In this document: positions 1 through 64,000 of the stretch, piece by piece
Layout of the letters: every line of letters starts with the position of its first letter
Position numbering within the stretch: position 1 is the stretch's first letter
From: Linyphia triangularis
Lineage: Eukaryota > Arthropoda > Arachnida > Araneae > Linyphiidae
Assembly: GCA_963978545.1 (NCBI GenBank)
Contig: OZ021723.1
Coordinates: 9,463,593 to 9,527,592, forward strand
Direction of reading: 5' to 3'
DNA length: 64,000 bases
Program-made: the position numbers and the translations under genes
The notes under the pieces: generated by a model
What the model was told of the DNA's origin: nothing
What the model saw: the letters and a program-made list of their open reading frames with translations, nothing else
The model's database searches: none

Positions 1-54
1 ATCAAACCTTGTCAAATCATTTCAAACGGTTACAGTTAAAACATTCAACATAAA

Positions 55-180
55 TACCTATGAGCACTGTGACGATCTACCGTCTAAGTGATGTCTAGTT
101 AAGTTGAAGTTTAGTATAGAGAACAAAAGGCTCTAAGGTTTGGCGAGAATTATGTCTTCACTCCGCCAAAATGGATTAAA
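55..180. repeat. 126-bp satellite monomer (first complete copy)
   Basis: Type copy of the monomer. Three inverted repeats can be seen. CACT-gt-GACG pairs with CGTC-ta-AGTG around a six-base loop. TAGAG pairs with CTCTA around AACAAAAGG. TTTGGCG pairs with CGCCAAA around 18 bases. Recurrent variants include CCACCAAAA for CCGCCAAAA (breaks the third stem), GAGCAATG for GAGCACTG (breaks the first), AGAAAAAAAGG for AGAACAAAAGG, and ATTAGGTC for ATTATGTC. Although 126 is divisible by three, stops in all frames rule out a repeat protein. On the minus strand the unit ends in ATAGGTA. Confidence 0.95.
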
Positions 181-1314
181 TACCTATGAGCACTGTGACG
201 ATCTACCGTCTAAGTGATGTCTAGTTAAGTTGAAGTTTAGTATAGAGAAAAAAAGGCTCTAAGGTTTGGCGAGAATTATGTCTTCACTCCGCCAAAATGG
301 ATTAAATACCTATGAGCACTGTGACGATCTACCGTCTAAGTGATGTCTAGTTAAGTTGAAGTTTAGTATAGAGAACAAAAGGCTCTAAGGTTTGGCGAGA
401 ATTATGTCTTCACTCCGCCAAAATGGATTAAATACCTATGAGCACTGTGACGATCTACCGTCTAAGTGATGTCTAGTTAAGTTGAAGTTTAGTATAGAGA
501 ACAAAAGGCTCTAAGGTTTGGCGAGAATTATGTCTTCACTCCGCCAAAATGGATTAAATACCTATGAGCACTGTGACGATCTACCGTCTAAGTGATGTCT
601 AGTTAAGTTGAAGTTTAGTATAGAGAACAAAAGGCTCTAAGGTTTGGCGAGAATTATGTCTTCACTCCGCCAAAATGGATTAAATACCTATGAGCACTGT
701 GACGATCTACCGTCTAAGTGATGTCTAGTTAAGTTGAAGTTTAGTATAGAGAACAAAAGGCTCTAAGGTTTGGCGAGAATTATGTCTTCACTCCGCCAAA
801 ATGGATTAAATACCTATGAGCACTGTGACGATCTACCGTCTAAGTGATGTCTAGTTAAGTTGAAGTTTAGTATAGAGAACAAAAGGCTCTAAGGTTTGGC
901 GAGAATTATGTCTTCACTCCGCCAAAATGGATTAAATACCTATGAGCACTGTGACGATCTACCGTCTAAGTGATGTCTAGTTAAGTTGAAGTTTAGTATA
1001 GAGAACAAAAGGCTCTAAGGTTTGGCGAGAATTATGTCTTCACTCCGCCAAAATGGATTAAATACCTATGAGCACTGTGACGATCTACCGTCTAAGTGAT
1101 GTCTAGTTAAGTTGAAGTTTAGTATAGAGAACAAAAGGCTCTAAGGTTTGGCGAGAATTATGTCTTCACTCCACCAAAATGGATTAAATACCTATGAGCA
1201 CTGTGACGATCTACCGTCTAAGTGATGTCTAGTTAAGTTGAAGTTTAGTATAGAGAACAAAAGGCTCTAAGGTTTGGCGAGAATTATGTCTTCACTCCGC
1301 CAAAATGGATTAAA

Positions 1315-1502
1315 TTGTTGCAGTTCCTTATGCGCAGTATTAATATACTCTTAAATAAAGAAAGTAACGATCAGAAACTTGTTTTATTAACAAACCGTTT
1401 ATTTGAAAAAAAGGAAAAAGAACTACATGAAAGTAGAAGTTACTAAAAATCAAACCTTGTCAAATCATTTCAAACGGTTACAGTTAAAACATTCAACATA
1501 AA
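1315..1502. repeat. 188-bp satellite linker (first complete copy)
   Basis: Second component of the array, present 89 times and unrelated to the 126-bp monomer by eye. It is AT-rich. On the minus strand it contains a long pyrimidine tract (TTCTTTTTCCTTTTTTTC), two AATAAA signals and an acceptor-like CTTTCTTTATTTAAG; on the plus strand it has one AATAAA. Variants that mark lineages are CAGTTAATTATGCG for CAGTTCCTTATGCG, GCTGTTCC, TATGCACAG, AAAAGAGG, CAACTCAT and AAATCTTTT. These allow the array to be dissected into higher-order blocks. Its length is close to a nucleosome repeat, which may or may not matter. Confidence 0.95.
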
Positions 1503-2886
1503 TACCTATGAGCACTGTGACGATCTACCGTCTAAGTGATGTCTAGTTAAGTTGAAGTTTAGTATAGAGAACAAAAGGCTCTAAGGTTTGGCGAGAATTA
1601 TGTCTTCACTCCGCCAAAATGGATTAAATACCTATGAGCAATGTGACGATCTACCGTCTAAGTGATGTCTAGTTAAGTTGAAGTTTAGTATAGAGAACAA
1701 AAGGCTCTAAGGTTTGGCGAGAATTATGTCTTCACTCCGCCAAAATGGATTAAATACCTATGAGCACTGTGACGATCTACCGTCTAAGTGATGTCTAGTT
1801 AAGTTGAAGTTTAGTATAGAGAACAAAAGGCTCTAAGGTTTGGCGAGAATTATGTCTTCACTCCACCAAAATGGATTAAATACCTATGAGCACTGTGACG
1901 ATCTACCGTCTAAGTGATGTCTAGTTAAGTTGAAGTTTAGTATAGAGAACAAAAGGCTCTAAGGTTTGGCGAGAATTATGTCTTCACTCCGCCAAAATGG
2001 ATTAAATTGTTGCAGTTCCTTATGCGCAGTATTAATATACTCTTAAATAAAGAAAGTAACAATCAGAAACTTGTTTTATTAACAAACCGTTTATTTGAAA
2101 AAAAGGAAAAAGAACTACATGAAAGTAGAAGTTACTAAAAATCAAACCTTGTCAAATCATTTCAAACGGTTACAGTTAAAACATTCAACATAAATACCTA
2201 TGAGCACTGTGACGATCTACCGTCTAAGTGATGTCTAGTTAAGTTGAAGTTTAGTATAGAGAACAAAAGGCTCTAAGGTTTGGCGAGAATTATGTCTTCA
2301 CTCCGCCAAAATGGATTAAATACCTATGAGCAATGTGACGATCTACCGTCTAAGTGATGTCTAGTTAAGTTGAAGTTTAGTATAGAGAACAAAAGGCTCT
2401 AAGGTTTGGCGAGAATTATGTCTTCACTCCGCCAAAATGGATTAAATACCTATGAGCACTGTGACGATCTACCGTCTAAGTGATGTCTAGTTAAGTTGAA
2501 GTTTAGTATAGAGAACAAAAGGCTCTAAGGTTTGGCGAGAATTATGTCTTCACTCCACCAAAATGGATTAAATACCTATGAGCACTGTGACGATCTACCG
2601 TCTAAGTGATGTCTAGTTAAGTTGAAGTTTAGTATAGAGAACAAAAGGCTCTAAGGTTTGGCGAGAATTATGTCTTCACTCCGCCAAAATGGATTAAATT
2701 GTTGCAGTTCCTTATGCGCAGTATTAATATACTCTTAAATAAAGAAAGTAACGATCAGAAACTTGTTTTATTAACAAACCGTTTATTTGAAAAAAAGGAA
2801 AAAGAACTACATGAAAGTAGAAGTTACTAAAAATCAAACCTTGTCAAATCATTTCAAACGGTTACAGTTAAAACATTCAACATAAA

Positions 2887-5800
2887 TACCTATGAGCACT
2901 GTGACGATCTACCGTCTAAGTGATGTCTAGTTAAGTTGAAGTTTAGTATAGAGAACAAAAGGCTCTAAGGTTTGGCGAGAATTATGTCTTCACTCCGCCA
3001 AAATGGATTAAATACATATGAGCACTGTGACGATCTACCGTCTAAGTGATGTCTAGTTAAGTTGAAGTTTAGTATAGAGAAAAAAAGGCTCTAAGGTTTG
3101 GCGAGAATTATGTCTTCACTCCGCCAAAATGGATTAAATACCTATGAGCACTGTGACGATCTACCGTCTAAGTGATGTCTAGTTAAGTTGAAGTTTAGTA
3201 TAGAGAACAAAAGGCTCTAAGGTTTGGCGAGAATTATGTCTTCACTCCGCCAAAATGGATTAAATACCTATGAGCACTGTGACGATCTACCGTCTAAGTG
3301 ATGTCTAGTTAAGTTGAAGTTTAGTATAGAAAACAAAAGGCTCTAAGGTTTGGCGAAAATTATGTCTTCACTCCGCCAAAATGGATTAAATACCTATGAG
3401 CACTGTGACGATCTACCGTCTAAGTGATGTCTAGTTAAGTTGAAGTTTAGTATAGAGAACAAAAGGCTCTAAGGTTTGGCGAGAATTATGTCTTCACTCC
3501 GCCAAAATGGATTAAATACCTATGAGCACTGTGACGATCTACCGTCTAAGTGATGTCTAGTTAAGTTGAAGTTTAGTATAGAGAACAAAAGGCTCTAAGG
3601 TTTGGCGAGAATTATGTCTTCACTCCGCCAAAATGGATTAAATACCTATGAGCACTGTGACGATCTACCGTCTAAGTGATGTCTAGTTAAGTTGAAGTTT
3701 AGTATAGAGAACAAAAGGCTCTAAGGTTTGGCGAGAATTATGTCTTCACTCCGCCAAAATGGATTAAATTGTTGTAGTTCCTTATGCGCAGTATTAATAT
3801 ACTCTTAAATAAAGAAAGTAACGATCAGAAACTTGTTTTATTAACAAACCGTTTATTTGAAAAAAAGGAAAAAGAACTACATGAAAGTAGAAGTTACTAA
3901 AAATCAAACCTTGTCAAATCATTTCAAACGGTTACAGTTAAAACATTCAACATAAATACCTATGAGCACTGTGACGATCTACCGTCTAAGTGATGTCTAG
4001 TTAAGTTGAAGTTTAGTATAGAGAACAAAAGGCTCTAAGGTTTGGCGAGAATTATGTCTTCACTCCGCCAAAATGGATTAAATACCTATGAGCACTGTGA
4101 CGATCTACCGTCTAAGTGATGTCTAGTTAAGTTGAAGTTTAGTATAGAGAAAAAAAGGCTCTAAGGTTTGGCGAGAATTATGTCTTCACTCCGCCAAAAT
4201 GGATTAAATACCTATGAGCACTGTGACGATCTACCGTCTAAGTGATGTCTAGTTAAGTTGAAGTTTAGTATAGAGAACAAAAGGCTCTAAGGTTTGGCGA
4301 GAATTATGTCTTCACTCCGCCAAAATGGATTAAATACCTATGAGCACTGTGACGATCTACCGTCTAAGTGATGTCTAGTTAAGTTGAAGTTTAGTATAGA
4401 GAACAAAAGGCTCTAAGGTTTGGCGAGAATTATGTCTTCACTCCGCCAAAATGGATTAAATACCTATGAGCACTGTGACGATCTACCGTCTAAGTGATGT
4501 CTAGTTAAGTTGAAGTTTAGTATAGAGAACAAAAGGCTCTAAGGTTTGGCGAGAATTATGTCTTCACTCCGCCAAAATGGATTAAATACCTATGAGCACT
4601 GTGACGATCTACCGTCTAAGTGATGTCTAGTTAAGTTGAAGTTTAGTATAGAGAACAAAAGGCTCTAAGGTTTGGCGAGAATTATGTCTTCACTCCGCCA
4701 AAATGGATTAAATACCTATGAGCACTGTGACGATCTACCGTCTAAGTGATGTCTAGTTAAGTTGAAGTTTAGTATAGAGAACAAAAGGCTCTAAGGTTTG
4801 GCGAGAATTATGTCTTCACTCCGCCAAAATGGATTAAATACCTATGAGCACTGTGACGATCTACCGTCTAAGTGATGTCTAGTTAAGTTGAAGTTTAGTA
4901 TAGAGAACAAAAGGCTCTAAGGTTTGGCGAGAATTATGTCTTCACTCCGCCAAAATGGATTAAATACCTATGAGCACTGTGACGATCTACCGTCTAAGTG
5001 ATGTCTAGTTAAGTTGAAGTTTAGTATAGAGAACAAAAGGCTCTAAGGTTTGGCGAGAATTATGTCTTCACTCCGCCAAAATGGATTAAATACCTATGAG
5101 CACTGTGACGATCTATCGTCTAAGTGATGTCTAGTTAAGTTGAAGTTTAGTATAGAGAACAAAAGGCTCTAAGGTTTGGCGAGAATTATGTCTTCACTCC
5201 ACCAAAATGGATTAAATACCTATGAGCACTGTGACGATCTACCGTCTAAGTGATGTCTAGTTAAGTTGAAGTTTAGTATAGAGAACAAAAGGCTCTAAGG
5301 TTTGGCGAGAATTATGTCTTCACTCCGCCAAAATGGATTAAATTGTTGCAGTTCCTTATGCGCAGTATTAATATACTCTTAAATAAAGAAAGTAACGATC
5401 AGAAACTTGTTTTATTAACAAACCGTTTATTTGAAAAAAAGGAAAAAGAACTACATGAAAGTAGAAGTTACTAAAAATCAAACCTTGTCAAATCATTTCA
5501 AACGGTTACAGTTAAAACATTCAACATAAATACCTATGAGCACTGTGACGATCTACCGTCTAAGTGATGTCTAGTTAAGTTGAAGTTTAGTATAGAGAAC
5601 AAAAGACTCTAAGGTTTGGCGAGAATTATGTCTTCACTCCGCCAAAATGGATTAAATACCTATGAGCAATGTGACGATCTACCGTCTAAGTGATGTCTAG
5701 TTAAGTTGAAGTTTAGTATAGAGAACAAAAGGCTCTAAGGTTTGGCGAGAATTATGTCTTCACTCCGCCAAAATGGATTAAATACCTATGAGCACTGTGA

Positions 5801-7730
5801 CGATCTACCGTCTAAGTGATGTCTAGTTAAGTTGAAGTTTAGTATAGAGAACAAAAGGCTCTAAGGTTTGGCGAGAATTATGTCTTCACTCCACCAAAAT
5901 GGATTAAATACCTATGAGCACTGTGACGATCTACCGTCTAAGTGATGTCTAGTTAAGTTGAAGTTTAGTATAGAGAACAAAAGGCTCTAAGGTTTGGCGA
6001 GAATTATGTCTTCACTCCGCCAAAATGGATTAAATTGTTGCAGTTCCTTATGCGCAGTATTAATATACTCTTAAATAAAGAAAGTAACGATCAGAAACTT
6101 GTTTTATTAACAAACCGTTTATTTGAAAAAAAGGAAAAAGAACTACATGAAAGTAGAAGTTACTAAAAATCAAACCTTGTCAAATCATTTCAAACGGTTA
6201 CAGTTAAAACATTCAACATAAATACCTATGAGCACTGTGACGATCTACCGTCTAAGTGATGTCTAGTTAAGTTGAAGTTTAGTATAGAGAACAAAAGGCT
6301 CTAAGGTTTGGCGAGAATTATGTCTTCACTCCGCCAAAATCAATTAAATTGTTGCAGTTCCTTATGCGCAGTATTAATATACTCTTAAATAAAGAAAGTA
6401 ACGATCAGAAACTTGTTTTATTAACAAACCGTTTATTTGAAAAAAAGGAAAAAGAACTACATGAAAGTAGAAGTTACTAAAAATCAAACCTTGTCAAATC
6501 ATTTCAAACGGTTACAGTTAAAACATTCAACATAAATACCTATGAGCACTGTGACGATCTACCGTCTAAGTGATGTCTAGTTATGTTGAAGTTTAGTATA
6601 GAGAACAAAAGGCTCTAAGGTTTGGCGAGAATTATGTCTTCACTCCGCCAAAATGGATTAAATTGTTGCAGTTCCTTATGCGCAGTATTAATATACTCTT
6701 AAATAAAGAAAGTAACGATCAGAAACTTGTTTTATTAACAAACCGTTTATTTGAAAAAAAGGAAAAAGAACTACATGAAAGTAGAAGTTACTAAAAATCA
6801 AACCTTGTCAACTCATTTCAAACGGTTACAGTTAAAACATTCAACATAAATACCTATGAGCACTGTGACGATCTACCGTCTAAGTGATGTCTAGTTAAGT
6901 TGAAGTTTAGTATAGAGAACAAAAGGCTCTAAGGTTTGGCGAGAATTATGTCTTCACTCCGCCAAAATGGATTAAATTGTTGCAGTTCCTTATGCGCAGT
7001 ATTAATATACTCTTAAATAAAGAAAGTAACGATCAGAAACTTGTTTTATTAACAAACCGTTTATTTGAAAAAAAGGAAAAAGAACTACATGAAAGTAGAA
7101 GTTACTAAAAATCAAACCTTGTCAAATCATTTCAAACGGTTACAGTTAAAACATTCAACATAAATACCTATGAGCACTGTGACGATCTACCGTCTAAGTG
7201 ATGTCTAGTTAAGTTGAAGTTTAGTATAGAGAACAAAAGGCTCTAAGGTTTGGCGAGAATTAGGTCTTCACTCCACCAAAATGGATTAAATACCTATGAG
7301 CACTGTGACGATCTACCGTCTAAGTGATGTCTAGTTAAGTTGAAGTTTAGTATAGAGAACAAAAGGCTCTAAGGTTTGGCGAGAATTATGTCTTCACTCC
7401 GCCAAAATGGATTAAATTGTTGCAGTTCCTTATGCGCAGTATTAATATACTCTTAAATAAAGAAAGTAACGATCAGAAACTTGTTTTATTAACAAACCGT
7501 TTATTTGAAAAAAAGGAAAAAGAACTACATGAAAGTAGAAGTTACTAAAAATCAAACCTTGTCAAATCATTTCAAACGGTTACAGTTAAAACATTCAACA
7601 TAAATACCTATGAGCACTGTGACGATCTACCGTCTAAGTGATGTCTAGTTAAGTTGAAGTTTAGTATAGAGAACAAAAGGCTCTAAGGTTTGGCGAGAAT
7701 TATGTCTTCACTCCGCCAAAATGGATTAAA
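2887..7730. repeat. 4.84-kb higher-order block, copy 1 of 3
   Basis: Monomer runs 7,11,4,1,1,1,2,1 between linkers. The block begins with a run whose second monomer reads TACATATGAG with AGAAAAAAAGG. It contains a monomer with CTATCGTC near 5115, a monomer with AAAAGACTCT near 5602, a monomer with TTATGTTGAAG near 6582 and a linker with CAACTCAT near 6811. The same run pattern and the same variants recur at 25280 and 38545, so these are large segmental duplications inside the array and not independent expansions. Confidence 0.85.
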
Positions 7731-10700
7731 TTGTTGCAGTTAATTATGCGCAGTATTAATATACTCTTAAATAAAGAAAGTAACGATCAGAAACTTGTTT
7801 TATTAACAAACCGTTTATTTGAAAAAAAAGGAAAAAGAACTACATGAAAGTAGAAGTTACTAAAAATCAAACCTTGTCAAATCATTTCAAACGGTTACAG
7901 TTAAAACATTCAACATAAATACCTATGAGCACTGTGACGATCTACCGTCTAAGTGATGTCTAGTTAAGTTGAAGTTTAGTATAGAGAACAAAAGGCTCTT
8001 AGGTTTGGCGAGAATTAGGTCTTCACTCCACCAAAATGGATTAAATACCTATGAGCACTGTGACGATCTACCGTCTAAGTGATGTCTAGTTAAGTTGAAG
8101 TTTAGTATAGAGAACAAAAGGCTCTAAGGTTTGGCGAGAATTATGTCTTCACTCCGCCAAAATGGATTAAATACCTATGAGCACTGTGACGATCTACCGT
8201 CTAAGTGATGTCTAGTTAAGTTGAAGTTTAGTATAGAGAACAAAAGGCTCTAAGGTTTGGCGAGAATTATGTCTTCACTCCGCCAAAATGGATTAAATAC
8301 CTATGAGCACTGTGACGATCTACCGTCTAAGTGATGTCTAGTTAAGTTGAAGTTTAGTATAGAGAACAAAAGGCTCTAAGGTTTGGCGAGAATTATGTCT
8401 TCACTCCACCAAAATGGATTAAATACCTATGAGCACTGTGACGATCTACCGTCTAAGTGATGTCTAGTTAAGTTGAAGTTTAGTATAGAGAACAAAAGGC
8501 TCTAAGGTTTGGCGAGAATTATGTCTTCACTCCGCCAAAATGGATTAAATTGTTGCAGTTCCTTATGCGCAGTATTAATATACTCTTAAATAAAGAAAGT
8601 AACGATCAGAAACTTGTTTTATTAACAAACCGTTTATTTGAAAAAAAGGAAAAAGAACTACATGAAAGTAGAAGTTACTAAAAATCAAACCTTGTCAAAT
8701 CATTTCAAACGGTTACAGTTAAAACATTCAACATAAATACCTATGAGCACTGTGACGATCTACCGTCTAAGTGATGTCTAGTTAAGTTGAAGTTTAGTAT
8801 AGAGAACAAAAGGCTCTAAGGTTTGGCGAGAATTATGTCTTCACTCCGCCAAAATGGATTAAATTGTTGCAGTTCCTTATGCGCAGTATTAATATACTCT
8901 TAAATAAAGAAAGTAACGATCAGAAACTTGTTTTATTAACAAACCGTTTATTTGAAAAAAAGGAAAAAGAACTACATGAAAGTAGAAGTTACTAAAAATC
9001 AAACCTTGTCAACTCATTTCAAACGGTTACAGTTAAAACATTCAACATAAATACCTATGAGCACTGTGACGATCTACCGTCTAAGTGATGTCTAGTTAAG
9101 TTGAAGTTTAGTATAGAGAACAAAAGGCTCTAAGGTTTGGCGAGAATTATGTCTTCACTCCGCCAAAATGGATTAAATTGTTGCAGTTCCTTATGCGCAG
9201 TATTAATATACTCTTAAATAAAGAAAGTAACGATCAGAAACTTGTTTTATTAACAAACCGTTTATTTGAAAAAAAGGAAAAAGAACTACATGAAAGTAGA
9301 AGTTACTAAAAATCAAACCTTGTCAAATCATTTCAAACGGTTACAGTTAAAACATTCAACATAAATACCTATGAGCACTGTGACGATCTACCGTCTAAGT
9401 GATGTCTAGTTAAGTTGAAGTTTAGTATAGAGAACAAAAGGCTCTAAGGTTTGGCGAGAATTAGGTCTTCACTCCACCAAAATGGATTAAATACCTATGA
9501 GCACTGTGACGATCTACCGTCTAAGTGATGTCTAGTTAAGTTGAAGTTTAGTATAGAGAACAAAAGGCTCTAAGGTTTGGCGAGAATTATGTCTTCACTC
9601 CGCCAAAATGGATTAAATTGTTGCAGTTCCTTATGCGCAGTATTAATATACTCTTAAATAAAGAAAGTAACGATCAGAAACTTGTTTTATTAACAAACCG
9701 TTTATTTGAAAAAAAGGAAAAAGAACTACATGAAAGTAGAAGTTACTAAAAATCAAACCTTGTCAAATCATTTCAAACGGTTACAGTTAAAACATTCAAC
9801 ATAAATACCTATGAGCACTGTGACGATCTACCGTCTAAGTGATGTCTAGTTAAGTTGAAGTTTAGTATAGAGAACAAAAGGCTCTAAGGTTTGGCGAGAA
9901 TTATGTCTTCACTCCGCCAAAATGGATTAAATTGTTGCAGTTAATTATGCGCAGTATTAATATACTCTTAAATAAAGAAAGTAACGATCAGAAACTTGTT
10001 TTATTAACAAACCGTTTATTTGAAAAAAAGGAAAAAGAACTACATGAAAGTAGAAGTTACTAAAAATCAAACCTTGTCAAATCATTTCAAACGGTTACAG
10101 TTAAAACATTCAACATAAATACCTATGAGCACTGTGACGATCTACCGTCTAAGTGATGTCTAGTTAAGTTGAAGTTTAGTATAGAGAACAAAAGGCTCTT
10201 AGGTTTGGCGAGAATTAGGTCTTCACTCCACCAAAATGGATTAAATACCTATGAGCACTGTGACGATCTACCGTCTAAGTGATGTCTAGTTAAGTTGAAG
10301 TTTAGTATAGAGAACAAAAGGCTCTAAGGTTTGGCGAGAATTATGTCTTCACTCCGCCAAAATGGATTAAATACCTATGAGCACTGTGACGATCTACCGT
10401 CTAAGTGATGTCTAGTTAAGTTGAAGTTTAGTATAGAGAACAAAAGGCTCTAAGGTTTGGCGAGAATTATGTCTTCACTCCGCCAAAATGGATTAAATAC
10501 CTATGAGCACTGTGACGATCTACCGTCTAAGTGATGTCTAGTTAAGTTGAAGTTTAGTATAGAGAACAAAAGGCTCTAAGGTTTGGCGAGAATTATGTCT
10601 TCACTCCACCAAAATGGATTAAATACCTATGAGCACTGTGACGATCTACCGTCTAAGTGATGTCTAGTTAAGTTGAAGTTTAGTATAGAGAACAAAAGGC

Positions 10701-10937
10701 TCTAAGGTTTGGCGAGAATTATGTCTTCACTCCGCCAAAATGGATTAAATTGTTGCAGTTCCTTATGCGCAGTATTAATATACTCTTAAATAAAGAAAGT
10801 AACGATCAGAAACTTGTTTTATTAACAAACCGTTTATTTGAAAAAAAGGAAAAAGAACTACATGAAAGTAGAAGTTACTAAAAATCAAACCTTGTCAAAT
10901 CATTTCAAACGGTTACAGTTAAAACATTCAACATAAA
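6537..10937. repeat. 2.2-kb tandem duplication inside the satellite
   Basis: Runs 1,1,2,1,5 occur twice in succession, at 6537-8737 (2201 bp) and 8738-10937 (2200 bp). Both copies carry CAACTCAT in the linker before the second run, ATTAGGTC in the first monomer of the two-unit run, the TTAATTATG linker, and CTCTTAGG with ATTAGGTC in the first monomer of the five-unit run. The 1-bp difference is an extra A in the linker at 7731. The TTATGTTG change at 6582 is absent from the second copy. Confidence 0.8.
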
Positions 10938-13703
10938 TACCTATGAGCACTGTGACGATCTACCGTCTAAGTGATGTCTAGTTAAGTTGAAGTTTAGTAT
11001 AGAGAACAAAAGGCTCTAAGGTTTGGCGAGAATTATGTCTTCACTCCGCCAAAATGGATTAAATTGTTGCAGTTCCTTATGCGCAGTATTAATATACTCT
11101 TAAATAAAGAAAGTAACGATCAGAAACTTGTTTTATTAACAAACCGTTTATTTGAAAAAAAGGAAAAAGAACTACATGAAAGTAGAAGTTACTAAAAATC
11201 AAACCTTGTCAAATCATTTCAAACGGTTACAGTTAAAACATTCAACATAAATACCTATGAGCACTGTGACGATCTACCGTCTAAGTGATGTCTAGTTAAG
11301 TTGAAGTTTAGTATAGAGAACAAAAGGCTCTAAGGTTTGGCGAGAATTATGTCTTCACTCCGCCAAAATGGATTAAATTGTTGCTGTTCCTTATGCGCAG
11401 TATTAATATACTCTTAAATAAAGAAAGTAACGATCAGAAACTTGTTTTATTAACAAACCGTTTATTTGAAAAAAAGGAAAAAGAACTACATGAAAGTAGA
11501 AGTTACTAAAAATCAAACCTTGTCAAATCTTTTCAAACGGTTACAGTTAAAACATTCAACATAAATACCTATGAGCACTGTGACGATCTACCGTCTAAGT
11601 GATGTCTAGTTAAGTTGAAGTTTAGTATAGAGAACAAAAGGCTCTAAGGTTTGGCGAGAATTATGTCTTCACTCCGCCAAAATGGATTAAATTGTTGCAG
11701 TTCCTTATGCGCAGTATTAATATACTCTTAAATAAAGAAAGTAACGATCAGAAACTTGTTTTATTAACAAACCGTTTATTTGAAAAAAAGGAAAAAGAAC
11801 TACATGAAAGTAGAAGTTACTAAAAATCAAACCTTGTCAAATCATTTCAAACGGTTACAGTTAAAACATTCAACATAAATACCTATGAGCACTGTGACGA
11901 TCTACCGTCTAAGTGATGTCTAGTTAAGTTGAAGTTTAGTATAGAGAACAAAAGGATCTAAGGTTTGGCGAGAATTATGTCTTCACTCCGCCAAAATGGA
12001 TTAAATACCTATGAGCACTGTGACGATCTACCGTCTAAGTGATGTCTAGTTAAGTTGAAGTTTAGTATAGAGAACAAAAGGCTCTAAGGTTTGGCGAGAA
12101 TTATGTCTTCACTCCGCCAAAATGGATTAAATACCTATGAGCACTGTGACGATCTACCGTCTAAGTGATGTCTAGTTAAGTTGAAGTTTAGTATAGAGAA
12201 CAAAAGGCTCTAAGGTTTGGCGAGAATTATGTCTTCACTCCGCCAAAATGGATTAAATACCTATGAGCACTGTGACGATCTACCGTCTAAGTGATGTCTA
12301 GTTAAGTTGAAGTTTAGTATAGAGAACAAAAGGCTCTAAGGTTTGGCGAGAATTATGTCTTCACTCCGCCAAAATGGATTAAATTGTTGCAGTTCCTTAT
12401 GCGCAGTATTAATATACTCTTAAATAAAGAAAGTAACGATCAGAAACTTGTTTTATTAACAAACCGTTTATTTGAAAAAAAGGAAAAAGAACTACATGAA
12501 AGTAGAAGTTACTAAAAATCAAACCTTGTCAAATCATTTCAAACGGTTACAGTTAAAACATTCAACATAAATACCTATGAGCACTGTGACGATCTACCGT
12601 CTAAGTGATGTCTAGTTAAGTTGAAGTTTAGTATAGAGAACAAAAGGCTCTAAGGTTTGGCGAGAATTATGTCTTCACTCCGCCAAAATGGATTAAATTG
12701 TTGCAGTTAATTATGCGCAGTATTAATATACTCTTAAATAAAGAAAGTAACGATCAGAAACTTGTTTTATTAACAAACCGTTTATTTGAAAAAAAGGAAA
12801 AAGAACTACATGAAAGTAGAAGTTACTAAAAATCAAACCTTGTCAAATCATTTCAAACGGTTACAGTTAAAACATTCAACATAAATACCTATGAGCACTG
12901 TGACGATCTACCGTCTAAGTGATGTCTAGTTAAGTTGAAGTTTAGTATAGAGAACAAAAGGCTCTTAGGTTTGGCGAGAATTAGGTCTTCACTCCACCAA
13001 AATGGATTAAATACCTATGAGCACTGTGACGATCTACCGTCTAAGTGATGTCTAGTTAAGTTGAAGTTTAGTATAGAGAACAAAAGGCTCTAAGGTTTGG
13101 CGAGAATTATGTCTTCACTCCGCCAAAATGGATTAAATACCTATGAGCACTGTGACGATCTACCGTCTAAGTGATGTCTAGTTAAGTTGAAGTTTAGTAT
13201 AGAGAACAAAAGGCTCTAAGGTTTGGCGAGAATTATGTCTTCACTCCGCCAAAATGGATTAAATACCTATGAGCACTGTGACGATCTACCGTCTAAGTGA
13301 TGTCTAGTTAAGTTGAAGTTTAGTATAGAGAACAAAAGGCTCTAAGGTTTGGCGAGAATTATGTCTTCACTCCACCAAAATGGATTAAATACCTATGAGC
13401 ACTGTGACGATCTACCGTCTAAGTGATGTCTAGTTAAGTTGAAGTTTAGTATAGAGAACAAAAGGCTCTAAGGTTTGGCGAGAATTATGTCTTCACTCCG
13501 CCAAAATGGATTAAATTGTTGCAGTTCCTTATGCGCAGTATTAATATACTCTTAAATAAAGAAAGTAACGATCAGAAACTTGTTTTATTAACAAACCGTT
13601 TATTTGAAAAAAAGGAAAAAGAACTACATGAAAGTAGAAGTTACTAAAAATCAAACCTTGTCAAATCATTTCAAACGGTTACAGTTAAAACATTCAACAT
13701 AAA

Positions 13704-16700
13704 TACCTATGAGCACTGTGACGATCTACCGTCTAAGTGATGTCTAGTTAAGTTGAAGTTTAGTATAGAGAACAAAAGGCTCTAAGGTTTGGCGAGAATT
13801 ATGTCTTCACTCCGCCAAAATGGATTAAATTGTTGCAGTTCCTTATGCGCAGTATTAATATACTCTTAAATAAAGAAAGTAACGATCAGAAACTTGTTTT
13901 ATTAACAAACCGTTTATTTGAAAAAAAGGAAAAAGAACTACATGAAAGTAGAAGTTACTAAAAATCAAACCTTGTCAAATCATTTCAAACGGTTACAGTT
14001 AAAACATTCAACATAAATACCTATGAGCACTGTGACGATCTACCGTCTAAGTGATGTCTAGTTAAGTTGAAGTTTAGTATAGAGAACAAAAGGCTCTAAG
14101 GTTTGGCGAGAATTATGTCTTCACTCCGCCAAAATGGATTAAATTGTTGCTGTTCCTTATGCGCAGTATTAATATACTCTTAAATAAAGAAAGTAACGAT
14201 CAGAAACTTGTTTTATTAACAAACCGTTTATTTGAAAAAAAGGAAAAAGAACTACATGAAAGTAGAAGTTACTAAAAATCAAACCTTGTCAAATCTTTTC
14301 AAACGGTTACAGTTAAAACATTCAACATAAATACCTATGAGCACTGTGACGATCTACCGTCTAAGTGATGTCTAGTTAAGTTGAAGTTTAGTATAGAGAA
14401 CAAAAGGCTCTAAGGTTTGGCGAGAATTATGTCTTCACTCCGCCAAAATGGATTAAATTGTTGCAGTTCCTTATGCGCAGTATTAATATACTCTTAAATA
14501 AAGAAAGTAACGATCAGAAACTTGTTTTATTAACAAACCGTTTATTTGAAAAAAAGGAAAAAGAACTACATGAAAGTAGAAGTTACTAAAAATCAAACCT
14601 TGTCAAATCATTTCAAACGGTTACAGTTAAAACATTCAACATAAATACCTATGAGCACTGTGACGATCTACCGTCTAAGTGATGTCTAGTTAAGTTGAAG
14701 TTTAGTATAGAGAACAAAAGGATCTAAGGTTTGGCGAGAATTATGTCTTCACTCCGCCAAAATGGATTAAATACCTATGAGCACTGTGACGATCTACCGT
14801 CTAAGTGATGTCTAGTTAAGTTGAAGTTTAGTATAGAGAACAAAAGGCTCTAAGGTTTGGCGAGAATTATGTCTTCACTCCGCCAAAATGGATTAAATAC
14901 CTATGAGCACTGTGACGATCTACCGTCTAAGTGATGTCTAGTTAAGTTGAAGTTTAGTATAGAGAACAAAAGGCTCTAAGGTTTGGCGAGAATTATGTCT
15001 TCACTCCGCCAAAATGGATTAAATACCTATGAGCACTGTGACGATCTACCGTCTAAGTGATGTCTAGTTAAGTTGAAGTTTAGTATAGAGAACAAAAGGC
15101 TCTAAGGTTTGGCGAGAATTATGTCTTCACTCCGCCAAAATGGATTAAATTGTTGCAGTTCCTTATGCGCAGTATTAATATACTCTTAAATAAAGAAAGT
15201 AACGATCAGAAACTTGTTTTATTAACAAACCGTTTATTTGAAAAAAAGGAAAAAGAACTACATGAAAGTAGAAGTTACTAAAAATCAAACCTTGTCAAAT
15301 CATTTCAAACGGTTACAGTTAAAACATTCAACATAAATACCTATGAGCACTGTGACGATCTACCGTCTAAGTGATGTCTAGTTAAGTTGAAGTTTAGTAT
15401 AGAGAACAAAAGGCTCTAAGGTTTGGCGAGAATTATGTCTTCACTCCGCCAAAATGGATTAAATACATATGAGCACTGTGACGATCTACCGTCTAAGTGA
15501 TGTCTAGTTAAGTTGAAGTTTAGTATAGAGAAAAAAAGGCTCTAAGGTTTGGCGAGAATTATGTCTTCACTCCGCCAAAATGGATTAAATACCTATGAGC
15601 ACTGTGACGATCTACCGTCTAAGTGATGTCTAGTTAAGTTGAAGTTTAGTATAGAGAACAAAAGGCTCTAAGGTTTGGCGAGAATTATGTCTTCACTCCG
15701 CCAAAATGGATTAAATACCTATGAGCACTGTGACGATCTACCGTCTAAGTGATGTCTAGTTAAGTTGAAGTTTAGTATAGAGAACAAAAGGCTCTAAGGT
15801 TTGGCGAGAATTATGTCTTCACTCCGCCAAAATGGATTAAATACCTATGAGCACTGTGACGATCTACCGTCTAAGTGATGTCTAGTTAAGTTGAAGTTTA
15901 GTATAGAGAACAAAAGGCTCTAAGGTTTGGCGAGAATTATGTCTTCACTCCGCCAAAATGGATTAAATACCTATGAGCACTGTGACGATCTACCGTCTAA
16001 GTGATGTCTAGTTAAGTTGAAGTTTAATATAGAGAACAAAAGGCTCTAAGGTTTGGCGAGAATTATGTCTTCACTCCGCCAAAATGGATTAAATACCTAT
16101 GAGCACTGTGACGATCTACCGTCTAAGTGATGTCTAGTTAAGTTGAAGTTTAGTATAGAGAACAAAAGGCTCTAAGGTTTGGCGAGAATTATGTCTTCAC
16201 TCCGCCAAAATGGATTAAATTGTTGCAGTTCCTTATGCGCAGTATTAATATACTCTTAAATAAAGAAAGTAACGATCAGAAACTTGTTTTATTAACAAAC
16301 CGTTTATTTGAAAAAAAGGAAAAAGAACTACATGAAAGTAGAAGTTACTAAAAATCAAACCTTGTCAAATCATTTCAAACGGTTACAGTTAAAACATTCA
16401 ACATAAATACCTATGAGCACTGTGACGATCTACCGTCTAAGTGATGTCTAGTTAAGTTGAAGTTTAGTATAGAGAACAAAAGGCTCTAAGGTTTGGCGAG
16501 AATTATGTCTTCACTCCGCCAAAATGGATTAAATACCTATGAGCACTGTGACGATCTACCGTCTAAGTGATGTCTAGTTAAGTTGAAGTTTAGTATAGAG
16601 AAAAAAAGGCTCTAAGGTTTGGCGAGAATTATGTCTTCACTCCGCCAAAATGGATTAAATACCTATGAGCACTGTGACGATCTACCGTCTAAGTGATGTC

Positions 16701-19700
16701 TAGTTAAGTTGAAGTTTAGTATAGAGAACAAAAGGCTCTAAGGTTTGGCGAGAATTATGTCTTCACTCCGCCAAAATGGATTAAATACCTATGAGCACTG
16801 TGACGATCTACCGTCTAAGTGATGTCTAGTTAAGTTGAAGTTTAGTATAGAGAACAAAAGGCTCTAAGGTTTGGCGAGAATTATGTCTTCACTCCGCCAA
16901 AATGGATTAAATACCTATGAGCACTGTGACGATCTACCGTCTAAGTGATGTCTAGTTAAGTTGAAGTTTAGTATAGAGAACAAAAGGCTCTAAGGTTTGG
17001 CGAGAATTATGTCTTCACTCCGCCAAAATGGATTAAATACCTATGAGCACTGTGACGATCTACCGTCTAAGTGATGTCTAGTTAAGTTGAAGTTTAGTAT
17101 AGAGAACAAAAGGCTCTAAGGTTTGGCGAGAATTATGTCTTCACTCCGCCAAAATGGATTAAATACCTATGAGCACTGTGACGATCTACCGTCTAAGTGA
17201 TGTCTAGTTAAGTTGAAGTTTAGTATAGAGAACAAAAGGCTCTAAGGTTTGGCGAGAATTATGTCTTCACTCCGCCAAAATGGATTAAATACCTATGAGC
17301 ACTGTGACGATCTACCGTCTAAGTGATGTCTAGTTAAGTTGAAGTTTAGTATAGAGAACAAAAGGCTCTAAGGTTTGGCGAGAATTATGTCTTCACTCCG
17401 CCAAAATGGATTAAATACCTATGAGCACTGTGACGATCTACCGTCTAAGTGATGTCTAGTTAAGTTGAAGTTTAGTATAGAGAACAAAAGGCTCTAAGGT
17501 TTGGCGAGAATTATGTCTTCACTCCGCCAAAATGGATTAAATACCTATGAGCACTGTGACGATCTACCGTCTAAGTGATGTCTAGTTAAGTTGAAGTTTA
17601 GTATAGAGAACAAAAGGCTCTAAGGTTTGGCGAGAATTATGTCTTCACTCCGCCAAAATGGATTAAATACCTATGAGCACTGTGACGATCTACCGTCTAA
17701 GTGATGTCTAGTTAAGTTGAAGTTTAGTATAGAGAACAAAAGGCTCTAAGGTTTGGCGAGAATTATGTCTTCACTCCGCCAAAATGGATTAAATACCTAT
17801 GAGCACTGTGACGATCTACCGTCTAAGTGATGTCTAGTTAAGTTGAAGTTTAGTATAGAGAACAAAAGGCTCTAAGGTTTGGCGAGAATTATGTCTTCAC
17901 TCCGCCAAAATGGATTAAATACCTATGAGCACTGTGACGATCTACCGTCTAAGTGATGTCTAGTTAAGTTGAAGTTTAGTATAGAGAACAAAAGGCTCTA
18001 AGGTTTGGCGAGAATTATGTCTTCACTCCACCAAAATGGATTAAATACCTATGAGCATTGTGACGATCTACCGTCTAAGTGATGTCTAGTTAAGTTGAAG
18101 TTTAGTATAGAGAACAAAAGGCTCTAAGGTTTGGCGAGAATTATGTCTTCACTCCGCCAAAATGGATTAAATTGTTGCAGTTCCTTATGCGCAGTATTAA
18201 TATACTCTTAAATAAAGAAAGTAACGATCAGAAACTTGTTTTATTAACAAACCGTTTATTTGAAAAAAAGGAAAAAGAACTACATGAAAGTAGAAGTTAC
18301 TAAAAATCAAACCTTGTCAAATCATTTCAAACGGTTACAGTTAAAACATTCAACATAAATACCTATGAGCACTGTGACGATCTACCGTCTAAGTGATGTC
18401 TAGTTAAGTTGAAGTTTAGTATAGAGAACAAAAGGCTCTAAGGTTTGGCGAGAATTATGTCTTCACTCCGCCAAAATGGATTAAATACCTATGAGCAATG
18501 TGACGATCTACCGTCTAAGTGATGTCTAGTTAAGTTGAAGTTTAGTATAGAGAACAAAAGGCTCTAAGGTTTGGCGAGAATTATGTCTTCACTCCGCCAA
18601 AATGGATTAAATACCTATGAGCACTGTGACGATCTACCGTCTAAGTGATGTCTAGTTAAGTTGAAGTTTAGTATAGAGAACAAAAGGCTCTAAGGTTTGG
18701 CGAGAATTATGTCTTCACTCCACCAAAATGGATTAAATACCTATGAGCACTGTGACGATCTACCGTCTAAGTGATGTCTAGTTAAGTTGAAGTTTAGTAT
18801 AGAGAACAAAAAGCTCTAAGGTTTGGCGAGAATTATGTCTTCACTCCGCCAAAATGGATTAAATTGTTGCAGTTCCTTATGCGCAGTATTAATATACTCT
18901 TAAATAAAGAAAGTAACGATCAGAAACTTGTTTTATTAACAAACCGTTTATTTGAAAAAAAGGAAAAAGAACTACATGAAAGTAGAAGTTACTAAAAATC
19001 AAACCTTGTCAAATCATTTCAAACGGTTACAGTTAAAACATTCAACATAAATACCTATGAGCACTGTGACGATCTACCGTCTAAGTGATGTCTAGTTAAG
19101 TTGAAGTTTAGTATAGAGAACAAAAGGCTCTAAGGTTTGGCGAGAATTATGTCTTCACTCCGCCAAAATGGATTAAATACCTATGAGCAATGTGACGATC
19201 TACCGTCTAAGTGATGTCTAGTTAAGTTGAAGTTTAGTATAGAGAACAAAAGGCTCTAAGGTTTGGCGAGAATTATGTCTTCACTCCGCCAAAATGGATT
19301 AAATACCTATGAGCACTGTGACGATCTACCGTCTAAGTGATGTCTAGTTAAGTTGAAGTTTAGTATAGAGAACAAAAGGCTCTAAGGTTTGGCGAGAATT
19401 ATGTCTTCACTCCACCAAAATGGATTAAATACCTATGAGCACTGTGACGATCTACCGTCTAAGTGATGTCTAGTTAAGTTGAAGTTTAGTATAGAGAACA
19501 AAAGGCTCTAAGGTTTGGCGAGAATTATGTCTTCACTCCGCCAAAATGGATTAAATTGTTGCAGTTCCTTATGCGCAGTATTAATATACTCTTAAATAAA
19601 GAAAGTAACGATCAGAAACTTGTTTTATTAACAAACCGTTTATTTGAAAAAAAGGAAAAAGAACTACATGAAAGTAGAAGTTACTAAAAATCAAACCTTG

Positions 19701-22700
19701 TCAAATCATTTCAAACGGTTACAGTTAAAACATTCAACATAAATACCTATGAGCACTGTGACGATCTACCGTCTAAGTGATGTCTAGTTAAGTTGAAGTT
19801 TAGTATAGAGAACAAAAGGCTCTAAGGTTTGGCGAGAATTATGTCTTCACTCCGCCAAAATGGATTAAATTGTTGCAGTTCCTTATGCGCAGTATTAATA
19901 TACTCTTAAATAAAGAAAGTAACGATCAGAAACTTGTTTTATTAACAAACCGTTTATTTGAAAAAAAGGAAAAAGAACTACATGAAAGTAGAAGTTACTA
20001 AAAATCAAACCTTGTCAAATCATTTCAAACGGTTACAGTTAAAACATTCAACATAAATACCTATGAGCACTGTGACGATCTACCGTCTAAGTGATGTCTA
20101 GTTAAGTTGAAGTTTAGTATAGAGAACAAAAGGCTCTAAGGTTTGGCGAGAATTATGTCTTCACTCCGCCAAAATGGATTAAATTGTTGCTGTTCCTTAT
20201 GCGCAGTATTAATATACTCTTAAATAAAGAAAGTAACGATCAGAAACTTGTTTTATTAACAAACCGTTTATTTGAAAAAAAGGAAAAAGAACTACATGAA
20301 AGTAGAAGTTACTAAAAATCAAACCTTGTCAAATCTTTTCAAACGGTTACAGTTAAAACATTCAACATAAATACCTATGAGCACTGTGACGATCTACCGT
20401 CTAAGTGATGTCTAGTTAAGTTGAAGTTTAGTATAGAGAACAAAAGGCTCTAAGGTTTGGCGAGAATTATGTCTTCACTCCGCCAAAATGGATTAAATTG
20501 TTGCAGTTCCTTATGCGCAGTATTAATATACTCTTAAATAAAGAAAGTAACGATCAGAAACTTGTTTTATTAACAAACCGTTTATTTGAAAAAAAGGAAA
20601 AAGAACTACATGAAAGTAGAAGTTACTAAAAATCAAACCTTGTCAAATCATTTCAAACGGTTACAGTTAAAACATTCAACATAAATACCTATGAGCACTG
20701 TGACGATCTACCGTCTAAGTGATGTCTAGTTAAGTTGAAGTTTAGTATAGAGAACAAAAGGATCTAAGGTTTGGCGAGAATTATGTCTTCACTCCGCCAA
20801 AATGGATTAAATACCTATGAGCACTGTGACGATCTACCGTCTAAGTGATGTCTAGTTAAGTTGAAGTTTAGTATAGAGAACAAAAGGCTCTAAGGTTTGG
20901 CGAGAATTATGTCTTCACTCCGCCAAAATGGATTAAATACCTATGAGCACTGTGACGATCTACCGTCTAAGTGATGTCTAGTTAAGTTGAAGTTTAGTAT
21001 AGAGAACAAAAGGCTCTAAGGTTTGGCGAGAATTATGTCTTCACTCCGCCAAAATGGATTAAATACCTATGAGCACTGTGACGATCTACCGTCTAAGTGA
21101 TGTCTAGTTAAGTTGAAGTTTAGTATAGAGAACAAAAGGCTCTAAGGTTTGGCGAGAATTATGTCTTCACTCCGCCAAAATGGATTAAATTGTTGCAGTT
21201 CCTTATGCGCAGTATTAATATACTCTTAAATAAAGAAAGTAACGATCAGAAACTTGTTTTATTAACAAACCGTTTATTTGAAAAAAAGGAAAAAGAACTA
21301 CATGAAAGTAGAAGTTACTAAAAATCAAACCTTGTCAAATCATTTCAAACGGTTACAGTTAAAACATTCAACATAAATACCTATGAGCACTGTGACGATC
21401 TACCGTCTAAGTGATGTCTAGTTAAGTTGAAGTTTAGTATAGAGAACAAAAGGCTCTAAGGTTTGGCGAGAATTATGTCTTCACTCCGCCAAAATGGATT
21501 AAATACATATGAGCACTGTGACGATCTACCGTCTAAGTGATGTCTAGTTAAGTTGAAGTTTAGTATAGAGAAAAAAAGGCTCTAAGGTTTGGCGAGAATT
21601 ATGTCTTCACTCCGCCAAAATGGATTAAATACCTATGAGCACTGTGACGATCTACCGTCTAAGTGATGTCTAGTTAAGTTGAAGTTTAGTATAGAGAACA
21701 AAAGGCTCTAAGGTTTGGCGAGAATTATGTCTTCACTCCGCCAAAATGGATTAAATACCTATGAGCACTGTGACGATCTACCGTCTAAGTGATGTCTAGT
21801 TAAGTTGAAGTTTAGTATAGAGAACAAAAGGCTCTAAGGTTTGGCGAGAATTATGTCTTCACTCCGCCAAAATGGATTAAATACCTATGAGCACTGTGAC
21901 GATCTACCGTCTAAGTGATGTCTAGTTAAGTTGAAGTTTAGTATAGAGAACAAAAGGCTCTAAGGTTTGGCGAGAATTATGTCTTCACTCCGCCAAAATG
22001 GATTAAATACCTATGAGCACTGTGACGATCTACCGTCTAAGTGATGTCTAGTTAAGTTGAAGTTTAATATAGAGAACAAAAGGCTCTAAGGTTTGGCGAG
22101 AATTATGTCTTCACTCCGCCAAAATGGATTAAATACCTATGAGCACTGTGACGATCTACCGTCTAAGTGATGTCTAGTTAAGTTGAAGTTTAGTATAGAG
22201 AACAAAAGGCTCTAAGGTTTGGCGAGAATTATGTCTTCACTCCGCCAAAATGGATTAAATTGTTGCAGTTCCTTATGCGCAGTATTAATATACTCTTAAA
22301 TAAAGAAAGTAACGATCAGAAACTTGTTTTATTAACAAACCGTTTATTTGAAAAAAAGGAAAAAGAACTACATGAAAGTAGAAGTTACTAAAAATCAAAC
22401 CTTGTCAAATCATTTCAAACGGTTACAGTTAAAACATTCAACATAAATACCTATGAGCACTGTGACGATCTACCGTCTAAGTGATGTCTAGTTAAGTTGA
22501 AGTTTAGTATAGAGAACAAAAGGCTCTAAGGTTTGGCGAGAATTATGTCTTCACTCCGCCAAAATGGATTAAATACCTATGAGCACTGTGACGATCTACC
22601 GTCTAAGTGATGTCTAGTTAAGTTGAAGTTTAGTATAGAGAAAAAAAGGCTCTAAGGTTTGGCGAGAATTATGTCTTCACTCCGCCAAAATGGATTAAAT

Positions 22701-25279
22701 ACCTATGAGCACTGTGACGATCTACCGTCTAAGTGATGTCTAGTTAAGTTGAAGTTTAGTATAGAGAACAAAAGGCTCTAAGGTTTGGCGAGAATTATGT
22801 CTTCACTCCGCCAAAATGGATTAAATACCTATGAGCACTGTGACGATCTACCGTCTAAGTGATGTCTAGTTAAGTTGAAGTTTAGTATAGAGAACAAAAG
22901 GCTCTAAGGTTTGGCGAGAATTATGTCTTCACTCCGCCAAAATGGATTAAATACCTATGAGCACTGTGACGATCTACCGTCTAAGTGATGTCTAGTTAAG
23001 TTGAAGTTTAGTATAGAGAACAAAAGGCTCTAAGGTTTGGCGAGAATTATGTCTTCACTCCGCCAAAATGGATTAAATACCTATGAGCACTGTGACGATC
23101 TACCGTCTAAGTGATGTCTAGTTAAGTTGAAGTTTAGTATAGAGAACAAAAGGCTCTAAGGTTTGGCGAGAATTATGTCTTCACTCCGCCAAAATGGATT
23201 AAATACCTATGAGCACTGTGACGATCTACCGTCTAAGTGATGTCTAGTTAAGTTGAAGTTTAGTATAGAGAACAAAAGGCTCTAAGGTTTGGCGAGAATT
23301 ATGTCTTCACTCCGCCAAAATGGATTAAATACCTATGAGCACTGTGACGATCTACCGTCTAAGTGATGTCTAGTTAAGTTGAAGTTTAGTATAGAGAACA
23401 AAAGGCTCTAAGGTTTGGCGAGAATTATGTCTTCACTCCGCCAAAATGGATTAAATACCTATGAGCACTGTGACGATCTACCGTCTAAGTGATGTCTAGT
23501 TAAGTTGAAGTTTAGTATAGAGAACAAAAGGCTCTAAGGTTTGGCGAGAATTATGTCTTCACTCCACCAAAATGGATTAAATACCTATGAGCACTGTGAC
23601 GATCTACCGTCTAAGTGATGTCTAGTTAAGTTGAAGTTTAGTATAGAGAACAAAAGGCTCTAAGGTTTGGCGAGAATTATGTCTTCACTCCGCCAAAATG
23701 GATTAAATTGTTGCAGTTCCTTATGCGCAGTATTAATATACTCTTAAATAAAGAAAGTAACGATCAGAAACTTGTTTTATTAACAAACCGTTTATTTGAA
23801 AAAAAGGAAAAAGAACTACATGAAAGTAGAAGTTACTAAAAATCAAACCTTGTCAAATCATTTCAAACGGTTACAGTTAAAACATTCAACATAAATACCT
23901 ATGAGCACTGTGACGATCTACCGTCTAAGTGATGTCTAGTTAAGTTGAAGTTTAGTATAGAGAACAAAAGGCTCTAAGGTTTGGCGAGAATTATGTCTTC
24001 ACTCCGCCAAAATGGATTAAATACCTATGAGCAATGTGACGATCTACCGTCTAAGTGATGTCTAGTTAAGTTGAAGTTTAGTATAGAGAACAATAGGCTC
24101 TAAGGTTTGGCGAGAATTATGTCTTCACTCCGCCAAAATGGATTAAATACCTATGAGCACTGTGACGATCTACCGTCTAAGTGATGTCTAGTTAAGTTGA
24201 AGTTTAGTATAGAGAACAAAAGGCTCTAAGGTTTGGCGAGAATTATGTCTTCACTCCACCAAAATGGATTAAATACCTATGAGCACTGTGACGATCTACC
24301 GTCTAAGTGATGTCTAGTTAAGTTGAAGTTTAGTATAGAGAACAAAAGGCTCTAAGGTTTGGCGAGAATTATGTCTTCACTCCGCCAAAATGGATTAAAT
24401 TGTTGCAGTTCCTTATGCGCAGTATTAATATACTCTTAAATAAAGAAAGTAACGATCAGAAACTTGTTTTATTAACAAACCGTTTATTTGAAAAAAAGGA
24501 AAAAGAACTACATGAAAGTAGAAGTTACTAAAAATCAAACCTTGTCAAATCATTTCAAACGGTTACAGTTAAAACATTCAACATAAATACCTATGAGCAC
24601 TGTGACGATCTACCGTCTAAGTGATGTCTAGTTAAGTTGAAGTTTAGTATAGAGAACAAAAGGCTCTAAGGTTTGGCGAGAATTATGTCTTCACTCCGCC
24701 AAAATGGATTAAATACCTATGAGCAATGTGACGATCTACCGTCTAAGTGATGTCTAGTTAAGTTGAAGTTTAGTATAGAGAACAAAAGGCTCTAAGGTTT
24801 GGCGAGAATTATGTCTTCACTCCGCCAAAATGGATTAAATACCTATGAGCACTGTGACGATCTACCGTCTAAGTGATGTCTAGTTAAGTTGAAGTTTAGT
24901 ATAGAGAACAAAAGGCTCTAAGGTTTGGCGAGAATTATGTCTTCACTCCACCAAAATGGATTAAATACCTATGAGCACTGTGACGATCTACCGTCTAAGT
25001 GATGTCTAGTTAAGTTGAAGTTTAGTATAGAGAACAAAAGGCTCTAAGGTTTGGCGAGAATTATGTCTTCACTCCGCCAAAATGGATTAAATTGTTGCAG
25101 TTCCTTATGCGCAGTATTAATATACTCTTAAATAAAGAAAGTAACGATCAGAAACTTGTTTTATTAACAAACCGTTTATTTGAAAAAAAGGAAAAAGAAC
25201 TACATGAAAGTAGAAGTTACTAAAAATCAAACCTTGTCAAATCATTTCAAACGGTTACAGTTAAAACATTCAACATAAA
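13704..25279. repeat. Roughly 6.0-kb tandem duplication inside the satellite
   Basis: Runs 1,1,1,4,7,14,4,4 at 13704-19743 are followed by 1,1,1,4,7,10,4,4 at 19744-25279. Shared markers are linkers with GCTGTTCC (14144 and 20184), linker ends with AAATCTTTT, monomers with AAAGGATCTAAGG and monomers with GTTTAATATAG. The displacement is 6040 bp until the 14-unit run, which has only 10 units in the second copy. That is a difference of exactly 504 bp, consistent with unequal exchange or slippage. A third copy of the GCTGTTCC marker at 11378 shows an earlier related duplication. Confidence 0.8.
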
Positions 25280-28200
25280 TACCTATGAGCACTGTGACGA
25301 TCTACCGTCTAAGTGATGTCTAGTTAAGTTGAAGTTTAGTATAGAGAACAAAAGGCTCTAAGGTTTGGCGAGAATTATGTCTTCACTCCGCCAAAATGGA
25401 TTAAATACATATGAGCACTGTGACGATCTACCGTCTAAGTGATGTCTAGTTAAGTTGAAGTTTAGTATAGAGAAAAAAAGGCTCTAAGGTTTGGCGAGAA
25501 TTATGTCTTCACTCCGCCAAAATGGATTAAATACCTATGAGCACTGTGACGATCTACCGTCTAAGTGATGTCTAGTTAAGTTGAAGTTTAGTATAGAGAA
25601 CAAAAGGCTCTAAGGTTTGGCGAGAATTATGTCTTCACTCCGCCAAAATGGATTAAATACCTATGAGCACTGTGACGATCTACCGTCTAAGTGATGTCTA
25701 GTTAAGTTGAAGTTTAGTATAGAAAACAAAAGGCTCTAAGGTTTGGCGAAAATTATGTCTTCACTCCGCCAAAATGGATTAAATACCTATGAGCACTGTG
25801 ACGATCTACCGTCTAAGTGATGTCTAGTTAAGTTGAAGTTTAGTATAGAGAACAAAAGGCTCTAAGGTTTCTCGAGAATTATGTCTTCACTCCGCCAAAA
25901 TGGATTAAATACCTATGAGCACTGTGACGATCTACCGTCTAAGTGATGTCTAGTTAAGTTGAAGTTTAGTATAGAGAACAAAAGGCTCTAAGGTTTGGCG
26001 AGAATTATGTCTTCACTCCGCCAAAATGGATTAAATACCTATGAGCACTGTGACGATCTACCGTCTAAGTGATGTCTAGTTAAGTTGAAGTTTAGTATAG
26101 AGAACAAAAGGCTCTAAGGTTTGGCGAGAATTATGTCTTCACTCAGCCAAAATGGATTAAATTGTTGTAGTTCCTTATGCGCAGTATTAATATACTCTTA
26201 AATAAAGAAAGTAACGATCAGAAACTTGTTTTATTAACAAACCGTTTATTTGAAAAAAAGGAAAAAGAACTACATGAAAGTAGAAGTTACTAAAAATCAA
26301 ACCTTGTCAAATCATTTCAAACGGTTACAGTTAAAACATTCAACATAAATACCTATGAGCACTGTGACGATCTACCGTCTAAGTGATGTCTAGTTAAGTT
26401 GAAGTTTAGTATAGAGAACAAAAGGCTCTAAGGTTTGGCGAGAATTATGTCTTCACTCCGCCAAAATGGATTAAATACCTATGAGCACTGTGACGATCTA
26501 CCGTCTAAGTGATGTCTAGTTAAGTTGAAGTTTAGTATAGAGAAAAAAAGGCTCTAAGGTTTGGCGAGAATTATGTCTTCACTCCGCAAAATGGATTAAA
26601 TACCTATGAGCACTGTGACGATCTACCGTCTAAGTGATGTCTAGTTAAGTTGAAGTTTAGTATAGAGAACAAAAGGCTCTAAGGTTTGGCGAGAATTATG
26701 TCTTCACTCCGCCAAAATGGATTAAATACCTATGAGCACTGTGACGATCTACCGTCTAAGTGATGTCTAGTTAAGTTGAAGTTTAGTATAGAGAACAAAA
26801 GGCTCTAAGGTTTGGCGAGAATTATGTCTTCACTCCGCCAAAATGGATTAAATACCTATGAGCACTGTGACGATCTACCGTCTAAGTGATGTCTAGTTAA
26901 GTTGAAGTTTAGTATAGAGAACAAAAGGCTCTAAGGTTTGGCGAGAATTATGTCTTCACTCCGCCAAAATGGATTAAATACCTATGAGCACTGTGACGAT
27001 CTACCGTCTAAGTGATGTCTAGTTAAGTTGAAGTTTAGTATAGAGAACAAAAGGCTCTAAGGTTTGGCGAGAATTATGTCTTCACTCCGCCAAAATGGAT
27101 TAAATACCTATGAGCACTGTGACGATCTACCGTCTAAGTGATGTCTAGTTAAGTTGAAGTTTAGTATAGAGAACAAAAGGCTCTAAGGTTTGGCGAGAAT
27201 TATGTCTTCACTCCGCCAAAATGGATTAAATACCTATGAGCACTGTGACGATCTACCGTCTAAGTGATGTCTAGTTAAGTTGAAGTTTAGTATAGAGAAC
27301 AAAAGGCTCTAAGGTTTGGCGAGAATTATGTCTTCACTCCGCCAAAATGGATTAAATACCTATGAGCACTGTGACGATCTACCGTCTAAGTGATGTCTAG
27401 TTAAGTTGAAGTTTAGTATAGAGAACAAAAGGCTCTAAGGTTTGGCGAGAATTATGTCTTCACTCCGCCAAAATGGATTAAATACCTATGAGCACTGTGA
27501 CGATCTATCGTCTAAGTGATGTCTAGTTAAGTTGAAGTTTAGTATAGAGAACAAAAGGCTCTAAGGTTTGGCGAGAATTATGTCTTCACTCCACCAAAAT
27601 GGATTAAATACCTATGAGCACTGTGACGATCTACCGTCTAAGTGATGTCTAGTTAAGTTGAAGTTTAGTATAGAGAACAAAAGGCTCTAAGGTTTGGCGA
27701 GAATTATGTCTTCACTCCGCCAAAATGGATTAAATTGTTGCAGTTCCTTATGCGCAGTATTAATATACTCTTAAATAAAGAAAGTAACGATCAGAAACTT
27801 GTTTTATTAACAAACCGTTTATTTGAAAAAAAGGAAAAAGAACTACATGAAAGTAGAAGTTACTAAAAATCAAACCTTGTCAAATCATTTCAAACGGTTA
27901 CAGTTAAAACATTCAACATAAATACCTATGAGCACTGTGACGATCTACCGTCTAAGTGATGTCTAGTTAAGTTGAAGTTTAGTATAGAGAACAAAAGACT
28001 CTAAGGTTTGGCGAGAATTATGTCTTCACTCCGCCAAAATGGATTAAATACCTATGAGCAATGTGACGATCTACCGTCTAAGTGATGTCTAGTTAAGTTG
28101 AAGTTTAGTATAGAGAACAAAAGGCTCTAAGGTTTGGCGAGAATTATGTCTTCACTCCGCCAAAATGGATTAAATACCTATGAGCACTGTGACGATCTAC

Positions 28201-30122
28201 CGTCTAAGTGATGTCTAGTTAAGTTGAAGTTTAGTATAGAGAACAAAAGGCTCTAAGGTTTGGCGAGAATTATGTCTTCACTCCACCAAAATGGATTAAA
28301 TACCTATGAGCACTGTGACGATCTACCGTCTAAGTGATGTCTAGTTAAGTTGAAGTTTAGTATAGAGAACAAAAGGCTCTAAGGTTTGGCGAGAATTATG
28401 TCTTCACTCCGCCAAAATGGATTAAATTGTTGCAGTTCCTTATGCGCAGTATTAATATACTCTTAAATAAAGAAAGTAACGATCAGAAACTTGTTTTATT
28501 AACAAACCGTTTATTTGAAAAAAAGGAAAAAGAACTACATGAAAGTAGAAGTTACTAAAAATCAAACCTTGTCAAATCATTTCAAACGGTTACAGTTAAA
28601 ACATTCAACATAAATACCTATGAGCACTGTGACGATCTACCGTCTAAGTGATGTCTAGTTAAGTTGAAGTTTAGTATAGAGAACAAAAGGCTCTAAGGTT
28701 TGGCGAGAATTATGTCTTCACTCCGCCAAAATGGATTAAATTGTTGCAGTTCCTTATGCGCAGTATTAATATACTCTTAAATAAAGAAAGTAACGATCAG
28801 AAACTTGTTTTATTAACAAACCGTTTATTTGAAAAAAAGGAAAAAGAACTACATGAAAGTAGAAGTTACTAAAAATCAAACCTTGTCAAATCATTTCAAA
28901 CGGTTACAGTTAAAACATTCAACATAAATACCTATGAGCACTGTGACGATCTACCGTCTAAGTGATGTCTAGTTATGTTGAAGTTTAGTATAGAGAACAA
29001 AAGGCTCTAAGGTTTGGCGAGAATTATGTCTTCACTCCGCCAAAATGGATTAAATTGTTGCAGTTCCTTATGCGCAGTATTAATATACTCTTAAATAAAG
29101 AAAGTAACGATCAGAAACTTGTTTTATTAACAAACCGTTTATTTGAAAAAAAGGAAAAAGAACTACATGAAAGTAGAAGTTACTAAAAATCAAACCTTGT
29201 CAACTCATTTCAAACGGTTACAGTTAAAACATTCAACATAAATACCTATGAGCACTGTGACGATCTACCGTCTAAGTGATGTCTAGTTAAGTTGAAGTTT
29301 AGTATAGAGAACAAAAGGCTCTAAGGTTTGGCGAGAATTATGTCTTCACTCCGCCAAAATGGATTAAATTGTTGCAGTTCCTTATGCGCAGTATTAATAT
29401 ACTCTTAAATAAAGAAAGTAACGATCAGAAACTTGTTTTATTAACAAACCGTTTATTTGAAAAAAAGGAAAAAGAACTACATGAAAGTAGAAGTTACTAA
29501 AAATCAAACCTTGTCAAATCATTTCAAACGGTTACAGTTAAAACATTCAACATAAATACCTATGAGCACTGTGACGATCTACCGTCTAAGTGATGTCTAG
29601 TTAAGTTGAAGTTTAGTATAGAGAACAAAAGGCTCTAAGGTTTGGCGAGAATTAGGTCTTCACTCCACCAAAATGGATTAAATACCTATGAGCACTGTGA
29701 CGATCTACCGTCTAAGTGATGTCTAGTTAAGTTGAAGTTTAGTATAGAGAACAAAAGGCTCTAAGGTTTGGCGAGAATTATGTCTTCACTCCGCCAAAAT
29801 GGATTAAATTGTTGCAGTTCCTTATGCGCAGTATTAATATACTCTTAAATAAAGAAAGTAACGATCAGAAACTTGTTTTATTAACAAACCGTTTATTTGA
29901 AAAAAAGGAAAAAGAACTACATGAAAGTAGAAGTTACTAAAAATCAAACCTTGTCAAATCATTTCAAACGGTTACAGTTAAAACATTCAACATAAATACC
30001 TATGAGCACTGTGACGATCTACCGTCTAAGTGATGTCTAGTTAAGTTGAAGTTTAGTATAGAGAACAAAAGGCTCTAAGGTTTGGCGAGAATTATGTCTT
30101 CACTCCGCCAAAATGGATTAAA
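25280..30122. repeat. 4.84-kb higher-order block, copy 2 of 3
   Basis: Same run order 7,11,4,1,1,1,2,1 as the block at 2887, with the same diagnostic variants: CTATCGTC near 27508, AAAAGACTCT near 27993, TTATGTTGAAG near 28974 and CAACTCAT near 29203. It is 4843 bp against 4844 bp because of one base deleted in a monomer near 26587. Private changes include TTTCTCGAG near 25869 and CACTCAGCC near 26144, which date after the duplication. Confidence 0.85.
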
Positions 30123-33100
30123 TTGTTGCAGTTAATTATGCGCAGTATTAATATACTCTTAAATAAAGAAAGTAACGATCAGAAACTTGTTTTATTAACA
30201 AACCGTTTATTTGAAAAAAAGGAAAAAGAACTACATGAAAGTAGAAGTTACTAAAAATCAAACCTTGTCAAATCATTTCAAACGGTTACAGTTAAAACAT
30301 TCAACATAAATACCTATGAGCACTGTGACGATCTACCGTCTAAGTGATGTCTAGTTAAGTTGAAGTTTAGTATAGAGAACAAAAGGCTCTTAGGTTTGGC
30401 GAGAATTAGGTCTTCACTCCACCAAAATGGATTAAATACCTATGAGCACTGTGACGATCTACCGTCTAAGTGATGTCTAGTTAAGTTGAAGTTTAGTATA
30501 GAGAACAAAAGGCTCTAAGGTTTGGCGAGAATTATGTCTTCACTCCGCCAAAATGGATTAAATTGTTGCAGTTCCTTATGCACAGTATTAATATACTCTT
30601 AAATAAAGAAAGTAACGATCAGAAACTTGTTTTATTAACAAACCGTTTATTTGAAAAAGAGGAAAAAGAACTACATGAAAGTAGAAGTTACTAAAAATCA
30701 AACCTTGTCAAATCATTTCAAACGGTTACAGTTAAAACATTCAACATAAATACCTATGAGCACTGTGACGATCTACCGTCTAAGTGATGTCTAGTTAAGT
30801 TGAAGTTTAGTATAGAGAACAAAAGGCTCTAAGGTTTGGCGAGAATTATGTCTTCACTCCGCCAAAATGGATTAAATACCTATGAGCACTGTGACGATCT
30901 ACCGTCTAAGTGATGTCTAGTTAAGTTGAAGTTTAGTATAGAGAACAAAAGGCTCTAAGGTTTGGCGAGAATTATGTCTTCACTCCGCCAAAATGGATTA
31001 AATACCTATGAGCACTGTGACGATCTACCGTCTAAGTGATGTCTAGTTAAGTTGAAGTTTAGTATAGAGAACAAAAGGCTCTAAGGTTTGGCGAGAATTA
31101 GGTCTTCACTCCACCAAAATGGATTAAATATCTATGAGCACTGTGACGATCTACCGTCTAAGTGATGTCTAGTTAAGTTGAAGTTTAGTATAGAGAACAA
31201 AAGGCTCTAAGGTTTGGCGAGAATTATGTCTTCACTCCGCCAAAATGGATTAAATTGTTGCAGTTCCTTATGCGCAGTATTAATATACTCTTAAATAAAG
31301 AAAGTAACGATCAGAAACTTGTTTTATTAACAAACCGTTTATTTGAAAAAAAGGAAAAAGAACTACATGAAAGTAGAAGTTACTAAAAATCAAACCTTGT
31401 CAAATCATTTCAAACGGTTACAGTTAAAACATTCAACATAAATACCTATGAGCACTGTGACGATCTACCGTCTAAGTGATGTCTAGTTAAGTTGAAGTTT
31501 AGTATAGAGAACAAAAGGCTCTAAGGTTTGGCGAGAATTATGTCTTCACTCCGCCAAAATGGATTAAATTGTTGCAGTTCCTTATGCGCAGTATTAATAT
31601 ACTCTTAAATAAAGAAAGTAACGATCAGAAACTTGTTTTATTAACAAACCGTTTATTTGAAAAAAAGGAAAAAGAACTACATGAAAGTAGAAGTTACTAA
31701 AAATCAAACCTTGTCAAATCATTTCAAACGGTTACAGTTAAAACATTCAACATAAATACCTATGAGCACTGTGACGATCTACCGTCTAAGTGATGTCTAG
31801 TTATGTTGAAGTTTAGTATAGAGAACAAAAGGCTCTAAGGTTTGGCGAGAATTATGTCTTCACTCCGCCAAAATGGATTAAATTGTTGCAGTTCCTTATG
31901 CGCAGTATTAATATACTCTTAAATAAAGAAAGTAACGATCAGAAACTTGTTTTATTAACAAACCGTTTATTTGAAAAAAAGGAAAAAGAACTACATGAAA
32001 GTAGAAGTTACTAAAAATCAAACCTTATCAACTCATTTCAAACGGTTACAGTTAAAACATTCAACATAAATACCTATGAGCACTGTGACGATCTACCGTC
32101 TAAGTGATGTCTAGTTAAGTTGAAGTTTAGTATAGAGAACAAAAGGCTCTAAGGTTTGGCGAGAATTATGTCTTCACTCCGCCAAAATGGATTAAATTGT
32201 TGCAGTTCCTTATGCGCAGTATTAATATACTCTTAAATAAAGAAAGTAACGATCAGAAACTTGTTTTATTAACAAACCGTTTATTTGAAAAAAAGGAAAA
32301 AGAACTACATGAAAGTAGAAGTTACTAAAAATCAAACCTTGTCAAATCATTTCAAACGGTTACAGTTAAAACATTCAACATAAATACCTATGAGCACTGT
32401 GACGATCTACCGTCTAAGTGATGTCTAGTTAAGTTGAAGTTTAGTATAGAGAACAAAAGGCTCTAAGGTTTGGCGAGAATTAGGTCTTCACTCCACCAAA
32501 ATGGATTAAATACCTATGAGCACTGTGACGATCTACCGTCTAAGTGATGTCTAGTTAAGTTGAAGTTTAGTATAGAGAACAAAAGGCTCTAAGGTTTGGC
32601 GAGAATTATGTCTTCACTCCGCCAAAATGGATTAAATTGTTGCAGTTCCTTATGCGCAGTATTAATATACTCTTAAATAAAGAAAGTAACGATCAGAAAC
32701 TTGTTTTATTAACAAACCGTTTATTTGAAAAAAAGGAAAAAGAACTACATGAAAGTAGAAGTTACTAAAAATCAAACCTTGTCAAATCATTTCAAACGGT
32801 TACAGTTAAAACATTCAACATAAATACCTATGAGCACTGTGACGATCTACCGTCTAAGTGATGTCTAGTTAAGTTGAAGTTTAGTATAGAGAACAAAAGG
32901 CTCTAAGGTTTGGCGAGAATTATGTCTTCACTCCGCCAAAATGGATTAAATTGTTGCAGTTAATTATGCGCAGTATTAATATACTCTTAAATAAAGAAAG
33001 TAACGATCAGAAACTTGTTTTATTAACAAACCGTTTATTTGAAAAAAAGGAAAAAGAACTACATGAAAGTAGAAGTTACTAAAAATCAAACCTTGTCAAA

Positions 33101-36100
33101 TCATTTCAAACGGTTACAGTTAAAACATTCAACATAAATACCTATGAGCACTGTGACGATCTACCGTCTAAGTGATGTCTAGTTAAGTTGAAGTTTAGTA
33201 TAGAGAACAAAAGGCTCTAAGGTTTGGCGAGAATTAGGTCTTCACTCCACCAAAATGGATTAAATACCTATGAGCACTGTGACGATCTACCGTCTAAGTG
33301 ATGTCTAGTTAAGTTGAAGTTTAGTATAGAGAACAAAAGGCTCTAAGGTTTGGCGAGAATTATGTCTTCACTCCGCCAAAATGGATTAAATTGTTGCAGT
33401 TCCTTATGCACAGTATTAATATACTCTTAAATAAAGAAAGTAACGATCAGAAACTTGTTTTATTAACAAACCGTTTATTTGAAAAAAAGGAAAAAGAACT
33501 ACATGAAAGTAGAAGTTACTAAAAATCAAACCTTGTCAAATCATTTCAAACGGTTACAGTTAAAACATTCAACATAAATACCTATGAGCACTGTGACGAT
33601 CTACCGTCTAAGTGATGTCTAGTTAAGTTGAAGTTTAGTATAGAGAACAAAAGGCTCTAAGGTTTGGCGAGAATTAGGTCTTCACTCCACCAAAATGGAT
33701 TAAATACCTATGAGCACTGTGACGATCTACCGTCTAAGTGATGTCTAGTTAAGTTGAAGTTTAGTATAGAGAACAAAAGGCTCTAAGGTTTGGCGAGAAT
33801 TATGTCTTCACTCCGCCAAAATGGATTAAATTGTTGCAGTTCCTTATGCGCAGTATTAATATACTCTTAAATAAAGAAAGTAACGATCAGAAACTTGTTT
33901 TATTAACAAACCGTTTATTTGAAAAAAAGGAAAAAGAACTACATGAAAGTAGAAGTTACTAAAAATCAAACTTTGTCAAATCATTTCAAACGGTTACAGT
34001 TAAAACATTCAACATAAATACCTATGAGCACTGTGACGATGTACCGTCTAAGTGATGTCTAGTTAAGTTGAAGTTTAGTATAGAGAACAAAAGGCTCTAA
34101 GGTTTGGCGAGAATTATGTCTTCACTCCGCCAAAATGGATTAAATTGTTGCAGTTAATTATGCGCAGTATTAATATACTCTTAAATAAAGAAAGTAACGA
34201 TCAGAAACTTGTTTTATTAACAAACCGTTTATTTGAAAAAAAGGAAAAAGAACTACATGAAAGTAGAAGTTACTAAAAATCAAACCTTGTCAAATCATTT
34301 CAAACGGTTACAGTTAAAACATTCAACATAAATACCTATGAGCACTGTGACGATCTACCGTCTAAGTGATGTCTAGTTAAGTTGAAGTTTAGTATAGAGA
34401 ACAAAAGGCTCTAAGGTTTGGCGAGAATTAGGTCTTCACTCCACCAAAATGGATTAAATACCTATGAGCACTGTGACGATCTACCGTCTAAGTGATGTCT
34501 AGTTAAGTTGAAGTTTAGTATAGAGAACAAAAGGCTCTAAGGTTTGGCGAGAATTATGTCTTCACTCCGCCAAAATGGATTAAATTGTTGCAGTTCCTTA
34601 TGCACAGTATTAATATACTCTTAAATAAAGAAAGTAACGATCAGAAACTTGTTTTATTAACAAACCGTTTATTTGAAAAAGAGGAAAAAGAACTACATGA
34701 AAGTAGAAGTTACTAAAAATCAAACCTTGTCAAATCATTTCAAACGGTTACAGTTAAAACATTCAACATAAATACCTATGAGCACAGTGACGATCTACCG
34801 TCTAAGTGATGTCTAGTTAAGTTGAAGTTTAGTATAGAGAACAAAAGGCTCTAAGGTTTGGCGAGAATTATGTCTTCACTCCGCCAAAATGGATTAAATA
34901 CCTATGAGCACTGTGACGATCTACCGTCTAAGTGATGTCTAGTTAAGTTGAAGTTTAGTATAGAGAACAAAAGGCTCTAAGGTTTGGCGAGAATTATGTC
35001 TTCACTCCGCCAAAATGGATTAAATACCTATGAGCACTGTGACGATCTACCGTCTAAGTGGTGTCTAGTTAAGTTGAAGTTTAGTATAGAGAACAAAAGG
35101 CTCTAAGGTTTGGCGAGAATTATGTCTTCACTCCGCCAAAATGGATTAAATACCTATGAGCACTGTGACGATCTACCGTCTAAGTGATGTCTAGTTAAGT
35201 TGAAGTTTAGTATAGAGAACAAAAGGCTCTAAGGTTTGGCGAGAATTAGGTCTTCACTCCACCAAAATGGATTAAATATCTATGAGCACTGTGACGATCT
35301 ACCGTCTAAGTGATGTCTAGTTAAGTTGAAGTTTAGTATAGAGAACAAAAGGCTCTAAGGTTTGGCGAGAATTATGTCTTCACTCCGCCAAAATGGATTA
35401 AATTGTTGCAGTTCCTTATGCGCAGTATTAATATACTCTTAAATAAAGAAAGTAACGATCAGAAACTTGTTTTATTAACAAACCGTTTATTTGAAAAAAA
35501 GGAAAAAGAACTACATGAAAGTAGAAGTTACTAAAAATCAAACCTTGTCAAATCATTTCAAACGGTTACAGTTAAAACATTCAACATAAATACCTATGAG
35601 CACTGTGACGATCTACCGTCTAAGTGATGTCTAGTTAAGTTGAAGTTTAGTATAGAGAACAAAAGGCTCTAAGGTTTGGCGAGAATTATGTCTTCACTCC
35701 GCCAAAATGGATTAAATTGTTGCAGTTCCTTATGCGCAGTATTAATATACTCTTAAATAAAGAAAGTAACGATCAGAAACTTGTTTTATTAACAAACCGT
35801 TTATTTGAAAAAAAGGAAAAAGAACTACATGAAAGTAGAAGTTACTAAAAATCAAACCTTGTCAAATCATTTCAAACGGTTACAGTTAAAACATTCAACA
35901 TAAATACCTATGAGCACTGTGACGATCTACCGTCTAAGTGATGTCTAGTTATGTTGAAGTTTAGTATAGAGAACAAAAGGCTCTAAGGTTTGGCGAGAAT
36001 TATGTCTTCACTCCGCCAAAATGGATTAAATTGTTGCAGTTCCTTATGCGCAGTATTAATATACTCTTAAATAAAGAAAGTAACGATCAGAAACTTGTTT

Positions 36101-39100
36101 TATTAACAAACCGTTTATTTGAAAAAAAGGAAAAAGAACTACATGAAAGTAGAAGTTACTAAAAATCAAACCTTGTCAACTCATTTCAAACGGTTACAGT
36201 TAAAACATTCAACATAAATACCTATGAGCACTGTGACGATCTACCGTCTAAGTGATGTCTAGTTAAGTTGAAGTTTAGTATAGAGAACAAAAGGCTCTAA
36301 GGTTTGGCGAGAATTATGTCTTCACTCCGCCAAAATGGATTAAATTGTTGCAGTTCCTTATGCGCAGTATTAATATACTCTTAAATAAAGAAAGTAACGA
36401 TCAGAAACTTGTTTTATTAACAAACCGTTTATTTGAAAAAAAGGAAAAAGAACTACATGAAAGTAGAAGTTACTAAAAATCAAACCTTGTCAAATCATTT
36501 CAAACGGTTACAGTTAAAACATTCAACATAAATACCTATGAGCACTGTGACGATCTACCGTCTAAGTGATGTCTAGTTAAGTTGAAGTTTAGTATAGAGA
36601 ACAAAAGGCTCTAAGGTTTGGCGAGAATTAGGTCTTCACTCCACCAAAATGGATTAAATACCTATGAGCACTGTGACGATCTACCGTCTAAGTGATGTCT
36701 AGTTAAGTTGAAGTTTAGTATAGAGAACAAAAGGCTCTAAGGTTTGGCGAGAATTATGTCTTCACTCCGCCAAAATGGATTAAATTGTTGCAGTTCCTTA
36801 TGCGCAGTATTAATATACTCTTAAATAAAGAAAGTAACGATCAGAAACTTGTTTTATTAACAAACCGTTTATTTGAAAAAAAGGAAAAAGAACTACATGA
36901 AAGTAGAAGTTACTAAAAATCAAACCTTGTCAAATCATTTCAAACGGTTACAGTTAAAACATTCAACATAAATACCTATGAGCACTGTGACGATCTACCG
37001 TCTAAGTGATGTCTAGTTAAGTTGAAGTTTAGTATAGAGAACAAAAGGCTCTAAGGTTTGGCGAGAATTATGTCTTCACTCCGCCAAAATGGATTAAATT
37101 GTTGCAGTTAATTATGCGCAGTATTAATATACTCTTAAATAAAGAAAGTAACGATCAGAAACTTGTTTTATTAACAAACCGTTTATTTGAAAAAAAGGAA
37201 AAAGAACTACATGAAAGTAGAAGTTACTAAAAATCAAACCTTGTCAAATCATTTCAAACGGTTACAGTTAAAACATTCAACATAAATACCTATGAGCACT
37301 GTGACGATCTACCGTCTAAGTGATGTCTAGTTAAGTTGAAGTTTAGTATAGAGAACAAAAGGCTCTAAGGTTTGGCGAGAATTAGGTCTTCACTCCACCA
37401 AAATGGATTAAATACCTATGAGCACTGTGACGATCTACCGTCTAAGTGATGTCTAGTTAAGTTGAAGTTTAGTATAGAGAACAAAAGGCTCTAAGGTTTG
37501 GCGAGAATTATGTCTTCACTCCGCCAAAATGGATTAAATTGTTGCAGTTCCTTATGCACAGTATTAATATACTCTTAAATAAAGAAAGTAACGATCAGAA
37601 ACTTGTTTTATTAACAAACCGTTTATTTGAAAAAAAGGAAAAAGAACTACATGAAAGTAGAAGTTACTAAAAATCAAACCTTGTCAAATCATTTCAAACG
37701 GTTACAGTTAAAACATTCAACATAAATACCTATGAGCACTGTGACGATCTACCGTCTAAGTGATGTCTAGTTAAGTTGAAGTTTAGTATAGAGAACAAAA
37801 GGCTCTAAGGTTTGGCGAGAATTATGTCTTCACTCCGCCAAAATGAATTAAATACCTATGAGCACTGTGACGATCTACCGTCTAAGTGATGTCTAGTTAA
37901 GTTGAAGTTTAGTATAGAGAACAAAAGGCTCTAAGGTTTGGCGAGAATTATGTCTTCACTCCGCCAAAATGGATTAAATACCTATGAGCACTGTGACGAT
38001 CTACCGTCTAAGTGATGTCTAGTTAAGTTGAAGTTTAGTATAGAGAACAAAAGGCTCTAAGGTTTGGCGAGAATTATGTCTTCACTCCGCCAAAATGGAT
38101 TAAATACCTATGAGCACTGTGACGATCTACCGTCTAAGTGATGTCTAGTTAAGTTGAAGTTTAGTATAGAGAACAAAAGGCTCTAAGGTTTGGCGAGAAT
38201 TAGGTCTTCACTCCACCAAAATGGATTAAATATCTATGAGCACTGTGACGATCTACCGTCTAAGTGATGTCTAGTTAAGTTGAAGTTTAGTATAGAGAAC
38301 AAAAGGCTCTAAGGTTTGGCGAGAATTATGTCTTCACTCCGCCAAAATGGATTAAATTGTTGCAGTTCCTTATGCGCAGTATTAATATACTCTTAAATAA
38401 AGAAAGTAACGATCAGAAACTTGTTTTATTAACAAACCGTTTATTTGAAAAAAAGGAAAAAGAACTACATGAAAGTAGAAGTTACTAAAAATCAAACCTT
38501 GTCAAATCATTTCAAACGGTTACAGTTAAAACATTCAACATAAATACCTATGAGCACTGTGACGATCTACCGTCTAAGTGATGTCTAGTTAAGTTGAAGT
38601 TTAGTATAGAGAACAAAAGGCTCTAAGGTTTGGCGAGAATTATGTCTTCACTCCGCCAAAATGGATTAAATACATATGAGCACTGTGACGATCTACCGTC
38701 TAAGTGATGTCTAGTTAAGTTGAAGTTTAGTATAGAGAAAAAAAGGCTCTAAGGTTTGGCGAGAATTATGTCTTCACTCCGCCAAAATGGATTAAATACC
38801 TATGAGCACTGTGACGATCTACCGTCTAAGTGATGTCTAGTTAAGTTGAAGTTTAGTATAGAGAACAAAAGGCTCTAAGGTTTGGCGAGAATTATGTCTT
38901 CACTCCGCCAAAATGGATTAAATACCTATGAGCACTGTGACGATCTACCGTCTAAGTGATGTCTAGTTAAGTTGAAGTTTAGTATAGAAAACAAAAGGCT
39001 CTAAGGTTTGGCGAAAATTATGTCTTCACTCCGCCAAAATGGATTAAATACCTATGAGCACTGTGACGATCTACCGTCTAAGTGATGTCTAGTTAAGTTG

Positions 39101-42100
39101 AAGTTTAGTATAGAGAACAAAAGGCTCTAAGGTTTGGCGAGAATTATGTCTTCACTCCGCCAAAATGGATTAAATACCTATGAGCACAGTGACGATCTAC
39201 CGTCTAAGTGATGTCTAGTTAAGTTGAAGTTTAGTATAGAGAACAAAAGGCTCTAAGGTTTGGCGAGAATTATGTCTTCACTCCGCCAAAATGGATTAAA
39301 TACCTATGAGCACTGTGACGATCTACCGTCTAAGTGATGTCTAGTTAAGTTGAAGTTTAGTATAGAGAACAAAAGGCTCTAAGGTTTGGCGAGAATTATG
39401 TCTTCACTCCGCCAAAATGGATTAAATTGTTGCAGTTCCTTATGCGCAGTATTAATATACTCTTAAATAAAGAAAGTAACGATCAGAAACTTGTTTTATT
39501 AACAAACCGTTTATTTGAAAAAAAGGAAAAAGAACTACATGAAAGTAGAAGTTACTAAAAATCAAACCTTGTCAAATCATTTCAAACGGTTACAGTTAAA
39601 ACATTCAACATAAATACCTATGAGCACTGTGACGATCTACCGTCTAAGTGATGTCTAGTTAAGTTGAAGTTTAGTATAGAGAACAAAAGGCTCTAAGGTT
39701 TGGCGAGAATTATGTCTTCACTCCGCCAAAATGGATTAAATACCTATGAGCACTGTGACGATCTACCGTCTAAGTGATGTCTAGTTAAGTTGAAGTTTAG
39801 TATAGAGAAAAAAAGGCTCTAAGGTTTGGCGAGAATTATGTCTTCACTCCGCCAAAATGGATTAAATACCTATGAGCACTGTGACGATCTACCGTCTAAG
39901 TGATGTCTAGTTAAGTTGAAGTTTAGTATAGAGAACAAAAGGCTCTAAGGTTTGGCGAGAATTATGTCTTCACTCCGCCAAAATGGATTAAATACCTATG
40001 AGCACTGTGACGATCTACCGTCTAAGTGATGTCTAGTTAAGTTGAAGTTTAGTATAGAGAACAAAAGGCTCTAAGGTTTGGCGAGAATTATGTCTTCACT
40101 CCGCCAAAATGGATTAAATACCTATGAGCACTGTGACGATCTACCGTCTAAGTGATGTCTAGTTAAGTTGAAGTTTAGTATAGAGAACAAAAGGCTCTAA
40201 GGTTTGGCGAGAATTATGTCTTCACTCCGCCAAAATGGATTAAATACCTATGAGCACTGTGACGATCTACCGTCTAAGTGATGTCTAGTTAAGTTGAAGT
40301 TTAGTATAGAGAACAAAAGGCTCTAAGGTTTGGCGAGAATTATGTCTTCACTCCGCCAAAATGGATTAAATACCTATGAGCACTGTGACGATCTACCGTC
40401 TAAGTGATGTCTAGTTAAGTTGAAGTTTAGTATAGAGAACAAAAGGCTCTAAGGTTTGGCGAGAATTATGTCTTCACTCCGCCAAAATGGATTAAATACC
40501 TATGAGCACTGTGACGATCTACCGTCTAAGTGATGTCTAGTTAAGTTGAAGTTTAGTATAGAGAACAAAAGGCTCTAAGGTTTGGCGAGAATTATGTCTT
40601 CACTCCGCCAAAATGGATTAAATACCTATGAGCACTGTGACGATCTACCGTCTAAGTGATGTCTAGTTAAGTTGAAGTTTAGTATAGAGAACAAAAGGCT
40701 CTAAGGTTTGGCGAGAATTATGTCTTCACTCCGCCAAAATGGATTAAATACCTATGAGCACTGTGACGATCTATCGTCTAAGTGATGTCTAGTTAAGTTG
40801 AAGTTTAGTATAGAGAACAAAAGGCTCTAAGGTTTGGCGAGAATTATGTCTTCACTCCACCAAAATGGATTAAATACCTATGAGCACTGTGACGATCTAC
40901 CGTCTAAGTGATGTCTAGTTAAGTTGAAGTTTAGTATAGAGAACAAAAGGCTCTAAGGTTTGGCGAGAATTATGTCTTCACTCCGCCAAAATGGATTAAA
41001 TTGTTGCAGTTCCTTATGCGCAGTATTAATATACTCTTAAATAAAGAAAGTAACGATCAGAAACTTGTTTTATTAACAAACCGTTTATTTGAAAAAAAGG
41101 AAAAAGAACTACATGAAAGTAGAAGTTACTAAAAATCAAACCTTGTCAAATCATTTCAAACGGTTACAGTTAAAACATTCAACATAAATACCTATGAGCA
41201 CTGTGACGATCTACCGTCTAAGTGATGTCTAGTTAAGTTGAAGTTTAGTATAGAGAACAAAAGACTCTAAGGTTTGGCGAGAATTATGTCTTCACTCCGC
41301 CAAAATGGATTAAATACCTATGAGCAATGTGACGATCTACCGTCTAAGTGATGTCTAGTTAAGTTGAAGTTTAGTATAGAGAACAAAAGGCTCTAAGGTT
41401 TGGCGAGAATTATGTCTTCACTCCGCCAAAATGGATTAAATACCTATGAGCACTGTGACGATCTACCGTCTAAGTGATGTCTAGTTAAGTTGAAGTTTAG
41501 TATAGAGAACAAAAGGCTCTAAGGTTTGGCGAGAATTATGTCTTCACTCCACCAAAATGGATTAAATACCTATGAGCACTGTGACGATCTACCGTCTAAG
41601 TGATGTCTAGTTAAGTTGAAGTTTAGTATAGAGAACAAAAGGCTCTAAGGTTTGGCGAGAATTATGTCTTCACTCCGCCAAAATGGATCAAATTGTTGCA
41701 GTTCCTTATGCGCAGTATTAATATACTCTTAAATAAAGAAAGTAACGATCAGAAACTTGTTTTATTAACAAACCGTTTATTTGAAAAAAAGGAAAAAGAA
41801 CTACATGAAAGTAGAAGTTACTAAAAATCAAACCTTGTCAAATCATTTCAAACGGTTACAGTTAAAACATTCAACATAAATACCTATGAGCACTGTGACG
41901 ATCTACCGTCTAAGTGATGTCTAGTTAAGTTGAAGTTTAGTATAGAGAACAAAAGGCTCTAAGGTTTGGCGAGAATTATGTCTTCACTCCGCCAAAATGG
42001 ATTAAATTGTTGCAGTTCCTTATGCGCAGTATTAATATACTCTTAAATAAAGAAAGTAACGATCAGAAACTTGTTTTATTAACAAACCGTTTATTTGAAA

Positions 42101-45100
42101 AAAAGGAAAAAGAACTACATGAAAGTAGAAGTTACTAAAAATCAAACCTTGTCAAATCATTTCAAACGGTTACAGTTAAAACATTCAACATAAATACCTA
42201 TGAGCACTGTGACGATCTACCGTCTAAGTGATGTCTAGTTATGTTGAAGTTTAGTATAGAGAACAAAAGGCTCTAAGGTTTGGCGAGAATTATGTCTTCA
42301 CTCCGCCAAAATGGATTAAATTGTTGCAGTTCCTTATGCGCAGTATTAATATACTCTTAAATAAAGAAAGTAACGATCAGAAACTTGTTTTATTAACAAA
42401 CCGTTTATTTGAAAAAAAGGAAAAAGAACTACATGAAAGTAGAAGTTACTAAAAATCAAACCTTGTCAACTCATTTCAAACGGTTACAGTTAAAACATTC
42501 AACATAAATACCTATGAGCACTGTGACGATCTACCGTCTAAGTGATGTCTAGTTAAGTTGAAGTTTAGTATAGAGAACAAAAGGCTCTAAGGTTTGGCGA
42601 GAATTATGTCTTCACTCCGCCAAAATGGATTAAATTGTTGCAGTTCCTTATGCGCAGTATTAATATACTCTTAAATAAAGAAAGTAACGATCAGTAACTT
42701 GTTTTATTAACAAACCGTTTATTTGAAAAAAAGGAAAAAGAACTACATGAAAGTAGAAGTTACTAAAAATCAAACCTTGTCAAATCATTTCAAACGGTTA
42801 CAGTTAAAACATTCAACATAAATACCTATGAGCACTGTGACGATCTACCGTCTAAGTGATGTCTAGTTAAGTTGAAGTTTAGTATAGAGAACAAAAGGCT
42901 CTAAGGTTTGGCGAGAATTAGGTCTTCACTCCACCAAAATGGATTAAATACCTATGAGCACTGTGACGATCTACCGTCTAAGTGATGTCTAGTTAAGTTG
43001 AAGTTTAGTATAGAGAACAAAAGGCTCTAAGGTTTGGCGAGAATTATGTCTTCACTCCGCCAAAATGGATTAAATTGTTGCAGTTCCTTATGCGCAGTAT
43101 TAATATACTCTTAAATAAAGAAAGTAACGATCAGAAACTTGTTTTATTAACAAACCGTTTATTTGAAAAAAAGGAAAAAGAACTACATGAAAGTAGAAGT
43201 TACTAAAAATCAAACCTTGTCAAATCATTTCAAACGGTTACAGTTAAAACATTCAACATAAATACCTATGAGCACTGTGACGATCTAACGTCTAAGTGAT
43301 GTCTAGTTAAGTTGAAGTTTAGTATAGAGAACAAAAGGCTCTAAGGTTTGGCGAGAATTATGTCTTCACTCCGCCAAAATGGATTAAATTGTTGCAGTTA
43401 ATTATGCGCAGTATTAATATACTCTTAAATAAAGAAAGTAACGATCAGAAACTTGTTTTATTAACAAACCGTTTATTTGAAAAAAAGGAAAAAGAACTAC
43501 ATGAAAGTAGAAGTTACTAAAAATCAAACCTTGTCAAATCATTTCAAACGGTTACAGTTAAAACATTCAACATAAATACCTATGAGCACTGTGACGATCT
43601 ACCGTCTAAGTGATGTCTAGTTAAGTTGAAGTTTAGTATAGAGAACAAAAGGCTCTTAGGTTTGGCGAGAATTAGGTCTTCACTCCACCAAAATGGATTA
43701 AATACCTATGAGCACTGTGACGATCTACCGTCTAAGTGATGTCTAGTTAAGTTGAAGTTTAGTATAGAGAACAAAAGGCTCTAAGGTTTGGCGAGAATTA
43801 TGTCTTCACTCCGCCAAAATGGATTAAATTGTTGCAGTTCCTTATGCACAGTATTAATATACTCTTAAATAAAGAAAGTAACGATCAGAAACTTGTTTTA
43901 TTAACAAACCGTTTATTTGAAAAAGAGGAAAAAGAACTACATGAAAGTAGAAGTTACTAAAAATCAAACCTTGTCAAATCATTTCAAACGGTTACAGTTA
44001 AAACATTCAACATAAATACCTATGAGCACTGTGACGATCTACCGTCTAAGTGATGTCTAGTTAAGTTGAAGTTTAGTATAGAGAACAAAAGGCTCTAAGG
44101 TTTGGCGAGAATTATGTCTTCACTCCGCCAAAATGGATTAAATACCTATGAGCACTGTGACGATCTACCGTCTAAGTGATGTCTAGTTAAGTTGAAGTTT
44201 AGTATAGAGAACAAAAGGCTCTAAGGTTTGGCGAGAATTAGGTCTTCACTCCACCAAAATGGATTAAATATCTATGAGCACTGTGACGATCTACCGTCTA
44301 AGTGATGTCTAGTTAAGTTGAAGTTTAGTATAGAGAACAAAAGGCTCTAAGGTTTGGCGAGAATTATGTCTTCACTCCGCCAAAATGGATTAAATTGTTG
44401 CAGTTCCTTATGCGCAGTATTAATATACTCTTAAATAAAGAAAGTAACGATCAGAAACTTGTTTTATTAACAAACCGTTTATTTGAAAAAAAGGAAAAAG
44501 AACTACATGAAAGTAGAAGTTACTAAAAATCAAACCTTGTCAAATCATTTCAAACGGTTACAGTTAAAACATTCAACATAAATACCTATGAGCACTGTGA
44601 CGATCTACCGTCTAAGTGATGTCTAGTTAAGTTGAAGTTTAGTATAGAGAACAAAAGGCTCTAAGGTTTGGCGAGAATTATGTCTTCACTCCGCCAAAAT
44701 GGATTAAATTGTTGCAGTTCCTTATGCGCAGTATTAATATACTCTTAAATAAAGAAAGTAACGATCAGAAACTTGTTTTATTAACAAACCGTTTATTTGA
44801 AAAAAAGGAAAAAGAACTACATGAAAGTAGAAGTTACTAAAAATCAAACCTTGTCAAATCATTTCAAACGGTTACAGTTAAAACATTCAACATAAATACC
44901 TATGAGCACTGTGACGATCTACCGTCTAAGTGATGTCTAGTTATGTTGAAGTTTAGTATAGAGAACAAAAGGCTCTAAGGTTTGGCGAGAATTATGTCTT
45001 CACTCCGCCAAAATGGATTAAATTGTTGCAGTTCCTTATGCGCAGTATTAATATACTCTTAAATAAAGAAAGTAACGATCAGAAACTTGTTTTATTAACA

Positions 45101-48100
45101 AACCGTTTATTTGAAAAAAAGGAAAAAGAACTACATGAAAGTAGAAGTTACTAAAAATCAAACCTTGTCAACTCATTTCAAACGGTTACAGTTAAAACAT
45201 TCAACATAAATACCTATGAGCACTGTGACGATCTACCGTCTAAGTGATGTCTAGTTAAGTTGAAGTTTAGTATAGAGAACAAAAGGCTCTAAGGTTTGGC
45301 GAGAATTATGTCTTCACTCCGCCAAAATGGATTAAATTGTTGCAGTTCCTTATGCGCAGTATTAATATACTCTTAAATAAAGAAAGTAACGATCAGAAAC
45401 TTGTTTTATTAACAAACCGTTTATTTGAAAAAAAGGAAAAAGAACTACATGAAAGTAGAAGTTACTAAAAATCAAACCTTGTCAAATCATTTCAAACGGT
45501 TACAGTTAAAACATTCAACATAAATACCTATGAGCACTGTGACGATCTACCGTCTAAGTGATGTCTAGTTAAGTTGAAGTTTAGTATAGAGAACAAAAGG
45601 CTCTAAGGTTTGGCGAGAATTAGGTCTTCACTCCACCAAAATGGATTAAATACCTATGAGCACTGTGACGATCTACCGTCTAAGTGATGTCTAGTTAAGT
45701 TGAAGTTTAGTATAGAGAACAAAAGGCTCTAAGGTTTGGCGAGAATTATGTCTTCACTCCGCCAAAATGGATTAAATTGTTGCAGTTCCTTATGCGCAGT
45801 ATTAATATACTCTTAAATAAAGAAAGTAACGATCAGAAACTTGTTTTATTAACAAACCGTTTATTTGAAAAAAAGGAAAAAGAACTACATGAAAGTAGAA
45901 GTTACTAAAAATCAAACCTTGTCAAATCATTTCAAACGGTTACAGTTAAAACATTCAACATAAATACCTATGAGCACTGTGACGATCTACCGTCTAAGTG
46001 ATGTCTAGTTAAGTTGAAGTTTAGTATAGAGAACAAAAGGCTCTAAGGTTTGGCGAGAATTATGTCTTCACTCCGCCAAAATGGATTAAATTGTTGCAGT
46101 TAATTATGCGCAGTATTAATATACTCTTAAATAAAGAAAGTAACGATCAGAAACTTGTTTTATTAACAAACCGTTTATTTGAAAAAAAGGAAAAAGAACT
46201 ACATGAAAGTAGAAGTTACTAAAAATCAAACCTTGTCAAATCATTTCAAACGGTTACAGTTAAAACATTCAACATAAATACCTATGAGCACTCTGACGAT
46301 CTACCGTCTAAGTGATGTCTAGTTAAGTTGAAGTTTAGTATAGAGAACAAAAGGCTCTAAGGTTTGGCGAGAATTAGGTCTTCACTCCACCAAAATGGAT
46401 TAAATACCTATGAGCACTGTGACGATCTACCGTCTAAGTGATGTCTAGTTAAGTTGAAGTTTAGTATAGAGAACAAAAGGCTCTAAGGTTTGGCGAGAAT
46501 TATGTCTTCACTCCGCCAAAATGGATTAAATTGTTGCAGTTCCTTATGCACAGTATTAATATACTCTTAAATAAAGAAAGTAACGATCAGAAACTTGTTT
46601 TATTAACAAACCGTTTATTTGAAAAAGAGGAAAAAGAACTACATGAAAGTAGAAGTTACTAAAAATCAAACCTTGTCAAATCATTTCAAACGGTTACAGT
46701 TAAAACATTCAACATAAATACCTATGAGCACAGTGACGATCTACCGTCTAAGTGATGTCTAGTTAAGTTGAAGTTTAGTATAGAGAACAAAAGGCTCTAA
46801 GGTTTGGCGAGAATTATGTCTTCACTCCGCCAAAATGGATTAAATACCTATGAGCACTGTGACGATCTACCGTCTAAGTGATGTCTAGTTAAGTTGAAGT
46901 TTAGTATAGAGAACAAAAGGCTCTAAGGTTTGGCGAGAATTATGTCTTCACTCCGCCAAAATGGATTAAATACCTATGAGCACTGTGACGATCTACCGTC
47001 TAAGTGGTGTCTAGTTAAGTTGAAGTTTAGTATAGAGAACAAAAGGCTCTAAGGTTTGGCGAGAATTATGTCTTCACTCCGCCAAAATGGATTAAATACC
47101 TATGAGCACTGTGACGATCTACCGTCTAAGTGATGTCTAGTTAAGTTGAAGTTTAGTATAGAGAACAAAAGGCTCTAAGGTTTGGCGAGAATTAGGTCTT
47201 CACTCCACCAAAATGGATTAAATATCTATGAGCACTGTGACGATCTACCGTCTAAGTGATGTCTAGTTAAGTTGAAGTTTAGTATAGAGAACAAAAGGCT
47301 CTAAGGTTTGGCGAGAATTATGTCTTCACTCCGCCAAAATGGATTAAATTGTTGCAGTTCCTTATGCGCAGTATTAATATACTCTTAAATAAAGAAAGTA
47401 ACGATCAGAAACTTGTTTTATTAACAAACCGTTTATTTGAAAAAAAGGAAAAAGAACTACATGAAAGTAGAAGTTACTAAAAATCAAACCTTGTCAAATC
47501 ATTTCAAACGGTTACAGTTAAAACATTCAACATAAATACCTATGAGCACTGTGACGATCTACCGTCTAAGTGATGTCTAGTTAAGTTGAAGTTTAGTATA
47601 GAGAACAAAAGGCTCTAAGGTTTGGCGAGAATTATGTCTTCACTCCGCCAAAATGGATTAAATTGTTGCAGTTCCTTATGCGCAGTATTAATATACTCTT
47701 AAATAAAGAAAGTAACGATCAGAAACTTGTTTTATTAACAAACCGTTTATTTGAAAAAAAGGAAAAAGAACTACATGAAAGTAGAAGTTACTAAAAATCA
47801 AACCTTGTCAAATCATTTCAAACGGTTACAGTTAAAACATTCAACATAAATACCTATGAGCACTGTGACGATCTACCGTCTAAGTGATGTCTAGTTATGT
47901 TGAAGTTTAGTATAGAGAACAAAAGGCTCTAAGGTTTGGCGAGAATTATGTCTTCACTCCGCCAAAATGAATTAAATACCTATGAGCACTGTGACGATCT
48001 ACCGTCTAAGTGATGTCTAGTTAAGTTGAAGTTTAGTATAGAGAACAAAAGGCTCTAAGGTTTGGCGAGAATTAGGTCTTCACTCCACCAAAATGGATTA

Positions 48101-50619
48101 AATACCTATGAGCACTGTGACGATCTACCGTCTAAGTGATGTCTAGTTAAGTTGAAGTTTAGTATAGAGAACAAAAGGCTCTAAGGTTTGGCGAGAATTA
48201 TGTCTTCACTCCGCCAAAATGGATTAAATTGTTGCAGTTCCTTATGCGCAGTATTAATATACTCTTAAATAAAGAAAGTAACGATCAGAAACTTGTTTTA
48301 TTAACAAACCGTTTATTTGAAAAAAAGGAAAAAGAACTACATGAAAGTAGAAGTTACTAAAAATCAAACCTTGTCAAATCATTTCAAACGGTTACAGTTA
48401 AAACATTCAACATAAATACCTATGAGCACTGTGACGATCTACCGTCTAAGTGATGTCTAGTTAAGTTGAAGTTTAGTATAGAGAACAAAAGGCTCTAAGG
48501 TTTGGCGAGAATTATGTCTTCACTCCGCCAAAATGGATTAAATTGTTGCAGTTAATTATGCGCAGTATTAATATACTCTTAAATAAAGAAAGTAACGATC
48601 AGAAACTTGTTTTATTAACAAACCGTTTATTTGAAAAAAAGGAAAAAGAACTACATGAAAGTAGAAGTTACTAAAAATCAAACCTTGTTAAATCATTTCA
48701 AACGGTTACAGTTAAAACATTCAACATAAATACCTATGAGCACTGTGACGATCTACCGTCTAAGTGATGTCTAGTTAAGTTGAAGTTTAGTATAGAGAAC
48801 AAAAGGCTCTAAGGTTTGGCGAGAATTAGGTCTTCACTCCACCAAAATGGATTAAATACCTATGAGCACTGTGACGATCTACCGTCTAAGTGATGTCTAG
48901 TTAAGTTGAAGTTTAGTATAGAGAACAAAAGGCTCTAAGGTTTGGCGAGAATTATGTCTTCACTCCGCCAAAATGGATTAAATTGTTGCAGTTCCTTATG
49001 CACAGTATTAATATACTCTTAAATAAAGAAAGTAACGATCAGAAACTTGTTTTATTAACAAACCGTTTATTTGAAAAAAAGGAAAAAGAACTACATGAAA
49101 GTAGAAGTTACTAAAAATCAAACCTTGTCAAATCATTTCAAACGGTTACAGTTAAAACATTCAACATAAATACCTATGAGCACTGTGACGATCTACCGTC
49201 TAAGTGATGTCTAGTTAAGTTGAAGTTTAGTATAGAGAACAAAAGGCTCTAAGGTTTGGCGAGAATTATGTCTTCACTCCGCCAAAATGAATTAAATACC
49301 TATGAGCACTGTGACGATCTACCGTCTAAGTGATGTCTAGTTAAGTTGAAGTTTAGTATAGAGAACAAAAGGCTCTAAGGTTTGGCGAGAATTATGTCTT
49401 CACTCCGCCAAAATGGATTAAATACCTATGAGCACTGTGACGATCTACCGTCTAAGTGATGTCTAGTTAAGTTGAAGTTTAGTATAGAGAACAAAATTCT
49501 CTAAGGTTTGGCGAGAATTATGTCTTCACTCCGCCAAAATGGATTAAATACCTATGAGCACTGTGACGATCTACCGTCTAAGTGATGTCTAGTTAAGTTG
49601 AAGTTTAGTATAGAGAACAAAAGGCTCTAAGGTTTGGCGAGAATTAGGTCTTCACTCCACCAAAATGGATTAAATATCTATGAGCACTGTGACGATCTAC
49701 CGTCTAAGTGATGTCTAGTTAAGTTGAAGTTTAGTATAGAGAACAAAAGGCTCTAAGGTTTGGCGAGAATTATGTCTTCACTCCGCCAAAATGGATTAAA
49801 TTGTTGCAGTTCCTTATGCGCAGTATTAATATACTCTTAAATAAAGAAAGTAACGATCAGAAACTTGTTTTATTAACAAACCGTTTATTTGAAAAAAAAG
49901 GAAAAAGAACTACATGAAAGTAGAAGTTACTAAAAATCAAACCTTGTCAAATCATTTCAAACGGTTACAGTTAAAACATTCAACATAAATACCTATGAGC
50001 ACTGTGACGATCTACCGTCTAAGTGATGTCTAGTTAAGTTGAAGTTTAGTATAGAGAACAAAAGGCTCTAAGGTTTGGCGAGAATTATGTCTTCACTCCG
50101 CCAAAATGGATTAAATACCTATGAGCACTGTGACGATCTACCGTCTAAGTGATGTCTAGTTAAGTTGAAGTTTAGTATAGAGAACAAAAGGCTCTAAGGT
50201 TTGGCGAGAATTAGGTCTTCACTCCACCAAAATGGATTAAATACCTATGAGCACTGTGACGATCTACCGTCTAAGTGATGTCTAGTTAAGTTGAAGTTTA
50301 GTATAGAGAACAAAAGGCTCTAAGGTTTGGCGAGAATTATGTCTTCACTCCGCCAAAATGGATTAAATACCTATGAGCACTGTGACGATCTACCGTCTAA
50401 GTGATGTCTAGTTAAGTTGAAGTTTAGTATAGAGAACAAAAGGCTCTAAGGTTTGGCGAGAATTATGTCTTCACTCCGCCAAAATGGATTAAATACCTAT
50501 GAGCACTGTGACGATCTACCGTCTAAGTGATGTCTAGTTAAGTTGAAGTTTAGTATAGAGAACAAAAGGCTCTAAGGTTTGGCGAGAATTATGTCTTCAC
50601 TCCGCCAAAATGGATTAAA
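28615..50619. repeat. Repeated cassette of about 2.7 to 2.95 kb (runs 1,1,1,2,1,2,n)
   Basis: A cassette with runs 1,1,1,2,1,2 followed by a run of 3 to 5 starts at 28615, 31443, 35591, 41881 and 44583, and in rearranged form at 47537. Complete cassettes measure 2954, 2828 or 2702 bp according to whether the last run has 5, 4 or 3 monomers. Markers in order are a TTATGTTG monomer, a CAACTCAT linker, an ATTAGGTC monomer, a TTAATTATG linker and a TATGCACAG linker, often with AAAAGAGG. The copy at 35591 is separated from the next by a copy of the 4.84-kb block, so cassettes and large blocks are interleaved. Confidence 0.8.
38545..43388. repeat. 4.84-kb higher-order block, copy 3 of 3
   Basis: Third copy of the block with runs 7,11,4,1,1,1,2,1. 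It shares CTATCGTC near 40771, AAAAGACTCT near 41261, TTATGTTGAAG near 42241 and CAACTCAT near 42467. Length is exactly that of copy 1 (4844 bp). Private changes include GAGCACAG near 39184 and GGATCAAAT near 41687. Confidence 0.85.
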
Positions 50620-51377
50620 TTGTTGCAGTTCCTTATGCGCAGTATTAATATACTCTTAAATAAAGAAAGTAACGATCAGAAACTTGTTTTATTAACAAAC
50701 CGTTTATTTGAAAAAAAGGAAAAAGAACTACATGAAAGTAGAAGTTACTAAAAATCAAACCTTGTCAAATCATTTCAAACGGTTACAGTTAAAACATTCA
50801 ACATAAATACCTATGAGCACTGTGACGATCTGCCGTCTAAGTGATGTCTAGTTAAGTTGAAGTTTAGTATAGAGAACAAAAGGCTCTAAGGTTTGGCGAG
50901 AATTATGTCTTCACTCCGCCAAAATGGATTAAATACCTATGAGCACTGTGACGATCTACCGTCTAAGTGATGTCTAGTTAAGTTGAAGTTTAGTATAGAG
51001 AACAAAAGGCTCTAAGGTTTGGCGAGAATTATGTCTTCACTCCGCCAAAATGGATTAAATACCTATGAGCACTGTGACGATCTACCGTCTTAGTGATGTC
51101 TAGTTAAGTTGAAGTTTAGTATAGAGAACAAAAGGCTCTAAGGTTTGGCGAGAATTATGTCTTCACTCCGCCAAAATTTATTAAATACCTATGAGCACTG
51201 TGACGATCTACCGTCTAAGTGATGTCTAGTTAAGTTGAAGTTTAGTATAGAGAACAAAAGGCTCTAAGGTTTGGCGAGAATTATGTCTTCACTCCGCCAA
51301 AATGGATTAAATACCTATGAGCACTGTGACGATCTATCGTCTAAGTGATGTCTAGTTAAGTTGAAGTTTAGTATAGA

Positions 51378-51624
51378 TCCAGCCTCTATCACAGAATGCT
51401 GGGATGTCCAGAAGAGAGCCCGAATGGTCTGAGACGTCCCCGTAGAAGACATCTACCAAAGTTATTTCACAAGGTTTTCAATACGCCACAGTTTGAAGTA
51501 GATTCCAAATTCACTAAACTCACGTTGAGATGAGATAATCTAACAGCTAACAATGTCTCTCACAATCTCCAACTGTATTGTCCCTAAATGCTAATTTCCG
51601 GATAGCGCTTGAAGTCGGGGAATG
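51378..51624. other. Unique sequence between array edge and candidate exon
   Basis: The array stops abruptly within a monomer (after GTATAGA) and unique DNA of higher GC than the rest of the window begins. On the minus strand this would be the 3' part of the leader before the repeats. No AATAAA or ATTAAA lies in it on that strand, so a transcript would have to run into the satellite, whose linkers do carry AATAAA. Confidence 0.6.
51382..51429 (+). pseudogene. Possible relic of a kinase-domain tail at the array edge
   Basis: Immediately beyond the satellite edge one plus-strand frame reads ASITECWDVQKRARMV and then meets a TGA. The ECWD and AR spacing resembles protein-kinase subdomain XI as found in type II activin/BMP receptors, where a similar motif sits close to the end of the kinase domain. 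Only about 16 residues match, nothing upstream survives because satellite replaces it, and another overlapping plus-strand frame is open for a similar length. Coincidence is quite possible. This strand opposes the candidate transcript described for this region. Confidence 0.2.
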
Positions 51625-51848
51625 TTAAGCTATCACCACATTGATCAGCGCTAGCAATTTTTCCCACGAACTAGTTAACGCCTGTTGATAACCAAGAGTA
51701 TTGAAGTATGGCTGCAATTCTGTTGGCTGCATCTCCTCGATCAGACATTCATTCGTTTGGACCTCCTTTCGGTGATGTACGATAAAATTGAATATACAAT
51801 GACTGTCTCCTTCAACTTTTGAAACATGTGCTCCTAATGATACAATTT
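51625..51848 (-). CDS. Candidate terminal exon, unidentified
   Basis: Minus-strand frame open for 73 codons to TAA at 51627-51625, directly downstream of a good 3' splice site (pyrimidine tract ending TTTCTTAG at 51849). The phase needs one base from an upstream exon. The peptide contains the stretches SKVEGDSHCIFNF, ELQPYFNTLGYQQAL and SSWEKLLAL, looks globular and has no membrane segment. I do not recognise the family. No upstream coding exon in matching phase was found, and joining the short ATG frame at 52613 through the donor at 52581 gives the wrong frame. It could equally be a non-coding exon of a satellite-containing RNA, with the open frame due to chance. Confidence 0.3.
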
Positions 51849-51859
51849 CTAAGAAATAG
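51849..51859 (-). promoter_or_regulatory. 3' splice site duplicated by SINE insertion
   Basis: Minus-strand CTATTTCTTAG precedes the candidate exon. The same string recurs on the far side of the SINE at 52043-52033, where it is preceded by the longer tract GCTTGTTTTTC. Before insertion the acceptor would have read as one strong site, GCTTGTTTTTCCTATTTCTTAG. Now the distal copy keeps the full tract and the proximal copy has SINE tail upstream of it. Confidence 0.55.
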
Positions 51860-52031
51860 ATGGGTTGTTTTCAGATTATCTGGCACCGTCAGCAACACGA
51901 GGGCTATAATGCGCAGAAACTTTCGTCATTTGACAAGCCAACATGCATTTACAAACACCCATGCCTAACACGGGACTCGAACCCTCGCGGTCTAGAAGCT
52001 AGCACGCTAACCACTATACCGTTTGGATGGC
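51860..52031 (-). mobile_element. tRNA-derived SINE, copy 1, full length with 12-bp TSD
   Basis: Read on the minus strand the element has an A-box-like GGTATAGTGGTTAGCGTG and a B box GGTTCGAGTCC, as in a tRNA-headed pol III SINE, followed by a tRNA-unrelated body and an AACCC-type tail. It is flanked by the perfect duplication TCTAAGAAATAG at 51848-51859 and 52032-52043. Compared with the other copies, about 6 bp are missing just before the B box, which weakens the T-stem. It sits at a splice acceptor of the candidate transcript and could be exonised. Confidence 0.9.
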
Positions 52032-52043
52032 TCTAAGAAATAG

Positions 52044-52581
52044 GAAAAACAAGCAATCGATTTGTATGGCATAACTCTGTAAACTGGTTTTGTAAAGTCG
52101 TGTATTTTCTTCATCTGCTTAATGAACGGAAACCGCTTACAACCTATCTACAAGTTAGAGTTAAAAATCAGTGGCTGTGTTGTTATTGGAATCAGAAGTC
52201 TTGACTATTTTATGACTTTAGTTGTATAAAAAATTTCTTGCAATAAGATAAAAGAGGGAGATTCTCTGCTGTACACTCCTGACATTTTGGCTCTTTTTTT
52301 CTTTTTTTTTTTCTACCCGTAAACAAATTAGGATTCTAAAATTATAACGAATCTAATAGTTATGTTTTTGTTTTATACAATACTAGCTGAGGGCAAAGTT
52401 ATATTGAAAAATAATGTTATGAATTCTTCCACCGAGGCAATGATGGCACAGTTTTTACGGTATAAAAATATTTATTCTCTCTTCAAAAGCTCACAAAAGT
52501 TATTCGGAGAACAGTCACTATCAAGCCTCCAAACAAGCTTCAATGAAAACAACTTCGAATACAGCTATTATACAAGCTCAC
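52044..52581. other. Unique region between promoter and SINE; candidate leader and intron
   Basis: AT-rich sequence with no convincing coding frame. On the minus strand, downstream of the predicted start site, potential 5' splice sites are GGA|GTGAGC with GT at 52581-52580 and TTT|GTGAGC with GT at 52504-52503. A strong pyrimidine tract ends at the distal acceptor at 52033. A minus-strand AATAAA is present near 52478. The plus-strand frame at 52362-52589 has no recognisable features. Confidence 0.4.
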
Positions 52582-52675
52582 TCCAATAGGTAAACAAGGC
52601 GATCAGCTTTCATCGAAGTCCGAAGTCAATCTGAAAACTTTCCCGATCTCCGGTCTTTATATACCAGGCGAGTGA

Positions 52676-52693
52676 GAACATTCCCGAAATTTC
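52676..52693 (-). promoter_or_regulatory. Proximal heat-shock element, four perfect phased units
   Basis: The plus strand reads GAAcaTTCccGAAatTTC: four perfect units alternating in orientation at 5-bp spacing, the consensus HSF site. Its near edge is 13 bp from the TATA box. Confidence 0.8.
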
Positions 52694-52712
52694 CAGCCAA
52701 TTATTTGAAAAA

Positions 52713-52735
52713 GAAACATCTCGAAATTTCTCGAT
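52713..52735 (-). promoter_or_regulatory. Distal heat-shock element, five phased units
   Basis: Plus strand GAA-ATC-GAA-TTC-GAT with two-base spacers. Three units are perfect and two have one mismatch, all kept in 5-bp phase. It lies 20 bp upstream of the proximal element, the arrangement expected for cooperative HSF binding. Confidence 0.65.
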
Positions 52736-54160
52736 TACTTTAGGTGTTGCCACCTTTTTCTAACCTATATAATCGCTGTTAAAAAAATAAAATAAGATAA
52801 AAATAAATTACAATAGAATTTTAAAATAATACGTCACTATTTACACTATATACAGACAATTCGTGCAACAATAATTATTTTGAGCGACCGACATTTGTTT
52901 ACGAGTTGAAACAAAGAGCCAACATGTCCCGTGCGTCAGCCAGAGAATTACTCAAGAGACCATTAAAGAGGTTTCCGTTGAAGCTTAATCAATTTTAAAA
53001 TTTGTTTCGCATACAGAAATAATTTTGATTAGAATTATTAAGTTAGTAATACATAAATCTTAAGCGCAATGCAGCATTATGTTTTTTATTCAACGTGCAA
53101 ACGTAGAAAATCAAGCACAAAAAAAATCTATTAGTTTTAAATTTTAGTTGATCAAATAATGAGATAACGTCCGCATTTGTTTTATTTAACTAATACATTC
53201 AAAATCCGAACAACGTAGACAAATTATGTAAATTTAAGTACCAAAATATCAGTTTAAAAAGCAATTGAGGGTAAAAAAGAAATGGAGTAATTTTTAAAAG
53301 TATTTAGGCTAAAAAAAAAAAAATTCTTAATTTTGAAAATTGAGAAATTTGTTGAGAAATTTTGACAATTTTGACAACATATAATTTCATATTTGCTCTA
53401 TGATTTGGATTTGAGATCTACGTTAACTCTCCGTTAATTAATAACCAAGGGCAAACAAATTATGCAATAAAAGACAAAAAAAAAAAAAAAAAACTTTTTT
53501 TTGTCCTATCAACATCGTAGGGATAATTTCTTTCCAAACTAGACATTTTCAAAGCTATAAAGAACATGTATGCTCGCAATTAGTAAAAAAAAAAATCAGT
53601 AAAATTGTCTTCACTTAAATATTTTTAACCCGGGCAAAACTTTCTCCTCGATATAGAGTAAGTCCATTAAAGATTGCCCCAGTTATAATTTTAATAGTAT
53701 TTAATTTGTGAAATTTTTATACGCAAACATATAATTATGATTTCAATAGTCTAAAACACACTAGATTAGTTTACCTTCAATTTATTTTATGATTATGGTA
53801 AATAATTTAAAATAAACTATTACAATGTACCATTGTCTAGGACATTCTTTTATGGGCACCCTGTATATATAGAATTGAAACATAAAATTATTCCCAACCG
53901 ATCAGAGCTTTAATAAAAATCCCTCATATGCATTGAACTTTTCTCTGCAATTCCTACTTTTTTAAGCGATTTGTTCAGATCGACTTTATTATCGATATAA
54001 TTTGATCACTACGAAGAAAACCATTGATTCCCCGCAATGGACCAACATTTTTTTACCCCTAAAACATGATAGACTCGCTATCGATGACAAGGCATTCTAT
54101 CTGCCAAAGTTTCAACTCCATTGCATGATGGCAAATGGATTAATTTGCCCACTTTCCGCT
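52736..54160. other. AT-rich intergenic stretch without a recognised gene
   Basis: Long AT-rich DNA with several homopolymer A and T tracts (for example near 53310 and 53480). No frame of note. The GGGCACCCTGTATATA motif near 53855 resembles ends of some mariner-like elements but no partner end is visible. Confidence 0.6.
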
Positions 54161-54174
54161 TTTTAATCAGTACT

Positions 54175-54301
54175 TTATATTAACTACGATCTTTGTTTGT
54201 TCCAGTGTTTGTGGCGGGAATAATCTTGGGAGGGTTAATTTGCCCTCCGAAGATTATTCTCTCCACAAACACTGGGTCAAACAAAATCGAAGTTAATATA
54301 A
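54175..54301. repeat. 127-bp hairpin (foldback) element
   Basis: Near-perfect inverted repeat with arms of about 60 bp (54175-54234 and 54243-54301) around the 8-base loop TTAATTTG. Both arms contain CCAGTGTTTGTGG or its complement, and AATAATCTT. A few mismatches between the arms suggest some age. A MITE remnant is likely; no target duplication is evident. Confidence 0.75.
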
Positions 54302-54966
54302 TAGTCCGAGAGGCGACTACAATTTTTGGACCCCATCGAACATCATTCTGAATTTTTTATAGAAATTGGAGAAAAGTGAGTAGATTAAGGATCCACTGGT
54401 TTGCCTTGGCAAAAATGGCCGAAACTGGTCAAAAATCGATTTGGAATGAGTTGACCTAAAATCCGATTGCAAATATGTCATAACTTGCCAAAAAGAGAAC
54501 AAACTTTTTCGTCTGGCAACCGTGCATTTTGATTTTCAATGAGAAAAAGCGCAAACGATTTCTGATTTCTGGCTTTTAAAATTTGTATCTTTTAAAAGTA
54601 AGCCAAATTGGCAACATCAGTTACGTCATCCGTGAAGTAATGTTTATTGCCAACTTGGCTCCCTTTTAATAGATGCAAGTAGACCGTCGCCAGATATCTG
54701 AATCATCGTCTGCAACCTTCTTAATTGATAATTTAAAGAGTGAGGGTTACCAAATAAAAAAATATGCTCATTATTTGGCAAGTTATGGCTCATTTGGCAA
54801 TTGGATTTAGTTCAACTTATTAAAAGTCGCTTTTTGACCAGTTTCGGCCATTTTTGCCACGGCAGACCAGTGGATTCGTAATCTACTCACTTTTCTCTAA
54901 TTTCTATAAAAAAAAATCAAAATGATGTTCGATGGGGTCCAAAAATCGCAGTCGCCTCTCAGTCTA
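54302..54966. mobile_element. Palindromic hAT-like MITE, copy A (665 bp)
   Basis: Non-coding element whose two halves are reverse complements. The outer arms of roughly 170 to 190 bp contain GAGAGGCGACTGC-like ends, CCCCATCGAACATCAT, GAGTAGATT and CCACTGG. The palindrome is weaker but continuous to a centre near 54630, where AGCCAAATTGGC faces its complement. It is clearly homologous to the copy at 62059-62731, roughly 90% by eye. The 8 bp on either side (TAATATAA and TAAAGTAC) do not match, so the family assignment rests on copy B. The short minus-strand frame inside it is only the palindrome read through. Confidence 0.85.
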
Positions 54967-54983
54967 TAAAGTACTAATTAAAA

Positions 54984-56150
54984 AACGGATTCTTTGTAAT
55001 CTTCCTCCGAAACTCAAGATGTAGCGCAATCGACTTCCCAGTAATTGTCGTCACCCATCCGCCAACGTTGTTCAACAGTGGAGTTGCGAGAATTCTACGA
55101 CCTTGAACGATGAAAATCATCCAAGTCACGCCATTTCCTCATCCCTTTGTTGCTTTTCTTTTTTTCACCGATGGGGAAATTTCCCGAGGTATTTCCACTC
55201 GAAAGGAAAGAAACGTTTCAATTCAATAATTGATTTTGCCTACCACTTTCAAACGCTTCTGTCTAGCAGTTTCTGTTTATTGTTTCCTTTCCGCCAACTA
55301 ATTTCCATGTCCAGTGGATCAATAATCATGCCGGTAACGCTTTCTAATTGTATTTGTACTTTTGATTAAGCATGATTTTGGGATTATATAAAAAAAAAAA
55401 AAAAAGCCTACATAATTGTATTTCTTTAGATTTTGCAACACAAAATTGATTTCAACTTTCCTCCATTCATTAAATCTTAAGTAAAGGGAATGAATAACAT
55501 TGTTATGAAATACTAGTGGAGTCATGAACAACCTGTGCATTTTAGGTTGCGTAGAGGCATGACTTTTTTAAAAAGCTCATCAGTGTTAGATATTTTTTTT
55601 TTCTATTGCTGAGAGATACAGTTAAAGTCAAAAGTGAACGTACACCTACTTTTTGGAATCAAATTCCTCAGAAAAAACGAAACGTTGAATCAAAATTCCG
55701 AATTTTATGTAGAATAGATTTGGCGATTATTATGTCTAAGTAATCACTAACGAATATCGAGTCCTAAAATATCTAAAAACTCCAAATGCATATATCTGTG
55801 AAAAAAAGGTACGCCATTTTCGGGTTGTCAATTTATGTCGTTTCATTAAGTGGTCGCTTTCGTACTTATACTCACCACATTTCATAGATATATATAGAGT
55901 AGTTTATAAATGATTTGGGCCAGCAGATTATATCATAGCGAGAATAAGGAATGGTTCTTCATAGGAGTTCCAATTTTTACTTCTGATGCACATTTTTACG
56001 CACTGCAATCGTGTGTTTGCAGTTTCACCACATAGTCCTTTAATCAACATATAGTTAATTAACACATATTCAATAAACAAGCACGCATAATCGGATAGAC
56101 ATTTGCACTGAACACAAAAGTGTAAGAAAAATAAATTTCCTTCATTGCAT
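54984..56150. other. Intergenic stretch without a recognised gene
   Basis: No supported gene. A plus-strand frame at 55103-55369 opens with TTG, has a phenylalanine- and serine-rich composition and no motif, so I treat it as chance. At 55618-55646 a sequence reading ACAGTTAAAGTCAAAAGTG and followed by AACGTACACC resembles terminal repeats of Tc1-like elements; no second end was found. Confidence 0.55.
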
Positions 56151-57343
56151 TAGATTAAATACATTAACGAGTTGCTGAAATTCATCATTTATGCATAATT
56201 ACAAAATCCATAATTAATCCACACTCCCATTAGATGAAATAAATTAACAAGTAGCTGAAACTTACCATATATACATAATTACAAAATCCATAATTAATCC
56301 ACACTCCCATTAGATTAAATACATTAACGAGTAGCTGAAATTTATCATTTATGCATAATTACAAAATCCATAATTAATCCACACTCCCATTAGATTAAAT
56401 ACATTAACGAGTTGCTGAAATTCATCATTTATGCATAATTACAAAATCCATAATTAATCCACACTCCCATTAGATGAAATAAATTAACAAGTAGCTGAAA
56501 CTTACCATATATACATAATTACAAAATCCATAATTAATCCACACTCCCATTAGATTAAATACATTAACGAGTAGCTGAAATTTATCATTTATGCATAATT
56601 ACAAAATCCATAATTAATCCACACTCCCATTAGATTAAATACATTAACAATTAGCTGAAATTCGTCATTTATACATAATTACAAAATCCATAATTAATCC
56701 ATACTCCCATTAGATTAAATACATTAACAATTAGCTGAAATTCGTCATTTATACATAATTACAAAATCCATAATTAATCCACACTCCCATTAGATTAAAT
56801 ACATTAACGAGTAGCTGAAATTTATCATTTATGCATAATTACAAAATCCATAATTAATCCACACTCCCATTAGATTAAATACATTAACAATTAGCTGAAA
56901 TTCGTCATTTATACATAATTACAAAATCCATAATTAATCCATACTCCCATTAGATTAAATACATTAACAATTAGCTGAAATTCGTCATTTATACATAATT
57001 ACAAAATCCATAATTAATCCATACTCCCATTAGATTAAATACATTAACAAGTAGCTGAAAGTCAACCTTTATGCATAATTACAAAATCCATAATTATTCC
57101 ACACTCCCATTAAATTAAATACATTAACGAGCAGCTGAAATTTATCATTTATGCATAATTACAAAATCCATAATTAATCCTCACTCCCATTAAATTAAAT
57201 ACATTAACAAGTAGCTGAAATTTATCCCATTTATACACAATTACAAAATCCGTAATAAATCCATACTCCCATTAAATTAAATACATTAACAAGTAGCTGA
57301 AATTTATCATTTATACATAATTACAAAATCCATAATTAATCCA
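56151..57343. repeat. 80-bp tandem array with 240-bp higher-order period
   Basis: About 15 copies of an 80-bp AT-rich unit containing ACATTAACGAGTAGCTGAAA, ACAAAATCCATAATTAATCC and ACTCCCATTAGATTAAAT. Copies start every 80 bp from 56151; the copy at 57191 is 82 bp and the last is partial. The first six copies form two identical-looking trimers (distinctive GATGAAATAAATTAACAAG unit at 56233 and 56473, 240 bp apart). Further doublets with ATTAGCTGAAATTCGTC recur at 56647, 56727, 56887 and 56967. Copies diverge toward the right edge, as expected when exchange is less frequent at array ends. Confidence 0.95.
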
Positions 57344-57856
57344 GGTCTCATTAATTAAAGTAAAAATTTGAACAGACTCTCATTTAACGGGTTATTCCGT
57401 TTCCTTATTGGTTCAGCTTTGAATCAGTTGTAACAGGTTGACCAAAGCTGAATAAATTTCTCATTCGTTAATATCATAAAGAGTTATATCGTTTACTTTA
57501 TCCGTCAATATCTAAAAATATTCAGACAATTTTATGTCATTGTTTCATTGTAAATACAGGTGATACTAATACACTCGGTTTATGTGATCATTAGCTAAAT
57601 AATCATGCGCGCCAAGGAAGAGCTTATATATTTGATTATTCCGTAACTGATAATATTTAAATTCTCAAGTGGGTCATTATACTAGCCTTTCGAAAATAAT
57701 TAATATAACACATTAATTTAGTGCATGCGAATAAAAATTATTTCTGATTTGAAAATAATTCTTGATAAATATATGAAGTGATAAAAAAAGTTATATGACA
57801 ATTTTCTTTAGGCATACATATACATTGAGAATTTCCAAATTTAACTCAAGTCTGCG

Positions 57857-57889
<33 letters not shown>

Positions 57890-58004
57890 ATTCCCGAATT
57901 CATTACCTTTAAAATAATACCATTTTATTTCTTATACTCAATTTACTTTCTAAATTACAATGAGTTTTGTGAACCTGTTTCGTATCACGTTCATTAGTGT
58001 AGTA
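57344..58004. other. Intergenic stretch with a 29-base T tract
   Basis: AT-rich, no gene. Contains T29 at 57857-57885, which could be the A-tail of a minus-strand retroposed sequence, though no body is recognisable beside it. Confidence 0.6.
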
Positions 58005-58014
58005 AACTTTAAAC

Positions 58015-58803
58015 GCCTTAGAAAACCTGAGCCACATTCCTAACAATGCCATTAAAATATTTACTGATGGTAGTAAAATTGACAATCTTGCTGACAGTGG
58101 CATATATATCGAAACCCCTCAAGCTAATCTGACTCTTTCTCATCGTAATCCTAATCACTGCTCTGTCTTCAGAAGTGAATTGATTGCAATAGACCTGGGA
58201 CTAGAAGTTATTCTAACCCAAGAGGATTATGGTGACCTATGGATCTTGTCTGACAGCCGTAGCTCTCTCCACCATCTTTGTAAGTGGCTCCTTGTGGGCG
58301 ACAGGATCAGCACCTCTATCCTGCTTAAATTAAAGCTCATTTCTCTCAATCATGATGTTCATTTGCAATGGGTACCTTCCCCTGTGAATCTCCACGGGAA
58401 CGAAATGGCCGATATCCTTGCTAAGGAGGGTTGCAGGATTTCAACATCTTCCTCTTTCACACTTACTTTTTTGGAATTATACTCTCTGGAAAAATCAAAG
58501 ATCTCGGAGGAGTGGAAAACACCCCCAACCCATAATTGGTACAAGGGCTCAAAACCGGGTTTGTCCCTTGACCTCCCGTGTAACAGACGGACTGTTCTAT
58601 CAAGGCTTGTTAGCGGTCACATCAAGGGCCTCACTTTCAACGAGGGCAGGAAAACCTTCGCCACCTGCACCAAGTGCCAAAATCATCAGGCCTCCCCTGA
58701 GCACCTCTTGGATTGCATGGGACTCTCTAAGGAGGATCTCTTTAGCAATCCTCTCCTAGTCTTCGACTTCCTTTTAGTCAACGAACTCGTGGATCTTGTC
58801 TGA
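58015..58803 (+). pseudogene. LINE polyprotein C-terminal part: RNase H and CCHC motif
   Basis: One frame is open from the insertion point to TGA at 58801-58803, 262 codons without a start of its own. The RNase H catalytic set is complete: D18 in FTDGSK, E55 in RSELIAID, D80 in LSDSRSS and D133 in GNEMADILAKEG. A C-terminal CX2CX8HX3C motif follows at C218, C221, H230 and C234 in the setting SPEHLLDC, typical of RNase H-bearing LINEs. The last residues LLVFDFLLVNELVDLV resemble arachnid LINE proteins as I recall them. The absence of stops or frameshifts implies recent insertion. The reverse transcriptase and endonuclease are missing. Confidence 0.85.
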
Positions 58804-58844
58804 CTCCGTCGACAGTGAGGATTAGCAACAGCAACAACAAGAAC
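58015..58844 (+). mobile_element. 5'-truncated LINE insertion with 10-bp TSD
   Basis: Bounded by the perfect duplication AACTTTAAAC at 58005-58014 and 58845-58854. The right end is a short CAA/CAG-rich tail (GCAACAGCAACAACAAGAAC), as used by several non-LTR clades in place of poly-A. The left end opens directly inside the RNase H domain, the usual outcome of incomplete target-primed reverse transcription. Only 830 bp of a several-kilobase element remain, so it is not autonomous. Confidence 0.85.
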
Positions 58845-58854
58845 AACTTTAAAC

Positions 58855-59974
58855 CCGTTTTCTGAAGAATGACATTTGGTGCTATATGACTTCACGCCAA
58901 CGGTCATAACTTCATAATAAATTGTCCGATTTACAAAGTTCTAATTTTGCTCTGAAGACACAAGTTGTGTATGTGTTTTCTATGCAGAATCTATGATATA
59001 TTGTTATCAACACTTTTTTTTATGAATATTTTAAGCTTAATTTTTGTTAAAAACTATGTATTTTTTTTTTTAACTTTTTATTTCAAAACTTATAATTAAA
59101 TAAATATTGCAGCCGAATTCGAAATTCTCCATAGGAACATGCGTCAATATAATATCTTTTATTTGCAGTAAAAATCATACCTCTAAATTAATTACAAGTT
59201 TATTTATGTAAGTTCTAATAATGTCCTAATTAGTCACTTTAATTGCAATTAGCAGATTAAAAAATTGAAGGAAAAAAAAAGTTCATATATATAAATGCAT
59301 CATTTTTATTTCTACTATACTGCCAAAAACTTTAAAATTATTACATAAAAATTAAAGAAAATCCTCTCAATTGTATATGTATACACTACGTAATTTTGTG
59401 CATGTAATATACGTGCTATGCTAGCGTCATCTTAAATATTAATCACTCAGAGTTTCTCCGTGTTGCTTTACATTGTAAACTAATTGTTTACATTATAACT
59501 GTGAAAAAATATGTTTAAATTGAAATTTTTCACATTTAATTTTGTGCGTTTAAAATCTGCGTGATACTAGCGCTGACGTAGGAAAATTTCCCCCCCCCCA
59601 TCTCACCACAACTTCGTATACAATACCATGGAAGAAAAGGCTCATCTTAACATTGGTTTACATGGAAACATGCAGCGAAATCGTAATTTCACGAATTGGA
59701 TATAGTTCGTTCGAAGATCTCCAGTTTGGGTTCATTTTAAAGGTCCCCCCCCCCCCCTCCTGAATATTCCGTTGAGGGTTGAGTCAAAAGGTTTGTTATT
59801 TATTGCAGATTTGTCCATTTACCAAAGAAATTTATCTGTGTTTTCATTTCTTGCCTTCATTTAAAATAATTAATTTAATATATAATTTTACTTTTAAACT
59901 AATAAACTTAGATACAGCCCAACTGCAATTGCTGTACCCCATTAACCACCACTGAGTTCAAAGCACATTTTTTG
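58855..59974. other. Intergenic stretch with C tracts
   Basis: No gene seen. Two poly-C runs (10 C at 59590-59599 and 13 C at 59745-59757) stand out in otherwise AT-rich DNA. The remainder is low-complexity A and T tracts. Confidence 0.6.
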
Positions 59975-59985
59975 GGATTATCTGA

Positions 59986-60131
59986 TTGGTTGGTTGGTTG
60001 TTTTTCAGATTATCTGGCGCCGTCAGCAACACAAGGGCTATAATACACCGAAACATTCGTCCATTGACATGCCAACATACATTTACAAACACCCATGCCT
60101 TACACGGGACTCGAACCCGCAACCTCGCGTT
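59986..60131 (-). mobile_element. SINE copy 2, 5'-truncated, 11-bp TSD
   Basis: Flanked by GGATTATCTGA at 59975-59985 and 60132-60142. On the minus strand it begins within the tRNA-like anticodon region (CGAGGTTGCGGG), so the A box is lost while the B box GGTTCGAGTCC is kept, and ends in a tail of CCAA repeats (CAACCAACCAACC). Open frames across it are fortuitous. Confidence 0.88.
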
Positions 60132-60270
60132 GGATTATCTGAAACACATCTGTTCTATAACTGTAGGTGGTTATCAAAATAATGAAACACCTGCAAATAA
60201 AAGTGACATTTAAGAATGCGCTTCGTAAGCATTAAAAAAAAGCAATCCCAACTAACAGATTTTTTTTTCT

Positions 60271-60310
60271 ACTTTCAATTACCCATATGTATACATAGGG
60301 TAATGAAAGT
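60271..60310. repeat. Short palindrome opening a dispersed repeat
   Basis: ACTTTCAATTACCC and GGGTAATGAAAGT form near-perfect arms around TATGTATACATA, itself a perfect palindrome. It is followed by AGTATAGCATTCGGTCAAAA. It may mark one end of the dispersed sequence that continues to about 61080. Confidence 0.5.
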
Positions 60311-61080
60311 ATAGCATTCGGTCAAAAAAAAAAATATCATTATTATTAGTTTTTTTTTTTTTTTTTTTTTTTTTTCCTTCTCGTTTTGGAACATCCTGAT
60401 TTCAAAAAGACCACGAGGTTGCGGGTTCGAGTCCCGTGTTTGGCATTGGTATTTGTAAATGTATGTTGGTTTGTTAAATGACGAAATGTTTCGGCGCATT
60501 ATAGCCCTCGTGTTGCTGACGGCGCCAGATAATCTGAATACAACCAACCAACCAACCTGATTTCAAAAAAGTGATATACAAAAAAGATATGTCTGCGAGT
60601 GGTGTATGTGTATCTGTGGTCAGCATAACTCCCGAACAAATCGACCTACGATGTTCAAATTTGGTATGAGGGTTAGTGGTGGCCATGTGACCTACCATTG
60701 AGAGTCTCGTCAAAATCGCGCATACGAGCTGCCTTTGCAAAAATCATGTTTTTCCATGATTGCTAAAAAAACGGCTCAAACGATTTTGATTAAAAAAAAA
60801 TATCTGAGGTAATGCCTCTTATGGTGTTCTAATCATCCCCACCGCCGAAATTTCCGTAAAAATGTTTTAAAGGCGTAAAAAGTTGAAAAATGAATGCTTT
60901 CAACACAGAGTTCTATTTCCTTAAGCATACCTCATCAGTGATCGGTTTTTCTTCTCCATTCAGTTTCGCTTGTAGTAAAGGATAATATATGGATTATCAA
61001 AAACTACATAGCAAAAATCACCAATTTGGAGGAGTTTTTTTTAAAGTCGCATACAAGAATTATCGCCAAAAATATCGCCA
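60311..61080. repeat. Probable dispersed non-coding repeat interrupted by a SINE
   Basis: Sequence on each side of SINE copy 3 joins at the duplicated CCTGATTTCAAAAA, giving a continuous segment with CATAACTCCCGAACAAATCG and GACCTACGATGTTC, which looks like a dispersed arthropod repeat rather than a gene. There is no second copy in this window, so repeat status is inference. Contains T26 at 60350-60375. Confidence 0.35.
60409..60555 (+). mobile_element. SINE copy 3, 5'-truncated, 14-bp TSD
   Basis: Plus-strand copy starting GACCACGAGGTTGCGGG, again without the A box but with B box GGTTCGAGTCC, and ending in CAACCAACCAACCAACC. Flanked by CCTGATTTCAAAAA at 60395-60408 and 60556-60569. Its 5' end lies within a few bases of that of copy 2. 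Confidence 0.9.
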
Positions 61081-61104
61081 AACAGACCATTTCTTCTGAA
61101 TGGA

Positions 61105-61287
61105 TTTGGTTGGTTGTATTCAGATTATCTGGCGCCGTCAGCAACACGAGGGCTATAATGCGCCGAAACATTCGTCATTAGACAAGCCAACATACATTTA
61201 CAAACACCCATGCCTAACACGGGACTCGGAACCCGCAACCTCGTGGTCTAGAAGCTAGCACGCTAACCACTATACCATTTGGTTGGC
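61105..61287 (-). mobile_element. SINE copy 4, full length, 14-bp TSD
   Basis: Best reference copy, 183 bp, flanked by TTCTTCTGAATGGA at 61091-61104 and 61288-61301. On the minus strand it starts GCCAACCAAATGG, has A box GGTATAGTGGTTAGCGTG and a B box carrying one inserted base (GGTTCCGAGTCC), then the body with GGCATGGGTGTTTG and CGGCGCCAGATAATCTG and a short CCAA tail. The inserted base in the B box should impair pol III transcription of this copy. Confidence 0.92.
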
Positions 61288-61301
61288 TTCTTCTGAATGG
61301 A

Positions 61302-62050
61302 AGATGCAAGTATACAAACTGTAAGTGACACAAATCCTCGTCAGCATTATAGCGTAACTGAAAGTTGCGCGATGTTCCACACCCCAGGTATTATTTTAAA
61401 AGGTATATATCATGATACGCATGAGGTAGCTTTAGTGAAGTTTTGGATATTTTTCAATAGCGCAAAATGTCAGACCTTTTACATACTCTAACAGAGGCCC
61501 AATTATAGGAGCCCCACAGTCCACGACAACTTATCCTGACCTCTTTGAATACGCTGCATGTATGTGTGATCCGGTTTTATCACGCCCTGATTGGATGCGC
61601 AGTAATCTTACATGTGACGTCTTGAACCGAGAGAAGACAGGGTTAGCCAATAGTGATTCGCCAAGTAAGTGACGTCATGAAATAGCTCGGTCAAAGCCAT
61701 ATGATTTGTTAAAACTCGTATAGCAACCGTGGTAAGAAAAAAAAAGTATTAAGTAAAATTAAAATTGAAAAACGATTATTTTCTTTTTTTATCAAAATAT
61801 ATTTAAGTTTAAAACAAAAGCATGTGCGCAGGTTATCAGTATTACTATATATGTTGGGATTTCCTCGGAACTATTTTTTTTCTTTTCGCGGAAGGATCCG
61901 TTCAATGAGGTCACGTTAGGTTGTCTTTGACTCTAGCTGAAGCTTCTGTGACCGAAACATCCCAGCTTTCAGTCGTTCTTAGGTATACGGTATCTATAGT
62001 CGTGACAGCATACAAACAGAGCAAACAAGACAAGCTCTGCAAAGCAAAAG
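61302..62050. other. Intergenic stretch with CRE-like palindrome
   Basis: No supported gene; the 64-codon frame at 61297-61491 begins inside the SINE target duplication and has no motif. GTGACGTCATG near 61671 contains the perfect TGACGTCA palindrome (cAMP-response-type site), and TGACGTC also occurs near 61616. The block of about 61580-61710 is less AT-rich and could be a dispersed repeat. Confidence 0.45.
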
Positions 62051-62058
62051 TAGTGTAC

Positions 62059-62731
62059 TAGTCAGAGAGGCGACTGCAATTTTTGGACCCCATCGAACAT
62101 CATAGTGAATTTTTGATAGAAATTGGAGATAAGTGAGTAGATTACGAATCCACTGGTCTGCCGTGGCAAAAAATGGCCGAAACTGATCAAAAATCGACTT
62201 GAAATGAGTTGAACTAAAATTCGATTGCCAAATATGTCATAAACTTGCCAAAAACAGAACAAACGTTTTTCGTCTGGCAACCCATTGCATTTTGATTTTC
62301 AATGAGAAAAAGCGCAAACGATTTCTGATCTCTGGCTCGGAAAACTTATATCTTAAAAAAGTAAGCCAAATTGGCGACATCAGTTATGTCATCAGTGACG
62401 TAATGTTTCTTACCAATTTGGCTCATTTGTGAAAGATGCAAGTAAGCCATAGCCACACATCCGAATCGTCTGCCAACCTTCTTAATTGAAAATTAAAGAG
62501 TGAGGGGGTTACCAAATAAAAAAAAAAATGCTCATTATTTGGCAAGTTATGGCGCATTTGGCAATTGGATTTAGTTCAACTTATTAAAAGTCGATTTTTG
62601 ACCAGTTTCGACCATTTTTGCCACGGCAGACCAGTGGATTCGTAATCTACTCACTTTTCTCCAATTTCTATAAAAAAAAATTCCGAATGATGTTCGATGG
62701 AGTCCGAAAATTGCAGTCGCCTCTCAGTCTA
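62059..62731. mobile_element. Palindromic hAT-like MITE, copy B (673 bp) with 8-bp TSD
   Basis: Same element as 54302-54966. Flanked by a perfect 8-bp duplication, TAGTGTAC, at 62051-62058 and 62732-62739; 8 bp is the hallmark of hAT transposition. Ends are TAGTCAGAGAGGCGACTGC on the left and, in reverse complement, TAGACTGAGAGGCGACTGC on the right, compatible with hAT termini that often start C/TAG. The sequence is an inverted repeat along nearly its whole length, so a transcript would fold into one long hairpin. No transposase is encoded. Confidence 0.88.
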
Positions 62732-62739
62732 TAGTGTAC

Positions 62740-63340
62740 GGAAGGAGAAGCTGAGTGAAATTAACCGACTGGTTTTGAAGAGTATTGTAATATCTAAAAA
62801 GAAATGAAGAGTCGTACAATATTCCTCCAAACACTTTTTCACACTTATATGATTCGATTCCTAGACGGATTCAAGCTCTATTACATGCTAAAAGCAGTCT
62901 TATGCCATATTAGTAAGGGATTCTTTAAAAAAAATTTAATGAGTTTCCAGTATTTTAAAAACCACATGCTACATTGTATGTTGAATAACCGACTCTATTT
63001 GCTTTTTTAATTATCAATTGATTTAGAGATGCTGAGAATAACCAAAGAATTTGTTTACCTTTAGCCTTCAATCTTTCTCTCCAAAAAAAAAAAAAAATAC
63101 TTTTCGAAGCCGGAAAAAGTTACTTAAATTTATGACAAAGCGCTTTCGACATTAACTCATCAAAATTGCTTGGTGTTGATTTAAGAACAGTTTCTTTTGT
63201 TAGTGCTGCCATCTATTGTAATTAAAAAGAAATTTAATTTTAGTCGAACAATTTATAGAAGCTTTAGAAGGTTTTCATGTGGTGTGTTTTGAAATATAAT
63301 GGTTTAAAAAACTGAAAAACGTGCTTTTATTGAAAAATAA
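62740..63340. other. AT-rich intergenic stretch without a recognised gene
   Basis: Nothing supported. A 68-codon plus-strand frame at 62804-63010 is rich in F, L, Y and H as expected of translated AT-rich DNA, and has no motif. Confidence 0.6.
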
Positions 63341-63603
63341 ACTAAAAAGTACAAAATAATTTTAAATTAGTTTGAAATGAGAATTGTGAGATTAACAAAA
63401 AATATTTATTTCATCGTAGAAAAGCGTGGGATGCTTGATATCAATTGTTGTAAATATTAATGACAGATATTGGTAAAAGAAGAGCCATTATGAAAATATC
63501 TTAAAAAGCACCCAACACTTTTTTACGATAAAATAAATATTTCTTGTTAATCGCTCTATTCTTATTTCAAACTTATAAAAAAACTATTTTCTATTTTTTA
63601 GTT
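63341..63603. repeat. Foldback (MITE-like) element
   Basis: Core arms 63369-63436 and 63503-63573 are reverse complements with scattered mismatches: AGTTTGAAAT, GATTAACAA and AAATATTTATTT are shared. A weaker continuation takes in AACTAAAAA at 63340 and TTTTTAGTT at 63596. The loop is about 66 bp. No target duplication could be fixed in this AT-rich context. Confidence 0.7.
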
Positions 63604-63649
63604 CTGTTTTCTATTAAAGAGTGTTTTTTAGTTTCTTGTAAACTATAAT

Positions 63650-63947
63650 TTTTGTTGTAAATAATAATAATTTTTGTTGTAAATAATAATAATTTTTGTT
63701 GTAAATAACAATAATTTTTGTTGTAAATAACAATAATTTTTGTTGTAAATAATAATAATTTTTGTTGTAAATAATAATAATTTTTGTTGTAAATAATAAT
63801 AATTTTTGTTGTAAATAATAATAATTTTTGTTGTAAATAATAATAATTTTTGTTGTAAATAATAATAATTTTTGTTGTAAATAATAATAATTTTTGTTGT
63901 AAATAATAATAATTTTTGTTGTAAATAATAATAATTTTTGTTGTAAA
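63650..63947. repeat. 22-bp minisatellite
   Basis: About 14 copies of TTTTTGTTGTAAATAATAATAA, with unit starts every 22 bp from 63671 to 63935; the first copy is 21 bp. The two early copies before 63715 and 63737 differ by C in AACAATAA. The unit probably grew from the neighbouring TTTTTGTTGTAA-like sequence at the edge of the foldback element. Confidence 0.95.
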
Positions 63948-64000
63948 GTATAATTTTTTTAGTTAATTTTTTTAGTTAAGTGGAGAAAACTCTACAGTTG

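Follow-up and report, generated by a model that had tools for sequence, protein, structure and literature searches.

When what looks like a heat-shock promoter stands beside a satellite array of more than 51 kb and points into it, the question arises whether the array is transcribed under stress or whether promoter and array have come to lie side by side for some other reason. Repeat RNAs with a link to heat have been described in flies, humans and a beetle, each of them wired differently, and we know of no externally driven satellite gene of this kind outside flies; a spider locus of such a kind was likewise absent from the matches listed in the open-licence literature. The reading that we tentatively prefer here, and that we hold to be slightly more doubtful than probable, is that a heat-inducible non-coding RNA would start at about 52632 and run leftward into the array, as a convergent, hsr-omega-like case. 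If this is true, a spider array driven by a single heat-shock promoter outside it would have arisen by convergence and would allow the needs of a stress satellite RNA, namely promoter, strand, length and repeat sequence, to be probed. Positions refer to the window, that is, the whole stretch of 64,000 nucleotides that was analysed, and the features are collected in Table 1.

Table 1. Features of the array, leader and promoter region, with positions in the window and positions relative to the proposed start where these apply.
Feature	Position	Strand	Remarks
Satellite array, 126-bp A and 188-bp B units (A-B pair 314 bp)	1..51377		One orientation
First complete B unit for leftward transcription	50616..50803		Two minus-strand AATAAA, starting at 50708 and 50693
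Leader, 1,255 bp, proposed start to array edge	51378..52632	-	ATG ORFs of 35 aa or less
Best donor-like site, AAC/GTGAGT	51518..51526	-	First intron base 51523; chance level
Target-site duplication copy 1, TCTAAGAAATAG	51848..51859		12 bases
tRNA-derived SINE in leader	51860..52031	-	tRNA-like head on minus strand; class assigned by eye from A-box/B-box-like text
Target-site duplication copy 2, TCTAAGAAATAG	52032..52043		Holds the supposed strong acceptor on minus strand
Sole AATAAA/ATTAAA of leader, transcribed strand	52471..52476	-	Bases 157-162 of proposed transcript
Initiator-like TCAGAT	52629..52634	-	Proposed start at A, 52632, as suggested by motif spacing
TATA box, TATATAAA	52656..52663	-	First T at 52663; -24 to -31 from proposed start
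Proximal HSE, perfect four-unit GAAnnTTCnnGAAnnTTC, 12/12	52676..52693	-	-44 to -61 from proposed start
Distal HSE, GAAnnTTCnnGAAnnTTC at 11/12 positions	52713..52730	-	-81 to -98 from proposed start

Evidence for the preferred reading is given by the heat-shock elements (HSEs). The proximal and the distal HSE are alone in the 64-kb window in matching GAAnnTTCnnGAAnnTTC at no fewer than 10 of 12 positions. The proximal one is moreover the sole exact match there to three or four units, and a TTC-first form of the pattern, for which at least 11 of 12 matches were required, gave no site across the window. Within the 12.6 kb to the right of the array a perfect HSE is expected 0.0019 times under an order-2 model (3 events in 20 Mb), 0.0021 times under an order-3 model (1 event in 6.0 Mb) and 0 times under an order-1 model (none in 6.0 Mb). 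For the HSE pair, the expectation in the 12.6 kb outside the array is about 1e-6, a figure obtained as a product of rates, and 20 Mb of order-2 random sequence contained no pair at all; the pair is far above chance. The exact three-unit pattern provides a weaker test, and its result is unremarkable, with 2 overlapping matches in the whole window and at least 2 in 31 of 100 shuffles. The starts of the two HSEs, which the initial annotation had called phased, are 37 bp apart, which is no multiple of 5.

Downstream of the HSEs, the distance on the minus strand from the start of TATATAAA (52663) to the A of TCAGAT (52632) is 31 bp, and for the motifs used in the scan, combinations of a TATA box and an initiator at 28-33 bases number 2 on the minus strand and 0 on the plus strand of the 12.6 kb, the promoter being one of these 2. 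Two claims of the initial annotation, that a pair of HSEs lies upstream of a TATA box on one strand and that this TATA box is followed by an initiator at the proper distance, are borne out by these results. Judged by their motifs and spacing, the HSEs, TATA box and initiator together form what we regard as a real heat-shock-class RNA polymerase II promoter, pointing leftward into the array, and the fact that the only strong HSEs of the 64 kb closely precede a TATA box and an initiator at suitable distances supports the preferred reading.

The array itself is at least 51,377 bp long, its right edge falling midway through an A unit at 51377 and its left side running off the window. It contains 275 A-unit starts, which follow one another at steps of 126 bp (184 steps), 314 bp (87), 315 bp (2) and 125 bp (1), and 89 complete B units, each directly after an A; the more than 51 kb of tandem repeat that had been proposed beyond the leader is indeed present, and in one orientation throughout. 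Mean differences from the consensus amount to 0.56 bases for A (271 of the 275 units) and 0.57 bases for B (87 of the 89), with more than 99.5% identity, the scoring having set aside the units in the 125- and 315-bp steps and the last, cut A unit. By successive sixths toward 51377 the A units show 0.47, 0.44, 0.33, 0.60, 0.69 and 0.85 differences per unit, and variation is correlated with position (Spearman 0.17, p 0.005; 274 units, not mutually independent); this slight rise speaks weakly for a natural array edge. Alignment of A with B gave nothing above noise (best E 0.80), the same was true of the leader against the array (best E 0.15), and a 34-base piece of the A unit had no exact match among viral contigs. 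The array was also considered as coding sequence and rejected as such: 126 bp is divisible by three, yet stops occur in all six A frames, and the longest open stretch across A frames is 26 residues (65 with B). The RNA structure of the A unit is unremarkable, with z values of -1.29 for the minus strand and -0.83 for the plus strand. A separate observation concerns the order of the units, which recurs (for example, the steps 314-314-314-314-126-314-314-126-314 are found more than once) and suggests a higher-order repeat of several kb that has been copied inside the array.

Between promoter and array lies the leader, which the initial annotation had described as 1.25 kb of unique sequence with donors and a strong acceptor, and here the description has to be revised on both counts. 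The leader contains a SINE that recurs three times in the right flank, near 59985-60118, 60414-60551 (on the other strand) and 61100-61288; besides these SINE copies, comparison of the segment 51378-52860 with 51378-64000 revealed no second copy, and the remaining matches are short ones of 20-42 bases. The best acceptor in the leader (52032) is equalled in 0.34, and the best donor in 0.586, of 500 random sequences with the same dinucleotide make-up when both are scored with generic matrices, which is chance level; moreover, since this strongest acceptor falls inside the target-site duplication of the SINE, it is a by-product of the SINE insertion. The family as a whole comprises four copies in about 10 kb, with tRNA-like heads best preserved at 51860-52031 and 61100-61288. 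Rfam gave no match at the gathering threshold across 48000-64000, the SINE included, and ARAGORN, run with the bacterial code, found no tRNA in the whole window.

As for coding potential, the three minus frames of the leader gave no Pfam hit with E of 1 or less, and for this reason a non-coding product is a fair inference. The ATG ORFs of the leader reach 35 aa, as do those of 0.808 of 1000 random sequences, and its small ORFs are no better than chance. For the longest minus-strand frame between stops in the leader (51625-51867), a search that used 80 of 81 residues and required shared 5-residue words yielded no homologue. When seven ORFs near the promoter were compared with Pfam, three had matches, each far under the curated cut-off. 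These candidates were TRAPP14_N (E = 0.0026, 17.5 bits against a cut-off of 27) and PrlF_antitoxin (E = 0.15), both on the plus ORF 52332-52589, OST48_MD (E = 0.12) on 51625-51870 of the minus strand, and GPI2 (E = 0.038) on 52825-52998 of the plus strand; being sub-cut-off, they were treated as chance.

If the preferred reading is correct, heat-activated HSF would occupy both HSEs and bring about leftward transcription from about 52632, and RNA passing the leader AATAAA would enter the array, giving rise to many minus-sense copies of the A/B repeat under stress. As an alternative end, the AATAAA pair of the first complete B unit is a possible poly(A) site, the use of which would give an RNA of about 2 kb ending near 50.69 kb. 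The repeat RNA may, on the model of hsr-omega and satellite III, hold RNA-binding or RNA-processing proteins in the nucleus under stress, nuclear binding of RNA-processing factors being described in the relevant passages on hsr-omega (PMC9865238) and on satellite III (PMC9032817). In addition to the promoter, we count in favour of this reading the uniform, one-orientation array, as well as the finding that the A consensus is free of poly(A) signals on the minus strand and that there is one in the leader. That leader signal, 157 bases from the start, could nevertheless end the RNA well before the array. Also to be set against the preferred reading are the array, which looks like an ordinary homogenised satellite and in which no stretch of 1-51377 matches GAAnnTTCnnGAAnnTTC at 10 positions of 12 or better, the chance level of the splice sites and ORFs, the sub-cut-off TRAPP14_N match on the promoter side (plus ORF, 52332-52589), and the repeat-rich flank, which shows no recognised host genes and might equally suit a stray promoter fragment. 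The wider claim, that spiders have built their own hsr-omega-like stress gene in which heat stress makes one heat-shock promoter transcribe more than 51 kb of satellite as a nuclear architectural RNA, is one that we regard as doubtful.

The promoter would be accounted for equally well, and with no RNA function required, if it were the remnant of a decapitated heat-shock gene, the Hsp coding body of which was lost or displaced as the satellite moved in or expanded, leaving no selected RNA. Its layout is like that of ordinary hsp70-type promoters as described in the passages of PMC4336284 that deal with them, and the array edge does cut a unit midway at 51377. However, Pfam finds nothing of an Hsp in the three leader frames on the minus strand, and a promoter so intact would imply that the loss was recent; we consider this account unlikely. 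A protein-coding heat-shock gene that carries the array in its first intron, with exon 1 and a donor such as that at 51523 in the leader, would have its coding exons to the left of the window, which ends within the array, and the best leader donor is indeed placed about 145 bp from the array; but the score of that donor is the chance-level one given above, and introns of more than 51 kb are unusual in rapidly induced genes, which leaves this arrangement distinctly unlikely. The repeat-rich flank, with its SINE copies, inverted-repeat elements (54284-54974 and 62041-62739) and retroelement RNase H fragment, is what might be expected if the HSE/TATA unit belonged to a dispersed element, whether an LTR or another kind, that lies next to the array by chance; a mobile promoter is nonetheless improbable, given that 51378-52860 has no second copy within 51378-64000.

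Two other explanations are less likely. An assembly misjoin of flank and array at 51377 would agree with the sharp, mid-unit junction, whereas the A units become slightly more variable toward 51377, as they would at a true array edge, and we see in a misjoin a slim prospect. A slimmer one still is that the HSEs serve a rightward, plus-strand gene, the leftward TATA box and initiator being incidental or a weak divergent start. HSEs may enhance transcription both ways, according to the part of PMC4336284 concerned with these elements, and an ATG in plausible context opens a short plus ORF inside 52825-52998; against this stand the strand distribution of the TATA and initiator combinations in the 12.6 kb, as given above, and the three plus frames of 52694-55700, which are without a Pfam match up to E = 1.

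It remains to compare the locus with known systems, of which hsr-omega, the model for the initial interpretation, comes first. This heat-shock-inducible gene has, as set out in the passages of PMC9865238 on its structure, a leader region of about 1.9 kb, in which an intron of about 700 bp separates exons of about 475 and about 750 bp, followed by long tandem repeats, and no large ORF. The likeness consists in a heat-shock-type promoter, recognised from its motifs, upstream of a same-strand tandem array, with a leader of 1.25 kb in the spider. The differences are that the hsr-omega array measures about 5-15 kb as against more than 51 kb here, that its units are of about 280 bp as against 126 and 188 bp, and that its lineage is that of Drosophila and not of spiders; since the lineage here is very likely that of a spider, the locus is unlikely to belong to the Drosophila gene, and whatever the two have in common would be due to convergence. 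As regards the two exons and intron of hsr-omega, the spider leader has donor- and acceptor-like sites at chance level, which lend no support to an exon-intron structure. Exon 1 of hsr-omega carries a short ORF of 23-27 aa, a range into which leader ORFs of 25 and 26 aa fall, although at least one ORF of 23-27 aa is present in 0.686 of 1000 random sequences. The hsr-omega repeat nonamer, ATAGGTAGG, is absent from the A/B consensus units and the leader, and had no occurrence among the matches listed in the open-licence literature; the minus strand of the A consensus has a single copy of its first seven bases (ATAGGTA), for which the chance for any of three 7-mers is 0.025 (5000 random units). 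In lineage, unit size and nonamer the locus departs from hsr-omega, to which it can be likened in layout but not assigned. What stands of the hsr-omega-like layout first put forward is the order of promoter, leader and one-orientation array, and with it the HSE pair, whereas the donors and strong acceptor, and the argument built on splice sites, do not.

Human satellite III stress transcripts are driven by HSF1, and the likeness to the spider locus is one of stress-factor sites tied to a large satellite and a possible repeat RNA. At human 9q12, however, putative HSEs lie over the satellite III repeats themselves, an unpublished observation of the authors mentioned in the relevant part of PMC9032817, whereas no stretch of the spider array attains 10 of 12 matches. 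For TCAST of Tribolium, the passages of PMC9032817 on this arthropod satellite tie it to heat shock through small RNAs and make no mention of an external heat-shock promoter, while the spider locus has a candidate for one; the two are likened by description. With arthropod hsp70-type promoters the locus shares its HSEs, a TATATA-type TATA box and the spacing of these to the start, as far as the relevant sections of PMC4336284 describe them, and the same sections report that a TATA box and first HSE within 50 bp upstream of the start are common to the hsp70 genes of one non-Drosophila fly; the spider locus differs in having no recognised Hsp coding region within 1.25 kb (Pfam, minus frames).

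Among Pfam matches in the right flank, that of a retroelement RNase H alone passes a cut-off, and further right it is also the sole match at E up to 0.01, in a scan that took in all but the minus frames of 52633-54599 and covered the plus frames of the leader as single ORFs. This retroelement RNase H end, at 58006-58803, is open for 265 codons, and spider names stand on the best 13 of 44 protein matches, the top ones being Parasteatoda, Argiope and Uloborus (55-58% identity for these three), Araneus and Trichonephila; it has no relative among viral contigs. On this basis the window is very likely spider DNA, although a single mobile-element ORF might also have been acquired by horizontal transfer. 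The two inverted-repeat elements cited above are copies of a MITE-like element, about 690-700 bp in length and carrying long inverted repeats internally, the longest arm pairs being 82% and 97% complementary, respectively. The flank also holds a second tandem array at 56148-57343, with about 15 copies of an 80-bp unit, in a region where C exceeds G on the plus strand (skew -0.34 over 56001-58000), and a further array of about 14 copies of a 22-bp unit at 63645-63954, while a hairpin at 54192-54285 is formed by 43-nt arms that are 88% complementary, with 8 nt between them.
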